A stretch of 64,000 bases of DNA, taken from positions 248,001 to 312,000 of the forward strand of contig NZ_JAMFLY010000003.1 of NCBI RefSeq assembly GCF_023502235.1, in the 5' to 3' direction. Under the pieces are notes generated by a model. It made no database searches, was not told where the DNA came from, and saw only the letters and a program-made list of their open reading frames with translations. Positions within the stretch are counted from its first letter, which is position 1. Each line of letters starts with the position of its first letter. Positions 1 through 64,000 of the stretch are shown here, one piece after another. Both the position numbers and the translations under genes were made by a program. This stretch comes from Flagellimonas myxillae. Lineage in GTDB: Bacteria; Bacteroidota; Bacteroidia; Flavobacteriales; Flavobacteriaceae.

Positions 1-95
1 GTTGCAGTGTGAATCAGATGACACTGAAGAGCGGAGTGGAAATGACCATAAAAAAGTATGCCCCGCAGATTGAGGAAGTTGTCAATGTGGGCTAG
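1..95 (+). CDS. NifU-like Fe-S scaffold protein, C-terminal fragment
   Basis: The first 95 bases read in frame from base 3 to a TAG at 93-95 and encode the end of a NifU C-terminal-domain protein (ending ...KKYAPQIEEVVNVG). The visible part starts at a cysteine followed by SVNQMTLKSG, which I recognise as the second cysteine and the following helix of the small NifU-family proteins of Flavobacteriia. In the family, two cysteines of a CxxC motif hold a labile Fe-S cluster for delivery to apoproteins. The start lies upstream of the window. The two downstream redox genes (reductase and ferredoxin) suit an Fe-S/electron-transfer cluster. Confidence 0.8.
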   Translation, partial: CSVNQMTLKSGVEMTIKKYAPQIEEVVNVG

Positions 96-165
96 CCTGA
101 CAGAAATCATATTTCGTTACTTTCCTAAACCCTAAGTTGCACGGATTTACAAACACCTTTACCGC

Positions 166-1224
166 ATGATTAAAACCGATATATTGATCATAGGGGCAGG
201 ACCTACGGGTCTTTTTACTGTTTTTGAAGCAGGCCTTTTGCAGTTAAAATGTCATTTGATCGACGCCCTTCCGCAACCTGGCGGACAATGTGCGGAGATA
301 TATCCCAAAAAACCGATTTACGATATTCCAGGCTTTCCCGAGGTATTGGCCGGGCAATTGGTGGACAATTTAATGGAGCAGATCAAGCCATTCCAACCAG
401 GATTCACCCTGGGAGAAAGAGCCGATACCATTGATAAACTGGAGGATGGAACATTTGTGGTGACCACTAACAAAGGAACCAAACACAACGCTCCTGTGGT
501 TGCCATAGCTGGGGGATTGGGAAGTTTTGAACCCCGAAAGCCGCAACTGGAAAACCTGTCCCGGTTTGAGGATAAGGGCATCGCTTATATCATCAAGGAA
601 CCCGAAATATATAGGGAAAAAAAGGTATTGATTGCCGGGGGAGGTGACTCGGCCTTGGATTGGTCCATTTTTTTGGCCGACGTGGCTTCTGAGGTTACCT
701 TGGTTCACAGAAGGAATGAATTTCGTGGAGCCTTGGATTCCGTAGAAAAAGTACAACAGTTAAAAAACCAGGGAAAAATCAATTTGATTACCCCCGCAGA
801 AGTGGTTGCTTTGCAAGGCAAGGAAAAATTGGAAAAGGTAATTGTTAGAAAAACCGATAATCCTGATGAAATTGACTTGGAAGTGGACAATTTTATTCCC
901 CTTTTTGGACTTTCCCCTAAATTGGGCCCGATTTCCGAATGGGGATTGGAGATTGAAAAAAATGCCATAAAGGTTGACAATACCTTGGATTATCAAACCA
1001 ATATTCCTGGGATTTATGCCATTGGCGATATCAATACCTACCCAGGAAAGTTAAAACTGATATTATGCGGTTTCCATGAGGCTACCCTGATGTGTCAGAG
1101 TGCATATCAAAGAATATTTCCAGATAAAAAGTATGTGATGAAATATACCACTGTTGGGGGAGTCACAGGATTTGATGGAAGCAAAAAAGAGGCACCAAAG
1201 GCCGTTGTAAAAAGTATCGAATAA
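166..1224 (+). CDS. Ferredoxin-NADP+ reductase, type 2 (thioredoxin-reductase-like)
   Basis: A 352-residue FAD/NAD(P) flavoprotein predicted to pass electrons between NADPH and a ferredoxin in the cytoplasm. An N-terminal FAD-binding GAGPTG motif lies at residues 10-15, PGGQC at 38-42, a second nucleotide-binding GGGDSA at 158-163, and the C-terminal FAD motif AIGD near 288. No CxxC redox pair follows the second Rossmann motif, which separates it from true thioredoxin reductases and fits the bacterial type 2 FNR family, as does the length. The likely partner is the 2Fe-2S ferredoxin at 1657, separated from it by one small inserted gene. The first ATG, 70 bases after the NifU stop, is used. 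Confidence 0.88.
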   Translation: MIKTDILIIGAGPTGLFTVFEAGLLQLKCHLIDALPQPGGQCAEIYPKKPIYDIPGFPEVLAGQLVDNLMEQIKPFQPGFTLGERADTIDKLEDGTFVVTTNKGTKHNAPVVAIAGGLGSFEPRKPQLENLSRFEDKGIAYIIKEPEIYREKKVLIAGGGDSALDWSIFLADVASEVTLVHRRNEFRGALDSVEKVQQLKNQGKINLITPAEVVALQGKEKLEKVIVRKTDNPDEIDLEVDNFIPLFGLSPKLGPISEWGLEIEKNAIKVDNTLDYQTNIPGIYAIGDINTYPGKLKLILCGFHEATLMCQSAYQRIFPDKKYVMKYTTVGGVTGFDGSKKEAPKAVVKSIE

Positions 1225-1265
1225 TATCTTAAGTTGAATGGTGGGCTAGAGAAATAGTGTGAGAG

Positions 1266-1613
1266 ATGACGGTTCAGCGTTTTGAAGATTTGAAGGTGTG
1301 GCAAAAGTCCCAAGATTTGGCAATCAAAGTTTACAAGGCATTTTCCAAGATAAAAGATTTGGGTTTCAAGAGTCAGATTACGAAGGCATCGATTTCTATT
1401 TCTAACAATATTGCTGAAGGATTTGATAGAAGTAGTAATGCGGATTTCAAAAGATTTCTTTACTTCGCTCTGGGTTCCAATAGTGAGGTGAGATCCATGT
1501 TGTATTTGTCAAGAAGACTGGAATATACCGACAAAGACGAATCAAATGAACTTATAAAGGTCACAAATGAGGTTTCAAAGATGCTGTATGCCTTTATCAA
1601 GTCGATGAAATGA
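1266..1613 (+). CDS. Four helix bundle protein (23S rRNA intervening-sequence family)
   Basis: A 115-residue helical protein with the hallmarks of the four-helix-bundle family first seen in 23S rRNA intervening sequences: an N-terminal FEDLKVWQKSQDLA, a central SISNNIAEGFDR, and FLYFALGSNSEVRS. The length is normal for the family and the frame is intact. The molecular role of the family is unknown. Here it sits between the ferredoxin reductase and its ferredoxin and is followed by a low-complexity stretch (1614-1656, repeated ACTAAT/TCACT words), which suggests a later insertion into the cluster. ATG 1266 is the only sensible start. Confidence 0.85.
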   Translation: MTVQRFEDLKVWQKSQDLAIKVYKAFSKIKDLGFKSQITKASISISNNIAEGFDRSSNADFKRFLYFALGSNSEVRSMLYLSRRLEYTDKDESNELIKVTNEVSKMLYAFIKSMK

Positions 1614-1656
1614 TCCACTACCTCACTAATAACTCGATTACTAATTCACTGATTAC

Positions 1657-1989
1657 ATGTCCGACGTAAAGATTAAGATTACCGATAGAGAAGGCGTATT
1701 GCATGAAGTAGACGCCCCTACCGATATGAACATGAACCTTATGGAGGTAGTTCGCTCCTACGAACTTGCCCCGGAAGGTACCATAGGAATATGTGGTGGA
1801 ATGGCCATGTGCGCCTCCTGCCAGTGCTATGTGAAATCGGAACATGAGCTCCCCGAAAAATCAGACGACGAGGAGGCCATGTTGGCTGAAGCTTTTTTTG
1901 TTGAAGATAACAGCAGATTGGGATGTCAAATCCATATCACCCCCGACTTGGAAGGCTTGGAAGTAGAGCTTGCCCCAGAGGAAGGATAG
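1657..1989 (+). CDS. 2Fe-2S ferredoxin, adrenodoxin type
   Basis: A 110-residue soluble ferredoxin. The cluster ligands are visible as C46-X5-C52-X2-C55 and C90, the adrenodoxin/Isc-type spacing; an extra Cys57 follows the third ligand. The acidic surface and the C-terminal LEVELAPEEG tail fit an electron carrier that docks with basic partners. It is the probable partner of the reductase at 166-1224. It may serve Fe-S cluster assembly, given the NifU-like gene upstream, or an oxygenase/P450 elsewhere; the sequence does not decide between these. Confidence 0.9.
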   Translation: MSDVKIKITDREGVLHEVDAPTDMNMNLMEVVRSYELAPEGTIGICGGMAMCASCQCYVKSEHELPEKSDDEEAMLAEAFFVEDNSRLGCQIHITPDLEGLEVELAPEEG

Positions 1990-2083
1990 CCTTTTTGCTT
2001 TGTGGATTTCTGAATGTCTTCCCGCATTTCTGAATACAGTCTTGTTTCTAAAAGCGTAGCGGTCTAGTGTCTAAAATCTTATT

Positions 2084-3820
2084 TCAAATTCTGGCTTGAT
2101 AGGTAAAGAGGTTGTAATACCTTCCTTCGGAAGCAATGAGCTCGTCGTGAGTGCCCTGTTCCATAATATGCCCATTTTCGATAACCAATATCTGATCAGC
2201 TTTCCGGATGGTGCTAAGTCGGTGGGCAATCACAAAGGTGGTTCTTCCCTTGGTCAGTTCCGCCAAACTTTTTTGGATCAAAGCTTCAGACTCTGTATCC
2301 AAACTTGAAGTGGCCTCATCCAGGATCAATATTCTGGGGTCGGCCAGTACGGCCCTGGCAATGGCGATTCTTTGTCGCTGACCTCCTGAAAGTTTTACCC
2401 CGCGTTCCCCGATCAGTGTATCCAATCCTTCATCGAAACGGTCCGTGAACTCATCCACATAAGCTGCTTTAATAGCCTGGAATAGTTGTTCTTCCGAAGC
2501 ATCGGGGCGGGGAAATAAAATGTTCTCCCGAATGGTGCCTTCAAACAAAAAGTCATCTTGGAGCACAACTCCCAAGTGTTGCCTAAAACTTTGTAAATCC
2601 ACCTTGGACAAATCTTTTCCATCAATGGTAATCGTTCCCGAATCGGGATTTAAGAAACTGGCCGCCAATCCTGCTATGGTGGACTTTCCAGACCCCGAAC
2701 TGCCCACAAGGGCTATGACCTGTCCAGGCTTCACTTCAAAATTGATATGGTGCAAAACTTCCTTATCCTCTTCATAGGAAAAGGACACGTCAACAAAGTT
2801 CATATGTCCAACAATGGAATCCAGTTCTATGGTCCGTTCCCCAATTTCAGACTCCTCGTCCGTGTTCATGAGTTCCTCGGTACGATCCAATCCCGCCAAA
2901 GCTTCGGTCAGCTGGCTACCAATATTGCTCATCTGTACAATTGGTGCGATCATCAAGCCAAGAAGTACCGTAAACTCCACAAATTCACCTATCGTTAGGG
3001 TATCGTGTATGATCTTATATCCTCCAAAACCCATGACACTAGTGGTGGCAATGCCCAATAAAAAGGTGGAAGAACTGGTCATAAAGGCTGTTGTGGTCAA
3101 GCTTTTTTTTACGTTTTGATACAATTTGTCCACCCCTTCTTCGAAGACTGCCTGCTCCTGACGCTCTGCATTAAATCCTTTAATGACCCGAATGCCACCC
3201 AAAGTTTCGGTAAGTCTCCCCTTTACCTCCGCATTGAGTTTTCCGCGGTCCCTAAAAATGGGACGTATGATCTTGAATGCCTTTAAAGCGATTACCGCAA
3301 AAATGATTAGAGGAATAAATGTAAACAGGGTCATGTGAACATCAATGTCCAGTAAGAGAATCAGGGAAACCACGGCGGTTATAACGCCGCCGACCAATTG
3401 TACCAATCCAGTTCCAACCAAGTTTCGTACCCCTTCCACATCAGACATAATTCGGGAGACCAATGCACCCGATTTGGTATTGTCGAAAAACCGGATGGGC
3501 AGGGATAGGACTTTTTTTTGCACTTGGGCACGAAGTTCACTGATCAGGTATTGGGCTTGGACGCTCAAGATACGGGTCAATAAAAAGGAAGTGACCGATT
3601 GCACAAAAATGGCCAGCATTACCCCGGCCACAAGGTATTTGAGCATGCTAAGGTCTTTGTTCACAATCACATCATCTATTAGGTATTTAGATGCAATAGG
3701 TGCCACAAAACTTGCCGCTTTGCTGATGGCAATGAGTATCAATCCTATAAAAACCAAGTTGCGTTTGGGCCAAATAATGGTCTTGAACGCTGTTAGGATA
3801 CTTACTTTCTTTTCCGACAT
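2084..3820 (-). CDS. ABC exporter half-transporter (MsbA/lipid or multidrug type)
   Basis: A 578-residue fused permease-ATPase. About six transmembrane helices occupy residues 20-305, followed by a complete nucleotide-binding domain: Walker A GSSGSGKST at 373-381, signature LSGGQ at 477-481, Walker B ILILDE at 497-502 and the switch histidine H533. Such half-transporters dimerise in the inner membrane and export lipids, peptides or drugs; the substrate cannot be told from sequence. It stands alone, convergent with the ferredoxin gene and divergent from the TPM-protein gene. The start ATG at 3820 lies directly before the first cytoplasmic helix. Confidence 0.9.
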   Translation of the reverse strand: MSEKKVSILTAFKTIIWPKRNLVFIGLILIAISKAASFVAPIASKYLIDDVIVNKDLSMLKYLVAGVMLAIFVQSVTSFLLTRILSVQAQYLISELRAQVQKKVLSLPIRFFDNTKSGALVSRIMSDVEGVRNLVGTGLVQLVGGVITAVVSLILLLDIDVHMTLFTFIPLIIFAVIALKAFKIIRPIFRDRGKLNAEVKGRLTETLGGIRVIKGFNAERQEQAVFEEGVDKLYQNVKKSLTTTAFMTSSSTFLLGIATTSVMGFGGYKIIHDTLTIGEFVEFTVLLGLMIAPIVQMSNIGSQLTEALAGLDRTEELMNTDEESEIGERTIELDSIVGHMNFVDVSFSYEEDKEVLHHINFEVKPGQVIALVGSSGSGKSTIAGLAASFLNPDSGTITIDGKDLSKVDLQSFRQHLGVVLQDDFLFEGTIRENILFPRPDASEEQLFQAIKAAYVDEFTDRFDEGLDTLIGERGVKLSGGQRQRIAIARAVLADPRILILDEATSSLDTESEALIQKSLAELTKGRTTFVIAHRLSTIRKADQILVIENGHIMEQGTHDELIASEGRYYNLFTYQARI

Positions 3821-3948
3821 TTCAAAAATTAAGGAAGATGCAAGTTAATTGAATTTCGAGGAGCATTTTATAGTGTTTAAAAAGAATTAACGAAGATGGA
3901 CATAACCGCTTAACAAATAGTATATTTAGAGGTCTTCAGATTTGAGAT

Positions 3949-5004
3949 ATGCCGTTTAAACAGTTGTCCATCTTTTTTTCTTTCTTATTCTCCTTTGGAA
4001 TCTCGGCGCAGCAAGATTATTTGGTATTGAATCAAATTGTTACGGACAATGCAGAAATTTTCAGTCCGCAGGAATTGGAAGGCCTTCGAACCAAGCTTAC
4101 GGAATTTGAGTCACAGACCACAAATCAATTGGTGGTGCTCACAATTGAGCAATTGGGTTCAGAAACCATAGAACAATACGCTTATGGAACCTTCAATAAA
4201 AATGGCTTGGGCCAAAAGGACAAGGACAATGGAATTTTGATTCTTTTCGCCAAAAGCGACAGAGAGGTCCGTATTGAGGTGGGCTATGGGCTTGAACCCT
4301 ATATTACGGATGCCGTAGCTTCCCGGATTATTCGAAATACCATGATTCCCGAATTCAAGGAGGGAAACTATTTTGGCGGAATTGACCGGGCCACCGATCA
4401 GATCATTACTTTTTTGACCGAACCGGAAGCACTTGAGGAGTTTAAGCAAGAAATAGAGGAGGAAGGGAGTATGAATGGATGGGTAAAGCTGTTCATGGCA
4501 TTGTTTCTCTCGATTTTTGTTGCGGCCGGTGGGTTCATGTTCTTTAAGACCTATGCCAGTCTTGTGGAAATGTTCCGAGGAATGCTGATTGGTAAATTGG
4601 GACTGCTTCAAGGCATATTTATGGTGGGCTTTGGGATGATCCCTACCTTTTTTTCCTTGGTGTTTGTTGGCATGCCACTTTTTTTTGCCACCATGATTTT
4701 CAATTTCGGAATCCATTGGGATGATGCGGAAAATTTGTTTGAGGATTTTTCATGGATCTACTGGGCGATAGGAGGTTTTTTCCTGCTCACTTTTGCGTTG
4801 GCGGTTTTAAAGATTTTGATCAAAGGCAAAGAGGATTTTAAGCTTTCCCTATATAAGAACGACAAAACCTATATGAGGAAGACATTTTCCTCGTCAGGCA
4901 CCCACTCCATGGGTTCCAGTTCCGGGTCTTTTGGTGGTAGTTCCAGCAGTTTTTCCGGAGGTGGCGGAAGTTCCGGGGGCGGTGGGGCCAGTGGAAGTTG
5001 GTAA
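3949..5004 (+). CDS. TPM-domain membrane protein (YgcG family)
   Basis: A 351-residue protein with a signal peptide (residues 1-20, cleaved near ISA-Q), a TPM domain at about 30-155 containing LVVLTIEQLG and the family motif NGILILFAKSDREVRIEVGYGLE, then three to four hydrophobic helices (about 178-205, 220-255, 268-292) and a Ser/Gly-rich tail (about 315-351). TPM domains have been linked to photosystem repair, phosphatase activity and membrane-protein quality control; the role in Bacteroidota is not settled. The order signal-TPM-membrane-Gly/Ser tail is that of YgcG proteins. It is followed closely by the acylase lipoprotein gene. Confidence 0.85.
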   Translation: MPFKQLSIFFSFLFSFGISAQQDYLVLNQIVTDNAEIFSPQELEGLRTKLTEFESQTTNQLVVLTIEQLGSETIEQYAYGTFNKNGLGQKDKDNGILILFAKSDREVRIEVGYGLEPYITDAVASRIIRNTMIPEFKEGNYFGGIDRATDQIITFLTEPEALEEFKQEIEEEGSMNGWVKLFMALFLSIFVAAGGFMFFKTYASLVEMFRGMLIGKLGLLQGIFMVGFGMIPTFFSLVFVGMPLFFATMIFNFGIHWDDAENLFEDFSWIYWAIGGFFLLTFALAVLKILIKGKEDFKLSLYKNDKTYMRKTFSSSGTHSMGSSSGSFGGSSSSFSGGGGSSGGGGASGSW

Positions 5005-5045
5005 GACGATTGGTAAAACAAATTTTTCAGGTGAAATACATAGAT

Positions 5046-7211
5046 ATGAGAATACTAGTATTGGGTTGGGTACTATTGCTGGTTTCCTGCGGACAACAAC
5101 CCTCAGATGTTGAAAGATGGGAGGCACAGGCCGAAAATGTCATCATAATTCGGGATGATTTTGGGGTTCCACATATTTACGGAAAAACGGACGCTGACGC
5201 TGTGTTTGGCTTGTTGTATGCCCAATGTGAGGATGATTTTAACCGAGTGGAACAAAACTATATCTGGGCCACAGGGCGGTTGGCGGAAGTTGAGGGCGAG
5301 ATAGCATTATACAGTGATCTCCGAGCCAGATTGTTTATGACCAAGGAAGAGGCCATTGAGAATTATGAAAAGAGCCCTGAATGGCTCAAAGTCTTATGCA
5401 ATGCCTTTGCCGATGGAATCAATTATTATTTACATTCCCACCCGAAGGTAAAACCAAGATTGATCAAGCATTTTGAACCTTGGATGCCCATGTATTTTAG
5501 TGAAGGAAGTATAGGTGGGGATATTGAGCGTATCTCCATTCAAAAAATAAAGGCCTTCTACGAAAGTGGGATGGAACTTCCGGAAATGGAGCAACTTCAA
5601 CTTGAAAAAAAGAAAGAAATGGCTGAACCCCAAGGCTCCAATGGAATTGCCATTTCAGGAGAGTTGACGGAATCTGGAAATGCAATGTTGTTGATCAATC
5701 CGCATACGTCCTTCTATTTTCGGGGAGAAGTGCATGTGGTGAGCGAGGAAGGTCTCAATGCCTATGGTGCGGTAACCTGGGGACAGTTTTTTGTCTATCA
5801 AGGCTTCAATGAAAAAACAGGATGGATGCATACCTCTACCTACACCGATGTGATGGACGAATTTAAGGAAACCATTGTCGAAAATGATGGAAATCTGTTT
5901 TATCAGTATGGAGAGGAACTACGCCCCGTTGAAAAAAAGGAAGTTACCCTAAAGTATAAGGAAGGTAACCGATTGCGGGAAAAAACTTTTCCGATGTACC
6001 ACACCCACCACGGACCAATTACCCATGCCGTAGATGGTCATTGGACAGCTTCTGCCATGATGTGGGAGCCGGTAAAGGCCATGGAACAGTCCTATATCAG
6101 AACCAAGCAGGACGGATATAAAGGTTTTAGGGAAATGATGGATATCCGAACCAATTCTTCCAACAATACCGTTTATGCAGATGCCGAGGGCAATATTGCC
6201 TATTTCCATGGAAATTTTATTCCAAAACGGGACACCATTTTCGACTTTACCCTCCCCGTGGATGGGAGCAATCCGAAAACAGATTGGAAAGGACTGCATC
6301 CTGTGGATGAGAACATTTTGATTCTTAATCCGAATAATGGATGGGTTCAAAATTGCAATTCTACTCCGTACACCGCTGCTTTGGAAAACAGTCCAAAACG
6401 AGGAGATTATCCCAAATACATGTCCCGGGACCAAGAAAATTTTAGGGGCGTTCACGCTATTGATTTGCTGACAGGACGAGATGGGTACACCCTGGACAAC
6501 TTGATTGAGCTTGCCCATGACTCTTACCTTCCTGCTTTTGAAGCGCTGATTCCAGGATTGATCAAGGCTTATGACTCCAATCCAACCTCAGAATTGAGGG
6601 AACCTATCGATGCACTTAGAAGTTGGGATTTTAGGACTTCTAAAGAATCCGTGGCGATGACCCTAGCACATTATTATGGGACCATTAGTTATCAGAAAGC
6701 CAAAAGGCCCGAGGGAAAATATCCAATGCTTTGGGTGCAATATTGGGGGAGTGCTTCCCCGGATTCTGAAAAATTACAGCTGTTTAAAGAGACTGTGGAA
6801 TGGCTTCAAGCCGATTTTGGCACATGGCAAATACCTTGGGGAGAGGTAAATCGCTACCAGCGGCTGAACGGGGATATCCGACAAGCTTTTGATGATACCA
6901 AACCCAGTATTCCCATTGGTTTTGCAAGTGGCCGGTGGGGAGCATTAGCGGCCTACGGTGCCCGATATGATAACGATACCAAAAAAATCTATGGAACAAG
7001 AGGGAATAGTTTTGTGGCGGTTGTGGAGTTTGGCGAAAAGGTAAAGGCCAAGACCATGTTGGCCGGGGGGCAAAGCGGCGACCCAGATTCCCCTTTCTTT
7101 AATGATCAAGCTAGGCGATATGCAGATATGCGATTTAAGGATGCCGCCTATTACAAAGAAGATGTGCTAAAGCGGGCAGTGGGTACCTATAAACCTGGTG
7201 AAAAACACTAA
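5046..7211 (+). CDS. Penicillin-acylase-family N-terminal-nucleophile hydrolase, lipoprotein
   Basis: A 721-residue Ntn hydrolase of the S45 penicillin/AHL/aculeacin acylase family, predicted to cleave an amide-linked acyl chain outside the inner membrane. I place the start at ATG 5046 rather than the longer reading from 4998, because it gives a clean lipoprotein signal (MRILVLGWVLLLVSC, lipid cysteine at residue 15). The autoproteolytic site is visible as G197-S198-N199; Ser198 would become the N-terminal nucleophile of the beta chain. An early family motif, RDDFGVPHIYG, is at residues 36-46. The substrate is unknown; acyl-homoserine lactones, acylated lipopeptides and peptidoglycan-derived amides are all possible. 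The gene starts 41 bases after the TPM-protein gene and may be co-transcribed with it. Confidence 0.85.
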   Translation: MRILVLGWVLLLVSCGQQPSDVERWEAQAENVIIIRDDFGVPHIYGKTDADAVFGLLYAQCEDDFNRVEQNYIWATGRLAEVEGEIALYSDLRARLFMTKEEAIENYEKSPEWLKVLCNAFADGINYYLHSHPKVKPRLIKHFEPWMPMYFSEGSIGGDIERISIQKIKAFYESGMELPEMEQLQLEKKKEMAEPQGSNGIAISGELTESGNAMLLINPHTSFYFRGEVHVVSEEGLNAYGAVTWGQFFVYQGFNEKTGWMHTSTYTDVMDEFKETIVENDGNLFYQYGEELRPVEKKEVTLKYKEGNRLREKTFPMYHTHHGPITHAVDGHWTASAMMWEPVKAMEQSYIRTKQDGYKGFREMMDIRTNSSNNTVYADAEGNIAYFHGNFIPKRDTIFDFTLPVDGSNPKTDWKGLHPVDENILILNPNNGWVQNCNSTPYTAALENSPKRGDYPKYMSRDQENFRGVHAIDLLTGRDGYTLDNLIELAHDSYLPAFEALIPGLIKAYDSNPTSELREPIDALRSWDFRTSKESVAMTLAHYYGTISYQKAKRPEGKYPMLWVQYWGSASPDSEKLQLFKETVEWLQADFGTWQIPWGEVNRYQRLNGDIRQAFDDTKPSIPIGFASGRWGALAAYGARYDNDTKKIYGTRGNSFVAVVEFGEKVKAKTMLAGGQSGDPDSPFFNDQARRYADMRFKDAAYYKEDVLKRAVGTYKPGEKH

Positions 7212-7263
7212 TTTGGATAAACGACCAAAGAACCAAGAACAAAGAGCCAAGATTTCACGGGGA

Positions 7264-7557
7264 CATTTTCAATTTTGACTTTTCAATTTTCAATTAAAAG
7301 CTCCCTTTACCTTTCACCCTTCTAACTGGAATATTGGATAATTCGATTGCTGGATTGTTGGGGTGATCAGGAACCCATGAATCAGCATCCCCATTTTCAA
7401 TTTTGACTTTTCAATTTTCAATTAAAGGCTCCCTTTACCTTTCATCCTTCTAGCTGGAATCTTGGATAATTCGATTGTTGGATTGTTGGAGTGATCAGGA
7501 ACCCACGAATTAGCATCCCCATTTTCAATTTTGACTTTTCAATTTTCAATTAAAAGC
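7264..7557. repeat. 128-base tandem repeat, about 2.3 copies
   Basis: The 421 bases between the acylase and the next gene hold no credible ORF. They are mostly a tandem repeat: the word CATTTTCAATTTTGACTTTT starts at 7264, 7392 and 7520, a period of exactly 128 bases. The remainder of each unit (about CTCCCTTTACCTTTCA through GGAACCCA) is also conserved between units one and two with a few substitutions. The third copy stops after about 38 bases. Within each unit the word TTTTCAATTTT or TTTTCAATT recurs. Just before the array, 7220-7254 is an A-rich run with repeated CCAA/CAAAGA words. The function is unknown; the length, period and lack of unique spacers rule out CRISPR. Confidence 0.9.
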
Positions 7558-7633
7558 ATCAATAGCATATTAGCCAAAAACCGAACGTAAATTCATTTGA
7601 GTTTGAACTTGAAACTTGAGTTTGAACGTAAAC

Positions 7634-8275
7634 TCACTCCGCTTCTTTGATAACAATAAGACTGGCCACGGACCCTGTAGAAAGGTTCCAACGATTGTTG
7701 TGAATGACTTGGCCTTTTTCATCGGCAACCACAACTTGGGCGGTATTGGGCCCCGAAGAACCTTGGTTGAGGGCAATAAAGTCCAATCGGTTAAACCCTT
7801 GGACCAAATCGACATTGACACCCTTGAAGGTGCCGGAGAGTAGCAAATTAAACTCTACCACTTCCCCATTCAATAAGATTTTAACCCGGTCGCCATCAAC
7901 ATATTCATGGTCCCGGCAAACTATGCCCACAAACTTGGCCTTGGTTTTTATATCCCCTAAATATTGGTCTCCAAAGTGTTTATTGGAACTCTTTTTCTCT
8001 TTTTCACCCACTTTGGGGTCAATCTTGAGACCATATCCAGCTTGAACCAATTCACGATCAGGCAGCATTTTAACGCCTGGCTTTTCGTTTTTGGAGGTCA
8101 AATTTTCGTCTAAAACGGAAGGGATTCGTAGTGAAGTCCCCTGATTACTCGGAAGAATGTCCAAGTTATTACGCTCCCCAATTTTAAGGGGTTTGGTCGT
8201 AGGAATATCACCTTGGGCATTTGCGACAAACAGCCCAAAGACAAAAAGAGAAAAGAAAAAAACCAATTTTTTCAT
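7634..8275 (-). CDS. Secreted protein of unknown function
   Basis: A 213-residue protein with a standard Sec signal peptide (MKKLVFFFSLFVFGLFVANA, cleavage after residue 20). The start is taken at ATG 8275, where the signal begins, not at the upstream alternative start. The mature part has a Lys/Glu-rich middle (GEKEKKSS) and a C-terminal half (about residues 110-210) that looks like a small beta-sandwich with the phrases VKILLNGEVVEFNL and GFNRLDFIALNQGSSGPNT. I do not recognise a named family. It is probably periplasmic or surface-located. It stands alone between the tandem repeat and a divergently transcribed PLP-enzyme gene. Confidence 0.75.
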   Translation of the reverse strand: MKKLVFFFSLFVFGLFVANAQGDIPTTKPLKIGERNNLDILPSNQGTSLRIPSVLDENLTSKNEKPGVKMLPDRELVQAGYGLKIDPKVGEKEKKSSNKHFGDQYLGDIKTKAKFVGIVCRDHEYVDGDRVKILLNGEVVEFNLLLSGTFKGVNVDLVQGFNRLDFIALNQGSSGPNTAQVVVADEKGQVIHNNRWNLSTGSVASLIVIKEAE

Positions 8276-8539
8276 AGCAACTTGGTCGATAACTTTTTTT
8301 AAAGTTAACAAATACCCTGCCATCCACCTGATAAAGAGACGTTAAATCGTTAAATGGTTGCTTCTTTCCTTTATCTAAATCTTCCTTAAATAATTCTAAT
8401 AAATGATTTTAAATCCTAAAATGAAACTAAATTACCGTTAGTCTTGTAATGGCGACCTCCAAGCGCTTTCTTTTTGAAGCTTAAAAATCGTAAATTCATT
8501 CACCAACAGGGATTTACGAGAATTTTTTAACCCGATACC

Positions 8540-9805
8540 ATGAAAAAAAGACAATTTCTAAAACGATTGGGTCAAGCTGCAATGGCCACATCCATGGTAC
8601 CCTTTGCGGCAAGGGGACAGGAACTTTTTCCGGAATTACCACCTTATCCATCCGGTAATGGCGAAGATTTCTGGGAGCGTATTCGTCAAGATTATGCACT
8701 AAAACCGGATTATATCAATTTGGAAAACGGCTACTACTGCATCACTCCAAAACCTATAATGGACAGTCTGCAACAATACACCCAAATGGTAAACTATCAG
8801 GGATCTTATTACATGCGAACCCGCCAATGGGATGATAAGGAAAAAGTCACTGCAAGATTGGCCAAGTTCGTCGGCTGTGCGCCGGAAACATTGGTAATTA
8901 CCAGAAATGCAACAGAATCCTTGGATTTGATCATCGGTGGGTTTCCTTGGCAGCCAGGAGACGAAGCCGTTTTTGCCGTACAGGATTATGGATCAATGCG
9001 GGATCATTTTTATATGGTGCGCGATCGTTATGGGATTGTATGCAAGGAAGTATCTGTTCCAAACCATCCAAAATCGGACGAGGAGATCGTTGCCCTTTAT
9101 GAATCACAGATTACACCAAGGACAAAGCTGTTGATGGTTTGCCATATGATCAATATTACGGGTCATGTATTGCCCATTCGCAAAATATGTGACATGGCAC
9201 ACAGTCACGGGGTAGAGGTAATGGTAGATGGTGCCCATGCGGTCGGTCACATAGAAGTAAACATTTCGGAGTTGAACTGTGACTACTACGGTTCCAGTCT
9301 ACACAAATGGCTGAGCGCACCCTTGGGCGTGGGCTTACTATACGTGGCTTCCGAAAAAATTCCCCAGATATGGCCACTAATGGCAGAACACAACAAAGAA
9401 CCTCGGGATATTTTAAGACTCAACCATACCGGGACCAATCCCGTGCACATCTATTTAGCGATCAATGCCGCTCTGGATTACATACAGGCCATAGGAATCC
9501 AACGAAAGGAATTCCGACTGCGCTATTTGCAAAAGTACTGGAGTAATGCTTTGCGAAACGTCCACAATGTTGTGGTGAATACACCGTTGGAAGCGGATAG
9601 ATGCTGCGGAATAGGGAATGTGGGTATCGCAAACCTTAAACCAAAGGTACTGGCAGAAACCCTGATGAAGGAGTTTGACATTTGGACCGTAGCCATTGAC
9701 GAATCCAATGTACATGGTTGTCGGATTACGCCAAACATTTATACCACAACCAAAGAACTGGACGTCTTTATCAATGCGATGAAAACTTTGGCCAAGCGTG
9801 CCTAG
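8540..9805 (+). CDS. Class-V aminotransferase-fold PLP enzyme (isopenicillin-N-epimerase-like)
   Basis: A 421-residue fold-type I PLP enzyme. The cofactor aspartate lies in MVDGAHAVGH (D230, H233) and the Schiff-base lysine in SSLHKWLSAPLG (K256), as in the isopenicillin N epimerase/cysteine-desulfurase-like branch of class V. The N terminus, KKRQFLKRLGQAAMATSMV, resembles a twin-arginine signal but has KR in place of RR, followed by a short hydrophobic stretch and an A-A-R-G-Q cleavage-like site. Export by Tat of a folded PLP protein is therefore possible but not certain. The reaction cannot be assigned: the branch includes epimerases, desulfurases and lyases. Confidence 0.85.
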   Translation: MKKRQFLKRLGQAAMATSMVPFAARGQELFPELPPYPSGNGEDFWERIRQDYALKPDYINLENGYYCITPKPIMDSLQQYTQMVNYQGSYYMRTRQWDDKEKVTARLAKFVGCAPETLVITRNATESLDLIIGGFPWQPGDEAVFAVQDYGSMRDHFYMVRDRYGIVCKEVSVPNHPKSDEEIVALYESQITPRTKLLMVCHMINITGHVLPIRKICDMAHSHGVEVMVDGAHAVGHIEVNISELNCDYYGSSLHKWLSAPLGVGLLYVASEKIPQIWPLMAEHNKEPRDILRLNHTGTNPVHIYLAINAALDYIQAIGIQRKEFRLRYLQKYWSNALRNVHNVVVNTPLEADRCCGIGNVGIANLKPKVLAETLMKEFDIWTVAIDESNVHGCRITPNIYTTTKELDVFINAMKTLAKRA

Positions 9806-9813
9806 GAATTTGG

Positions 9814-10710
9814 TCAAGACTCCATATAGTCCACCAATTTCTCCGGACCTTCCAACAAAACCCTAACAATCTGAAGTGTACCGTCAGGTTTGGTGGCGAT
9901 TTGCCATTTGATTAGGGAGATCTGCCCATGCTCTACTTCAATGCCTGTAATGCTCCTTGGGTGCACGCAGCTACCGTCATTAAAAAATGGGATTTGACCG
10001 GGTTCCGGAAACCTGGGTCTATGGGTATGTCCGGCAATGGTGATTCTAAGGTTGTTCTCGAGCATCCATCTTTTGATGCGCTTTTCTATGCGAATAAGTT
10101 CCTTATAGTTCTTGGCGGGACTTGTTGGGTCATGGATGCCCACCACTTGCAGCGGTTTCCATAAAATTCGGACTAAAAACCGCCCAAACCGCCAACACAC
10201 ATAGTTCCACCAATCCGCCTGGTGCCCATGGGTACAAAAAAGCTCCTGTTGGGTTTCTTTGTGCTGCAACACGAGAGCCTCGTGGTAGGTGATCCCCTCA
10301 AAAAGCTCTTTGTCGGAATCGTCGATAGGTTCAAAATAGCTGGAAAGGTGCTTGTCCACATAGTTTTTATGCCGATAAACCATATCGTGATTGCCCCAGA
10401 CCATGTGTAGCCTGTTTTCCAAATGAAATTGCCGCAAGAGTTGAAATACATTTTTATGGGCCTCAAAAATGGATTCGAAATGTAGATTTTCCCATAACTC
10501 ATCCCCGTCGCCCAGCTCACAGTACTGAAAACCCTCACGATAATAGTGGTTCAGCGCATGGAAATAGATATTCCTGTTGTTCGCAAAATCGTCGGCAAAG
10601 CTATTGTCTCCCCTATGACAATCGCTAAAGAAGATGAACTTTGAGGTGTCATCAAAAGGAATGCTTTTTGCGTTTTTGTATGCCCGGTCTAGCCGAGTTC
10701 TTGAGGACAT
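9814..10710 (-). CDS. Calcineurin-like metallophosphoesterase
   Basis: A 298-residue cytoplasmic phosphoesterase with the full two-metal motif set in order: DCHRGD (about 30-35), GDGDE (about 67-71), GNHD (about 101-104), HGHQ (about 160-163) and GHTHRPRF (about 229). No signal peptide is seen. It distantly resembles LpxH/UDP-diacylglucosamine hydrolases in its GDGDELWE motif, but the substrate is open. It is convergent with the PLP-enzyme gene, 8 bases apart, and divergent from the GAF-protein gene. Confidence 0.85.
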   Translation of the reverse strand: MSSRTRLDRAYKNAKSIPFDDTSKFIFFSDCHRGDNSFADDFANNRNIYFHALNHYYREGFQYCELGDGDELWENLHFESIFEAHKNVFQLLRQFHLENRLHMVWGNHDMVYRHKNYVDKHLSSYFEPIDDSDKELFEGITYHEALVLQHKETQQELFCTHGHQADWWNYVCWRFGRFLVRILWKPLQVVGIHDPTSPAKNYKELIRIEKRIKRWMLENNLRITIAGHTHRPRFPEPGQIPFFNDGSCVHPRSITGIEVEHGQISLIKWQIATKPDGTLQIVRVLLEGPEKLVDYMES

Positions 10711-10826
10711 GGGCCAATTTTCCTTAAATATCCTAAAAAAGCCAACAAATACATAAAGAAACCCTTAACAAGAGGGCATTTTTTCTTTTTGTAACTTTAC
10801 ACACGGAAACTCGACTAACTAGTTGT

Positions 10827-13214
10827 ATGAAGCAGAACTACAATGCGGATAGCCCAATGCTGCAATTGGTGAGCTTTAACAAGCTTTTGCAGCATTACGA
10901 TGAACAGCTAAAAAGCAAGAACAAACACTTGGCGGAAAGGGCCAAGTACATTTTGGATGCGCAAGCGCCTTTCCCCGAACTTAGGGAAGGTTTTAGCGAT
11001 ATGTCCCTTTTGGAAAAACACAAGGATGTAATCAGTTTGATCTTGGAGGACACCTTTGCACCGGTACTTACCAAAAATGAGATAAAAACAGCCACTACTC
11101 CCTTTGAGAACTTGGTCTTTAATTCTTCCGAACGTTTCAAGAAAATTTTGAAGGAAGCAGGAGAAGGTTTCGAACCGGAGATACGGAACATGCCCATGGA
11201 TGTTAATTACATCATGAAATGTACCGTGGTACTTGGGTTTCATTTTGGTTTCAATTTGGATTTTAAACGGCCATTGTTCTATGATATTCCTGATGCCAAT
11301 GGGGTAATGCGGCATTATAGAATTCTCTACAATGCTGATTTTATGGAAATCATTCCAACGGACAAGGCGAAGGAACTTACCCAAGAAGATGTGGACGAGC
11401 TTTTGGAGAATTTTGATAATATCGACCTATGGAAGGAAAAGATTCCACCCAATAGTTTCATCTCCAAAGGATTTGTGATATCCAATATGTTCGATGTGAC
11501 TGCAGAACATTCCATTTCTGGGATCAAGTCTACCTTGATCGGTAACCGAAAGCGGGAAAACGAAGACTTCATGGATAGTTTTCAGGACACTTTCAGGTCG
11601 CTTTTCAATTTGAAGAAAATCAATGTTGGCTTTACAGGCTATGATTCCAAGGAAAACAAGTTCCTCAAAATATATGGAAAAGGAATAGAAAGCTATATTC
11701 TAAAAGGCAAGGATATGGAATCTTGCGACGACTTACTTTGCGACTATTCCAAGGATAAATTGCTAGGAGAAAGAGATCGAATCGGATATTTTGCAATTCC
11801 GAATGTAGAGAAGTTCGATAAATTATCAGATGGCGGACAACCGTATGCCAATCTTCATAAACAAGGAATAAAAAGTGCCATTTTAGCACCCATAATGGAT
11901 GATGGTAATCTGTTAGGGGTATTGGAATTGGTATCTACCAAGGTAAACGAGCTCAACAGTATCAATGCCACCAAATTGGACGACGTAATGCCCTTTATTG
12001 TTTCGGCGGTGGTCCGTTCTATTGAGGAAGAGGAGAATTTGGTCGATGCCATTATCCAGCACGAATGTACTACGGTGCATTCATCTGTATATTGGAAGTT
12101 CCAGGAAGAGGCCAAGCGGTTTATGGCCGATGAAATGGTTGGAAACCAGGCGGTGTTCAAAGAGATTGTCTTTAAGGATGTGTACCCACTATATGGCCAA
12201 GTGGACATCAAAGAATCTTCCAAGGAGCGTAATCTATCCATCCAAAAGGATTTGATGATCCAACTATCCGAGGTCAACAAAGTGTTGGAAGTGGCGTTCA
12301 AAGCATATAAACTTCCAATTTATGAGGAGTTGATGTTTCGGGTGAATACCTATTTGAATGAGGTTAGAGAGGCACTGTATACCCATACAGAGCAGGCTAT
12401 TTTTGATTTCGTTCAAGAAGAAATCAACCCTGTGTTCAAACATTTGAAGGAAACAGACAAGAAATTGGGCCCTCATATTGAGCACTATGAGTCCAATATT
12501 GATGAAGAAACCGAATCGTATTACGACCATCGTCGCAATTACGATGAGAGTGTGATGGAAGCCAACATGGAATTGGCGGCCCTTTTGGATAAAAAACAGC
12601 TCGAGGCCCAGGAAATGTTCCCGCACTATTTTGAGCGGTACAAAACCGATGGGGTGGAGCACAATATGTACATTGGTAGTTCCATAGCCAACGATAGAAA
12701 GTTTGACGAACTCTACCTGAGCAACCTTAGACTTTGGCAACTACAGGTTATGTGCGACATGGAAAACAAATACTATGCGCTAAAACCCAAATTGCCCGTT
12801 AAGTTGGATGTTGCTTCCTTGATATTGGTTTACAGCACATCTTTGGCCATTCGATTTAGAATGGATGAAAAGCGTTTTGATGTGGATGGCACCTATAATG
12901 CGCGATATGAAATCATTAAAAAGCGCATTGATAAATCTTATATTAAAGGAACCAACGAGCGGTTGACCCAAAAAGGAAAACTGGCCATTGTTTATAGCCA
13001 ACGCAAGGACGAAAAGGAGTATATGCGGTACATTAAATTCCTAAAGGCCAAGGGCTATTTTACCAACAATATAGAAATTGTGGAGTTGGAAGGCCTCCAA
13101 GGGGTGACCGGATTAAAAGCCATTCGCGCTGAGATTTTATATACCGGGGAGAAGGATCAACAATCTGAAAGAACCTATACCTACGAAGATCTTCTGGAAG
13201 AACTCAAATCCTAA
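10827..13214 (+). CDS. Large GAF-domain protein
   Basis: A 795-residue soluble protein. A GAF-like ligand-binding domain is recognisable at about residues 255-420 (INVGFTGYDSKENKFLKIYG ... GIKSAILAPIMDDGNLLGVLEL). It is flanked by an alpha-helical N-terminal region of about 230 residues and a long, mainly helical C-terminal region rich in charged residues. No kinase, cyclase, HTH or phosphatase output motif is visible, so it may sense a ligand and act by protein contact. Large proteins of this layout occur across Flavobacteriaceae without assigned function. It is convergent with the HD-PycTM gene, 10 bases apart. Confidence 0.75.
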   Translation: MKQNYNADSPMLQLVSFNKLLQHYDEQLKSKNKHLAERAKYILDAQAPFPELREGFSDMSLLEKHKDVISLILEDTFAPVLTKNEIKTATTPFENLVFNSSERFKKILKEAGEGFEPEIRNMPMDVNYIMKCTVVLGFHFGFNLDFKRPLFYDIPDANGVMRHYRILYNADFMEIIPTDKAKELTQEDVDELLENFDNIDLWKEKIPPNSFISKGFVISNMFDVTAEHSISGIKSTLIGNRKRENEDFMDSFQDTFRSLFNLKKINVGFTGYDSKENKFLKIYGKGIESYILKGKDMESCDDLLCDYSKDKLLGERDRIGYFAIPNVEKFDKLSDGGQPYANLHKQGIKSAILAPIMDDGNLLGVLELVSTKVNELNSINATKLDDVMPFIVSAVVRSIEEEENLVDAIIQHECTTVHSSVYWKFQEEAKRFMADEMVGNQAVFKEIVFKDVYPLYGQVDIKESSKERNLSIQKDLMIQLSEVNKVLEVAFKAYKLPIYEELMFRVNTYLNEVREALYTHTEQAIFDFVQEEINPVFKHLKETDKKLGPHIEHYESNIDEETESYYDHRRNYDESVMEANMELAALLDKKQLEAQEMFPHYFERYKTDGVEHNMYIGSSIANDRKFDELYLSNLRLWQLQVMCDMENKYYALKPKLPVKLDVASLILVYSTSLAIRFRMDEKRFDVDGTYNARYEIIKKRIDKSYIKGTNERLTQKGKLAIVYSQRKDEKEYMRYIKFLKAKGYFTNNIEIVELEGLQGVTGLKAIRAEILYTGEKDQQSERTYTYEDLLEELKS

Positions 13215-13224
13215 ATTGGACGGA

Positions 13225-14418
13225 TTAAAATTCGAATCGTTCTGGACCAAAATACCGGAATGCAATACCGAATGCAATAACGGAAACAATGGTACCTATC
13301 ATAAATATGGTATAGGTCCATCGTAGAATTTTGTACTTTCTATTGAGCACAAGCCCTAGAAAGTACAGGTCCTTCGTCAGGGAAGAATAGATATATTCTT
13401 TGTCCTTTACCAATTCCTGAATGGCCCATTCATAATCATCCAGTTTCATCTTATGAAAATTTCCAAAGAATAGGAGATTTACCTTTTTCTGTTTTACGTC
13501 GTCCTTGGTAAACTTTCCGCTGGTGACATTGGGTCGTGTGGCCAATACGGCCAAAATCATGGAAACCACACTAAAAACGATAAAAATTAAGGTGGGGTAA
13601 AGCAAATATTTATTGGATGGATTATCCAGTTTTGGTATAAGGTTGGACAAGGCCAAAGAAATAATGATCGCGTTCACCGATAGCAGGATGTTTGCCTTCG
13701 TATCCGCAATATCACTTAACGTAAGGTGGTTCTTTAAGGTAACCCGAAACAGGGTTTGAATCCCCCGGTCGGGACTTTCACTTTTGTATTTTGCCTTTAA
13801 GGCCTCTTTCTTGGCAATTTCCTTTTCCGTTTTCTTTTCCTTGACCAGTTGTTTTAGGTTTTTTTCTTTCCCTTCTTCCCAATTTTCCTTGGCATAATCC
13901 GTATAGAACTCGTGTTCGTTACGGAACATTTTTATGTTGATGTCCCGCCATTCCTTGTTTGAGTACCTAGCAATTCCAAGTTCTTCGAGCTCTTCCTTTA
14001 AAAAATCAGTGGTTTCCCAATAACTCTTTTGCGAAAAATGCGAAGCGTCGGCATCCCGGATAATTTCCTCGTTAAGATTAGTGGGTTCATGGTACCTTTT
14101 GGTAGCCAAAATAGAAGCACAGATTTGTTCAATACCTTCGGTATTGTATTGCTCCCCTACGAGAAAATCCTTGGCGATTTTGCAACTTGCCTCCTCATGG
14201 TTGTCTACACCGCGCGTATAGCCCGTATCGTGGAACCAGGCAGTGAGCAAGAGCTTTTCCTCCTCCTCGGGCGCAAGATTGTAGAAATTGAGCAATTCTT
14301 TAGTACTTTTAACTACACGCTGCGTATGTTTCAGATTGTGATAAAGAAACTTGGAATCCAGTTGGTTTTCCAATATTTCGGTAACAAAGTTTTCAGCTTT
14401 TTCTACAATTTCCGACAT
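13225..14418 (-). CDS. HD-domain phosphohydrolase fused to a Pycsar-effector (PycTM) membrane domain
   Basis: A 397-residue two-part protein. Residues 1-170 form an HD phosphohydrolase domain with H31, the H63-D64 pair and D122 placed as metal ligands. A charged, probably coiled-coil linker (about 180-212) leads to a PycTM-like region (222-389) with the motif TLSDIADTKANILLSVNAIIISL and transmembrane helices at about 243-262, 271-294 and 366-389. In Pycsar anti-phage systems PycTM-type effectors damage the membrane when a cyclic pyrimidine nucleotide binds. The HD part could degrade or sense such a nucleotide. No cyclase gene lies nearby, so this looks like an orphan or a housekeeping relative. 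Confidence 0.8.
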   Translation of the reverse strand: MSEIVEKAENFVTEILENQLDSKFLYHNLKHTQRVVKSTKELLNFYNLAPEEEEKLLLTAWFHDTGYTRGVDNHEEASCKIAKDFLVGEQYNTEGIEQICASILATKRYHEPTNLNEEIIRDADASHFSQKSYWETTDFLKEELEELGIARYSNKEWRDINIKMFRNEHEFYTDYAKENWEEGKEKNLKQLVKEKKTEKEIAKKEALKAKYKSESPDRGIQTLFRVTLKNHLTLSDIADTKANILLSVNAIIISLALSNLIPKLDNPSNKYLLYPTLIFIVFSVVSMILAVLATRPNVTSGKFTKDDVKQKKVNLLFFGNFHKMKLDDYEWAIQELVKDKEYIYSSLTKDLYFLGLVLNRKYKILRWTYTIFMIGTIVSVIAFGIAFRYFGPERFEF

Positions 14419-14471
14419 AACAGTACATTGAACAATCCAAAATACAAAATTTTGGTATCAACCTCATTGAT

Positions 14472-17400
14472 ATGAAACAACATTACCTACTCATTCTAGT
14501 ATTATTCCTTTTGTCAAGTTGTGCCACCTATGAGGCAAAATATGCTACACCATTTGTGCCCACCTCCGGACCAGAAAAGGAAGTTGAGCACACCTTTTTT
14601 CTTATTGGTGATGCAGGGAAATCACCAATGGGGGATTTAAATCCGGCACTTAAAAAATTTAAGTCCCAATTGGACAGGGCACCGAAAAACAGTACCGCCA
14701 TTTTCTTGGGAGACAATATTTACCCGGCTGGGTTTCCCGCAAAAAAAGATGACCCCGAAGGACACGAACTGGCCAAAAACCATTTGGATGCACAGTTGAA
14801 GACCTTGGAGGATTTTAAAGGAAGAACAGTTTTTATCCCGGGTAATCACGATTGGTACAGCAATGGATTGAAAGGGCTGGAAAGAGAAGAAAAATATATC
14901 CAGAAAGCGTTGGACAGTAAAAAGGTATTTCTTCCGGACAATGGTTGCCCCTTGGAGAAAATTGAGGTCAGTGATGATATTATCGTTATCGCCATAGACA
15001 CTGAATGGTACCTGGCTGATTGGGACAAACACCCAACCATGAACGACGATTGTGAGATCAAGGACCGTACCCGTTTCTTTGAGGAACTCGAAGGTCTTAT
15101 CAAAAAAAATCTTGACAAGACCACTATTATCGCCATGCACCACCCCATGTTTACCTATGGGCCACACGGAGGATATTTTTCATTTAAACAGCATATGTCG
15201 CCAGATGGAAATATTCCCCTTCCTATTTTAGGTTCTGCCATAAACTTGTTGCGCAGGACCTCTGGGGCCACTGTGGAAGATCAATCCAACAAACTTTACA
15301 ATCGGTTGAGAAATAGAATTGTAACCCTTTCCCAGTTTTCGAACAAGGTGATTTTCGTATCCGGACACGAGCACACCCTTCAATATATCGTGGAAGAAGG
15401 GATACCTCAAATTGTGAGTGGTTCCGGTGCAAAAAAGGGAGCGACCAAATTACTGAACGGCAGTAAATTCTCCACAGGAAAAATGGGGTATGCCGTTTTA
15501 AAGGTTTTCGCCGATGGTTCGTCCCATGTGGATTTCCACGGTACGGACTCGGAAGAGGATTTCTTGTACCAGACCGAGGTGCTACCGCCGAACAAAACTG
15601 AAAAAAAGCACAACTATGGCAACGATTTTCCAGCCCATGGAACGGCATCCGTATATACGGAGCAGGAAGTTGATAAAAGTGGGTTCCATAGATGGATCTG
15701 GGGAGACCGGTATCGAAAATATTATGCAACTCCTGTAAAGGCACCAACAGTGTTGTTGGATACCTTGATGGGTGGTTTAACCGTGGTAAGGAAAGGGGGC
15801 GGTAACCAATCCAATTCCCTTAGGCTCCAGCATAAGGATGGGCGCCAATTTGTGATGCGTGCGCTGCGCAAAAGTGCAGAACGTTATTTACAGGCCATTG
15901 CCTTCCAAGAAACCTATATAATTGGCAAATTCGAGGATTCCTATCCCGAAAGATTGTTATTGGACCTTTATACAGGAGCACACCCGTACGCCCCATTTAC
16001 CATGGGACCACTATCGGATGCCGTTGGACTTTATCATACCAATCCAATATTATACTATGTACCAAAGCAAAATGCCCTTGGGGATTTCAATAGTGATTTT
16101 GGTAATGAATTGGTTATGATCGAGGAACATGTTTCCGAGGGTCACGATTTGGATAGTTTTGGCAAGACCCAATCCATAGAGAGTACGTACGATTTGATCC
16201 AGAAGCTGAGAAAAGACGAAAAATACACGCTGGACACTGAAGCCTATGTAAAAGCGCGGTTGTTCGATATGCTCATCGGAGATTGGGATAGGCATGTGGA
16301 CCAATGGCGATGGGCCGAATTTGATGGTGAAGATGGGAAAAAAGTTTATAAACCCATTCCAAGGGATAGAGACCAGGCGTATTCCATTTGGGGCGATGGA
16401 TTTTTCATGGGATTGGCTTCCAGAACGGTTCCCAGCCTTCAGATTTTTGAGGGCTTCAATGAAGAAATTAGGAATCTCAAGGGGTTTACCTCGTCCCCTA
16501 GAACCTTTGCTCTGGATATGGCGCTCCTTTCAGAATCGACCATGGAGCAATGGGTAAATCAGGCCAAATACATTCAACAACATATCACCGAAACAGTAAT
16601 TGATGAGTCGCTGTCCCATTTTCCCGAGGAAGTGCAGGATGAAACGATTCCCGAGATCAAGCGCAAATTGTTGTTGAGAAAAAACAATCTTGTATCAACG
16701 GCACAGGAGTATTTTACCATCATCAATAAATACAGTGTGGTCACAGGAACTGATAAGGATGACTACTTCCATATCACTTCAGAAGCCAATGGCAACCTGC
16801 AGGTGCGTGCCTATAGGATCAAAGATGGAAAATGGGAAGATCTCTTTTTCGAAAAAACCTATCAACCTCAATTTACGAAGGAAGTCTGGGTCTATGGTTT
16901 GGATGACGATGATGTTTTTGATATTAACACGGCATCCTCAAAAATTAAGTTGAGACTTGTGGGAGGACAAAATAATGATGTCTACAAAATTTCGGACCGA
17001 TCCAAATTGGTTCATACCTACGATTTCAAGAGCAAAAAGAACACCTACGACGAAGCCTTCGGGGGCAATGTGCATAGGATCAACGATTACGATACCAACA
17101 CCTACGAATTTTTAAAGATAAAGGCGAGCAACAATCAATTTTTGCCTACCATTGGGTTCAACCCGGATGATGGCTTTAGAATTGGGTTCACCAATACCTA
17201 TACCCACAATGGGTTCCGCCAAAATCCCTTTACACAACAGCACACTATAAATGGGGCGTTCTACTTTGCCACCAATGGTTTTGACTTTGGATATCGCGGC
17301 GAGTTTGCCAATGTCTTGGAGGGTGTTAACCTTGAATTGGACGCTAGGTTCACCAGTCCCAATTTTTCCATCAACTTTTTTGGTTTTGGAAATGAGACAG

Positions 17401-18173
17401 AGAATTTGGATGACGAACATCCTCTTGAGCTGGATTTTAACCGGGTAAAACTGAGTACGATAAAGCTGGCCCCCTCTTTGGTATGGCGGGGCAGATTGGG
17501 CTCAAAGGTAAAATTGGGGGTCTCCTATGAGGATTACGAGGTGGAAGAGACCGAAGATCGGTTTATCAACCAGTTTTACGTGGCCAACGGAGAGGAAAAT
17601 GAACAGAGTTTTTTCGGGGTAAATGCGGGCTATAGCTATTCCAATACCGATAGCGAGGCCTTTCCAACCTTGGGAATGAGCATCTCCCTTGAAGGAGGGT
17701 ATACCATGAATCTCGAGGATTCTGGGCGCTCATTCTCTTATTTTATCCCCAGTTTATCCGTGGACCATAAACTGTGTTCTAACGGAAGCCTTGTTTTGGC
17801 CACCAAAGTGAAGGGCCATATTAATTTTGGCGACGAATTTGAATTTTACCAAGGTGCGAGCATCGGGGCCAACAATGGGCTCAGAGGATTCCGTTTCCAA
17901 AGGTTCACGGGAAAATCAGCTTTTTTCCAAAATACGGACCTCCGTCTAAGTTTTAGAAAACGAAAAGCCGGGGTGCTTCCGGTCACGCCCGGAATTTTTG
18001 GTGGGTTCGATTATGGAAGGGTATGGTACCCAGGTGATGATTCGGACAAATGGCACAATTCTTATGGCGGCGGATTCTTCGTGAACGGGGCAGGTCTGCT
18101 TTCCGCCAATTTTGGGTTGTTCGGCAGTTCTGATGGAATGCGCTTTGCCTTCGGGGTAGGGTTTGGTTTTTAG
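14472..18173 (+). CDS. Lipoprotein with phosphoesterase, kinase-like middle region and outer-membrane barrel
   Basis: A 1233-residue protein. A lipoprotein signal (LFLLSSC, lipid Cys17) precedes a calcineurin-like phosphoesterase at about 40-360 with D47, GDN 80-82, GNHD 124-127, MHHP 222-225 and GHEH 298-301. The middle (about 430-700) contains FVMRALRK (460-467), NELVMIEEH (545-553), RLFDMLIGDWDRH (596-608) and PRDRD (630-634), an order resembling the lysine, hinge, catalytic loop and metal-binding motifs of HipA/Fam20/CotH-type atypical kinases. This is my inference. From about 870 to the terminal FGVGFGF the sequence is that of a BamA/surface-antigen-type barrel ending in Phe. It is probably outer-membrane anchored. 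The stop overlaps the convergent gene's stop. Confidence 0.78.
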   Translation: MKQHYLLILVLFLLSSCATYEAKYATPFVPTSGPEKEVEHTFFLIGDAGKSPMGDLNPALKKFKSQLDRAPKNSTAIFLGDNIYPAGFPAKKDDPEGHELAKNHLDAQLKTLEDFKGRTVFIPGNHDWYSNGLKGLEREEKYIQKALDSKKVFLPDNGCPLEKIEVSDDIIVIAIDTEWYLADWDKHPTMNDDCEIKDRTRFFEELEGLIKKNLDKTTIIAMHHPMFTYGPHGGYFSFKQHMSPDGNIPLPILGSAINLLRRTSGATVEDQSNKLYNRLRNRIVTLSQFSNKVIFVSGHEHTLQYIVEEGIPQIVSGSGAKKGATKLLNGSKFSTGKMGYAVLKVFADGSSHVDFHGTDSEEDFLYQTEVLPPNKTEKKHNYGNDFPAHGTASVYTEQEVDKSGFHRWIWGDRYRKYYATPVKAPTVLLDTLMGGLTVVRKGGGNQSNSLRLQHKDGRQFVMRALRKSAERYLQAIAFQETYIIGKFEDSYPERLLLDLYTGAHPYAPFTMGPLSDAVGLYHTNPILYYVPKQNALGDFNSDFGNELVMIEEHVSEGHDLDSFGKTQSIESTYDLIQKLRKDEKYTLDTEAYVKARLFDMLIGDWDRHVDQWRWAEFDGEDGKKVYKPIPRDRDQAYSIWGDGFFMGLASRTVPSLQIFEGFNEEIRNLKGFTSSPRTFALDMALLSESTMEQWVNQAKYIQQHITETVIDESLSHFPEEVQDETIPEIKRKLLLRKNNLVSTAQEYFTIINKYSVVTGTDKDDYFHITSEANGNLQVRAYRIKDGKWEDLFFEKTYQPQFTKEVWVYGLDDDDVFDINTASSKIKLRLVGGQNNDVYKISDRSKLVHTYDFKSKKNTYDEAFGGNVHRINDYDTNTYEFLKIKASNNQFLPTIGFNPDDGFRIGFTNTYTHNGFRQNPFTQQHTINGAFYFATNGFDFGYRGEFANVLEGVNLELDARFTSPNFSINFFGFGNETENLDDEHPLELDFNRVKLSTIKLAPSLVWRGRLGSKVKLGVSYEDYEVEETEDRFINQFYVANGEENEQSFFGVNAGYSYSNTDSEAFPTLGMSISLEGGYTMNLEDSGRSFSYFIPSLSVDHKLCSNGSLVLATKVKGHINFGDEFEFYQGASIGANNGLRGFRFQRFTGKSAFFQNTDLRLSFRKRKAGVLPVTPGIFGGFDYGRVWYPGDDSDKWHNSYGGGFFVNGAGLLSANFGLFGSSDGMRFAFGVGFGF

Positions 18174-19030
18174 TCCAAGGTATAGGAGTAGAGATTTCTA
18201 CCCTTGGTCTTGGATTGCTCGTCTACGATCAAGATGGTGTTGTTATCCTTAAAGCAAATGGATTCTTGTTGCGTTCTGTGCAACACGTCTATGGTTCTCA
18301 ATTTGCCCTTGGTGAAATCCTCGGAATCGAAATCAGAAAAGAGCCAGATTAATCCTGAACCCAACAAAGCCACTCTATTACCATCTGGCGAGATATCCGC
18401 TCCTGTAATTGAACAAAACTGACTGTCGGTACACGAGATAAACTCTCCGAGAAATTGAGCCGTATGTTTCCCTTCCATCGCAGGAACTTTGTAAATGTAG
18501 GCCTTGCCCAAATAGGGTCTTGCCCTGTCTTTGGTAATCAGATACAGGAAATTATTGTGATAGAAAAAGGCCTCGCAATCAAAACGGAGCCTGGATTTCT
18601 TAGGGGGAAATTTCTTTTGTTCGGGATAATGGAAACTGATTTTTTCTGCTTTGATCTTTCCGTCTGAAGCTGTATCTGGATTGGGAACTTTGTAAATTCT
18701 TAAATTCTCCCTTTCGTTGCTGTTGTTTCCGAAATCCCCAATGTACATATTGCCTTGAGGGTCCCGGGCAAGGTCTTCCCAATCGTGGTTTTTCGCATCA
18801 CCGACCTTAAGGCGTTTAACAAGTTTTGCCCGGGAATTAATTGCGTACAAAACGTCTTTGTTGCCATTGTCTTCAATGGCCCAAATGGTGGAGCCGTTAT
18901 TGGTGGCAATACCGGATACTTCATTGAGGTTTGAAGGGAGTTTTCCAAGAAAAGTGAGGTCACCATACCAGGGTTTTTGGGCACAGGAGTTCATAACACC
19001 CAAAAGTAGAAGGAGGGCGACCCTATTCAT
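18170..19030 (-). CDS. Beta-propeller lipoprotein (SdiA-regulated/NHL-like)
   Basis: A 286-residue lipoprotein. ATG 19030 gives the signal MNRVALLLLLGVMNSC (lipid Cys16); the longer reading upstream has no signal and starts at a non-ATG codon. The rest looks like a beta-propeller of the SdiA-regulated/NHL type: NEVSGIATNNGSTIWAIEDN, DWEDLARDPQGNMYIGDFGNN, ITGADISPDGNRVALLGSG and QESICFKDNNTILIVDE. Relatives often bind ligands or act as esterase/phytase-like proteins, but no catalytic residues can be assigned. Its ATG overlaps the stop of the gene before it (ATGAATAG), making it the last gene of the leftward operon. It ends against the 3-prime end of the phosphoesterase-barrel gene. Confidence 0.72.
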   Translation of the reverse strand: MNRVALLLLLGVMNSCAQKPWYGDLTFLGKLPSNLNEVSGIATNNGSTIWAIEDNGNKDVLYAINSRAKLVKRLKVGDAKNHDWEDLARDPQGNMYIGDFGNNSNERENLRIYKVPNPDTASDGKIKAEKISFHYPEQKKFPPKKSRLRFDCEAFFYHNNFLYLITKDRARPYLGKAYIYKVPAMEGKHTAQFLGEFISCTDSQFCSITGADISPDGNRVALLGSGLIWLFSDFDSEDFTKGKLRTIDVLHRTQQESICFKDNNTILIVDEQSKTKGRNLYSYTLD

Positions 19031-19928
19031 TGGATTCCTTAATGGGCAGATAAATCTCCGCCTTCCATTCCATTTCATCGCCTCCCATGTTTGGGTTGTT
19101 GTAAAAGACCTCCACAGGCTTGTTTTCTACAAGGATGTTATTTTTTTGGGCATAATCCAGCAAGGCATACCAAGCTCGGTCCGAAGTAATATAGTTCCCA
19201 TTATAAATTGCTTTCAAAGCCCGTTTTGGAAAAATACGTTTGTACATTATTTCCGTATCTATGGGCAATCTTTCGGAGCGAATTATGGGGTGCCCAAAAT
19301 TATATTCCAAGCTGTCTGTATCCATATCCCATTTGGTCACCTGGATCATTGGGGGGCCATTGAGCTGCACCTGGTTTTCCAACAACACCTGACTTATAAA
19401 GGACAGGTTTTTCATCATCCCGCCCGCTTTTTGGATCTGTGTGCATTTGATTGGGACATAGGCCAGGTACTTTTCCGGAATATCCTCTTCTCCCACTATG
19501 GTCACCTTAAACTTGCTCGCGTGATCCGCAATGTTCTCCATTAGATCAAGGACGGTTTTCCTAGAGCGTTTTTCAAAATCGGTGTCTGAGAACGGAATTT
19601 TAAGTTTATTGGCCAAACTATGATCTTCATCCCTGACCCCAACGACCACTTTGGTTATGGAATCTTCCATAGGACTAATTTCCCAAGTGTAGGAATGAAT
19701 GGAATCATTGAATTTTACTTTTTGGCTAAGGTTATAAATATCACCAATCTGTGTAACGGGAGTTACCCCGTCTAGGGTTTGGTCCCATAATTTTATGGTC
19801 TGGTTAATGGCCCCTGGAGATATTTTGGACTCAAAACGGATCGTATAGTCCGAGGGTTTAATAAATAGATACCAAGCAAGTGCGATTAAAATTGTCGCCG
19901 TAAGGATCCAAAGGAATTTCTTCATCAT
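19023..19928 (-). CDS. SRPBCC/GyrI-like effector-binding protein
   Basis: A 302-residue protein anchored by one N-terminal hydrophobic segment (KKFLWILTATILIALAWYLFI). Residues about 30-155 look like an SRPBCC/polyketide-cyclase-type pocket (FNDSIHSYTWEISPMEDSITKVVVGV), and about 160-302 like a GyrI/AraC effector-binding domain (KALKAIYNGNYITSDRAWYALLDYAQKN, VEVFYNNPNMGGDEMEWKAEIYLPI). Both folds bind small hydrophobic ligands. I take ATG 19928; the reading from 19937 begins with TTG. It starts 26 bases after the haloperoxidase-like gene and overlaps the propeller gene by 8 bases, so it is part of the operon. Confidence 0.75.
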   Translation of the reverse strand: MMKKFLWILTATILIALAWYLFIKPSDYTIRFESKISPGAINQTIKLWDQTLDGVTPVTQIGDIYNLSQKVKFNDSIHSYTWEISPMEDSITKVVVGVRDEDHSLANKLKIPFSDTDFEKRSRKTVLDLMENIADHASKFKVTIVGEEDIPEKYLAYVPIKCTQIQKAGGMMKNLSFISQVLLENQVQLNGPPMIQVTKWDMDTDSLEYNFGHPIIRSERLPIDTEIMYKRIFPKRALKAIYNGNYITSDRAWYALLDYAQKNNILVENKPVEVFYNNPNMGGDEMEWKAEIYLPIKESNE

Positions 19929-19954
19929 GCGATTCAATTAACTTGGAACCTGGA

Positions 19955-21280
19955 TTAGTTCATGTTTAGATTATCGACCACGAATTTACCGAGATCCCTT
20001 CCTTGTTTAACCCCAACATCAACAGCTGCGCGGTAGTGAATGCCACCATACATTCTACTGATCGCAGCTTCATCGGCTGCCTCCTTAAACGAATTGAACG
20101 TGCGAACGGGTAGCCCATAGGGGATTTCAGTGTCGTCATCAAAGGCAAAGTTATCCCCGAAAATATCGGTTAGAGCCACAGCTGCGGCCCCAGAAACAAC
20201 ACTATGCCCACTGGTATACTCTGGAAATGGGGGAGTTTGCAAAACAGGCTCCCAACTATCATCAATATGCTCGTTGATCAAAGTTTCCGGACGGATGAGG
20301 TTACTTCTGTACTTTTCGTCCCAGCAGCTTATAAAGGCATCGGCAATGGCGATGGAGGTTTTGGTATAGGCATAAACCGTTTTAGTGAAATCTGAGTCGG
20401 TCTTGCGACTGGCGATCTTGGTAATCCCAATCCAGTGTGCCCCTGGAGTAATTTTTTTGGTGGCGAACATCAAGTGCCCCCTAGTTACCGAAACATAGGG
20501 GTTGCAATCCCAAAATTGGGCAATGGCCACTTCCTCGGATTCATCCCCTTTCGCCGTAATTTCCTTGCTAATATCGTAGACTTCCTTAACCTCCTTGTAG
20601 AAATCTGAACCTTCTTCCATAGAGAATGGAGGAGGAGGTGTGGGCTTAAACTGCCCAGCAGAGTCGATGACAAAAGGCCTGATTTTATTCCAATGTGGCT
20701 CAATACCACTCATATATGCCGGAGGGGTAGGCTGCCAGCGGGAAGGGTCATCAGAGTTGACCGTAAACTTGGGCATAGTACGGGTTTGCTTGTAGTTATC
20801 CTTGTTCATCCAGGATTCCACATGGTCCGCCACTTGAATTCCGTATTCCTTTGAAGCTAGGAAGACCGCTTCATTTTTTTCGGACCACATGGTGTACAAG
20901 CTGTCTTGGTACGTTTTGATCTTATCTTCCGAAAAAATCAATCTCCTGCTCATGTCCATGTGCGCTATCAAGGCCGAAAGCTCATAGTTTATGGTGGCGT
21001 TGGGCGCAGGTTTCGGGATATCGGAAAACTCCCTAACCTGACCTGAAAGTGAGTGGTATTCCTCATTGCCCAGGGCCAAGATTTCATATGCCGCAACATT
21101 GGGGTAGGCAAAAATTCGGCTTGCCACAGGAGGCGAGAATATATCGTGGATCATTACCTCGGTTACCTTATCCACGGAATTGTGGTAATCCTCCGGTGAA
21201 ATGGTAATGGGTTCTTCCTTTTTGGCACAGGAAGAAATCAGCAACATTACCAACAACAGTAGTCCAAATCGCTCTTTCAT
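19955..21280 (-). CDS. Vanadium-haloperoxidase/PAP2-family lipoprotein
   Basis: A 441-residue lipoprotein (signal through LLISSC, lipid Cys18; next residues AKKEE). The complete PAP2/vanadium-haloperoxidase signature is present: K323-X6-R330-P331, T356-S357-G358-H359 and S408-R409-X5-H415. The family includes vanadate-dependent bromo/iodoperoxidases and related acid phosphatases, and sequence alone does not separate them. The lysines and acids just after the lipid cysteine resemble the Bacteroidota lipoprotein export signal, so surface display is likely. Its ATG overlaps the TGA of the preceding VCBS gene by 4 bases, pointing to translational coupling. Confidence 0.85.
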   Translation of the reverse strand: MKERFGLLLLVMLLISSCAKKEEPITISPEDYHNSVDKVTEVMIHDIFSPPVASRIFAYPNVAAYEILALGNEEYHSLSGQVREFSDIPKPAPNATINYELSALIAHMDMSRRLIFSEDKIKTYQDSLYTMWSEKNEAVFLASKEYGIQVADHVESWMNKDNYKQTRTMPKFTVNSDDPSRWQPTPPAYMSGIEPHWNKIRPFVIDSAGQFKPTPPPPFSMEEGSDFYKEVKEVYDISKEITAKGDESEEVAIAQFWDCNPYVSVTRGHLMFATKKITPGAHWIGITKIASRKTDSDFTKTVYAYTKTSIAIADAFISCWDEKYRSNLIRPETLINEHIDDSWEPVLQTPPFPEYTSGHSVVSGAAAVALTDIFGDNFAFDDDTEIPYGLPVRTFNSFKEAADEAAISRMYGGIHYRAAVDVGVKQGRDLGKFVVDNLNMN

Positions 21281-24200
21281 GGTTTCAATGTTAGTTTATT
21301 GAGTTTGTATACTTGGGCACGATCGTCGTTAAAGACCGCCAAAAGATACTTTCTATTGTTTACACTTAAGGTTTCTAAATGTCGAATGGATTTTTTGGTG
21401 AAATCCAATCCCAGTTCATTCCCCAAAATTACTTCCTCTTCGCTTCTTATCAAAGCCCCAGGGAAGGAATCCAATCTGCCGTGATAGGGCTTAACCCCAA
21501 AATAGTTTCCACCGGCCAATACCTCGGTTTTTCCGTCACCATCAAAGTCACCCTCAACAAAATCCATTATAGGGGCAACCTGAAGGTCCATGCCGAAGGG
21601 AACAAAAGTAAATATTCCATTATTGTTCTGTAAATAGCCCGATGACAGAGTGTTGACTTCCAAAACCTTAGCTTTGTCCAGTGTTTCCTTAGGAAATAAT
21701 CCTTCCATGGTAGTCCCTGCAAAGGATTCGTAGGTGGTAAATCGCTTTTTGAGGGATACCATTTGCGAAGTTAATCCGTCCAAAGTCTCCAAGGGATAGT
21801 ACTTCCCGTTTTTCTCTAGGGCCGTGATGGTTTCAGTTTGTCCATTGGAGTCAAAATCATCCAAATACAACTTCATCGGAAATTCTTGGGAGGCTTTAAA
21901 CTTGGTATTGGTACCCCAATTGCCTAGCAGGTAATCGGTATCGCCATCTGCATCAATATCAAAGGCGATAATGCTTTGCCAGAGTCCCTTGGCATCTAGT
22001 CCCTGAACTTCTTTAAATACTCCATTTTCATTTTTGAGGAACTTTGGGGACATCCATTCGCCTATGAGAATAAGGTCCATGGAACCGTCTTTGTCAAAAT
22101 CGTCCCAAATCGCGTCAGTGACCATCCCGCCAACGTTGTCTTGATCAAACCCGTCGTAGAGGGAAAAAATACCCTTTTCGTTTTCAAGGATAAATGATTG
22201 GGTCGGGTTACCAAACCCAGATGTTAGCGTATGTCCCCCAATAAATAGGTCTAGGTCACCATCGCCATCAAAATCATTGGCCTTGACCACCGAGGAATTT
22301 TGAAAGAATTCAGGAAGTGTTTGTTCGGTAAAGGTAGAATCGTTTTGGACATAATAAGAATCCAACAAAGCATCGGACTTTCCAAAAAAGTCTCCACCAC
22401 CGGAGGTAACGATCAAATCCATTTTTCCGTTCTGGTTAAAATCCGCAATTTGCGCCGATATGTTTTCCTTTAATGAATCGGTTGCAAAAGTGTTGATGTG
22501 TTTTCTGGAAAAAACAGAATCTTTTTGAACAAATAACTGGGCCGGGACGAACTTGGAACCGCCAAAGAAAATGTCCTTTTTTCCATCATTGTCCAAATCT
22601 CCATAGGCCATTGCTGGCCCCCTATCGGACACTTGGTAGGGAATTAGTTTTTCCCTATTAAAATCGGTGTAATTGTCTTCTTGATGTGTGAAATCCAGCC
22701 CCAAATTCCTGGGTTCCAAAACAAATAAAGGTTCTGGAGCTTGGTGAAGCGCTTTATAGTCAAAAGGTATGGTGTTCTTGGGCTCAATGGTCAGGATCTG
22801 GTTCAGTGCCGGTGTTTTTACGATTTGAAACGACTTGTCTGGCCAAATGATTTTTAGGGAATCCACCTGTTGTGCGGCACCATAACCAAAATGGATCACA
22901 GGCTCAGAAGAAGCCTGGAATCCGCGGGAAGGAAATAGTTCCTTGAACTGCAGTTTACCATCGTGATAGGAATATACCTTGGTTCCAATTCCATAGGTGT
23001 TCTTCCCACCGAATCGCAATTTCAGTTTTAAATAATTACCATCACCATCCAATGTGTTGAGGTATATTGAGGGAGATCCATTAATATTGTTGGTCACAAG
23101 ATCTAGGTCCCCATCCCCATCTAAATCGCCCATGGCCGTGGCTCCGGACATAAGGGTGTCCTTAGTAATCCACTGGGACGATCTATCCTTAAAGGTGATA
23201 TCGGGATTGCCTTCAAATATGTAATTGTGGACGTTTCCGGAGGGCATAAGTTCTAATGCCTCTTGATCAACCAGCTTGGTGTTGTCTATCTTTTGCTGGA
23301 TTTGTTCATTGGACACGAACTTGATAAAATCGAGGTCGTTTGGTCTTTTCGGAATCCCATTGGCAATAAAAAGATCTTGATGTCCGTCCAAATTGTAATC
23401 CCCAAATAGGGCGCTCCAACTCCAATCTGTAGCGGCAACACCGCTCATTAGGGCCGTTTCCGCATAATTCCCGTCCGGTTGGTTAACATAGAGCATGTTT
23501 CGGGTAAACTGATAGTGATATCCGTATTGCTTTATACGCAGTTTTTGCGTTTGGATGTTGTCATCACCTTCGGAGGATTTGAGAGCCACTTCGTCTTCGG
23601 GCAGCATGTCCAAAGAGATAAGGTCGGGCCTCCCATCCCCATTGATGTCGGCCACGTCGCTTCCCATAGAAAACCGACTTGTATGTCCAAAGTAAGTTTT
23701 TAGACTGTCGGTAAAGGTGCCATCCCCATTGTTGAGGTAATAGTAGTCATCCTCGTGAAAGTCGTTGCCTACATAGATGTCCGGATATCCATCCAAATTA
23801 AAATCTGAAATGGCCAACCCCAATCCATAGGCATTTATTCCACCGTATATGCCGGCTTCCTCACTGACATCCACAAATTTGCCATTGTCGTTTCTGAGCA
23901 GTTTATCGCCGGTTTGGTAGTTGCGTTCGTACCTCAGGTCGTATTTTCCATAAGAATTTTGGGTATGGACCGCGTGATTGAGCAAATAGAGGTCCAAATC
24001 ACCATCCAGATCATAGTCTAAAAAGGCCGCATTGGAGCTATAGGAGTCAAAGTCCAGGCCGTAGGTTTGTGCGCTTTCGGTAAAGGTGTTGTCCCCATTA
24101 TTTATAAATAGCTCATTATAGCCCCCAAAACCGTTGATACCAACAACCGCACAGACGTAAATATCCAAGAAACCATCTCCGTTTACATCACCCATGGCCG

Positions 24201-24534
24201 TTCCCGTATTCCAACTACTGTTGCCTTCAATTCCCGCACTTTGGGAAATGTCCTCGAAGCGCAGATCACCCTTATTGATATAGAGTTTGTTCTTCACTTG
24301 GTTACCCGAAAAGAAGATATCTGGAAGGTCATCGTTGTTGATATCCCCAATGGAAACCCCACCCCCATTATAAAAATAGAGGTAATCCAGAATGCTGAGG
24401 TTTTCCGATTCCGTAAGGGTGTTGGTAAAGGTGATTCCCAAATCTGATGGGTCGGGATTTTTGAACAAATCCCCTTGCTTACCGCAGCCCACCAAAAGTA
24501 GGAGCCCAAAAATAATAGTGATAAGCCTATTCAT
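21277..24534 (-). CDS. VCBS/FG-GAP repeat lipoprotein with ASPIC/UnbV domain (third paralogue)
   Basis: About 1085 residues. ATG 24534 gives the lipoprotein signal MNRLITIIFGLLLLVGC (lipid Cys17). Many FG-GAP/VCBS blades follow, each with a calcium-loop motif such as DINNDDLPDIFF, DYDLDGDLDLYL and DFDGDGDLDLFI, predicting large beta-propellers. An ASPIC/UnbV segment (NTYGIGTKV ... SRGFQASSEPVIHFGYG ... IIWP) lies in the middle, followed by a second propeller-like half. Such CRTAC1-like proteins are presumed adhesive or ligand-binding; none has a settled role in this context. It overlaps the preceding paralogue by 8 bases and the haloperoxidase gene by 4. Confidence 0.85.
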   Translation of the reverse strand: MNRLITIIFGLLLLVGCGKQGDLFKNPDPSDLGITFTNTLTESENLSILDYLYFYNGGGVSIGDINNDDLPDIFFSGNQVKNKLYINKGDLRFEDISQSAGIEGNSSWNTGTAMGDVNGDGFLDIYVCAVVGINGFGGYNELFINNGDNTFTESAQTYGLDFDSYSSNAAFLDYDLDGDLDLYLLNHAVHTQNSYGKYDLRYERNYQTGDKLLRNDNGKFVDVSEEAGIYGGINAYGLGLAISDFNLDGYPDIYVGNDFHEDDYYYLNNGDGTFTDSLKTYFGHTSRFSMGSDVADINGDGRPDLISLDMLPEDEVALKSSEGDDNIQTQKLRIKQYGYHYQFTRNMLYVNQPDGNYAETALMSGVAATDWSWSALFGDYNLDGHQDLFIANGIPKRPNDLDFIKFVSNEQIQQKIDNTKLVDQEALELMPSGNVHNYIFEGNPDITFKDRSSQWITKDTLMSGATAMGDLDGDGDLDLVTNNINGSPSIYLNTLDGDGNYLKLKLRFGGKNTYGIGTKVYSYHDGKLQFKELFPSRGFQASSEPVIHFGYGAAQQVDSLKIIWPDKSFQIVKTPALNQILTIEPKNTIPFDYKALHQAPEPLFVLEPRNLGLDFTHQEDNYTDFNREKLIPYQVSDRGPAMAYGDLDNDGKKDIFFGGSKFVPAQLFVQKDSVFSRKHINTFATDSLKENISAQIADFNQNGKMDLIVTSGGGDFFGKSDALLDSYYVQNDSTFTEQTLPEFFQNSSVVKANDFDGDGDLDLFIGGHTLTSGFGNPTQSFILENEKGIFSLYDGFDQDNVGGMVTDAIWDDFDKDGSMDLILIGEWMSPKFLKNENGVFKEVQGLDAKGLWQSIIAFDIDADGDTDYLLGNWGTNTKFKASQEFPMKLYLDDFDSNGQTETITALEKNGKYYPLETLDGLTSQMVSLKKRFTTYESFAGTTMEGLFPKETLDKAKVLEVNTLSSGYLQNNNGIFTFVPFGMDLQVAPIMDFVEGDFDGDGKTEVLAGGNYFGVKPYHGRLDSFPGALIRSEEEVILGNELGLDFTKKSIRHLETLSVNNRKYLLAVFNDDRAQVYKLNKLTLKP

Positions 24535-27500
24535 TGATGGCAAATAACTTTGGTTTTTCATTATTGATGGCGGCAACCAAGTAGCGTTTGCCCTGACTGT
24601 CCTTGATTGGTTTCAGGTGTTTGACCTCTTCTTTGATCTTGAAACCACTTTGGTCGTAGTTAAGCCATTCGTATCCTAGTTTTCCGTCCCCCAACAAGAG
24701 GTTTCCGTAGCTGGCATCCAGCCTTGAGAATTGGGGTTTGAACTCAAAATTGTTCCCCGCCATGATAAGGTCCAGATTACCGTCGTTGTTGACATCCGTG
24801 CACGTAATATCGCAGATGCACGAAAGCTGTGCCCTGGCTGGGAGTTGTTTGATCGTAAACTTACCATCGCCTTCATTGATGGCAATTACCGAGGCGGAAG
24901 TGGTTGCTTGCTTCACAATGGATTTATCCAGAATTTCCTTTGCAAAAAGCTCGTCTATGGTCTTTTGGGCATAGTCGGATGCTTTCAAGTTCTGTTTTTT
25001 AAGGGAAACCAATTGATCCGTGAGTTCCCTTTTTTGATGAATGGGGTAATCCCCACCGTTGTAGTTTTGGGTCACAATTTGTTCGATGGTTCCATTGTTG
25101 TCGAAATCGTTGATCCACATTTTCATGGGTTGCTCTTCGGAAAGGGGTCGGTAGTGGATATTTAGGCCTTGGTTCCCCAAAATCAGGTCCAAATCCCCGT
25201 CGTTGTCCAAATCGGCAGCTTCAACGGTGTTCCACCATCCGTAAAGGCTATCTAGGGAAGATGACATTTTTGTGATGCGTCTTCCTGTATTTTTATAGAT
25301 TTTAGGGGTATCCCATTCCGTAGTGACGACCAAGTCCATTTTTCCATCCCCATCCACATCGGCCCATTTCGAATCCGTGATCATTCCTGCATCTTTGAGA
25401 TCATAGGCAAAGCGTTCGGTAGCATCTGCGAAAACGCCCTCACCTTGGTTTTCGAGTAACAAGTGGTCTGGAGTCAATCCATAGACACCAACAACACTTC
25501 TAGATCCAATGAAGAGATCTACATCTCCGTCCCCGTCAAAATCTTGGGGAGCAATAGTGGCTATGTTTTTAAAGGTGGTTGGAAGCTCTTGGTCCGATTT
25601 GGAGTAATTTCCATTCCCATCGTTCAGATATAATCTTGGCCTGAAGTTATTCTGGGCGTTTACTTTGTTGCCACCAGAACCAACGATTAAATCCAGGTCC
25701 GAATCCCCATCAGCATCAAAGAAGGAGGCCACAACATCCTCATAGCGTTTATCGGTTTCAAAGGCAGGGATTTTTTTGGGAGCAAGTTTACCATTTCCTA
25801 AATGAAGGTAAAGCGTACCAGATTGACCATGGGCTCCACCAATATAGAAATCCTCGTTCCCATCCCCATTTACATCGCCAACTGCCAAGGAAGGGCCTTC
25901 TTGGGACAACTTTTTGTAGATCAATCCCTCGTAGTCAAAATCGTTGTAATGGTCTTCTTTATGCGAAACTAGATTATTGACGTTCAACTCACTTAAGAAC
26001 GTTGGACTGTTTTCCATTTTCGGTATGCTGTAGGTGCTGTTTGCCTGTCCATGATCCAGGGTGACTACCTGGTTGGGTACCACATCCTTCAACAACTGTG
26101 TTTGGTCATCGGGCCAAACCACCCGTATGGAATCCAGTTTTTCAGTTTTTCCCAGACCCAAGGTCATTCCATAATCCATGGAGGATTGAAAGCCACGGGA
26201 GGGAATCATTTCTTGGTTGACCACATTTCCATCAAAATAGAATTTGACCAGTGCTCCAATTCCAAAAGGATTGGCAGCAGGTCCTTTAAATTTTAGCTGG
26301 ACGTAATTGTGGTCCAATAAGGTCTCGGTATTGTTGCGGTAAATAAAAGCCTCTGTATTTACATTGTTGATCACCATGTCCAAATCCCCATCGTTGTCCA
26401 AATCCCCATAGGCAGCTCCGTTAGATCTTGTGGGCAACTCGAATCCCCATTCTTTGTTGGCATTTTTAAATGTGATGTCCCCATTGTTCTTATAGGCATA
26501 GTTGGGCTGAGGTTTTATGGGCATTTTATTGATGATGGAATCTATGGATTCCTTCCGGCCCGTGAGCGCCATCTTTTGGATGATTTCATTGGCGAAAAAG
26601 TCCACGAAATCCAGATCGGTTAGATCATGGTTGATTCCATTGGTCACGAAGATGTCCTTAAGCCCGTCATTGTCCATATCGAACATTAGCCCTGCCCAAC
26701 TCCAATCTGTGGCATCTACCCCACTGTAGTAGGCTACTTCGGAAAAAGTCCCGTCGCCATTGTTCAATTGTAGCGTGTTCTGAATGTACTGCTGAAAAAA
26801 GTCTTTGCTCTGTTTCAGTTCGAACACGTTATAGCCCTCAAATTCCATTACGGATTTAACGCGTTCCTCTGGCTCTGGGAGCATGTCCGTAATAAAAATG
26901 TCGTTGTGGCCATCGTTGTTGATATCGGCAATATCGATTCCCATGGCCGAAAGACTCAAATGGGAGGTCCAATTTTTTATTTCCTCCTTGAATGTCCCGT
27001 CCTTTTGGTTGATGTAGAGGTAGTCCCGCTCGTAAAAATCGTTGGAGACATAGATGTCGGGATACAAGTCGTTGTTGAAATCGGTAACCAGTACCCCTAG
27101 GCCAAATCCAATCAGGCTGCCATAAATCCCGGCCGATTCACTTACATCTACATAGGTGCCGTTGTCGTTTCTGAGCAGCATATCGCCCACACCTCTAAAA
27201 ATGTGAGGCACTCCTTCCCAATCCTGGGCACGCACTTCTCTTTGCTCTGCATACCCCAAGCTACTTACGGGGATGTTACTATTGTTTAAGATATAGGCAT
27301 CTAGATCTCCATCTTTATCATAATCAAAGAAGGAAGCATGGGTGGTAAATCCGGTTTTGGCCAGATTGTATTCGTGGGCCTTTTCCGAAAAGGTAAGGTC
27401 GCCATTGTTTATGTATAGATCATTGTCGTGATTGTTACCTTCCAAATTACCAGCGTTGCTAACATAGATATCCAACAGCCCATCCTGATTTATATCCACC

Positions 27501-27880
27501 ATAACCACACCGGTGGACCATGGCTTATTTCCCATAATGCCCGCGCTTTCGGAAATATCCTCAAACTTTAGATTGCCTTTGTTCAGATATAGTCGATTGG
27601 GGACCATGTTCCCGGTTAGGTATATATCCGACAGGCCATCATTGTTTATATCACCGATGGCCACCCCTCCACCATTGTAAAAATTTCGGTACTTGAAAAT
27701 GTTGAAATTTTTCTGGTTTTCGACCTTGTTCACAAAACTAACCCCAGTCTCACTGGACGGAAGCAAGCTAAACAGTGTTTCCTTTTCCTGGGAAGTAGTA
27801 TTCTCCTCTTTGGAGTTGCATGCCACCAACAACATCACTGTACAAGCTATTTTTAAAACATGTGCTTTCATCTTCATCAT
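24527..27880 (-). CDS. VCBS/FG-GAP repeat lipoprotein with ASPIC/UnbV domain (second paralogue)
   Basis: A 1117-residue lipoprotein (signal ending MLLVAC, then NSKEENTT). Calcium-loop repeats such as DINNDGLSDIYL, DYDKDGDLDAYI, DLDNDGDLDMVI and DFDGDGDVDLFI recur along the chain. A central ASPIC/UnbV segment reads NPFGIGALVKFY ... PSRGFQSSMDYGMTLGLG ... VVWP. The acidic SKEE after the lipid cysteine is like a surface-export signal. The layout matches the genes on both sides, so the three arose by tandem duplication and later diverged. It lies 2 bases after the first paralogue and overlaps the third by 8. No T9SS C-terminal sorting domain is visible, which fits a lipid-anchored route. Confidence 0.85.
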   Translation of the reverse strand: MMKMKAHVLKIACTVMLLVACNSKEENTTSQEKETLFSLLPSSETGVSFVNKVENQKNFNIFKYRNFYNGGGVAIGDINNDGLSDIYLTGNMVPNRLYLNKGNLKFEDISESAGIMGNKPWSTGVVMVDINQDGLLDIYVSNAGNLEGNNHDNDLYINNGDLTFSEKAHEYNLAKTGFTTHASFFDYDKDGDLDAYILNNSNIPVSSLGYAEQREVRAQDWEGVPHIFRGVGDMLLRNDNGTYVDVSESAGIYGSLIGFGLGVLVTDFNNDLYPDIYVSNDFYERDYLYINQKDGTFKEEIKNWTSHLSLSAMGIDIADINNDGHNDIFITDMLPEPEERVKSVMEFEGYNVFELKQSKDFFQQYIQNTLQLNNGDGTFSEVAYYSGVDATDWSWAGLMFDMDNDGLKDIFVTNGINHDLTDLDFVDFFANEIIQKMALTGRKESIDSIINKMPIKPQPNYAYKNNGDITFKNANKEWGFELPTRSNGAAYGDLDNDGDLDMVINNVNTEAFIYRNNTETLLDHNYVQLKFKGPAANPFGIGALVKFYFDGNVVNQEMIPSRGFQSSMDYGMTLGLGKTEKLDSIRVVWPDDQTQLLKDVVPNQVVTLDHGQANSTYSIPKMENSPTFLSELNVNNLVSHKEDHYNDFDYEGLIYKKLSQEGPSLAVGDVNGDGNEDFYIGGAHGQSGTLYLHLGNGKLAPKKIPAFETDKRYEDVVASFFDADGDSDLDLIVGSGGNKVNAQNNFRPRLYLNDGNGNYSKSDQELPTTFKNIATIAPQDFDGDGDVDLFIGSRSVVGVYGLTPDHLLLENQGEGVFADATERFAYDLKDAGMITDSKWADVDGDGKMDLVVTTEWDTPKIYKNTGRRITKMSSSLDSLYGWWNTVEAADLDNDGDLDLILGNQGLNIHYRPLSEEQPMKMWINDFDNNGTIEQIVTQNYNGGDYPIHQKRELTDQLVSLKKQNLKASDYAQKTIDELFAKEILDKSIVKQATTSASVIAINEGDGKFTIKQLPARAQLSCICDITCTDVNNDGNLDLIMAGNNFEFKPQFSRLDASYGNLLLGDGKLGYEWLNYDQSGFKIKEEVKHLKPIKDSQGKRYLVAAINNEKPKLFAINE

Positions 27881-27882
27881 TA

Positions 27883-30800
27883 TTACATTTTTGCCAAAAA
27901 AATGGGTGAGTCATTATTTCTACCGATAATAAAAACCGTTTTATTATCGATGTTGATTTTTTTAATTGTTCTTACAGCTCCGGAAACCTCGAAACCATTA
28001 TGCTTTAAAAACCCGAATGAGCCGTTCGGATTTTGCTGCAAAATTAGTCCATGAAACGCATCCAACCTGCCCAATTGCGTGCTAATTTCATAGTTATTGC
28101 CTAAGATTATCAGTTCTTTACGTCCATCCTTGGTCACATCCTCCCACGCCATATCAAAAATTGCGGAAGACTGGGCCAAGGTGGGGAGTTCTTTCTTGGA
28201 AAACTGTCCGTTTCCATCATTCAGAAAATAGCAGCTTGCCAATTCGAATACTTGCTTGGTAGTTGCCTTTTCCAAAGGTTCTTTTCCGAACAAATCCTCA
28301 ATGGAGGCCTTGGCAAAGGATTCATACCTCAAAAATTCCTTGTTCAAATAGGGCATTTGCTTTACAAGCTCGTCTTTGGAGGCAAAAGGAGTTTCGGTGT
28401 CCTTGTGAAAATAGGTAACGACGGGCTCAAAGGAGCCATTCCCGTCAAAATCGTTGAGGTACATGTTGATGGGCTTGTCTTGGGAGGCTTGGAGCTTACT
28501 ATTCAATCCCCAATTGCCACAAACTAGGTCCATATCCCCATCGTTGTCCAAATCTTCAGCCTTGATTACGTTCCACCAACCATGGGTAGTATCCAAACCG
28601 TTGTTTTTTTGTAGGGTAAATGTCTTTCCGTTATTTAGAAATATGGAGACGGGCATCCAATGTCCAACCGCGATTAAATCCAAATACCCATTGGCATCGA
28701 CATCCGCTGTAAAAACATCTTTGATGTTACCCAATCCCCGAAGTTCAGGAATAACTTCTTCTGAAACTTCCTGGAATTTTCCCTGTTTGTTCTGTTTTAG
28801 GAAAAACTGTTTGGGTGTACTTCCATAGGCTGAAGGTACTTGATCCGATACAATTACGAGTTCTTGTTGTCCGTCCTTATCAAAATCAGCAGCGATTACT
28901 TTTGAGGCGTTGGTCTCCAAAGTGGGAAGCATGTCATTGTCCAAATGAAACGTGCCCTTGGTATTGATGTACAATCTCGGCTGTAGCGGAGCTCCATTTT
29001 TGTATTCGTTGCCTCCGCTGACTACGATCAAATCTGGATACGAATCACCGTTGGCATTAAAAAATGTATGGGAGATATCTTCATTGGTCGCATGGGCGTT
29101 AAATAACTCTGGCTGGTGCACCTCGAATTTGCCCGATGCATCCTGAACGTAAAGCTGGGAGCTTTGTTTTTTCGCTCCACTGATAAAAAAGTCATCCAAC
29201 CCATCCTGGTTAACATCGCTTACGGAAATATCCGGTCCTTCATTGGAGTTGGCGAATGGGATCAAGGGTTCCCGGTCAAAATCCAAGGAGCTTGTTTCCC
29301 TATGGAAAAAAGGCACCAAAGAATCCAGCTTAGCAAATAACTGCTGTTTGGGAATAGAATCCTTTAGATAATAGTTATCGGCACTGCCCTTCCGCTCTAT
29401 GCGAATCTTGTTAGGGACGGCCAGGTTATAGCGGGTTTCCAACTCCCCTCCTGGCCAAATAATTTTAAGGGAATCTATCAGCGAATCCCGACCCACTCCC
29501 ATATGAACCCTTGGAGCTACGGACGAGAGGTATCCTTTGGAAGTATAATTTTCCTGGGTTAGGGTATGGGATTTGGAGTAGGCGATTACTTTGGCACCCA
29601 GCCCAAACCTATTTTGGGTACCGGCATCCAATTCCAAAGTTAGATGGTTGCCTTGACTCCCGGTATTTTCCATAATATAGGCTTCTTCATCCACGTTGTT
29701 TACAACTAGGTCCAAATCGCCATCATTGTCCAGGTCAGCATAAACACTTCCATTGCTGAACGAAGCTTCAAGGCCTATCCAATCTTTGGTGGTATTCTCA
29801 AATTGTAAGTTTCCAAGGTTTCGAAAGCTATAATTGGAAATTTTCTTTATCGGTATTTCTTCGATTAGAGGCATATCTGATTGCAGCATGCCTTGATCAA
29901 TCCGTCTTTGAATATTTTCGTTCGAAATGAAATTGATAAAGTCCATATCGTTGGTTGCCCCCTTGATTCCGTTGGAGACAAACACATCCTTGAATCCATC
30001 GTTGTCAAAATCTGCTAAAAGGGTGCCCCAGGACCATTCGGTAGCTGACAAGCCGCTCAAACTTCCAATTTCTGCAAAATTTGTGTTCCCCAAATTCAAG
30101 TGCAAGGTATTTTGCATGTATTGGGGTGCATATCCGTTTTTTAGGTATTGCTGATAGATGGGATAGCTGTATTCCAATCCCGATGTCTTATAAGTCTGTA
30201 AATTTTCTGGCAGCATGTCCAAAGAGAAGATATCGGTCAACCCATCGTTGTTGATATCGGCAATGTCGTTGCCCATGGAAAAATGGGAGGTGTGTCCCAG
30301 TTTTTGATCATCGGAGGAGATCAATTCCTTGAAGGTCCCATTTTGTTGGTTGATGTAGAGATAGTCGTTCTCAAAGAAGTCATTCCCGACATATATATCG
30401 GGATATCCGTCATTGTTCACATCACTTACGGAAAGCCCTAGACCATAGCCACTTTTGCCTTGATAGATGCCGGCTTTGGCGCTTATATCAATAAAGGTTT
30501 CCCCGGTATTTTCGTACAAACGATCTCCGGATAGGGAATCCACTTTTTTTCGCTGGGACCCTCTTCCGTAGGCCCTGTTGGGATAGACGGAATGATTCAT
30601 CAAATACATATCCAAATCGCCATCCAAGTCATAGTCCAAGAAGGCGGTATGCGTTGAAAACCCGGAAAAATCCAGATTGTGCTTTTTCGCTTGTTCCTTA
30701 AAGGTGGGGATGCCGTTTGCATCCATTCCTTGGTTGATGTATAAGAGATTGTGCCCCTCTAGAATGCTATAGTTGCCCACTTTACAAACATAGATATCCA

Positions 30801-31173
30801 AGAGTCCGTCGTTATTGATGTCCACACTGGTAACTCCGGTTGTCCAGCCATCGGCATTTTGTATCCCGGAGATTTCGGTAATTTTTTCGAATTTAAAGTC
30901 CCCCTTGTTGAGATAAAGCTCGTCCGCAACCTGATTTCCGGTAAAATAGAGGTCAACCAAGCCGTCATTGTTGAAATCTGCGGCTGCCACCCCACCTCCA
31001 TTGTAATAGTAAAGGTAATTTAGGATGTTAAGTTGAGGGGAATTGGAGAGCGTATTGGCGAAATCAATATTCGTATGGGTTGCCGGCAACTTAGAAAATA
31101 GCGTAGGTTGTTGTTTGCTACAGGAAGCGAAGCATACACCCAAAATAATTATGTAACCCCATACTTTTCTCAT
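27883..31173 (-). CDS. VCBS/FG-GAP repeat lipoprotein with ASPIC/UnbV domain (first paralogue)
   Basis: A 1096-residue lipoprotein (signal MRKVWGYIIILGVCFASC, lipid Cys18). Propeller blades carry loops such as DFNNDGLVDLYF, DYDLDGDLDMYL, DVNNDGYPDIYV and DLDNDGDLDLVV. The ASPIC/UnbV segment is at about 520-605 (NRFGLGAKV ... SKGYLSSVAPRVHMGVG ... IIWPGG). A second block of repeats follows. It is the first of three paralogues read leftward and follows the symporter gene after a 128-base gap that contains a stem-loop, so it may have its own promoter or processing site. A surface ligand-binding role is inferred from the lipidation and the SusCD neighbourhood. Confidence 0.85.
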   Translation of the reverse strand: MRKVWGYIIILGVCFASCSKQQPTLFSKLPATHTNIDFANTLSNSPQLNILNYLYYYNGGGVAAADFNNDGLVDLYFTGNQVADELYLNKGDFKFEKITEISGIQNADGWTTGVTSVDINNDGLLDIYVCKVGNYSILEGHNLLYINQGMDANGIPTFKEQAKKHNLDFSGFSTHTAFLDYDLDGDLDMYLMNHSVYPNRAYGRGSQRKKVDSLSGDRLYENTGETFIDISAKAGIYQGKSGYGLGLSVSDVNNDGYPDIYVGNDFFENDYLYINQQNGTFKELISSDDQKLGHTSHFSMGNDIADINNDGLTDIFSLDMLPENLQTYKTSGLEYSYPIYQQYLKNGYAPQYMQNTLHLNLGNTNFAEIGSLSGLSATEWSWGTLLADFDNDGFKDVFVSNGIKGATNDMDFINFISNENIQRRIDQGMLQSDMPLIEEIPIKKISNYSFRNLGNLQFENTTKDWIGLEASFSNGSVYADLDNDGDLDLVVNNVDEEAYIMENTGSQGNHLTLELDAGTQNRFGLGAKVIAYSKSHTLTQENYTSKGYLSSVAPRVHMGVGRDSLIDSLKIIWPGGELETRYNLAVPNKIRIERKGSADNYYLKDSIPKQQLFAKLDSLVPFFHRETSSLDFDREPLIPFANSNEGPDISVSDVNQDGLDDFFISGAKKQSSQLYVQDASGKFEVHQPELFNAHATNEDISHTFFNANGDSYPDLIVVSGGNEYKNGAPLQPRLYINTKGTFHLDNDMLPTLETNASKVIAADFDKDGQQELVIVSDQVPSAYGSTPKQFFLKQNKQGKFQEVSEEVIPELRGLGNIKDVFTADVDANGYLDLIAVGHWMPVSIFLNNGKTFTLQKNNGLDTTHGWWNVIKAEDLDNDGDMDLVCGNWGLNSKLQASQDKPINMYLNDFDGNGSFEPVVTYFHKDTETPFASKDELVKQMPYLNKEFLRYESFAKASIEDLFGKEPLEKATTKQVFELASCYFLNDGNGQFSKKELPTLAQSSAIFDMAWEDVTKDGRKELIILGNNYEISTQLGRLDAFHGLILQQNPNGSFGFLKHNGFEVSGAVRTIKKINIDNKTVFIIGRNNDSPIFLAKM

Positions 31174-31198
31174 TGATCCAACTGTACGTAAGAATGTA

Positions 31199-31224
31199 TG
31201 AAGCCATTCGTCCTGAAGGCTTCA
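31199..31224 (-). other. Stem-loop in the leader before the first VCBS gene
   Basis: A perfect 7-base inverted repeat, TGAAGCC (31199-31205) and GGCTTCA (31218-31224), with a 12-base loop, lies 26 bases upstream of the VCBS start. No T-run follows on either strand, so it is not an ordinary terminator. It could be an RNA processing or stability element separating the symporter message from the VCBS message, or an operator. Confidence 0.35.
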
Positions 31225-31301
31225 CAAAAGTGGTATAATATAGGTGACTGAAATCTAACTCTTAATAGAAGAAGTGTTAATTTCTTTGAAGTAATATGGA
31301 A

Positions 31302-32954
31302 TTAATTCCAAAACAAGGCGTAAAGTACAGCCAACACCAATAATACGGCAAACGAACCTATGTTAAAGGTAGGGCTCGTTTGGAACAATCCCTTTGTTAA
31401 CGGGATTCCCTTGGCATCATCTTGTCCTTTATTTTGTCTTAAACTCACCAAAATAATAATTAGCATGGTCAATAGGGCTGTGTATCCCATTTGGTCCAGA
31501 AATGGTACGTCTACAAAAAGGGAGCTTGTGGACCAACCTTTGGGCGCTACCTTAAAATAGAGCGCAATTGGAATGGAAACCAAAGCACCTGTGATTGCCG
31601 CTTTGTTGGTTGTCTTTTTCCAGAAAAGACCCAACAAAAAGACTGCTAATATACCTGGACTTACAATACCTGTATATTCTTGGATAAATTGGAACGCTTG
31701 ATCGATTCCCCCCAAAAGAGGTGCCATGATAGAAGCGATGATTAATGCCACAGCAGCTGATAGGCGGCCAACATTAACTGTTTTCTTATCGTTTGCATCC
31801 TTGTTGATGTACTGCCGGTAAATGTCCATTGTAAAGATGGTAGAGGTTGAATTGAGCATGGAGGCCAAAGATGAAACTATGGCAGCAGCCAAGGCTGCAA
31901 ATGCCAAACCTTTAAGTCCGACAGGCAAAAACTGTAACAACCAAGGATACGCTTTATCTGCTTGTGCCAAGCTGGGTAGATTATTGGATGCCCCATCTCC
32001 TAAACTAGCCATAATTTGTGGGTCGTTGACCATAATATAGGCTGCTATACCCGGAATCACTACAATTAGTGGAATGATGAGCTTCAATCCTGCTGCAAGC
32101 AGAATCCCTTTTTGGGATTCCTTGAGCGATTTGGCCGCTAGGGTCCGTTGGATAATGTACTGGTTGAATCCCCAATAGTAAAGATTGGCAACCCAAAGTC
32201 CACCTACCAAAACACCAAGCCCTGGTAAGTTCTTATACTCCGGATTGGATTTATCCAAAATCATGGCAAACTTTTCAGGTACATTGTTATAAACGACCTT
32301 CATGCCTTCAACAACACCTTCTCCTCCTGATACCGTATTTAATGCAAGATAGGTTGTGACCAATCCGCCCAATACAAGAAAAACCACTTGAATCACATCG
32401 GTCCAGGCTACTGCGGAAAGACCCCCATAAAGGGAGTAGGCCGCTGCAAACAACGCCAATCCGATTACGCTATACATCATGGGAATTCCCATTATGGTTT
32501 CCATGGCCAAAGAGCCCAAATAGAGAACAGAGGCGAGATTAACAAAGACGTATAATGCTATCCAAAAAAGTGCAAGAATTGTTTTTAATGTAGTAGAGTA
32601 TCTTTTTTCAACAAACTCGGGAATGGTATAAAGACCCTTCTCAATAAATATGGGGAGAAAGTACTTCCCCACTATAAGTAGGGTAAGTGCAGCCATCCAT
32701 TCGTAGGAAGCAATGGCCAGTCCCACCGCAAAACCAGAACCAGACATTCCAATGAACTGTTCAGCGGAAATGTTGGCGGCTATCAATGATGCACCAATCG
32801 CCCACCATGGCAAGGACTTACTTGCAAGGAAATAATCTTCTGCATTTTTTTGATGCCCTTTTTTATCCCGAGAGACCCAAAGGCCCACACCTAAGATAAG
32901 AATGGCATATAGTGCAAATACCAGATAATCCCAAGAACTGAAAGAAGAACTCAT
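31302..32954 (-). CDS. Sodium:solute (sugar) symporter, SSS/SGLT family
   Basis: A 550-residue inner-membrane transporter with 13-14 hydrophobic helices. Family features include SLPWWAIGASLIAANISAEQFIGMSGSGF near residues 47-75, the GLYTIPEFVEKRY segment, and WGFNQYIIQRTLAAKSLKESQKG near 250-275, the signature area of sodium/glucose and sodium/galactose cotransporters. It is predicted to bring a sugar from the periplasm into the cytoplasm with sodium. Encoded directly after SusD, it probably completes the path begun by SusC. It sits behind a hairpin at 33021-33055 that may lower its expression relative to SusCD. Confidence 0.88.
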   Translation of the reverse strand: MSSSFSSWDYLVFALYAILILGVGLWVSRDKKGHQKNAEDYFLASKSLPWWAIGASLIAANISAEQFIGMSGSGFAVGLAIASYEWMAALTLLIVGKYFLPIFIEKGLYTIPEFVEKRYSTTLKTILALFWIALYVFVNLASVLYLGSLAMETIMGIPMMYSVIGLALFAAAYSLYGGLSAVAWTDVIQVVFLVLGGLVTTYLALNTVSGGEGVVEGMKVVYNNVPEKFAMILDKSNPEYKNLPGLGVLVGGLWVANLYYWGFNQYIIQRTLAAKSLKESQKGILLAAGLKLIIPLIVVIPGIAAYIMVNDPQIMASLGDGASNNLPSLAQADKAYPWLLQFLPVGLKGLAFAALAAAIVSSLASMLNSTSTIFTMDIYRQYINKDANDKKTVNVGRLSAAVALIIASIMAPLLGGIDQAFQFIQEYTGIVSPGILAVFLLGLFWKKTTNKAAITGALVSIPIALYFKVAPKGWSTSSLFVDVPFLDQMGYTALLTMLIIILVSLRQNKGQDDAKGIPLTKGLFQTSPTFNIGSFAVLLVLAVLYALFWN

Positions 32955-33020
32955 AACTTAAATTGGTTGTTTGGTTGTTTGGTTGTTAGGTTGAGGGCAT
33001 TCCCTGTTGCTAATTTAAAT

Positions 33021-33055
33021 AAAAAAGGTCGCCAAAAATTTTGACAACCTTTTTT
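33021..33055 (-). terminator. Hairpin with U-run between susD and the symporter gene (attenuator)
   Basis: On the minus-strand transcript, 33055-33021 folds into a stem of about 16 pairs that begins with six A and ends with six U. Two positions (30/46 and 32/44 of 330xx) are G-U wobbles in the minus-strand RNA but C-A mismatches in the plus-strand RNA, so the structure fits the susD-side transcript. It begins 16 bases after the susD stop codon and 66 bases before the symporter start. A partial terminator here would give more SusCD than downstream products. Confidence 0.65.
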
Positions 33056-33071
33056 ATTCTTTTTTAAGATT

Positions 33072-34703
33072 CTAGTACCCTGGGTTTTGAACCAAGTTTG
33101 GATTGGCCAAAAGCTGAGGATTAGGTATTGGGAACAATTTGTATTTATCGTTTCCAACAGAGTTAGCAGCTTTAAACTCCCATTGTCTGGTGTATTGACC
33201 AAAACGAATCATATCGTTTCTTCTCCAGGTTTCTGCATATAGCTCACGAGCTCTTTCATCCAAAAGATCAGATTCGCTAACAGAACCAAGGGCTGTTGCA
33301 CCTCTAAGTACCCTAAGCTCATTTACCATGGCCGTTGGGTCACCACCACTTCGCATCATCGCTTCAGCCTTCATAAGGTGTGCATCGGCATAACGGAAAA
33401 TAATCTCGTGGTTGGTGAAACCGCCATTGTAACGGGCACCGTATTTTTGAACTCGAATACCAGTTCTCTCACTGTTGTTGATCAAGCTATTTGCACCATT
33501 TCCATCAACGAACTCCCTTGAGAATACCAAAGGATTTCCAGGACGGTCGTTCAATGGAGTTCCATCCAAGTCGTATTGTTGACCTACAAGGAATCCAAAA
33601 CCAACGTTGGAACCTAGCTCGAAGCCATCATCACTTTCTTCGGTTTGATCGGCACCTGTAAATGGAGTTCCTCCAGGAGGTACACCACCTCTACGCTCTT
33701 CTTGACCGTCGATTGCATTACCGTCGCTGTCCAATCTGTTGTTGTTGGCGTCTCCTTCAAAAAGGTCATAGTATTCAGCCAAGGTGCTAAATCCATTCCA
33801 TCCACCACCACCGTTGGAGGTAGAGTTGTAGTGCAAGCCGTTGTAGATTCTGTTTCCTGTACCTGCGGCCAACCACCAGATAGTTTCTGTATCAGGGGAA
33901 TCCCTGAACAAATCAAAGTAACCTGATTGCAAAGCATAACCTTCTGCGGCAATTTCATCTACAAGAGAAATTACTTGTGACATATCTCCTGCTTCAGGAC
34001 TTCCGCCACCACCGGTCAATTGGTTCACAAAAATGTGCTTGTTCAAAAGTAGTTTTGCTTTAAGGTACCTGGCTGCAGCCTTGCTACCAGTTTGGTTATC
34101 AGCTCCGCTTCCAGCCGCAACAGACGGAAGGTTGTTGATCGCTACGTCCAAATCAGCAAGGATAAAATCAACTGCAGCTTGACCTGACAATACTTCTGGT
34201 ATAGAAGACGATGGCAAGCTAGTATCCCTAAACGGAACCTGTCCGAATAAATCCAGAATTACATACATGGAATACGCTCTCAAAAAGCTAGCATCCCCTA
34301 TATCTTGTTGGGAAGGGTTACTTCTTGAATCCAAGATCTGGGAAGCTACTAACTGGTTAGCGTTCCATTGGTTAAATGGGGTCACGATATCGGTGGCTTC
34401 TGCATTCCATTCGTGTGCATGCAGATTTCTCCATCTACCGTTATCACCCCAGTCCGTACCCCGAGTTGGTACCAGGGCGGCGTCTGTGGTTACTTCGTCA
34501 AGGGCAAACTTGGCTGCTTGATCAGCATACTGTCCTGCAACGGTGCTGTATAATCCTTCAACACCTGAGGCCGGATCAGCCAAGCCTTGGAAACCCTCAC
34601 TGATGATAGAATCAGTCTCCTCAATTTCCAAATCAGTACAGGAAACAAAAGCTCCTACTGAGAGTAAGGATAACAAATAAAATTTTATTTGGTTTCTTTT
34701 CAT
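33072..34703 (-). CDS. susD-like: SusD/RagB-family surface glycan-binding lipoprotein
   Basis: A 543-residue SusD homologue. ATG 34703 gives the signal MKRNQIKFYLLSLLSVGAFVSC (lipid Cys22), and the next residues TDLEIEETD are strongly acidic, typical of surface-exposed Bacteroidota lipoproteins; the reading from 34712 begins with TTG. The N-terminal TPR-like region (QDIGDASFLRAYSMYVILDLFGQVPF) and the C-terminal RYADAHLMKAEAM ... NELRVLRG ... LLDERARELYAETWRRNDMIRFGQY are diagnostic of the family. It caps the SusC channel and binds oligosaccharide. It lies 17 bases after the SusC gene. A preference for maltooligosaccharides is inferred from the GH65 and GH13 genes across the regulator. Confidence 0.93.
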   Translation of the reverse strand: MKRNQIKFYLLSLLSVGAFVSCTDLEIEETDSIISEGFQGLADPASGVEGLYSTVAGQYADQAAKFALDEVTTDAALVPTRGTDWGDNGRWRNLHAHEWNAEATDIVTPFNQWNANQLVASQILDSRSNPSQQDIGDASFLRAYSMYVILDLFGQVPFRDTSLPSSSIPEVLSGQAAVDFILADLDVAINNLPSVAAGSGADNQTGSKAAARYLKAKLLLNKHIFVNQLTGGGGSPEAGDMSQVISLVDEIAAEGYALQSGYFDLFRDSPDTETIWWLAAGTGNRIYNGLHYNSTSNGGGGWNGFSTLAEYYDLFEGDANNNRLDSDGNAIDGQEERRGGVPPGGTPFTGADQTEESDDGFELGSNVGFGFLVGQQYDLDGTPLNDRPGNPLVFSREFVDGNGANSLINNSERTGIRVQKYGARYNGGFTNHEIIFRYADAHLMKAEAMMRSGGDPTAMVNELRVLRGATALGSVSESDLLDERARELYAETWRRNDMIRFGQYTRQWEFKAANSVGNDKYKLFPIPNPQLLANPNLVQNPGY

Positions 34704-34720
34704 GATAAACAATTTTTTAA

Positions 34721-37700
34721 TTAAAATGATGCGCTAATTCCTAATGTGAAAGTTCTAGCTGCTGGGAATGCTGCCCAGTCTATCCCTCTTGTAGGAATTC
34801 CAGAACCTAAGTCTCCTGTTTGAACAGTTACCTCAGGGTCAATTCCGCTATAATCCGTAATCAATAGCAGGTTCTGACCTGTTAATGAAATACGTAAGGA
34901 CTTAAATAATCCATCTCCGCTCACGGGCCAGTTGTAGCCCAAGGAAGCATTCTGTAGTCTTACAAAATCACCTTTTTCCAAAAAGCGTGTGGAAACATCC
35001 GCCGAAGCTCCACCTGCCTCTCCACTGGTAACCACTTCTTGGGTTACGTTTCTGGCGTTGTTGATGGAACCTGCGGTAAAGAATCCGTTGGCTGAGTTAT
35101 TGTACACATGGAATCCAAACTGTCCTGCAAAGTAGGCAGAGGCATCCCAATTCTTAACCCTTAGGTTAAGAGAAAGACCGGAAGTGATATCTGGTAAAGC
35201 ATCCTCTCCTATAAAGGTTTGGTCACCAATAGGATCACCAACACCATTTCCATCAACATCTTGGTAAATAGGGAATCCATCAGAATCGAATCCTTCGAAG
35301 ATTGCCATGTAGTAAGAGAACAACGATTGTCCTGCTTCAAAACGCTGGGCAAAAGCTCCGGAAAGACCTTGTCCATTAATTTCACCTGTATTTACTGAAC
35401 TAGCAAAATCCTGAACCTCGTTCTCATTGTATGCAATGTTAAAGGAAGTAGTAAAGTTTACGTCATCCGTTTGAACCCAATCGTAGCTAGCGGCAAATTC
35501 GATACCTTGGTTAATGATCGTGGCATCTTGGTTACCAAACTGGAACGGGTCTACTGCAGGAGCTGCGGGAGGAGTCTGTAATAGTACATCGGTTGTTTCA
35601 TTCTTGTAGACATCAATGCTACCACTGAATCGATCGTTGTTAAATCCAAAATCCAAACCAACGTTCAAGTTCAAAGTAGGCTCCCACTGCAAATCGGGAA
35701 CATCGGTTGCTACGATGGCAAGACCAGTTGGATTGATAGTAAGGTCGTTTTGGATACCTAAACCGCCAAATCGCTGTCTAGCAACAAAATTACCGTATCC
35801 CAAACCGTCTTGGTTACCAGTGATACCGGCACTCAATCTAAGTTTCAATGTGGATACGGAATCCCCTATAAAATCTTCTTCAGACATTTTCCATGCGAAA
35901 GCACCGGAAGGGAAGTATCCATATTGGTTTTCCGGACCAAAACGGGAAGATCCATCAGCCCTTAAAGTCGCTGTAAACAAATATTTGTCTTGCAACGTAT
36001 AGTTAATACGACCAAAGAACGACTGAAGTTCATCGGTGAAATTAAATAGATCGGCAACAACTGCAGTTACCCTTCTGTCTCCACCAAAACCAACAACTTC
36101 GCCTGCAACTACATTCGGGAACAATCGGTTCACTACAATTCCACCAGTTGAATCGTTAAAGTAGAACTGCTGGAAGCTCCCATTGATGCTTGCTTTATTG
36201 CTTTGAACCGTGGTAATAAGATCATTTCCCATTTCATTCAAATCCGTAGTAGAGAAACCACGGCCGTTGGAACTCAATCCAAACTCTTGGAAATCTTGAT
36301 AGGAGTAACCCGCTAAAATGTCGATAGAGGAATTGTCAAAGTCCTTTCTATAGTTCAATGTGGCCTCGATCAATCTATTTTCCTTGTTCAAGGTGTTGTA
36401 GAAAGCAGCACCAGTCTCTTCTATCCCGGTCAAGTTCTGAACGTTAGAAGAGATTGCTGAAATGGACTCACTTTCAGATTTGTCGTAACCCAAGTTGATT
36501 TTGGCTGTAAGTTCCGGAGTGAATTTGTAATCAATGGAACCATTGATCAGTACTCTATCTGTAAAGGTCTGTAGCTGTGTATACTCCAACAAGTTGGCAG
36601 GCAATATTTGCGTTCCACCATCTGTAAAATCAGGATTGGTTGGCCAAGTTGGATTTGCTGAATACACAGCTCCCAATACATCACCTCGGAAACCAGCGGT
36701 TGCACTAAAAGGTGCAGTTTCATCATTGGTTCTTGAAATTGTGGCATTCATCCCCAAAGTCAATTTATCATCAAAGAAACGATGAACAGCGTTGATACGT
36801 CCTGTAATACGCTCCAAATCTGTTTTCTTAACAATACCGAATTGCTTTCCATAACTAAAGGTTGCCCTTACATTTCCCTGTCCATAATTATGTGAATAAG
36901 AAATGTTGTTGTTTGTGGAAGCGGCATTTCTGGTAATGAAATCTTGCCAGTCTGTATTGGCACCAAAATCCACATCCGATGCGTTTCCACCATATTGGGT
37001 AACAGCTGACAAGAATTGATTTCTGTTCAAAAGGTCATACTCCCTAATAGGATTGGAAAAACTCATGTTGGAAGAAAACTCAATCACTCCGCCTTGCCCT
37101 GTTTTACCACTTTTTGTAGTAATGATCACAACACCGTTAGCACCACGAGAACCGTAGATAGCTGTCGCAGAAGCATCCTTTAAGATACTGATGCTCTCAA
37201 TGTCGTTCGGGTTAAGGAAGTTCAATGGGTTTCTTACTGCAGTTTGTCCAAAACCAGTATCACCTGCTGGAGAGGTGTTACCCCCTGCCAATGGAATACC
37301 GTCCACAACAAATAAAGGGTTGTTGTTGGAGCGAACAGAATTGGAACCCCTGATGTTCACCTGGATGGCAGCTCCTGGCTCACCACTCGACGCCGAGATG
37401 TTAACACCAGCAGTCTTACCTTGGATCAATTGTTCAGGAGATGCAATAACCCCCCCGTTAAAGTCTTCCGCGGTAACTGCGGTGACCGATCCAGTTGCAT
37501 CCTTCACTGTAGTGGTACCATAACCAATAATAACAACTTCGTCCAATGCCTGCGCATCTTCCTGAAGTACAACATTGATCGTGGTCTGCCCATTCACAGG
37601 AATGGTCTGCGTAGTGTAACCAATGTAGCTAAACACCATGACGGCAGAAGCACCGACATCGCTGAGGGTATAATTACCATCAAAATCGGTCTGCGTACCA

Positions 37701-37846
37701 TTGGTCGTGCCCTGTACTAGAACACTTGCTCCCGGTAAAGGTCCGTTCACATCTGAAACAGTACCAGATACCGTCTGGGCTTTTGCCAATCCAAAGCATA
37801 AAAATGCCCCAGAAAGCAAAATGCTTTTTAGTAGCGTAATCTTCAT
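34721..37846 (-). CDS. susC-like: SusC/RagA-family TonB-dependent outer-membrane transporter
   Basis: A 1041-residue outer-membrane receptor. A signal peptide (residues 1-23, ending AKA) is followed by a carboxypeptidase-D-like domain (VSGTVSDVNGPLPGASVLVQGT ... YIGYTTQTIPV), the TonB-box region DEVVIIGYGT, the plug (VNIRGSNSV, PLFVVDGIPLAGG, SILKDASATAIYGSRGANGVVIITTK) and a long beta-barrel ending RTFTLGISASF with a terminal Phe. It imports oligosaccharides across the outer membrane with energy from TonB. It is the first gene of the leftward operon; a LacI-type operator lies 90 bases upstream of its ATG. Confidence 0.94.
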   Translation of the reverse strand: MKITLLKSILLSGAFLCFGLAKAQTVSGTVSDVNGPLPGASVLVQGTTNGTQTDFDGNYTLSDVGASAVMVFSYIGYTTQTIPVNGQTTINVVLQEDAQALDEVVIIGYGTTTVKDATGSVTAVTAEDFNGGVIASPEQLIQGKTAGVNISASSGEPGAAIQVNIRGSNSVRSNNNPLFVVDGIPLAGGNTSPAGDTGFGQTAVRNPLNFLNPNDIESISILKDASATAIYGSRGANGVVIITTKSGKTGQGGVIEFSSNMSFSNPIREYDLLNRNQFLSAVTQYGGNASDVDFGANTDWQDFITRNAASTNNNISYSHNYGQGNVRATFSYGKQFGIVKKTDLERITGRINAVHRFFDDKLTLGMNATISRTNDETAPFSATAGFRGDVLGAVYSANPTWPTNPDFTDGGTQILPANLLEYTQLQTFTDRVLINGSIDYKFTPELTAKINLGYDKSESESISAISSNVQNLTGIEETGAAFYNTLNKENRLIEATLNYRKDFDNSSIDILAGYSYQDFQEFGLSSNGRGFSTTDLNEMGNDLITTVQSNKASINGSFQQFYFNDSTGGIVVNRLFPNVVAGEVVGFGGDRRVTAVVADLFNFTDELQSFFGRINYTLQDKYLFTATLRADGSSRFGPENQYGYFPSGAFAWKMSEEDFIGDSVSTLKLRLSAGITGNQDGLGYGNFVARQRFGGLGIQNDLTINPTGLAIVATDVPDLQWEPTLNLNVGLDFGFNNDRFSGSIDVYKNETTDVLLQTPPAAPAVDPFQFGNQDATIINQGIEFAASYDWVQTDDVNFTTSFNIAYNENEVQDFASSVNTGEINGQGLSGAFAQRFEAGQSLFSYYMAIFEGFDSDGFPIYQDVDGNGVGDPIGDQTFIGEDALPDITSGLSLNLRVKNWDASAYFAGQFGFHVYNNSANGFFTAGSINNARNVTQEVVTSGEAGGASADVSTRFLEKGDFVRLQNASLGYNWPVSGDGLFKSLRISLTGQNLLLITDYSGIDPEVTVQTGDLGSGIPTRGIDWAAFPAARTFTLGISASF

Positions 37847-37935
37847 AAATAATTAATTTTGAGTTTAGTTAATTTCAATTGTTAAACATATATAAAAAAA
37901 AGGTTAATCGGTAGTTAAGAGGAGTGTGTTTCGCA

Positions 37936-37951
37936 ACGAAAACGGTTTCGT
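37936..37951. promoter_or_regulatory. Putative LacI-family operator
   Basis: ACGAAAACGGTTTCGT is a 16-base palindrome centred on CG, matching its own reverse complement at 14 of 16 positions. A central CpG flanked by A/T-rich arms is the classic form of LacI/GalR-family operators. It lies 85 bases upstream of the susC ATG and about 270 bases before the gene for the LacI-type regulator itself, so that regulator is the natural ligand. Repression or activation of susC cannot be told apart from position alone. Confidence 0.75.
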
Positions 37952-38109
37952 GTTGATAACTTTAGAATTTTGTGGGTTTGTTAAGCCTTTGTCCCTTATT
38001 TTGGCTATATCACAATTTTCCTTCTAAGAATTGGAAGGATACACAATCTTATTGCTAATATACTATTTTTATTTTTTTACCGAAATTTGTGCATTTATCG
38101 AATTAAAAT

Positions 38110-38125
38110 TAGGGTTTTAACCCTA
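38110..38125. promoter_or_regulatory. Inverted repeat upstream of the lacI-type gene
   Basis: TAGGGTT-TT-AACCCTA gives perfect 7-base arms around two T. It lies 92 bases before the start codon of the regulator. It has no T-run and no central CG, so it is neither a clear terminator nor a LacI operator; a site for another regulator is possible. Confidence 0.35.
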
Positions 38126-38217
38126 GCTTTGATTCTGTTAAAAAGTTGGACTGGGACAAGGATCTAATGTATATTAGGTAACCGCAAAAGGCTACCTCAA
38201 ATAAAACTTCGCTAGTA

Positions 38218-39237
38218 TTGAAATCAAAGATTACATTAAAGGATATAGCAAGGGAACTGGAAGTCTCCATATCAACCGTTTCCAAGGCCCTGAAAAACAG
38301 CGAGGAAATAAGCAGGGATACCAAAGAAAAAATTCAAGCTTTCGCCAAGCTTTATAACTATCGGCCAAACAATATTGCCATCAGCCTTAAAAACAAGCGA
38401 ACCAAGAATATTGGGGTTGTAATTCCGGATATTGTCCATCACTTTTTTACCACCGTAATCAGGGGTATAGAAAAGTATGCCAATGCAAGGGGTTACAACG
38501 TAATTGTGTGTTCATCCGATGAATCTTTTGATAGAGAGGTCATCAATATGGAAATGTTGGCCAATGGTAGTATTGATGGGTTTATCATGTCCCTCTCCTC
38601 AGAAACCCAACAAAAAAACGATTATAACCACCTCAAGGAGGTAACCGAACAGGGTATTCCGGTAGTGCTCTTTGATAGGATCACCAATGAAGTGGAATGC
38701 GATAAAGTGATTATTGATGACCAATTGGGGGCCTATATGGCTGCCAAAAAAATGATCGATCAAGGAAGAAAAAAAATAGGGCTTATAACCACAGCGGATT
38801 ATTTAAGCGTAAGCAAGGCGCGTACCCAAGGGTACAGGAAGGCTTTGGTGGAGCACAATTTGGATGTTGATGAATCCCGGATCTTGAAATTGTCCAGCAT
38901 GGAGATGGATGAGGAGTTAATTCAAAAATTTTTTGAATCCACCGATATTGATGCGGTACTTTGTGTCAATGAAATTTTCGCCGTGTATACCATGCGTTTG
39001 GCCCAAAAGAAGGGGCTCAGGATTCCTGAGGATATATCGTTTATAGGGTTCACAGATGGCTTTCTTTCCCAATATGCCAATCCCAGCTTAACGGTAATCG
39101 CTCAACACGGACAAAAAATGGGGGAGGTCTCAGCGCAGATGCTCATAGAAAAGGTGGAGAGCGAAGCCGAGGAAGAGACCTATCAGACCAAAATTTTGGA
39201 ACCTACCTTAGTGGTAAGAGATTCCACAATTAACTAA
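38218..39237 (+). CDS. LacI-family transcriptional regulator
   Basis: A 339-residue repressor/activator. The N-terminal helix-turn-helix and hinge (KITLKDIARELEVSISTVSKALKN, residues about 4-27, then YNYRPNNIAISLK) are followed by a periplasmic-binding-protein-like sugar domain (NIGVVIPDIVHHFFTTVIRGIE ... FDRITNEVECDKVIIDD ... ISFIGFTDGFLSQYANPSLT). The start is TTG 38218: no ATG or GTG lies between an in-frame stop at 38179 and the HTH, and the HTH would be lost from any later start. It is placed between the susC operon and GH65/GH13 genes and probably controls both, with a maltose-type sugar as effector (inference). Confidence 0.9.
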   Translation: MKSKITLKDIARELEVSISTVSKALKNSEEISRDTKEKIQAFAKLYNYRPNNIAISLKNKRTKNIGVVIPDIVHHFFTTVIRGIEKYANARGYNVIVCSSDESFDREVINMEMLANGSIDGFIMSLSSETQQKNDYNHLKEVTEQGIPVVLFDRITNEVECDKVIIDDQLGAYMAAKKMIDQGRKKIGLITTADYLSVSKARTQGYRKALVEHNLDVDESRILKLSSMEMDEELIQKFFESTDIDAVLCVNEIFAVYTMRLAQKKGLRIPEDISFIGFTDGFLSQYANPSLTVIAQHGQKMGEVSAQMLIEKVESEAEEETYQTKILEPTLVVRDSTIN

Positions 39238-39302
39238 GTTTGCACCCTTGCTCTAGGGCATACAGCTAACTTATACTTACCAACAACGAATCATTGTAGA
39301 TT

Positions 39303-41606
39303 ATGAATCAAGATTATATAAAGGCAGACCCTTGGTCCATTATAGAAGAAGGGTTTAACAAAGAACGAATCAAATCTTCCGAGAGTCTCTTTAGTATTGG
39401 AAATGGCGCCATGGGTCAGCGGGCCAATTTTGAAGAACACTATTCAGGGGCAACATTTCAAGGAAGTTATATAGCGGGGGTCTACTACCCAGATAAAACC
39501 CGTGTGGGATGGTGGAAAAATGGTTATCCCGAATACTTTGCCAAAGTACTCAATGCGCCCAATTGGATTGGAATTGACGTCCTAGTGGATGGTGAACAAT
39601 TGGATTTAAATTCATGCAAATCGGTAAACGCATTTAGACGTGAACTAAACATGAAGGAAGGATGGTACCAAAGGAGTTTCAAGGCCCAAATGGAGAATGG
39701 GATAGAGCTGGCGGTCAAAGTTACCCGATTTTTAAGCTTGGATTTGGACGAATTGGGAGCTATACAATATGAAATTACACCCCAGAACCAAAATGCCAAA
39801 ATTTGCTTTATGCCATATTTGGACAGTGGGATTACCAATGAAGACAGCAATTGGGACGACAAATTTTGGAACACCACCAAAGTGCAGATTCAAGGGAACC
39901 AGGCATTTATTGAGTCCCATACCATGAAGACCAATTTTGCCACCTGTACGTTTATGCAGGCCGATGCGAAATACAATGGCAATGAAGTGGAGCGCAAACA
40001 AGAGACTACAAATGAACTTGAAGCCTCCATTGAATTTGAACAAAACGTTTCCAAAGGTGAAACATTCACTTTGATCAAGCTTGGCGGATACACCGTTTCG
40101 CAAAACCATGAAGCTTCCCAGCTGGTCAATGCCGCCAAGACTGTGCTAAAACAGGCTAGTGCGATGGGATTTGAGACGTTGCTGGAAAAGCAAAAAGTGG
40201 CCTGGGGCAAAATTTGGGAGATGAGTGATATTTCCATCGAAGGCGATGTAAAGGCCCAACAGGGGATTCGGTTCAACATTTTTCAGTTGAACCAAACATA
40301 TTTGGGCAAGGATTCACGGTTGAACATTGGCCCAAAAGGGTTTACAGGTGAAAAATATGGGGGAAGTACCTATTGGGACACGGAGGCCTATTGCCTACCC
40401 TTTTATATGGCGACCAAAAACCAGGAAGTTGCCTGGAGTCTTTTGGAATATCGATACAACCATTTGGACAAAGCCATAGAAAATGCAGAGAAACTAGGTT
40501 TTTCCAATGGGGCGGCACTCTATCCAATGGTGACCATGAACGGGGAGGAATGCCATAACGAATGGGAAATTACCTTTGAGGAAATCCATAGGAACGGTGC
40601 CATCAGTTTTGCCATTTTCAATTACCACCGATTTACGGGCGACTATAGCTACATACCCAAAATGGGACTGGAAGTGTTGATAGGTATTGCCCGATTCTGG
40701 CATCAGAGGGTGAATTTTTCGGAAGACAAGCAACAATATGTAATGTTGGGGGTAACCGGCCCCAACGAGTACGAGAACAACATCAACAATAATTGGTATA
40801 CCAATTACTTGGCTAAGTGGTGTATAGACTATACCTTGGAACAACTTGAGGTCGTTGAAAAAAATTACCCGGATGATTACGGACGAATAAAGGCAAAAAC
40901 CAAAATTACTCCGGAAGAAACAGCAGATTGGGCCAAAGTAGCCAACAATATGTATTTCCCGTTTTCCGAAAAGCACGAAGTGTTCCTGCAGCAAGATGGA
41001 TTTTTGGACAAGGAAATGATAAAAGTGCAGGATTTGGACAAATCCGAACGCCCCATCAACCAAAAATGGAGTTGGGACAGAATCTTACGTTCCCCATACA
41101 TTAAACAGGCCGATGTGCTGCAAGGATTTTATTTCTTCGAGGATCACTTCAGCCAAGGTGCACTGGAAAAACATTTCGACTTTTACGAACCTTTCACCGT
41201 TCACGAATCTTCCTTGTCGCCTTGTGTGCATAGTATACAAGCTGCAAAATTGGGCAGGATGGAACAGGCCTATACCTTTTATTTAAGGACTTCCCGTTTG
41301 GATTTGGACGATTATAACAAGGAAGTGGAAGAAGGACTTCATATCACTTCCATGGCAGGAACCTGGATGAGCATTGTAGAGGGATTTGGAGGTATGCGCG
41401 TTGTGGACGGGCAGCTTAGCTTTACCCCACAGATTCCAAAACAATGGGGGTCGTATTCCTTTAAGGTCAACTTCAGGAACCAGATTGTTACGGTTACGGT
41501 TTCAGAAAAGAACACGAGTTTTGAAATAACGGGAGATGGAGGCTTGGAGATTAAAGTAAATGGAAATTCCGTGACCCTTGTTCCCGGAAAAAACATTGAG
41601 GCATGA
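39303..41606 (+). CDS. GH65 disaccharide phosphorylase (maltose-phosphorylase type)
   Basis: A 767-residue glycoside hydrolase family 65 enzyme of normal length. The general-acid glutamate is E489 within GVTGPNEYENNINNNWYTN, a stretch close to that of characterised maltose phosphorylases; STYWDTEAYCLPF (355-367) and HNEWEITFEEIHRNG (418-432) are further family motifs. No signal peptide is present, so it acts in the cytoplasm, splitting an alpha-glucoside with phosphate to glucose and beta-glucose 1-phosphate. Kojibiose or trehalose specificity is less likely but not excluded. It begins 65 bases after the regulator gene and overlaps the amylase gene by 4 bases (ATGA). Confidence 0.9.
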   Translation: MNQDYIKADPWSIIEEGFNKERIKSSESLFSIGNGAMGQRANFEEHYSGATFQGSYIAGVYYPDKTRVGWWKNGYPEYFAKVLNAPNWIGIDVLVDGEQLDLNSCKSVNAFRRELNMKEGWYQRSFKAQMENGIELAVKVTRFLSLDLDELGAIQYEITPQNQNAKICFMPYLDSGITNEDSNWDDKFWNTTKVQIQGNQAFIESHTMKTNFATCTFMQADAKYNGNEVERKQETTNELEASIEFEQNVSKGETFTLIKLGGYTVSQNHEASQLVNAAKTVLKQASAMGFETLLEKQKVAWGKIWEMSDISIEGDVKAQQGIRFNIFQLNQTYLGKDSRLNIGPKGFTGEKYGGSTYWDTEAYCLPFYMATKNQEVAWSLLEYRYNHLDKAIENAEKLGFSNGAALYPMVTMNGEECHNEWEITFEEIHRNGAISFAIFNYHRFTGDYSYIPKMGLEVLIGIARFWHQRVNFSEDKQQYVMLGVTGPNEYENNINNNWYTNYLAKWCIDYTLEQLEVVEKNYPDDYGRIKAKTKITPEETADWAKVANNMYFPFSEKHEVFLQQDGFLDKEMIKVQDLDKSERPINQKWSWDRILRSPYIKQADVLQGFYFFEDHFSQGALEKHFDFYEPFTVHESSLSPCVHSIQAAKLGRMEQAYTFYLRTSRLDLDDYNKEVEEGLHITSMAGTWMSIVEGFGGMRVVDGQLSFTPQIPKQWGSYSFKVNFRNQIVTVTVSEKNTSFEITGDGGLEIKVNGNSVTLVPGKNIEA

Positions 41607-43471
41607 AGCTAAAGCTTCATATTGTGATATTTACCTTGGTAGGACTATTGATTTCTTGCCAACAAAAACCCGCCAAGACCAATCTAGAACCCAGCATGAA
41701 GAAAAAAGCCGTTGTCTATCAAGTTTTCACTCGACTTTTTGGCAATACCAACACCAACAATAAACCTTGGGGCACCTTGGAAGAAAATGGGGTTGGAAAA
41801 TTTGCCGATTTTTCGGAAAAGGCACTGACCGAGATTAAGGATTTGGGAGTGACGCATATCTGGTATACCGGAGTGCCCCACCATGCTTTGATCAACGATT
41901 ACACAGCCTACGGAATATCCAACGACGACCCTGATGTAGTAAAGGGCCGGGCCGGCTCTCCCTATGCAGTGAAGGACTACTACAATGTAAACCCGGATCT
42001 AGCCTTGGATCCAGCAAATAGGTTGGAGGAGTTTAGAGCACTGGTGGACAGGACACATAAGGCCGGGATGAAGGTGATCATTGATATTGTGCCCAATCAT
42101 GTGGCTCGTAACTATAAGGGATTGTCAAATCCTGAAGGGGTAGCGGATTTTGGGGCCGATGATGATGTCTCGAAGGCATACGCAGTTGATAACAACTTCT
42201 ATTATGTTCCGGAAACGGAATTCAAGGTTCCCGAATGGCAAAATGGTTATTTGCCATTGGGAGGAGCGGATAACCCCTTGTCGGATGGAAAATTCGAGGA
42301 GAATCCAGCTAAGTGGACCGGTAATGGCTCACGATTGCCCCAGCCCGATTTTAATGATTGGTATGAAACCGTTAAGGTGAACTATGGGGTTCGTCCTGAT
42401 GGAACCAAGGATTTTGTGGAGCTTCCAGATGGGATGGAATCTGAGGACTATAAGGCTCATTATAACTTCTGGAAGGACAAAACCGTTCCCGATTCCTGGA
42501 ACAAGTTTAAGGATATAGCCTTGTTCTGGTTGCATTTTGGGGTGGATGGTTTCCGGTATGACATGGCGGAAATGGTGCCCGTGGAATTTTGGAGCTACCT
42601 CAATTCCAACATCAAGATGAAGAATCCAGAGGCTTTTTTGTTGGCCGAAGTTTACAATCCCGACTTGTACCGCGATTACATCAGAAAGGGCAAAATGGAT
42701 TACCTCTACGATAAAGTTGAACTTTACGATAGTATCAAGCACATCATGAAAGGTTATGGTTGGACGGATCATATTCCCGTGGTCCAAAAGAGAATGGAGG
42801 ATATTGAACACCATATGCTGCATTTTTTGGAAAACCATGATGAGCAACGGATTGCCAGTCCCGATTTTGCCGGAAATGCGCTTTTGGGCAAACCGGCCAT
42901 GGTGGTTTCCGCAACCTTGAGCACTTCCCCCACCATGATCTACTTCGGACAGGAAGTGGGTGAACCAGGGGCCGAAGACGCAGGCTTTGGTAAACCAACA
43001 CGTACTTCAATTTTTGATTACGTTGGAGTGCCGCATCACCAACGATGGGTAAACAACAAGCACTTTGATGGCGGACAGTTGAGCCAAGATGAAAAAAGCT
43101 TAAGGGATTTCTACCAGCGATTGCTCAATTTCACCATTACAAGTGAAGCTTTGATGGGGGAATACCAAGATATCCATTTTTACAATAAAGATAACACCCC
43201 GGGATATGACCATAAGGTGCTCTCCTACGTTCGTTGGAATGAACGAGAAAAGCTGATCATCATTTCCAATTTTGATGACCAAGCAACATACGAACTTGAT
43301 GTAAAGATTCCTGGTGATGTAATTGAGAAATGGCAACTGGAACATCCGAGCTATAAGTTACAAGAAGAGCTCTACGGAAAAGTCGATGTTTCTTTGAACA
43401 TTGAAAATGGTGTGGGTCATGTCCAGTTGACTTTACCGCCCTTGGAATCGTACATTTTGAGTGTACAGTAA
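41603..43471 (+). CDS. GH13 alpha-amylase-family lipoprotein
   Basis: A 622-residue alpha-amylase-family enzyme with a lipoprotein signal (TLVGLLISC, lipid Cys19). The catalytic triad is visible: nucleophile D320 in GVDGFRYD, acid/base E349 in LLAEVYNP, and D413 in FLENHDEQR; conserved region I is DIVPNH (161-166). A C-terminal beta domain ends at LPPLESYIL. The residues after the lipid cysteine (QQKPAKTN) lack acids, so periplasmic rather than surface location is more likely. It would shorten imported maltooligosaccharides for the symporter and the GH65 enzyme. Its start overlaps the GH65 stop. Confidence 0.9.
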   Translation: MKLKLHIVIFTLVGLLISCQQKPAKTNLEPSMKKKAVVYQVFTRLFGNTNTNNKPWGTLEENGVGKFADFSEKALTEIKDLGVTHIWYTGVPHHALINDYTAYGISNDDPDVVKGRAGSPYAVKDYYNVNPDLALDPANRLEEFRALVDRTHKAGMKVIIDIVPNHVARNYKGLSNPEGVADFGADDDVSKAYAVDNNFYYVPETEFKVPEWQNGYLPLGGADNPLSDGKFEENPAKWTGNGSRLPQPDFNDWYETVKVNYGVRPDGTKDFVELPDGMESEDYKAHYNFWKDKTVPDSWNKFKDIALFWLHFGVDGFRYDMAEMVPVEFWSYLNSNIKMKNPEAFLLAEVYNPDLYRDYIRKGKMDYLYDKVELYDSIKHIMKGYGWTDHIPVVQKRMEDIEHHMLHFLENHDEQRIASPDFAGNALLGKPAMVVSATLSTSPTMIYFGQEVGEPGAEDAGFGKPTRTSIFDYVGVPHHQRWVNNKHFDGGQLSQDEKSLRDFYQRLLNFTITSEALMGEYQDIHFYNKDNTPGYDHKVLSYVRWNEREKLIIISNFDDQATYELDVKIPGDVIEKWQLEHPSYKLQEELYGKVDVSLNIENGVGHVQLTLPPLESYILSVQ

Positions 43472-43498
43472 AAAAAAGCGGACCGCATAGCGGTCCGC
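43470..43498 (-). terminator. Rho-independent terminator
   Basis: GCGGACCGC (43478-43486) and GCGGTCCGC (43490-43498) form a perfect 9-base GC-rich stem with a 3-base loop. On the minus strand it is followed by eight T (43477-43470), so it ends the transcript of the small membrane-protein gene at 43524-43943. On the plus strand there is no U-run, although the hairpin could still protect the amylase message. Confidence 0.88.
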
Positions 43499-43523
43499 AA
43501 CATTTAAGGTTGGTTAATTACCT

Positions 43524-43943
43524 TTATTCCTTCGTAGCTGTTTTTTGATATACCAAGGCAATCACGGTTCCGATAATACCATAGAATAATACCTCTACCA
43601 CTCCATTTACCAAAGCTCCTGTGGTATCCATCAATCCCATTACGGCATGGTTCAATAGGCCATTGCCAAACCCCATGAATATTCCGATCCAAACCCCATA
43701 TTGAAAACCTTCCTTTGCACTATGTTGTCCCCTTGCCCATTTACCATAAACGGAGGACAGGGCAAAGGCGGCAATTACATTGCTTACGCCAATAAGTGCC
43801 ATGTTCATATCTTCGTTTAGGAAGCTTTTAAGGGTGTGTTGCGCAAAAAAATCCGCCAATAAATGTTCCCAAATTGAATATCCGAGGAGGAACATGGTTA
43901 GAAAGGCGGCGAGGGTCGCTAGTAAATTAGATTTTGAAAACAT
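43524..43943 (-). CDS. Small four-helix membrane protein, unknown function
   Basis: A 139-residue hydrophobic protein with four predicted helices (about 8-28, 46-66, 80-103 and 111-133) and short loops; glycines are frequent in the last two helices (GVWIGIFMGFGNGLLNHAVMGLMDTTGALVNGVVEVLFYGIIG). The hydrophobicity pattern is like DUF1761-type or other small integral proteins, but I do not assign a family. It is a single-gene unit with its own strong terminator at 43470-43498, convergent with the amylase gene. Confidence 0.7.
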   Translation of the reverse strand: MFSKSNLLATLAAFLTMFLLGYSIWEHLLADFFAQHTLKSFLNEDMNMALIGVSNVIAAFALSSVYGKWARGQHSAKEGFQYGVWIGIFMGFGNGLLNHAVMGLMDTTGALVNGVVEVLFYGIIGTVIALVYQKTATKE

Positions 43944-44126
43944 GTCAGTTTTTTTTGGTTAGAAACACGATAAAAATATTAAATAAACTTTAACAAATTG
44001 ATAAAAAAAGGTTGCCAAAAATGAGAAATACGCAAGTAAGACTGAGTTTTATTGGCTTTGCCATCAAGATTAAGGCTTGTGTATTGTCAATTGCAAATCG
44101 TATTTTTAGTGTTAAAATGAGTCTGA

Positions 44127-44879
44127 ATGAAAAAAGCTTTACTACGATTATCCTGTATCGCTCTGTTAATCAATGGTTGTGGTATGAAGGATAGCAATCC
44201 TTTGGTCATAGGTCATAGAGGCGCCATGGGGCATGAAACCGAGAATACCCTGGCATCCGTCCAAAAAGCGATGGATTTAGGTGTGGACATGATTGAAATT
44301 GACGTGTTCAAAATTGACAGTGGTGAAATAGTGGTCTTTCATGATGAAAGGGTCGAAAGGCTTTCCAATGGGGGAGGTAAGATTGAGGAGTATAATATTG
44401 TGGATTTGCATCAGCTTATTTTGGATGGCAATCACCGCATTCCCATGCTTCAGGATGTGCTAAAGTTGATCAATAACCAGGTAGCGCTTAACATTGAGTT
44501 GAAGGGGAGCAACACCGCCGACCGTGTCAATTTTATAACAAACTACTACATCAAGGAAAGAGGATGGGCCGCAGAGAACATCATTATTTCCAGTTTCAAA
44601 TGGGACGAGCTTAGGGATTATCGGGACTTAAACCCCGAGGCCAATATCGCCATCCTAACAGAGGAGGATCCTCTCGATGCTCTAGAAGTTGCCAAGGAAT
44701 TGAATGCCATGGCAATCAACCCACACTTTAAAAAATTAACCGCTGAAAACACCTCCAAAATGCAAGACGAAGGACTTAAGGTCTACACTTGGACGGTGAA
44801 TGAACCGCAAGATATTGAGGCCATGAAGGAGTTTGGCGTGGACGGAATCATCACAAATTATCCGGAGCGGGTAAATTAA
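44127..44879 (+). CDS. Glycerophosphodiester phosphodiesterase, lipoprotein
   Basis: A 250-residue GDPD-family TIM barrel with a lipoprotein signal (IALLINGC, lipid Cys18). Catalytic motifs are H30-R31 in GHRGA, E39-N40 in ETENT, E57 and D59 in IEIDV, and H72 in FHDE. It hydrolyses glycerophosphodiesters from phospholipid turnover to sn-glycerol 3-phosphate and an alcohol, probably in the periplasm. Its stop overlaps the start of the flavoprotein gene by one base (TAATG). Glycerol genes lie nearby on the other strand. Confidence 0.9.
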   Translation: MKKALLRLSCIALLINGCGMKDSNPLVIGHRGAMGHETENTLASVQKAMDLGVDMIEIDVFKIDSGEIVVFHDERVERLSNGGGKIEEYNIVDLHQLILDGNHRIPMLQDVLKLINNQVALNIELKGSNTADRVNFITNYYIKERGWAAENIIISSFKWDELRDYRDLNPEANIAILTEEDPLDALEVAKELNAMAINPHFKKLTAENTSKMQDEGLKVYTWTVNEPQDIEAMKEFGVDGIITNYPERVN

Positions 44880-46153
44880 TGCTGGACGTAATTATTGTTG
44901 GGGGTGGTGCTGCAGGATTCTACGCTGCAATTCATGTTGCGGAACAAGCACCTGGTTTAAAAATTGCAATTTTTGAAAGGGGAAAAAGCGTGCTCTCCAA
45001 AGTGAAGGTTTCTGGGGGTGGGAGATGTAACGTGACCCATGGCGAGTTTCTCCCTAAAGAATTGGTGTTGAGTTACCCAAGGGGACAAAAAGAATTATTG
45101 GGTCCATTCCACATTCATGGACCTGGGGATGTAATGGAGTTTTTTGAGACTAGGGGAGTTCGCCTAAAAATTGAGGAAGATGGGCGTGTGTTTCCCGAAA
45201 GCGACAGTTCCCAATCCATTATAGATTGTTTGGTCGGCGAAGCGAAGCGATTGGGGGTTCAAGTTCTCAAGAACAGTGGCGTAAAGCAGATTACCAAACT
45301 TGAAAACGATGCGGGGTGGCAGGTGACCACCATGAACAAACATTATCTGGGCAAAAAACTATTGTTGGCCACAGGTAGCAATCCAAAAATTTGGGACTTC
45401 ACCAAAAATCTGGGACATAACATCGTTCCTCCCGTCCCATCCTTGTTTACGTTTAATATAAAGGATACTCGCCTTAATGGAATTCAAGGGGTAAGCACCC
45501 AGGCCATGGTGGAAATCCCACCCAAAAAGATTTTTTCCTCCAAGGTTTCCCTGAATTTAAAAAGTGCACCAAAAGAAGAACCCGTGCTTCAGTCCGAAGG
45601 AGCCGTGCTGGTCACCCATTGGGGGTTGAGCGGTCCTGCCATTCTAAAGTTATCTGCCTGGGGCGCCAACATATTAAATGAGTATCAATATCATTTTCGA
45701 ATCCGGGTCAATTGGACACCCGACTACACCACAGGTTCCATGGAAGGTTTGCTCCGGGAAATCAAGGAGGTGGAAGCCAAAAAGACTGTCGTTCGTACCA
45801 AGGCCTTGCCTCTTCCAAAAAGACTTTGGATTAAACTAGTACATGCTGCGGGCATCGACAACGAGGTGCGTTGGGCGGATTTAACCCGGGAAATGCTCCA
45901 AAATCTGGCATTGGAACTAACCGCAAGTTCCTTTCGCGTAGAGGGCAAAAGCACTTTTAAGGAGGAATTTGTAACCGCCGGGGGAATAGATTTAAAAGAA
46001 ATCAATTTTAAAACCTTCGAAAGCAAAATCCACCCCAACCTTTATTTTGCCGGAGAGATAATCAATGTGGACGCCATTACTGGCGGATTTAATTTTCAGA
46101 ATGCGTGGACCGGGGCATATATTGCTGCCCAGGCTATTGCCAACGACACCTAG
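44879..46153 (+). CDS. HI0933/BaiN-family NAD(P)/FAD oxidoreductase
   Basis: A 424-residue flavoprotein. The N-terminal dinucleotide motif GGGAAGFYAA (8-17), SKVKVSGGGRCNVTH (about 40-54) and the C-terminal TAGGIDLKEINFKTFESK ... NLYFAGEIINVDAITGGFNFQNAWTGAYIA are diagnostic of the HI0933/YhiN/BaiN family. The family includes a bile-acid-pathway reductase, but the usual substrate of members outside gut bacteria is unknown. It is translationally coupled to the GDPD gene by a TAATG overlap and converges on glpF with 2 bases between them. Confidence 0.88.
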   Translation: MLDVIIVGGGAAGFYAAIHVAEQAPGLKIAIFERGKSVLSKVKVSGGGRCNVTHGEFLPKELVLSYPRGQKELLGPFHIHGPGDVMEFFETRGVRLKIEEDGRVFPESDSSQSIIDCLVGEAKRLGVQVLKNSGVKQITKLENDAGWQVTTMNKHYLGKKLLLATGSNPKIWDFTKNLGHNIVPPVPSLFTFNIKDTRLNGIQGVSTQAMVEIPPKKIFSSKVSLNLKSAPKEEPVLQSEGAVLVTHWGLSGPAILKLSAWGANILNEYQYHFRIRVNWTPDYTTGSMEGLLREIKEVEAKKTVVRTKALPLPKRLWIKLVHAAGIDNEVRWADLTREMLQNLALELTASSFRVEGKSTFKEEFVTAGGIDLKEINFKTFESKIHPNLYFAGEIINVDAITGGFNFQNAWTGAYIAAQAIANDT

Positions 46154-46155
46154 TT

Positions 46156-46884
46156 TTATTGAACGAGCATTGAGACCCCTACCGCCAATACAGCGCCTAT
46201 GATAGGCCCAATTACCGGAACCCAGGAGTACCCCCATCCATTGGAACCCTTGTTTTTAATGGGAACCAAGGCGTGTATGATACGAGGTCCCAAATCCCGA
46301 GCAGGATTGATCGCATATCCGGTGGTACCTCCCAAGGACAGGCCAATGGCCCAAACAATCAAAGCTACTGGGAGTGCACCCAAGGAGCCCAAGCCTATGA
46401 TGGTGTTGTCTGCTGTGTTGACGGCATCGGTAAAGTAGAGTACAGCAAAAATCAACACAAAAGTGCCCATAATCTCACTGAAGAGGTTAAGAAAAGTGTT
46501 GGGAATGGCCGGAGCTGTACAGAAGACCCCTCTTTTGGTCGCTCCTTCCTCAGTGGCATCAAAATGCTTCTTGTTCAGCAACCAAACACAAAAGGCCCCC
46601 AACATGGCTCCAATAAACTGGGCAATCACATAACTGGGGACATCATAAATAGAGAACTCCCCTGCCAGGGCCAGACCTACCGTAACGGCAGGGTTGAGGT
46701 GCGCTCCACTGTGTGGGCCCGCTATAACCACGCCGGTATATACGGCCAAGGCCCATCCGGTGGTAATCACAATCCACCCAGAAGCATTTCCGTAAGTTTT
46801 CTGAAGGGAAACGTTGGCATTAACGCCACATCCCAATAAAATTAAAATAAAAGTTCCTACAATTTCAGAGATGAAAGGAGTCAT
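46156..46884 (-). CDS. glpF: Glycerol facilitator (aquaglyceroporin)
   Basis: A 242-residue MIP-family channel with six helices and both half-helix motifs: NPA 64-66 (HLNPAVTVG) and NPA 193-195 (AINPARDLGPR). The aspartate two residues after the second NPA (D197) is typical of glycerol facilitators rather than water-only aquaporins. It lets glycerol enter the cytoplasm, where the kinase encoded 35 bases upstream traps it as glycerol 3-phosphate. Confidence 0.9.
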   Translation of the reverse strand: MTPFISEIVGTFILILLGCGVNANVSLQKTYGNASGWIVITTGWALAVYTGVVIAGPHSGAHLNPAVTVGLALAGEFSIYDVPSYVIAQFIGAMLGAFCVWLLNKKHFDATEEGATKRGVFCTAPAIPNTFLNLFSEIMGTFVLIFAVLYFTDAVNTADNTIIGLGSLGALPVALIVWAIGLSLGGTTGYAINPARDLGPRIIHALVPIKNKGSNGWGYSWVPVIGPIIGAVLAVGVSMLVQ

Positions 46885-46919
46885 AATGTAGTTGGTCGGT
46901 TAAAAATTAGGTTTGCAAT

Positions 46920-48416
46920 TTAAGATTCATTGGCCCAAAATTCCAAGGCCTTTATGGCCTTATACCAGCCTTTGATTTTTGTATTGATGGTTTCGCGTTC
47001 CGTTGTAGGTTGAAAATGAACATCGGCCTGCCAAATACCTTGGATTTCCTCAGGGTTTTTCCAATATCCGACAGCCAAACCTGCCAAATATGCGGCTCCC
47101 ATTACAGTGGTTTCTACCACCTCTGGTCTTACCGTTACAGTATCCAACACATCAGCTTGGAACTGCATGAGCAAATTGTTCACGGTTGCGCCACCGTCGA
47201 CGCGTAGTTCATTAATGGTAATCCCCGAATCGGCTTCCATGGCCCTAAGGATGTCCATGGTCTGAAAAGCAATGGATTCCAACGCAGCTCTTGCGATATG
47301 GGCATCGGTGCTTCCCCGTGTGAGCCCAAAAACAGTGCCTTGGGCATGCTGGTTCCAATAAGGTGCTCCCAAGCCCGCAAAGGCAGGAACCAAATACACG
47401 CCCTCGGAGCTATTGACAGATGCAGCCAGTTTTTCAACCTCGGAAGACGTTTTTATGATTTTTAGACTGTCCCGTAGCCATTGAACCACTGCCCCGGCTA
47501 TAAACACGCTGCCTTCCAATGCGTATGTGGTTTCCCCGTTCATTTTCCAAGCTACCGTTGTGAGCAAATTGTTTTTGGAGACAATGGGTTTACTGCCAAT
47601 GTTCATCAGCATAAAACAACCTGTACCGTAGGTGTTTTTTACCATCCCTTGTTTGGTGCACATTTGCCCAAATAGGGCGGCCTGCTGATCACCTGCAATA
47701 CCCGCAATGGGAATCTTGGAAGCGAAAAAATTGGGGCTGGTATGCCCATAGATTTCGCAGGATTGTTTTACTTCGGGAAGCATGGATTTTGGAATAGTGA
47801 GCAAATCCAGAAGCTCTTGGTCCCAATCCATACTATTAATATTGAACAACAAGGTTCGGGAAGCGTTGGTCACATCGGTGATATGAAGGTTCCCTTCGGT
47901 CATTTTCCAGATGAGCCAAGTGTCAATGGTGCCCATCAAAAGATCACCAGCTTCGGCCTTGTCCCGAGCGCCCTCAACGTTATCCAAAATCCATTTTACT
48001 TTGGTGCCCGAAAAATAAGCGTCTATGACCAGGCCTGTTTTTTCCCGAATCGTATCGGACCTACCTTGGGACTTCAGTTCGTCACAATAACCTGCGGTTC
48101 GTTTATCCTGCCAAACAATGGCATTGTACACCGGTTCGCCTGTGTTTTTGTCCCATACCACCACGGTTTCCCGTTGGTTGGTAATACCAATAGCTGAGAT
48201 TTGCTCGGCTTTTAACCCTTTTTGACTTACGGCTTCTGCTGCCATTCCCGCTTGCGTGGCCCAAATTTCCTTGGGGTCGTGCTCTACCCAGCCGGGTTTC
48301 GGAAAAATTTGGGTGAACTCCTTTTGGGACACTGCAACAATGGATCCTTTGTGATTGACCACCACTGCCCGTGAACTGGTAGTCCCCTGATCCAGGGCAA
48401 GAATGTATTGGCTCAT
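46920..48416 (-). CDS. glpK: Glycerol kinase
   Basis: A 498-residue FGGY-family kinase, close to the usual 500 residues when started at ATG 48416 ([17 protein letters not shown]); a longer open reading upstream is not homologous and overlaps the divergent gene. Visible motifs include DQGTTSSR, the glycerol-binding [10 protein letters not shown] and [24 protein letters not shown] and [15 protein letters not shown]. It phosphorylates glycerol with ATP. It forms a two-gene unit with glpF; no glpD is seen in the window. Confidence 0.95.
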
Positions 48417-48485
48417 TTGGTTTTTTTTGATGTCCCTGAATTTACTAAAATAAATCTGTGTAGTTTCGAATTGAATACTAAGAAA

Positions 48486-49019
48486 ATGAAAACTTTTATT
48501 GTCCTGCTTCGGGGAATCAATGTTGGCGGTCAAAAGAAGATACGAATGGCCGATTTGAGGGAGAGCCTCCACCTAAAGGGATTTGGGGAAGTGCACACCT
48601 ATATTCAAAGTGGAAATATTATATGTAGGAGCGACCATCTGGATCTCAAGTCTGTGGAACAGTTGGTTCAGCAATCCATATTAAAGGATTTTGGTTTTGA
48701 TGTACCCACCTTGGCCCTGACAACGGATGAAATTGACGAGATTATAAATAATAATCCCTTTGCATCGGAAGAGGAAAAGAGCCTATATTTTGTGCTCCTT
48801 AAAAATCCGCCGGAATCTGAAAGGGTGGAAAGTTTCAATCAAGAAAAGTTTGAAAATGAGGATTTCCATATTACGGACCGGTGCGTTTATTTGTGTTGTA
48901 AAACCGGATATGGCAAAGCCAAACTCAGCAACAATTTAGTTGAACGAAAATTGAAGGTAGAAGCTACGGCGCGGAATCTAAGGACCATGAAGAAATTGTT
49001 GGAAATGGCAGATTCCTAG
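48486..49019 (+). CDS. DUF1697 protein
   Basis: A 177-residue cytoplasmic protein. [21 protein letters not shown] at the start, [15 protein letters not shown], and the C-terminal [29 protein letters not shown] are the conserved blocks of DUF1697, a family of unknown function. ATG 48486 places the conserved start at residue 1; the upstream reading overlaps glpK and is not conserved. It is divergent from glpK by 69 bases and overlaps tspO at the 3-prime ends by 4 bases. Confidence 0.88.
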
Positions 49020-49489
49020 TTCAATTCCCAAATTTTATAATTGAGCAGCGTGGCAAAACATACCCATAAAAGATAGGGGATGAGTAAAAATGAGGCCAAT
49101 TTGCTCACCACACGAAACCACTTTATGGTCAGCATGATCAGGGTTAGGAGCACCAGAATCACCAAAAAGGACCAAAAAGGATTTTTAAGCCCAAAAAACA
49201 CAATGCTCCAAAGGGCATTGAACAGCAACTGGAACCCAAAATGGTACAAGGCGGTCTTGACCCAAATATGATGGAATCCCTTAGACCAGACTATTCCTGC
49301 GGCAATGCCCATGAGGATGTACAAGGTGGTCCAGACAGGAAAAAAAATCCAATTAGGGGGGTTAAAACTGGGCTTGTTCAACCCGGCATACCAATCGTTA
49401 ACAGAACTTTGCGTAGCAAAACTTGATAAAAAACCTATAAATAGACAGACGAGGACAGCTATGGATATGTAGGTCAATCTTTTCTTCAT
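49016..49489 (-). CDS. tspO: TspO/MBR-family membrane protein
   Basis: A 157-residue protein of five predicted helices with the family sequences NDWYAGLNKPSFNPPNWIFFPVWTTLYILMGIAAGIVW, LFNALWSIVFFGLKNPFWSF and the C-terminal [23 protein letters not shown]. TspO proteins bind tetrapyrroles and sterol-like ligands and are linked to oxidative-stress or light responses. It is a single gene located next to the isoprenoid genes but on the opposite strand. Confidence 0.92.
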   Translation of the reverse strand: MKKRLTYISIAVLVCLFIGFLSSFATQSSVNDWYAGLNKPSFNPPNWIFFPVWTTLYILMGIAAGIVWSKGFHHIWVKTALYHFGFQLLFNALWSIVFFGLKNPFWSFLVILVLLTLIMLTIKWFRVVSKLASFLLIPYLLWVCFATLLNYKIWELN

Positions 49490-49535
49490 GGCAAGTGCGT
49501 TCCCTCTAAAATAAGAATTTATTTAACTCCATAAC

Positions 49536-49565
49536 TTTGGAACCTCCCACACTACCTTATCTTTG
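49536..49565 (+). promoter_or_regulatory. Bacteroidota-type promoter before mvaD
   Basis: TTTG at 49536-49539 and TATCTTTG at 49558-49565 match the Bacteroidota -33 (TTTG) and -7 (TAnnTTTG) elements with 18 bases between. The -7 element ends 15 bases before the mvaD ATG, giving a very short leader. A second -7-like TAACTTTG lies at 49532-49539, overlapping the proposed -33. Confidence 0.6.
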
Positions 49566-49580
49566 CGCAAAAGTTTATAA

Positions 49581-50675
49581 ATGGTTGAAAAGGATTTTCT
49601 GCCAAAATCAAATGGGGTTCTCCCGGAAACCGGAAGCGTAATTTGGAAGGCCCCAAGTAATATAGCCTTGGTCAAATATTGGGGCAAAAAGGAAAACCAA
49701 ATTCCGGCCAACCCATCCATAAGTTTCACTTTGGATGCTTGTGCGACAACAACAAAACTTTCCTTTCAAAATAGATTGCCCACTTCCGATTTTTCATTTG
49801 ACCTGTTCTTGGACGGAAAGCCAAAGGAAGATTTTAAACCAAAGATCAAGGCGTTCTTGGAGCGTGTAGCACCTTATGTTCCATTTGTAAAAGAGTATCA
49901 TTTTTCCATCGAAACTTCCAATTCATTTCCACATAGTAGCGGCATTGCCTCATCGGCTAGTGGTATGGCAGCGCTGTCGTTGTGTTTGGTGGACATGGAA
50001 AGGCAGATGGATTTGAAGATGGATGATGCCTATTTCAACAGAAAAGCATCCTTCCTTGCAAGGTTGGGTTCTGGTAGTGCCTGCCGAAGTATAGAAGGAG
50101 ACCTGATTCAGTGGGGAAGTCATTCGGGATTGGAAGAAAGTTCTAATTTGTATGGAATCAAATATCCGTTTGCCGTTCATCCTGTTTTCCAAAAGTATCA
50201 CGATACCATTTTACTTGTGCACAAAGGACAAAAGCAGGTAAGCAGTTCGGTTGGTCACAATCTGATGCACGGACACCCGTATGCGGAAAGCCGGTTTGCG
50301 CAGGCACATGACCATTTGGACAAGTTGAAAGGCATTTTTGCATCCGGGGATTTAGATGGTTTTGTAAAGCTTGTGGAAAGTGAAGCGTTGACCCTACATG
50401 CCATGATGATGACAAGTCTACCCTATTTTATGCTGATGAAACCCGATACCATGGAGATTATCAACAAAATTTGGCGATTCCGGGAAGAATCAGGAGTTCC
50501 CATCTGTTTTACTTTGGATGCCGGGGCCAACGTACATGTGCTCTATCCCGAATCTTATAAGGAGCAGGCCATACAATTCATTCAGGATGAATTGGTTGCC
50601 CACTGTGAAAACGGGCACTATATTTGTGACCGAATAGGACAAGGAGCCAAAAAATTAATCGCACCAAAGAGGTAA
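49581..50675 (+). CDS. mvaD: Diphosphomevalonate decarboxylase
   Basis: A 364-residue GHMP-superfamily enzyme converting mevalonate 5-diphosphate to isopentenyl diphosphate with ATP. Characteristic stretches are WKAPSNIALVKYWGKKE (22-38), NPSISFTLD (44-52), the GHMP motif HSSGIASSASGMAAL (118-132) and GSGSACRSIEGDLIQWG. The usual length is about 330-400 residues. It is the first of four genes running rightward (decarboxylase, mevalonate kinase, prenyltransferase, nitrilase) and has a good promoter directly upstream. Confidence 0.93.
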   Translation: MVEKDFLPKSNGVLPETGSVIWKAPSNIALVKYWGKKENQIPANPSISFTLDACATTTKLSFQNRLPTSDFSFDLFLDGKPKEDFKPKIKAFLERVAPYVPFVKEYHFSIETSNSFPHSSGIASSASGMAALSLCLVDMERQMDLKMDDAYFNRKASFLARLGSGSACRSIEGDLIQWGSHSGLEESSNLYGIKYPFAVHPVFQKYHDTILLVHKGQKQVSSSVGHNLMHGHPYAESRFAQAHDHLDKLKGIFASGDLDGFVKLVESEALTLHAMMMTSLPYFMLMKPDTMEIINKIWRFREESGVPICFTLDAGANVHVLYPESYKEQAIQFIQDELVAHCENGHYICDRIGQGAKKLIAPKR

Positions 50676-50726
50676 TCAAGCGAAATTTTTAGCGTTATTT
50701 GTCTTGAAAATCCTGATAAAAAGGAA

Positions 50727-50781
50727 ATTAAACCTAAAACACACGTTTTGTTTAACGACATTTAGTTTTAATTAAACAAAA
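50727..50781. promoter_or_regulatory. Phased TTAAAC sites and 10-base inverted repeat before the mevalonate kinase gene
   Basis: In the 127-base gap between mvaD and the mevalonate kinase gene, TTTTGTTTAA (50746-50755) and TTAAACAAAA (50772-50781) form a perfect 10-base inverted repeat with a 16-base spacer. A third copy of the core, ATTAAAC, starts at 50727. The three cores start at 50727, 50750 and 50771, about two helical turns apart each time. This arrangement suggests binding by a dimeric regulator on one face of the DNA; the protein is unknown. Confidence 0.5.
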
Positions 50782-50802
50782 TTTAGTATTTTAGTTATTC
50801 TA

Positions 50803-51741
50803 ATGAAAGGACCATTATTTTATTCTAAGATTTTATTGTTTGGGGAGTACGGAATCATCAAAGATTCCAAGGGACTTTCCATTCCCTACAATTTTTTCAA
50901 AGGTGCCCTAAAGACGGATCAAAACCTTTCGGCCTCTGCCAAGCAGTCGAATGCAGGTTTAAAGGCCTATGTGGGTTATCTGAGGGAACTTGAAAAAAAT
51001 GAAAAAGGCTTGGTCTCTTTCGATTTGGATTCCTTGGACAAGGATGTGGCCAATGGGATGTATTTTGACAGTTCCATTCCCCAGGGCTACGGCATTGGAA
51101 GTAGTGGGGCACTTGTCGCCGCTATTTATGATAAGTATGCCACTAATAAAATCACCGTTCTCGAAAACCTTACCCGTGAAAAGTTGTTGAAACTCAAAAC
51201 CATTTTTGGTTTGATGGAGTCATTTTTTCATGGAAAGTCCTCTGGGCTTGACCCACTGAACAGTTATTTGAGCTTGCCCATTCTGATCAATTCCAAAGAC
51301 AATATTGAATCGACCAGTATACCTTCCCAAAATACTGAGGGAAAGGGGGCTGTTTTTTTATTGGATAGTGGAATAACCGGGGAAACCGCTCCCATGGTCC
51401 AGATTTTTATGGAAAAGATGAAGCAGGAAGGATTCCGTAGTATGATCAAGGATCAGTTCGTAAAACATACCGATGCTTGTGTGGAAGATTTCCTAAATGG
51501 GAATATTAAATCCCTCTTCGGCAACATCAAGCAGTTGTCCCACGTGGTCCTAGATAACTTTAAACCCATGATTCCAGCCAAGTTCCACAAACTTTGGCAG
51601 CAGGGCATAGAAACCAACGATTATTATCTTAAGCTTTGTGGTTCTGGAGGAGGAGGTTATATATTGGGCTTTACCCAAGATTTGGATAAGGCCAAAAAAG
51701 CGCTCAAAGGATACAATCTGGAAGTTGTTTACAACTTCTAA
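50803..51741 (+). CDS. Mevalonate kinase (GHMP kinase family)
   Basis: A 312-residue GHMP kinase. The N terminus SKILLFGEYGIIKDSKGLSIP (8-28) is the mevalonate-kinase-type opening, the phosphate-binding motif is PQGYGIGSSGALVAA (93-107), GKSSGLDPLNSYLS holds the catalytic aspartate (about D149), and LCGSGGGGYILGF is the third motif. It phosphorylates mevalonate, two steps before the decarboxylase encoded upstream. A phosphomevalonate kinase role is possible but the opening motif favours mevalonate kinase. The next gene starts 8 bases later. Confidence 0.85.
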   Translation: MKGPLFYSKILLFGEYGIIKDSKGLSIPYNFFKGALKTDQNLSASAKQSNAGLKAYVGYLRELEKNEKGLVSFDLDSLDKDVANGMYFDSSIPQGYGIGSSGALVAAIYDKYATNKITVLENLTREKLLKLKTIFGLMESFFHGKSSGLDPLNSYLSLPILINSKDNIESTSIPSQNTEGKGAVFLLDSGITGETAPMVQIFMEKMKQEGFRSMIKDQFVKHTDACVEDFLNGNIKSLFGNIKQLSHVVLDNFKPMIPAKFHKLWQQGIETNDYYLKLCGSGGGGYILGFTQDLDKAKKALKGYNLEVVYNF

Positions 51742-51749
51742 CCACAACC

Positions 51750-52655
51750 ATGCTTAGTAGAAAAAACAAACTCCTGCTTTTTAAGCTATTGAGTTTATTT
51801 TCTGTTGTTCGCGGGTATAACATCTTGGTCATTACCCTGGCCCAATACTTGGCTTCCATTTTTATTCTTTCTCCACAGACCCGATTGCCGGAAGTTGTGT
51901 TGGACCTGAACCTTTTTTTGATCGTAACCGCCTCTGCATTGGTCATAGCAAGCGGGTATATAATCAACAACTTTTACGATGCGGAAAAGGACTTGATCAA
52001 CAAACCAAGGAAGAGTATGCTCGATAGGTTGGTGAGTCAACGGTTTAAACTCACTACCTATTTTATCCTCAATTTTTTGGCCGTGTTGGCGGCGAGCTAC
52101 ATTTCGTTTAGGGCAGTTTTGTTCTTTTCCAGCTACATTTTTGGAATTTGGTTATACTCCCATAAACTAAAGCGGGTTCCATTTCTGGGCAACCTGATAT
52201 CGGCTTCCTTGGCCATTGCACCCTTCTTTGTGGTTTTTGTGTACTATCGGAATTTTGAGACTGTAATTTTCGTACATGCCCTCTTTCTGTTCTTGTTGAT
52301 TTTGGCCCGGGAAATGATCAAGGACCTTGAAAATATGGCCGGGGACATGGCGCAGAACTACAAGACCATTCCAATTCTATATGGGCCCAATGTGTCCAAA
52401 GTCCTCATCGGGTTCCTGATTGTACTTACCCTGATTCCTGCGTTACTATTGATCAAAACCTTCGATGTGGGTTATATGTATCTGTATTTTATAGCGTGCA
52501 TAGTGCTCTTGGGTTTATTTATTCTACTGTTGTGGAGGGCCAAGGGTAAAAAACATTATGTTTGGTTGCACAACATTTTAAAGTTCATCATTGTAGCAGG
52601 AGTTTTTAGCATTTTATTGATTGATGTGGACTTGGTGATAAATCGAATTTTGTAA
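51750..52655 (+). CDS. UbiA-family prenyltransferase (GGGP-synthase/DGGGP type)
   Basis: A 301-residue integral membrane enzyme with eight to nine helices. The two aspartate-rich prenyl-diphosphate sites are visible: NNFYDAEKDLINKP (73-86) and DLENMAGD (192-199). In Flavobacteriaceae this subgroup is commonly named geranylgeranylglycerol-phosphate geranylgeranyltransferase, but the acceptor in these non-archaeal organisms is not established; quinone or carotenoid-related acceptors are alternatives. Its place after two mevalonate genes fits a consumer of the isoprenoid product. It overlaps the nitrilase start by one base. Confidence 0.85.
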   Translation: MLSRKNKLLLFKLLSLFSVVRGYNILVITLAQYLASIFILSPQTRLPEVVLDLNLFLIVTASALVIASGYIINNFYDAEKDLINKPRKSMLDRLVSQRFKLTTYFILNFLAVLAASYISFRAVLFFSSYIFGIWLYSHKLKRVPFLGNLISASLAIAPFFVVFVYYRNFETVIFVHALFLFLLILAREMIKDLENMAGDMAQNYKTIPILYGPNVSKVLIGFLIVLTLIPALLLIKTFDVGYMYLYFIACIVLLGLFILLLWRAKGKKHYVWLHNILKFIIVAGVFSILLIDVDLVINRIL

Positions 52656-53605
52656 TGGAGAATCATCTAAAAGTGGCCTTGGCCCAAATTGCCCCAGTTT
52701 GGTTGGACAAGCGAGCGACCATTCAAAAAATTGAGGCTTCGATACAAGCAGCGGCCAAAGAAAGGGCTGAACTGATAGTTTTTGGAGAAGCATTTCTTCC
52801 GGGATATCCCTTCTGGTTGGCCCATACCGAAGGTGCAGCGTGGGATTTGAAAGTCAATAAGGAATTGCACGCCCATTACGCAAGAAATTCTATTCAAATT
52901 GAAACAGGGGAGCTGGATTCCATCTGTGCTTTGGCCAAGGAAAACAACATGGCTCTGTATTTGGGAATGATGGAACGTGCCAAGGACAGGGGTGGACATA
53001 GTCTGTATTGCTCCCTGGTCTATATCGACCAAAAGGGAGTGATTAAATCGGCGCATCGAAAACTACAGCCCACCTACGACGAACGCTTGACTTGGGCCCC
53101 AGGTGATGGGAATGGATTGCAGGTGCATCCCCTAAAACAATTCACGGTTGGGGGACTTAATTGTTGGGAGAATTGGATGCCCTTACCTAGGACGGCTCTG
53201 TACGGTCAAGGAGAAAATTTGCATGTGGCCGTCTGGCCAGGAGGGCTCCATAATACTAAGGATATTACACGATTTATTGCCCGGGAATCCAGGAGTTATG
53301 TCATCTCGGTTTCGTCCTTGATGACTACTTCCGACTTTCCAGAACATACGCCACATTTGGGAGAAATTCTCAAAAAAGCGCCCAAGGTTTTGGCAAATGG
53401 TGGTAGCTGTATCGCAGGCCCCGATGGGGAATGGATTGTGGAACCCGTTGTTGACAAAGAAGGAATAATTTATGAAATCCTTGATGTTAACCGGGTCTAT
53501 GAAGAAAGGCAAAACTTTGATCCCGTAGGGCACTATTCCAGACCCGATGTTACCAAGCTGATCGTCAACCGGGAACGACAATCCACGGTTGAGATTAAGA
53601 ATTAG
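52655..53605 (+). CDS. Nitrilase-superfamily carbon-nitrogen hydrolase
   Basis: A 316-residue nitrilase-fold enzyme. The catalytic triad is E45 (FGEAFLPGYP), K136 (HRKLQPTYDER) and C170 (GGLNCWENWMP). The motifs FLPGYPFW, KLQPTYDERLTWAPGDG and NCWENWMPL are those of the true nitrilase branch (nitrile to acid plus ammonia) rather than the amidase or NAD-synthetase branches. It is coupled to the prenyltransferase gene by a TAATG overlap. Its place in an isoprenoid operon is unexplained. Confidence 0.88.
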   Translation: MENHLKVALAQIAPVWLDKRATIQKIEASIQAAAKERAELIVFGEAFLPGYPFWLAHTEGAAWDLKVNKELHAHYARNSIQIETGELDSICALAKENNMALYLGMMERAKDRGGHSLYCSLVYIDQKGVIKSAHRKLQPTYDERLTWAPGDGNGLQVHPLKQFTVGGLNCWENWMPLPRTALYGQGENLHVAVWPGGLHNTKDITRFIARESRSYVISVSSLMTTSDFPEHTPHLGEILKKAPKVLANGGSCIAGPDGEWIVEPVVDKEGIIYEILDVNRVYEERQNFDPVGHYSRPDVTKLIVNRERQSTVEIKN

Positions 53606-53630
53606 TAATGCTTCTTCTGAAGATTTCAGG

Positions 53631-53691
53631 TCGAGCGCAGTCGAGACTTTTCTAGGATTTGGACATTTAGTGATCTCTCGACTGCGCTCGA
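53631..53691. repeat. Inverted pair of the 16-base repeat TCTCGACTGCGCTCGA
   Basis: TCGAGCGCAGTCGAGA (53631-53646) and its exact reverse complement (53676-53691) flank a 29-base loop between the nitrilase and pseudouridine-synthase genes. Each arm is also an imperfect palindrome (TCGA...TCGA ends). A third copy of the same 16 bases lies at 57952-57967. I recall this word as a frequent intergenic repeat in Flavobacteriaceae genomes. It may act as a REP-like element or as a bidirectional terminator or processing hairpin. Confidence 0.8.
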
Positions 53692-53706
53692 GGTGATATA
53701 AAACAC

Positions 53707-53714
53707 TATTTTTG
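53707..53714 (+). promoter_or_regulatory. TAnnTTTG -7 element before the pseudouridine synthase gene
   Basis: TATTTTTG lies 17 bases before the ATG at 53732 and matches the Bacteroidota -7 consensus. No TTTG is found at the expected -33 distance, where the 16-base repeat arm lies instead. Confidence 0.4.
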
Positions 53715-53731
53715 CAAAAAATTTACGACTG

Positions 53732-54571
53732 ATGGCGAAATCAGACAATCCGCGAAATAGGAAACCTTCCCAAAATACTGGGCGAAACCAGAAAAAGCAA
53801 TACCCCAAAAAGTATGGTTCAAAGCCTAAAGCGAATACCCCACCCAAAAGATCCAATCCAGATGAAATTCGGCTGAACCGTTACATAGCCAATGCTGGTA
53901 TCTGTTCGCGAAGGGAGGCCGACACCTATATAGCAGCAGGTAGCGTTTCTGTCAACGGAAAAGTCATCACCGAAATGGGTTACAAAGTAAAACTTACGGA
54001 TGATGTACGTTTTGATGGGCGAAGACTCAACCCAGAGAAAAAAGAGTATATCCTTTTGAACAAGCCCAAAAACTTTATCACCACCACAAACGACGAAAAA
54101 GGAAGGCGCACGGTAATGGAATTGATTTCCAGTGCATCAAACAATAGGTTGTTGCCTGTTGGGAGATTGGATAGGAATACTACGGGTCTGCTGTTGTTCA
54201 CCAACGATGGAGATCTTACTAAAAAGTTGACCCATCCTACCCACGGGGTACGTAAGATTTACCACGTCCATTTGGACAAAAATCTTGCATTGGCCGACTT
54301 ACGAAAGATTGAGGAAGGCCTTGAGCTTGAGGATGGAAGTGTACAGGTTGATGATGTGAGCTATATCCAAGGGGCCCCAAAAAGAGAGGTTGGAGTTCAA
54401 ATCCATAGTGGTCGTAACCGGATTGTACGCCGAATTTTTGAACATTTGGGTTATGATGTGACCAAATTGGACAGGGTTATTTTTGCTGGGCTTACCAAAA
54501 AAGACCTTCCCCGTGGGCACTGGCGCCATTTGACCGAGCAAGAAGTGGTGAATTTGAAGATGATACGGTAA
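53732..54571 (+). CDS. RluB/RsuA-family pseudouridine synthase
   Basis: A 279-residue rRNA-modifying enzyme. A basic disordered N terminus (1-45, rich in Lys, Asn, Gln and Pro) is followed by an S4 RNA-binding domain (46-92, RLNRYIANAGICSRREAD) and the catalytic domain with D147 in GRLDRNTTGLLLFTNDG, then VQIHSGRNRIVRRIFEHLGYDVTKLDRV. The RsuA/RluB/E/F branch is clear; 23S rRNA as target (RluB type) is likely. The basic extension is common in Bacteroidota homologues. Confidence 0.9.
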   Translation: MAKSDNPRNRKPSQNTGRNQKKQYPKKYGSKPKANTPPKRSNPDEIRLNRYIANAGICSRREADTYIAAGSVSVNGKVITEMGYKVKLTDDVRFDGRRLNPEKKEYILLNKPKNFITTTNDEKGRRTVMELISSASNNRLLPVGRLDRNTTGLLLFTNDGDLTKKLTHPTHGVRKIYHVHLDKNLALADLRKIEEGLELEDGSVQVDDVSYIQGAPKREVGVQIHSGRNRIVRRIFEHLGYDVTKLDRVIFAGLTKKDLPRGHWRHLTEQEVVNLKMIR

Positions 54572-54608
54572 TCCTGCTTTTTTCAGTATTTATTCGTGAT
54601 AGGCAAGC

Positions 54609-55907
54609 TTATTTTTCATGCTTGTAAATTTTACCATCCTTCATCACAAAGGGGATAGTTTCCAACAGTTTTATATCGGATAATGGATTTCCCTTAACTG
54701 CAATAATATCTGCTAGTTTGTTCTTATCAATACTTCCCAGCTGGTCTTTCACACCAAGTAGTTCAGCGGCAGTAATTGTTGCGCTCTTAATAATGTCAAT
54801 TTCGGTCATCCCGGCCTTTTTCATAAAAGAAAATTGCTCGGCATTTCTACCATGGGGATAAATCCCGGCATCTGTTGCAAATACCATTTTTACACCCTTT
54901 TTGTAAGCCTTGGAGAATGTTTCCAATATGGAAGCAAACATTTCACTGTTATTCCCATCAAGATCTTTACCACTAAAATCCTCATTTTTCTCAATCAACT
55001 CAAAATAAGCTGACAACAAATCCATAGATAAATAAGCCTTTTGTTGAAGTAAAAGGGCTATGGCTTCGTCATCCAAGAAGGTCGCATGCTCAATGGAGGT
55101 AGCCCCAGCTCGAAGGGCATTTTTAATTCCTTCGGCACCATGGGCATGCGCAGCGACTTTAATTCCTCTTTTGTTGGCTTCATCTACAGCAGCTTTTAGT
55201 TCCTCGATGGTATACGAGGCTGCTCCGGGTTTTGTTCCGTAAGAACCGAAACCTCCGGTGGCAAAAACCTTTATCCAGTCAACTCTGTATTTTAAATGCT
55301 TTCGTGTCTCTTTTCTTACTTCATCTACACCATCGGCAATACTCACAAGGTTGTCACTAAACTCAATTTGGGGACTTAACCAGTTTCCAAAGGCCCCATG
55401 TCCTCCAGTTATGGTAAGTGCAGGACCGCTAACGTACATTCTTGGCCCAATTATCCAACCTTTATTGATGGCGTCCCTCAGTGCAACATCACCGTAAAAG
55501 TAGCTATGTAAATCCCTAACGGTGGTAAAGCCTGCTTCCAAGGTTTTCTTTGCATTTACTGTTCCGAGTATACCGTAAGTCGCAGCCGGCAGGGTGTAAA
55601 CATCAAATCCTTCATTTTCCAAATACCAATTTCCAACGAGATGGGTATGACAATCTATTAATCCAGGAAGGAGTGTATAATCGGAAAGGTCAAGGTAGTT
55701 CTTTAGCGTTGATAAATCGGGATTTGTTTTGACATCAAGAATTTTGTTTCCCTTAATGGTTACCAACACGTTTTTTTCGATTTGTTCCGTTTCAACATCC
55801 AGCATTCCTCCAGCAAAAATGTACAAATCGGATTCTTGAGCCATTATATTAATACTGGACAACATCCAGAAGCATACAATTGAAACCAGTTTTGCAAATA
55901 CTTTCAT
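54609..55907 (-). CDS. Secreted imidazolonepropionase-like amidohydrolase (prolidase type)
   Basis: A 432-residue metal-dependent hydrolase with a Sec signal (residues 1-23, ending INIMA). Metal ligands are visible: H87 and H89 (LIDCHTH), the likely carboxylated K213 (DWIKVFATGG), H254 or H256 (AAHAHG), H274 (IEHATF) and D346 (FATDAG). This pattern fits the Xaa-Pro/Xaa-Arg dipeptidase-like branch with a binuclear centre. Some members act on other cyclic amides or on organophosphates, so the substrate is open. It is convergent with the pseudouridine synthase gene and divergent from the membrane protein at 56099. Confidence 0.87.
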   Translation of the reverse strand: MKVFAKLVSIVCFWMLSSINIMAQESDLYIFAGGMLDVETEQIEKNVLVTIKGNKILDVKTNPDLSTLKNYLDLSDYTLLPGLIDCHTHLVGNWYLENEGFDVYTLPAATYGILGTVNAKKTLEAGFTTVRDLHSYFYGDVALRDAINKGWIIGPRMYVSGPALTITGGHGAFGNWLSPQIEFSDNLVSIADGVDEVRKETRKHLKYRVDWIKVFATGGFGSYGTKPGAASYTIEELKAAVDEANKRGIKVAAHAHGAEGIKNALRAGATSIEHATFLDDEAIALLLQQKAYLSMDLLSAYFELIEKNEDFSGKDLDGNNSEMFASILETFSKAYKKGVKMVFATDAGIYPHGRNAEQFSFMKKAGMTEIDIIKSATITAAELLGVKDQLGSIDKNKLADIIAVKGNPLSDIKLLETIPFVMKDGKIYKHEK

Positions 55908-55988
55908 ATTGTCATTTTTTTGACTGCCAAAATCAAGCTAAATCTCATAGTAACAACCTTTTGACTTATGGCAAGTGAAGTTCGGAAA

Positions 55989-56006
55989 TTTCCTTTAGAA
56001 AGGAAA
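55989..56006. promoter_or_regulatory. 8-base inverted repeat in a divergent intergenic region
   Basis: TTTCCTTT-AG-AAAGGAAA gives perfect 8-base arms with a 2-base centre. It lies between the divergent amidohydrolase and oxidase-like genes, 82 and 93 bases from their starts. No T-run follows, so an operator is more likely than a terminator; no regulator is known. Confidence 0.35.
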
Positions 56007-56098
56007 CTCCGTGGTATCAGCTCCCTTTTTTTGTTGTTGGAAGAATTTCAGATATGGGGTATTTTTTCCGAAAATGATAGATTTTCCTTATTTATGTA

Positions 56099-56611
56099 AT
56101 GTCGCGGGCGCATAGGGATCCGATAAAATGGGAGGACAAAAAATCCGAAGAAGATAAAGTGATTAGCAAACAATTACATCAGAAAGCACATTTGATTTTT
56201 TGGTCCTTCGGGATTATCCTGATCGCACTTCAGGTCTTGTTTACCGTGGTTTATCCCGATTCAATCCTGGACATTAATGTCCACGACACCTACCTTGTGA
56301 TAGCCTATGCTCATCTCTACAACGTTTTGGGAACTTGGTTTATACTCTGCGGCTTGGGTTACTGGATTTTAAAGCTCAAGGGTATACCCATTATTAAATG
56401 GATGTTCTGGCTTCATTTGGTTTTTACCTTGCTTTTCCCCTTAAGTTTTGGGTTAAATTGGTACGAATCCCATTCAAACCCGAATACATATCAATGGACC
56501 ATGTGGGTAAGTACTGTGTCCTTTTTTGGATTGGTATTGTTTGTATTGGTTCAGGTGTTTTATTTTCTGAACATCCTTATCTCTACCTTAAGAAAAATAA
56601 AGTCAAGGTAA
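56099..56611 (+). CDS. Membrane protein resembling helices IX-XII of cytochrome oxidase subunit I
   Basis: A 170-residue protein with a charged N terminus and four helices (about 31-51, 64-92, 98-119 and 136-162). DINVHDTYLVIAYAH (58-72) resembles the DxxxHDTYxVVAHxH segment of heme-copper oxidase subunit I. The later FPLSFGLNWYESHSNPNTYQWTMWVSTVSFFG matches in order the FPxHFLG ... YPDAYxxWN ... SSxG segment. The HD pair (H62, D63) and one axial-type histidine (H72) are kept, but the position of the other is Tyr70. With the first eight helices absent it cannot be a complete oxidase. It stands alone and converges on argH 6 bases away. Confidence 0.6.
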   Translation: MSRAHRDPIKWEDKKSEEDKVISKQLHQKAHLIFWSFGIILIALQVLFTVVYPDSILDINVHDTYLVIAYAHLYNVLGTWFILCGLGYWILKLKGIPIIKWMFWLHLVFTLLFPLSFGLNWYESHSNPNTYQWTMWVSTVSFFGLVLFVLVQVFYFLNILISTLRKIKSR

Positions 56612-56617
56612 GGGAGC

Positions 56618-57904
56618 CTACTTGGCAAGCAGCTGTTCCATTTTACCCCGGATATCTTCCAAACACAAATTCCCCAAGCTCCCTTCATGGGTATGCTCAA
56701 TGTCTCGTTTGGGCTTAAAATTTCCATTTTCAATAGCTTGTCCCATGGTCTTGTAGGCATCCCGGAAGGGTATGCCACTTTTGACCAATTCGTTTAAGGT
56801 ATCCACGCTAAATAGATAATCGTACTTGGAGTCATCCAAAATAGTTGGGTTCACTTGGATTTCCTTTAGACTAAAGTTTATCATTTCCAGACAAGCTTTT
56901 ATATCCTGAATGGCGGGAACGATTACTTCTTTGACCAACTGCAGGTCCCGGTGATAGCCGCTCGGTAGATTGTTGGTGATCAAGATGAGCTGGTTGGGTA
57001 CTGCCTGAATTTTATTGCATTTTGCTCGAATGAGCTCAAATACATCCGGATTTTTCTTATGGGGCATAATGCTGCTGCCCGTGGTCAGTTCATTTGGAAA
57101 TGAGATAAAATCAAAATTTTGGCTCATGTACAAACAGATGTCCATCGCCAATTTGGAAAGGGTGGCAGCTACGCTTGAAATTCCAAAGGCAGTGGCCTTT
57201 TCCACTTTCCCTCGACCCATTTGAGCGGCAACCACATTATATTTCATGGTCTCAAAACCCATTTCCTGGGTGGTAAAGCTTCGGTCAATTGGGAACGAAC
57301 TACCATAGCCTGCTGCGCTTCCCAAAGGATTTTGGTCGGCTACTTTGTAGGCGGCCTGTACAAACTGTAGGTCGTCGACCAAACTCTCCGCATAAGCAGA
57401 AAACCAAAGTCCGAAAGAGGAAGGCATGGCAATTTGAAGGTGGGTATAGCCTGGCAGTAACACGGATTGGTGTTTTTTTGCCAAATCGAGCAGCAAATCG
57501 AACAAATCCTTGGCGCCCGCAGAAATTTCGGAAAGCTCATGTTTCAGGTAAAGTTGCATGGCTACAAGCACTTGGTCGTTTCTAGATCGGGCCGTATGGA
57601 TTTTCTTCCCCGTGTCACCAAGCTTTTCAGTAAGTAGAAACTCAATTTTGGAATGCATGTCCTCAAAATCATCTTCAATGGTAAATTGCCCAGCCTCGAT
57701 AGATTTTGCAATACCATTGAGTTCTTTTACCAAGGCTTCGGACTCTTCCTTGGAGATCAGTCCCACCTTGCCCAACATTTGGGCGTGTGCTTTGGAGGCC
57801 ATTACATCGTACTTTGCCAAGAGCAAATCCAATTCTCGGTCATTGCCTACGGTAAAATGGTCAATCTTTTTATCCGTGCTAAATCCTTTGTCCCAAAGTT
57901 TCAT
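56618..57904 (-). CDS. argH: Argininosuccinate lyase
   Basis: A 428-residue enzyme of the fumarase/aspartase superfamily that splits argininosuccinate to arginine and fumarate, the last step of arginine synthesis. Motifs include HTARSRNDQV, PGYTHLQIAMPSSFGLWFSAYAE and the signature GSSIMPHKKNPD. It is the last gene of the leftward arg/pro cluster, after a 78-base gap behind argE that contains a copy of the 16-base repeat. Confidence 0.95.
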   Translation of the reverse strand: MKLWDKGFSTDKKIDHFTVGNDRELDLLLAKYDVMASKAHAQMLGKVGLISKEESEALVKELNGIAKSIEAGQFTIEDDFEDMHSKIEFLLTEKLGDTGKKIHTARSRNDQVLVAMQLYLKHELSEISAGAKDLFDLLLDLAKKHQSVLLPGYTHLQIAMPSSFGLWFSAYAESLVDDLQFVQAAYKVADQNPLGSAAGYGSSFPIDRSFTTQEMGFETMKYNVVAAQMGRGKVEKATAFGISSVAATLSKLAMDICLYMSQNFDFISFPNELTTGSSIMPHKKNPDVFELIRAKCNKIQAVPNQLILITNNLPSGYHRDLQLVKEVIVPAIQDIKACLEMINFSLKEIQVNPTILDDSKYDYLFSVDTLNELVKSGIPFRDAYKTMGQAIENGNFKPKRDIEHTHEGSLGNLCLEDIRGKMEQLLAK

Positions 57905-57951
57905 AGTTTCATTTTTGTACTTCCCATGAATATGGGATCTTATTATTGTGT

Positions 57952-57967
57952 TCTCGACTGCGCTCGA
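57952..57967. repeat. Third copy of the 16-base repeat TCTCGACTGCGCTCGA
   Basis: A single exact copy of the word that forms the inverted pair at 53631-53691. It lies inside the arg cluster between argE and argH. A small hairpin, CCCAT-GAAT-ATGGG (57923-57936), is next to it. Confidence 0.8.
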
Positions 57968-57982
57968 ACAGACAGTTCAATT

Positions 57983-59053
57983 TTATTGTAAAAATCCTTC
58001 CAGGATTTTGATATAGAGGTCTATTCCCTCCTCAATTTCATTCACATATATAAATTCATCGGCCGAATGCGACCGGGTACTATCGCCAGGGCCCAATTTA
58101 ACGGATTGGCAACTCAATGCTGCTTGGTCCGAAAGGGTCGGAGAACCGTAGGTTTTTCTTCCTAGGGCAATGCCACTTTTTACCAAATTGTGGTCTGGAT
58201 CTATCGCGGATGAATTCAACCGAAGGGAACGTGGGGTCATTTTGCAAGGTGCTTCCTTTTCCAATAGTGCTGCTATTTCCTGATTGGAATAGCGATCATT
58301 TACCCGTACGTCTACCACCAAATCCACCTGGGCCGGCACCACATTGTGTTGGCTTCCCGCATTGATCTGGGTCACGGTCAATTTTACCTCGCCCAAAGCG
58401 TCGGAAACCTTTTCAAAAGAATAATCTTTGAACCAGTTTAAGACATCAATAGTATTATAAATGGAGTTGTTGGTATTGGGGTGTGCGGCATGTGAGGGGG
58501 TGCCCTCCACCACGGCATCGAATACGACCAGTCCTTTTTCCGCAATGGCGAGATCCAGCAAGGTAGGTTCCCCAACAATGGCCACATCAATAGGGGGAAG
58601 AATGGTCAATAGTGACCGCAAACTTTTTTCCCCAGCATTTTCTTCTTCCGCCGTTGCAGCGATGATTAAATTATGGTTTAACCCCTCCAGCTCATAAAAT
58701 TGGACAAAGGTGGCCAAAAGAGAAACCAGGCAACCCCCGGCATCATTGCTTCCCAATCCATACAGTTTACCATCCTCGATATGAGGAAGAAAAGGGTCAC
58801 GGGTATAGGCTTTATTCGGTTTTACCGTGTCGTGATGGGAATTGAGCAGCAAAGTCGGCTTATTCGAATCAAAGTGCTTGTTGAATGCATAAATATTATT
58901 GAATTGCCGTTCTGTTTTCACCCCAAAACCTTGCAGCCAAGCTGCAATGGCATCCCCGGTTTGATCCTCCTCGCCTGAAAACGATTGTATGGAGATGAGC
59001 TGTTTTAATAGCTCAATAGCCTTTTGGGTCAATAGCTCTTGATTGATTTTCAT
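57983..59053 (-). CDS. argE: M20-family N-acyl-ornithine deacylase (ArgE type)
   Basis: A 356-residue dinuclear-zinc hydrolase. The metal and catalytic motifs are LLLNSHHDTVKP (about 70-81), GLGSNDAGGCL (about 95-106) and AATAEEENAGEKS (about 133-145). It removes the acyl group of acetyl- or, as shown in Bacteroides, succinyl-ornithine to yield ornithine for the carbamoyl pathway. In Bacteroidota, however, the carbamoyltransferase acts on the acylated form, so the substrate is more likely N-acyl-citrulline. Its start overlaps the argB stop by 4 bases. Confidence 0.88.
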   Translation of the reverse strand: MKINQELLTQKAIELLKQLISIQSFSGEEDQTGDAIAAWLQGFGVKTERQFNNIYAFNKHFDSNKPTLLLNSHHDTVKPNKAYTRDPFLPHIEDGKLYGLGSNDAGGCLVSLLATFVQFYELEGLNHNLIIAATAEEENAGEKSLRSLLTILPPIDVAIVGEPTLLDLAIAEKGLVVFDAVVEGTPSHAAHPNTNNSIYNTIDVLNWFKDYSFEKVSDALGEVKLTVTQINAGSQHNVVPAQVDLVVDVRVNDRYSNQEIAALLEKEAPCKMTPRSLRLNSSAIDPDHNLVKSGIALGRKTYGSPTLSDQAALSCQSVKLGPGDSTRSHSADEFIYVNEIEEGIDLYIKILEGFLQ

Positions 59054-59829
59054 AGGGTTAAGGTCGTAAAATTTGAGTTGGTTTTCTCGAGCATGGAACT
59101 ATCTCCAATACAGACTTTTTGCACACTATTTTGAAGTGCATGGAAGCAGTTGTGCATTTTAGGAAGCATTCCTTCGGCAATTACCCCTTCCTCCAACAGA
59201 GATTTGTAGGCTTTGGAATCGATGGTTTGTATTACGGAATCCTCATCTTCAATATCGCGCAACACTCCTTTCTTTTCAAAACAATAGTACAAGGTAGTTT
59301 CAAATTGTTGGGAAAGGCCGATGGCAAGTTCTGAAGCGATAGTATCGGCATTGGTGTTGAACAATTGTCCTTTTCCATCATGGGTCAAGGCACAAAAAAT
59401 GGGTGTAAAACCTGCCTGAAGCAATTTAAATAGATTATCTGCCGCAACCGAATCCACATCCCCGACCCATCCAAAATCCACCTCTTTTACAGGTCTTTTA
59501 TGCGCTAGAATGGCATTCGCATCGGCACCACTCATGCCAATGGCGTTTGTGCCTAGCGCCTGGAGTTGTGCCACTATCTTCTTACTGACCAACCCGCCGT
59601 AGACCATTATGGCCACATCCAAACTGGCTGCGTCCGTGATTCTACGTCCGTTGGTCATTTTGGTTTCGATGCCCAATTTGTTTCCAATTTCGGTGGCTTT
59701 TTTTCCACCTCCATGGACCAAAATTTTGTTTCCATCCAGTTTGGAAAAAAGTGCCAACAAGTGCGAAAGTTGGGATGGGTCACCTATTACGTTCCCTCCG
59801 ATTTTGACTATGGATAGTTTTTGTTTCAT
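59050..59829 (-). CDS. argB: N-acyl-glutamate kinase (ArgB)
   Basis: A 259-residue amino-acid kinase. VKIGGNVIGD (8-17), ILVHGGGKKATEIGNKLG (37-54), TNGRRITDAASLDVAIMVYGG and GMLPKMHNCFHAL near the C terminus are characteristic of acetylglutamate kinase. It phosphorylates N-acetyl- or N-succinyl-glutamate. It is encoded between the SDR gene (1 base away) and argE (4-base overlap). Confidence 0.93.
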   Translation of the reverse strand: MKQKLSIVKIGGNVIGDPSQLSHLLALFSKLDGNKILVHGGGKKATEIGNKLGIETKMTNGRRITDAASLDVAIMVYGGLVSKKIVAQLQALGTNAIGMSGADANAILAHKRPVKEVDFGWVGDVDSVAADNLFKLLQAGFTPIFCALTHDGKGQLFNTNADTIASELAIGLSQQFETTLYYCFEKKGVLRDIEDEDSVIQTIDSKAYKSLLEEGVIAEGMLPKMHNCFHALQNSVQKVCIGDSSMLEKTNSNFTTLTL

Positions 59830-59830
59830 T

Positions 59831-60580
59831 TTAAGCGTTTAGTATTCCTCCATCTATGGTCATGGCCGTTCCGGTAATCCAAGATGCATCTTCCGAAACC
59901 AAGAAAAGTGCCAGTTTGGCAACATCTTCCGGGCTGCCCAATCGTTTTAACAAAGTGGCGTTTTTGGCATTTTCGACGGCCGCTTCAGGTTCATCGAATG
60001 CTTTGGCAGAATCCCAAATCAAGGGGGTGTCCACCGGTCCAGGGCAAATGGCATTTACCCGGATATTTGGCGCATATTCCACGGCCAATTGTTTCATCAA
60101 TCCTATGGTAGCAGCTTTGGAGGCACAATATGCAGGATGGTTTGGAAAACTCTTAAAGGCCGCTATCGACGAATTGATCAGTAAATTTCCTCCGTGTTCC
60201 TGCAAAACCGGAATGGCGAATTTGGCCATGTAGAAGATGGAACTTACATTGGTTTCCATTGTCTTATGCCAAGTTTCTATAGGGAGGTCAACTACATTTC
60301 CCAGCCCAAGAATGCCAGCGTTCAATACCACAATATCCAATTGGCCAAATGTAGTTATCGCTGTTTGCACCAGGGTTTGGTTATAGGTGGCATCACCAAC
60401 ATCACCAGGAACAAATATGCTGTTTACGAGCTGTTTTGCCAGTTGGTTGCCGCGTTCCAAATTCCGTCCGGAGAGTACAAGCTTGGCCCCTTGCTCATGG
60501 TAAAGTTCTGCAATGGCCTTGCCCATGCCGCTTGTGGCACCGGTTACAATACAGACCTTGTTTTTTAGCTTTGCTTCCAT
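59831..60580 (-). CDS. Short-chain dehydrogenase/reductase in the arginine operon
   Basis: A 249-residue classical SDR. The cofactor motif is TGATSGMG (14-21 from ATG 60580), followed by NAGILGLGN and the catalytic S...YCASK (Ser, Tyr, Lys); the C terminus WITGTAMTIDGGILNA is typical. The reading from 60598 begins with TTG, so ATG 60580 is chosen, 4 bases after the argF' stop. It is embedded between argF' and argB, where no dehydrogenase step of arginine synthesis is known apart from ArgC, which belongs to a different family. The substrate is unknown; recruitment by insertion is possible. Confidence 0.88.
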   Translation of the reverse strand: MEAKLKNKVCIVTGATSGMGKAIAELYHEQGAKLVLSGRNLERGNQLAKQLVNSIFVPGDVGDATYNQTLVQTAITTFGQLDIVVLNAGILGLGNVVDLPIETWHKTMETNVSSIFYMAKFAIPVLQEHGGNLLINSSIAAFKSFPNHPAYCASKAATIGLMKQLAVEYAPNIRVNAICPGPVDTPLIWDSAKAFDEPEAAVENAKNATLLKRLGSPEDVAKLALFLVSEDASWITGTAMTIDGGILNA

Positions 60581-60584
60581 GTGC

Positions 60585-61523
60585 CTATAGGTTTTCAAGA
60601 ATTTTTTTCAATACAATCTGGGCCGAAAATGTTCTATTGTTGGCCTGTTCTATCACAAGGGATTGGTCACTGTCCAGTACCGCATCTTCAACCACAACAT
60701 TTCTACGCACGGGTAGGCAATGCATAAATTTGGCATCTCCAAGCTTCCCTTGGGTCATCAACCAGCTTGAATCAAGGTTTAAAACGCTGCCATAATCGGT
60801 ATAGCTGCTCCAATTTTTTACATAAACAAAATCAGCATTTTCCAAAGCTTTTTCTTGATCGTGTTCAATAGAACAACCTTGGGTAACTTCCGGATTGAGC
60901 TCATATCCTTCTGGATGGGTGATTACGAATTCGGCCTCTTGTAGTTTCATCATCTCCACAAATGAGTTGGCCACGGCATGCGGCAGTGCCCTAGGGTGGG
61001 GCGCCCAAGAAAGAACTACCTTGGGTTTTGCTTTGGTGCCAAATTCCGCCAAGGTAATGGCATCTGCCAATGCTTGCATGGGATGTCCGACCGAACTCTC
61101 CATATTCACAACTGGAATATCGGCATATTTTGTAAAGCCATTGAGAACAACTTCAGCTTCGTCCTGAGCCTTGTCCATCAAACCGGCAAAGGCCCGAATG
61201 GCCACAATATCGCAGTACTGGGAAACCACTTGGGCAGCTTCCTTGATGTGTTCTGCCTTGCCCTGGTCCATCACCGTTCCATCCTCGAATTCCAATTGCC
61301 AGCCCTCGCTTCCAAAATTCATTACCATTACGTCCATACCCAAATTAATGGCAGCTTTCTGGGTGCTCAATCGGGTACGCAGACTGTTATTGAAAAAGAG
61401 CAGACAAAGGGTTTTGTCCTTTCCCAGGGACTTGAATTGGGTTGGGTTTTTTTTCAGCTCGATGGCCTCCGAGACACTGTCTTTAAGGTTGCCAATATCG
61501 TTTATGGTCAAATAATGCTTCAT
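60585..61523 (-). CDS. argF': N-acyl-ornithine carbamoyltransferase
   Basis: A 312-residue transcarbamoylase. The carbamoyl-phosphate loop reads NNSLRTRLSTQKA (about 45-57) in place of the STRT motif of ordinary ornithine enzymes, and MDKAQDE, VGHPMQALADA, APHPRALPHAV and HCLPVRRNVVVEDAVLD follow. These are features of the acetyl/succinyl-ornithine group (argF'). In Bacteroides the enzyme uses succinylornithine; which acyl group is used here depends on a residue of the 80s loop that I cannot align with certainty. It overlaps proB by 4 bases. Confidence 0.9.
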   Translation of the reverse strand: MKHYLTINDIGNLKDSVSEAIELKKNPTQFKSLGKDKTLCLLFFNNSLRTRLSTQKAAINLGMDVMVMNFGSEGWQLEFEDGTVMDQGKAEHIKEAAQVVSQYCDIVAIRAFAGLMDKAQDEAEVVLNGFTKYADIPVVNMESSVGHPMQALADAITLAEFGTKAKPKVVLSWAPHPRALPHAVANSFVEMMKLQEAEFVITHPEGYELNPEVTQGCSIEHDQEKALENADFVYVKNWSSYTDYGSVLNLDSSWLMTQGKLGDAKFMHCLPVRRNVVVEDAVLDSDQSLVIEQANNRTFSAQIVLKKILENL

Positions 61524-62281
61524 GCCTTGATCTTTGTAAAATGGATTTTGTCCTGAAAACTATCAATAATGAAATTGTCATTCAGGCCGTTTACGATCCA
61601 TGTTTCTATTCCTGCTTGTTGCGCAATGGTAGCGGCTTCTATTTTAGATTGCATTCCCCCAGTACCATGGGCGGATTTTGTGCTACTGATTTCTTGTTCC
61701 AAATCGGTTATGGAATCCACTTCGTGGATGGTCTCGGGTTGCTTTTGGTCCAAGGATTCTTTTGTATAGATACCATTGGTGTTGGTGGCTATTAGCAATA
61801 GATCCACCTTTAAGAAGGCTGCTGTCAATGCGGCCAATTTATCGTTGTCACCAAATTTGATCTCCTCAGTCGCGACCGTATCATTTTCATTGATGATAGG
61901 AATCACGTCGTTGGCCAAAAGTACATTGATGGTGTTCTTGATGTTCAGCCTAGCGTTTTCGTTTTCCAAATCGGAATAGGAAAATAGGCATTGGGAGGTA
62001 AACAATCCCAACTCCCGAAAACTCTCTTGAAAAATATGCATCAACCTGGGTTGGCCGATAGCGGCCAAGGCTTGTTTCACATCGATTTCTTGACCGTTGT
62101 GCTCGAGCTTAACGAATTGTTTTGCTGTGGCTATGGCTCCAGAGGATACCAAGATGAACTCATATTCATCTTTCAATAATGCCATTTGCCTACCAATGTC
62201 TTCAATCTTCCCCCTGGAGATTTGATTGGTTTCCTTGGTGAGTGTATTGGAGCCGATTTTTATAAGAACCCTCTTTTTCAT
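61520..62281 (-). CDS. proB: Glutamate 5-kinase, short form without PUA domain
   Basis: A 253-residue amino-acid kinase for the first step of proline synthesis. IKIGSNTLT (8-16), VSSGAIATAKQF, INENDTVATEEIKFGDNDKLAALTAA and GTGGMQSKIEAATIA are the family motifs. It lacks the C-terminal PUA domain of the roughly 367-residue E. coli enzyme. It lies 4 bases after proA and overlaps argF' by 4, so it is co-expressed with arginine genes. Confidence 0.93.
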   Translation of the reverse strand: MKKRVLIKIGSNTLTKETNQISRGKIEDIGRQMALLKDEYEFILVSSGAIATAKQFVKLEHNGQEIDVKQALAAIGQPRLMHIFQESFRELGLFTSQCLFSYSDLENENARLNIKNTINVLLANDVIPIINENDTVATEEIKFGDNDKLAALTAAFLKVDLLLIATNTNGIYTKESLDQKQPETIHEVDSITDLEQEISSTKSAHGTGGMQSKIEAATIAQQAGIETWIVNGLNDNFIIDSFQDKIHFTKIKA

Positions 62282-62285
62282 TGCA

Positions 62286-63482
62286 TCATCTTGTTTGGCC
62301 GTTGCCTTTTATGTACCATTTGTTGGTCACTAAATGCTGTAGACCGATAGGTCCTCTTTGATGTAATTTATCCGTGCTTATTGCCAGTTCCCCTGCCAAT
62401 CCAAATTGTCCTCCATCCGTAAACCTGGTTGAAGCGTTGTGGTAGACTGCAGCAGAATCCACCGATTCCATAAAGGTTTCGGCCTCCTCCTGATTTGTTG
62501 TGATTATGGTTGCCGAATGCCCCCCACTGTGGGTGTTTATTTTGTCAATGGCCTCATTCAAACTTCCGGTTTCGCCCAAGACAATTTTATAATCCAAAAA
62601 CTCTTCTTCCCAGATATTTTCATCGGCAATTAGCTCGGTGTTTCCGTGCTTTGAGATGACGGTGTCCCCATACACCGTGACTTTTTTGTTTTTCAGTTGT
62701 TCAACCAAATCAGAAACAAAGTTGTCCTTATTGGGCAATTCGGAGTCAATCAGCACCTTGTCCAAGGCGTTACAGGCCGAGATTTTCGCAATTTTCGCGT
62801 TCAAGATAATATCCGTAGCCATTTCCGTATCCGCCGATTTGGAAACATAGAGAAAGTTGTTTCCACGCCCACTTACAATTACAGGGCACTTGGCATGTTC
62901 TTTTACAAATTGGATCAGGCGTTCCCCGCCCCTGGGTACGATCAAATCTATTTTTTGATTGGGCTTGGCCAAAAATGCTTGCGTTTCTTGTCTTGAATAG
63001 TTCAAATAGGTAACCCAGTCTTTGGAACACCCATTTTCTTCCAAAGCTTGATGCCAAAGGTCAACGAGCACTAGATTGCTTCGCAACGATTCCTTGCCTC
63101 CTTTTAATAGTATTTTATTGCCCGATTTAAAAGCAATTCCGGCGGCTTCAATGGTGACATCGGGCCTGGATTCGTAAATGATCATCACGGTCCCAAAGGG
63201 AGCCGTCCTGTTGCTTACCTGCATATTGTTGTCATGCACAAACGCATAACGTTCCACTCCAATTGGGTCAGGTTGGGACGCTAGTTCAATTAAAGACTGT
63301 ACCATCCCTTGGACTTTGGCATCATCTACCTTAAGTCGGTCCCCCATGGCCAAATCTTCTCCATTATAGGCATTAAGGTCCTCGGTATTGGCGTCAACTA
63401 ATTTTCCGGCTTGCTCTTGGACCAAAATGGCCATTCGCTCCAAAACGGCATTTCGCTGTTCAATATTCAAAAGTAGACTCAT
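62286..63482 (-). CDS. proA: Glutamate-5-semialdehyde dehydrogenase (gamma-glutamyl phosphate reductase)
   Basis: A 398-residue aldehyde-dehydrogenase-superfamily enzyme reducing gamma-glutamyl phosphate with NADPH. Motifs include ESRPDVTIEAAGIAFKSGNKILLKGGKES, IDLIVPRGGERLI, and AKISACNALDKVLI carrying the catalytic cysteine; the C-terminal HNASTRFTDGGQFGLAGELAIST and GPIGLQHL are typical. It overlaps argD by 4 bases and is 4 bases from proB. Confidence 0.95.
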   Translation of the reverse strand: MSLLLNIEQRNAVLERMAILVQEQAGKLVDANTEDLNAYNGEDLAMGDRLKVDDAKVQGMVQSLIELASQPDPIGVERYAFVHDNNMQVSNRTAPFGTVMIIYESRPDVTIEAAGIAFKSGNKILLKGGKESLRSNLVLVDLWHQALEENGCSKDWVTYLNYSRQETQAFLAKPNQKIDLIVPRGGERLIQFVKEHAKCPVIVSGRGNNFLYVSKSADTEMATDIILNAKIAKISACNALDKVLIDSELPNKDNFVSDLVEQLKNKKVTVYGDTVISKHGNTELIADENIWEEEFLDYKIVLGETGSLNEAIDKINTHSGGHSATIITTNQEEAETFMESVDSAAVYHNASTRFTDGGQFGLAGELAISTDKLHQRGPIGLQHLVTNKWYIKGNGQTR

Positions 63483-64000
63483 GACAATTCGGCTTTTAAG
63501 GCTTCAAAAAACTGGTCAATTTGTTTTGTATTGATGTTCAAGGCGGGCAGGAATCGCAATACAAATTTGTCCTTGGCTCCCCCAGTGAACACTTTTTGGT
63601 TGTAAATCATATTTTTTCTCAGGGAGGCGACTTCAAAATCAAATTCCAATCCTAACATCAGCCCCCTTCCCTTTACGTTTTTTACCTGTGGAATTTCTTG
63701 GGATTTATTCAGGAAATAGGCTCCCATATCCTTCGCATTTTGGGTTAAATTTTCCTGTTCCATAACTTCCAAAACGGCCAAAACAGCCGCACAGGCCAGA
63801 TGGTTGCCACCAAATGTGGTGCCCAGCATGCCGTAAGAAGCTTCAAATAATTGATGCACCAACACCCCGGCCACTGGAAAGCCGTTGCCCATCCCTTTGG
63901 CAATCGTAATAATGTCCGGCTGAATATCGTGATGCTGGAATGCAAAGAACTTTCCGCTCCGTCCAAAGCCACATTGCACTTCGTCTGCAATTAAAACCAC
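63479..64000 (-). CDS. argD: Acylornithine aminotransferase, partial (N terminus outside window)
   Basis: The last 173 residues of a class-III PLP aminotransferase. LIADEVQCGFGRSGKFFAF holds the cofactor aspartate, TIAKGMGNGFPVAG the Schiff-base lysine and GTTFGGNHLACAAVLAVLE the following conserved block. The context (proA, proB, argF', argB, argE, argH downstream) makes acetyl/succinyl-ornithine aminotransferase the natural call over other class-III enzymes. The reading is open to the window edge, so the true start is beyond 64000. Confidence 0.9.
   Translation of the reverse strand: MVLIADEVQCGFGRSGKFFAFQHHDIQPDIITIAKGMGNGFPVAGVLVHQLFEASYGMLGTTFGGNHLACAAVLAVLEVMEQENLTQNAKDMGAYFLNKSQEIPQVKNVKGRGLMLGLEFDFEVASLRKNMIYNQKVFTGGAKDKFVLRFLPALNINTKQIDQFFEALKAELS

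Follow-up and report, generated by a model that had tools for sequence, protein, structure and literature searches.

A stand-alone membrane protein of Flagellimonas myxillae homologous to the last four helices of cytochrome oxidase subunit I

The window is a stretch of 64,000 nucleotides of the Flagellimonas myxillae contig NZ_JAMFLY010000003.1, and the features described here are listed in Table 1. An ATG-started open reading frame (ORF) encodes a protein of 170 residues, referred to below as the stand-alone protein. Translation may in fact begin at the GTG of residue 21, since the corresponding frames of the nearest relative (genome G335) and of Flagellimonas pacifica open too late to match residues 1–18. 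An amidohydrolase gene lies upstream of the ORF and, beyond it, a pseudouridine synthase gene (here rluB); an argH-type gene (named from sequence) is found on the opposite strand, six bases past the stop codon of the ORF.

Table 1. Coordinates of the features in the window (AF2, AlphaFold2; TM, transmembrane helix).
Feature	Coordinates	Strand	Basis
Stand-alone membrane protein derived from COX1; 170 aa (150 aa with GTG 56159 as start)	56099..56611	+	ORF, homology, relatives
TM1, residues 30–51 = COX1 helix IX	56186..56251	+	AF2 model; structural alignment to murine COX1
Predicted hairpin, residues 56–69, with D58-x-N60-x-H62-D63-T64-Y65	56264..56305	+	AF2; conservation
TM2, residues 70–93 = COX1 helix X; contains Tyr70, His72 and Y88	56306..56377	+	AF2, conservation
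TM3, residues 100–126 = COX1 helix XI; conserved His106	56396..56476	+	AF2, conservation
TM4, residues 131–169 = COX1 helix XII; conserved Gln152 and Asn158	56489..56605	+	AF2, conservation
RsuA/RluB/RluF-type pseudouridine synthase (rluB); marker of the orthologous locus	53732..54571	+	
argH-type gene; downstream marker of the orthologous locus	56618..57904	−	Named from sequence
Amidohydrolase gene, upstream of the ORF	54609..55907	Opposite to the ORF	

Other parts of the window were named from sequence. Three tandem genes of about 1100 aa each with repeated FG-GAP-like stretches (21277–31173) stand beside a SusC/SusD-like pair (33072–37846), and the minus strand between 56618 and 63482 carries an arginine and proline biosynthesis cluster. 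The carbamoyltransferase-like gene at 60585–61523 may, we presume, be of the acylornithine type known from Bacteroidota.

The initial annotation had assigned the protein to helices IX–XII of haem-copper oxidase subunit I (COX1/CtaD) from the segment HDTYLVIAYAH (residues 62–72) and from FPLSFGLN followed by YQWTMWVSTVSFFG; all are present, in that order. The PF00115 search that it had suggested returned a match of the window protein to Pfam COX1 at E 5.1e-4 over profile positions 306–398 of 436, its 19.5 bits falling short of the 34.8 set as curated cut-off; an NCBIfam search with the window protein alone gave no COX1/CtaD match. All of the 15 matches listed in a PDB sequence search were COX1 (best E 1.1e-4). 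With a 25-row family profile (A3), 35 PDB sequences were recovered at E ≤ 0.001 and 35 of 35 were COX1 (best E 1.2e-13; bovine COX1, 1.8e-11). Comparison of A3 with an alignment of 25 Bacteroidota COX1 fragments by hhalign gave 99.5% and E 1.5e-22, and a profile of nine stand-alone relatives reached full COX1 frames of about 590–640 aa with E down to 2.7e-17, model positions 11–151 of 152 being covered. Among 25 stand-alone members, Pfam COX1 was matched by 22 at E ≤ 0.01 and CtaD TIGR02891 by 21 at E ≤ 0.1; no model for the stand-alone family was met in Pfam or NCBIfam with the window protein and these members. The PDB profile matches and the hhalign result rule out chance similarity, and the helix IX–XII assignment is confirmed. 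Homology to this part of COX1 is near certain, and descent of the protein from COX1 is hardly in doubt.

The two proteins share sequence and the predicted helix order IX–XII, together with the HDTY motif, the TM3 His and the Gln and Asn of helix XII. They differ in that the stand-alone protein has 4 helices and COX1 12, in that its haem and CuB ligands are absent or variable and the PRRY loop is lost, and in that it is predicted to form an autonomous fold with a hairpin.

Split mitochondrial cox1 of protists, reportedly treated by Gawryluk and Gray in 2010, likewise has a C-terminal piece of COX1 with its own gene. In excerpts of a published account, that piece (cox1-c) averages 25 residues and completes a shortened COX1 (PMC5664110). 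The window gene, in contrast, encodes four helices, and the COX1 of the host is complete: the same genome has a full-length copy (L001, a 618-aa frame) with HPEVY, HH, HDTYFVVAHFH and PRRYY, and two more Pfam COX1 genes. A long-frame match (434–628 aa, the 434- and 522-aa frames being apparently truncated) was found in 71 of 71 genomes of the genus, with or without a stand-alone copy. A complementing piece of a split COX1 was therefore rejected as scarcely conceivable, the host COX1 having kept its motifs.

Residue conservation was counted in 53 stand-alone rows; being related, they are not independent of one another. Y65 was kept in all 53, D63 and T64 in 51, H106 and Y88 in 50, H62, N60 and N158 in 49, and D58 and Q152 in 46. 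What stays constant is the hairpin, along with some polar positions within the helices. Replacement of HDTY by KASY in one member (L079) indicates that the motif is not absolute. Glu198 is a residue of subunit II, and Asp369 of COX1 is a ligand. By counting in the profile alignment, the COX1 counterparts of D58 and H62 are Asp364 and His368. In excerpts of the source, these two residues are part of a Mg–water cluster and Mg binds Glu198 (PMC10194837). Counting also pairs Y65 with Tyr371 and H106 with His413, a lead from sequence towards a possible H-pathway connection of the stand-alone protein; according to the same excerpts, the Tyr371Phe change leaves activity at the wild-type level and residue 413 is Gln in yeast (PMC10194837).

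The ligands of the redox centres were compared in the same rows. In COX1, haem a, haem a3 and CuB are held by six invariant His residues; of those that serve haem a, the one not aligned with His72 is His61 in the bovine protein. One haem a position is His in the window protein (His72), the haem a3 position is Tyr (Tyr70), and the other four ligands fall outside the homologous stretch. The initial annotation had read this region correctly: the first axial His of COX1 HDTYFVVAHFH corresponds to Tyr70, the second to His72, and the HD pair is kept. Both positions were His in 18 of 18 COX1 rows; of the 53 stand-alones, 6 have His at the haem a3 position and 32 have it at the haem a position. The COX1 helices that carry the second haem a ligand and those of CuB are absent from the stand-alone protein. 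A classical haem a/a3 site is very probably missing, and the proposal of haem binding made in the initial annotation is left unsupported by the two counts and by the missing ligand helices; quinone binding, its other suggestion, gained no support.

A small haem protein of another kind was considered, in which haem would be held by His72 or His106, maybe between protomers, in a sensor, carrier or isomerase. His72 is kept in the window protein and in the 32 rows counted above, H62 in 49 and H106 in 50 of the 53. The comparison is with styrene oxide isomerase (SOI), also a small membrane protein, in which a single His (H58) from a neighbouring subunit coordinates the iron of haem b (PMC11374702, excerpts). 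SOI (8pnu_A) is among the structural matches of the model described below, aligning with Z 8.8 and rmsd 3.6 over 121 residues, although its authors saw, in the same excerpts, no substantial DALI similarity to other proteins (PMC11374702). This Z is, however, within the range of common helical arrangements; SOI was absent from the PDB sequence matches, and its haem ligand was not matched. Moreover, the a3 ligand position is rarely His, and the His72 position is lost in three of the eight rows of the clade that includes the window protein (YTY, YFD and YTR). Such a haem protein is unlikely, but it is the foremost rival of the reading favoured below.

The window protein was modelled by AlphaFold2 with 25 stand-alone sequences (pLDDT 89.3, pTM 0.79). 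The model comprises four long helices and, at the N-terminus, a short one. Residues 56–61 and 64–69 were modelled as strands with H62–D63 at the hairpin turn, at somewhat lower confidence (block means 80 and 72), and correspond to the COX1 segment that precedes and opens helix X. The corresponding fragment of COX1 modelled alone (25 COX1 rows) had no strands, a helix running from residue 42 through the haem ligands and a motif region with pLDDT of about 40–60; its overall values (pLDDT 66.3, pTM 0.56) were obtained with an alignment far less diverse than A3 (mean column identity 82% vs 31%), which may itself lower pLDDT. The contrast between the two models is suggestive only. Autonomous folding of the window protein is predicted from its own model. 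K/R charges are present at both ends and in the TM2–TM3 loop, and taken together with the topology of COX1 they would place the hairpin on the periplasmic side.

Structural overlap with subunit I, also suggested in the initial annotation, was present by one method and not significant by the other. With VIA-align, COX1 chains took ranks 1–8 over the same stretch (Z 11.4–12.4, rmsd 3.6–3.9), the first with Z 12.4 and rmsd 3.7, although for helical bundles a Z below about 13 may mean a common arrangement only; model residues 26–167 were aligned with murine COX1 334–480. Other COX1 entries (bovine 7coh, 1ar1 and 1m56) had Z 6.6–6.8, below BAR domains (9.2) and among unrelated helical proteins. Foldseek alone gave no structural match at E ≤ 0.001, the first COX1 row being at rank 33 (E 2.3).

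Relatives were surveyed with stand-alone copies defined by an open-frame length below 200 aa. A match was obtained in 31 of 71 genomes of the genus, 23 strong (E ≤ 3.8e-24, own genome counted) and 8 weak (E 2.4e-11 to 1.5e-4, some possibly false). No copy was detected in the other 40 of the 71, so the gene is dispensable. In the family, at least 37 of 299 genomes (own genome counted) have one, a lower bound with at most 13 candidates scored per genome; these include two short frames (104 and 114 aa) and four matches that run across a stop. Stand-alones were found elsewhere in the class as well, in further families (G101, G195, G290, G734, G855, G984 and G1003; the G984 and G1003 matches cross a stop). 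The best 80 loci of the named scan comprised 26 stand-alone and 54 COX1 loci, the named hosts including Flagellimonas pacifica, Maribacter, Winogradskyella, Algibacter, Aquimarina, Flavobacterium and Tenacibaculum. One in-frame stop interrupts 2 of the 26 frames and 24 are uninterrupted; the two are L086 (5986–6471, Winogradskyella marincola) and L097 (5911–6369, Flavobacterium solisilvae), where decay or sequencing error may be the cause. Up to two copies were found per genome. The protein is thus not the orphan it had been called, and the survey for conserved stand-alone orthologues that had been proposed with that label did find them. No description of a bacterial stand-alone C-terminal COX1 family was found in the open-access literature searched.

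In the tree, which is unrooted and has long branches, a single branch parts the 53 stand-alones from 18 COX1 rows; its support is 100/100, and it is present in 100% of 200 bootstrap trees. A single origin explains this most simply, without being proved by it. The GMPRRY loop of COX1 is still present in L077, the only aligned stand-alone row to keep PRRY, and FPLFDD is kept in several others, the loop being FPMFDD or FPLFDD in Bacteroidota COX1; together these point to an origin in Bacteroidota COX1. Most likely, the family goes back to a single event in which part of a subunit I gene of a Bacteroidota cytochrome c oxidase, helices IX–XII only, was duplicated. Copies of G360, G366 and other genomes form another lineage within the genus, which clusters with those of Winogradskyella. 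The G360 and G366 proteins are 84% identical to the copy of a Winogradskyella metagenome-assembled genome (MAG), at a dS of 0.42–0.43, whereas COX1 dS within the genus is 1.4–1.6 (three pairs). Transfer between genera is likely from these values, with contamination possible on the MAG side.

The stand-alone gene lies about 40 bases or less downstream of rluB in G369, G339, G021, G009, G014 and a Maribacter, and 0.6 kb downstream in G335; in the window, the amidohydrolase gene lies between the two. Leaving the window aside, the aligned stand-alone rows come from 53 loci; rluB was found in the flank (≥1.5 kb for most) of 7 of them, and these seven with the window make up exactly the eight-row clade of the tree (100/97). 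This lineage has therefore probably been inherited at the site since the Flagellimonas–Maribacter ancestor. In G345, the rluB and argH matches are 15 bases apart with no stand-alone between them, and the stand-alone gene is elsewhere. In G015 (L181), an unrelated minus-strand frame of 189 aa lies between rluB and argH, from which the junction appears to take up different small genes.

An upstream gene on the same strand was counted at 34 of the 46 loci with one listed, within 60 bases and of varied identity at 18 of the 34; some rluB genes overlap the stop-to-stop stretch of the stand-alone, were missed in this count and were found separately. No recurrent respiration-linked neighbour was seen among 47 loci (neighbours clustered, not named; two places counted twice, L080/L084 and L081/L112). 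The most widespread neighbour cluster, of the short-chain-dehydrogenase type, occurs at 7 of the 47. The nitrilase-family gene at 52655–53605, which adjoins rluB, matched Pfam CN_hydrolase and, as best NCBIfam model and below cut-off, the Nit6803 family; a similar nitrilase-like frame (named from sequence) stands beside rluB in G345, at the site without a stand-alone. A connection between nitrile or cyanide chemistry and a derivative of an oxidase would be attractive, yet synteny explains the position of the nitrilase gene.

A precedent for a COX1 derivative retained in the genome without cofactor ligands is the 'deranged COX1-like protein' of Acetobacter, kept beside ctaB, for which a structural role is proposed in the excerpted text (PMC10715153). 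The window differs in this linkage. For the UbiA-type gene at 51750–52655, the best matches were to a 'prenyltransferase' model and to models of geranylgeranylglycerol-phosphate transferase, none of which reached its cut-off, and CtaB was not among the 11 models matched. Among the four neighbours scanned at 51750–55907, no ctaB was found beside the gene of the window.

Selection was estimated from pairwise comparisons. dN/dS was 0.09–0.27 in the 25 closest stand-alone pairs listed (one pair uses a piece of the interrupted L086), indicating purifying selection on close pairs. Between the window and G335, with dS at or near saturation, the stand-alone proteins are 63% identical (dN 0.285), RluB 91% (dN 0.056), ArgH 91% (dN 0.059) and COX1 97% (dN 0.022), so that the stand-alone dN is about 5 times that of the neighbouring genes and 13 times that of COX1. 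The corresponding values for stand-alone, RluB and COX1 were 0.392, 0.089 and 0.024 with G369, and 0.333, 0.107 and 0.026 with G021. In the rluB-linked pairs, stand-alone dN was about 3–8 times that of neighbours, the more distant G339 being set apart (4.4 times RluB), and it was 13–16 times that of COX1 (G335, G369 and G021). The gene is constrained, yet its protein changes several times faster than its neighbours.

Fast protein change, patchy presence, the two interrupted copies and the G345 rluB–argH site without the gene would all suit a decaying COX1 duplicate without function. Against this stand the low dN/dS, the single branch, the many genera and the 24 intact frames of 26, together with invariant Y65, a near-invariant motif and a confidently predicted autonomous fold. 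Decay is very unlikely, and a degraded fragment was ruled out as the main reading by selection, the single branch and the spread; the initial annotation, which had favoured a protein over a degraded fragment, is upheld on the same grounds.

A conflict gene, that is a decoy, immunity or tolerance factor against an agent attacking terminal oxidases, would explain the fast change (relative to neighbours and to COX1), the patchiness and the apparent transfer between genera, and the presence of up to two copies per genome would fit. The searches for mobile and defence elements argue against it. PADLOC gave no match for the window protein and one weak match among 25 members (PycTM, E 4.6e-4), leaving 24 of 25 without any; PHROGs gave one weak match among 25 members; of 20 viral pattern matches, none was confirmed in viral contigs; and a plasmid search with one member (L067) gave no match. 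Phage or plasmid carriage was thus not borne out, no recurrent partner gene was seen, and one side of the apparent transfer is the MAG copy, with its possible contamination. We regard a conflict role as distinctly unlikely.

The reading we favour, and consider rather likely as long as no partner is named, is that of a non-catalytic COX1 derivative with a predicted autonomous fold. The protein would be a small four-helix inner-membrane protein and not a working redox subunit, since the helices with the CuB and first haem a ligands are absent and the remaining haem ligands vary; on its own it cannot form the redox sites of the oxidase. Its retention as a separate, fast-changing gene probably reflects a new job. 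The former start of helix X would have been turned into the predicted periplasmic beta-hairpin, displaying D58, N60, H62, D63, T64 and Y65, whose equivalents in COX1 are found where the Mg/water cluster adjoins subunit II. In the most likely mechanism, the hairpin would bind either a metal ion or a partner in the envelope, such as subunit II through its CuA domain, and the protein would thereby modulate or assist the assembly or activity of a terminal oxidase without catalysis. Subunit II would be the most plausible partner, as it normally meets that face of COX1; with no respiration-linked neighbours, any named partner is a guess. Also weighing against this reading are the genomes of the genus in which no copy was detected, the two interrupted frames and the matches across a stop, the altered motif of L079, the Foldseek result with the low VIA-align scores of other COX1 entries, and the less diverse alignment behind the COX1 control model. 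An oxidase-linked modulator or assembly role is accordingly offered as a tentative suggestion. It is also conceivable, and proposed with similar reserve, that the C-terminal third of COX1 has given rise to a new autonomous membrane-protein family in which the D-x-N-x-H-D-T-Y of the hairpin makes up a new site for a metal or partner and serves a fast-evolving regulator, sensor or enzyme outside the oxidase.

The conversion of a piece of an enzyme into a non-enzyme is known as a kind, and the present instance appears to be undescribed in the literature searched. As a membrane protein, COX1 has been studied as well as almost any other, and it is usually regarded as a core that cannot be divided. 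The present family consists of the last four COX1 helices, is under selection and evolves separately; it is a natural experiment on which parts of that half can fold and work alone, one in which the redox ligands have been dropped and the HDTY motif near the Mg site kept. It is also a warning that short annotation matches to CtaD are not always oxidase fragments, and the stand-alone family may reveal a modulator of aerobic respiration in Bacteroidota.
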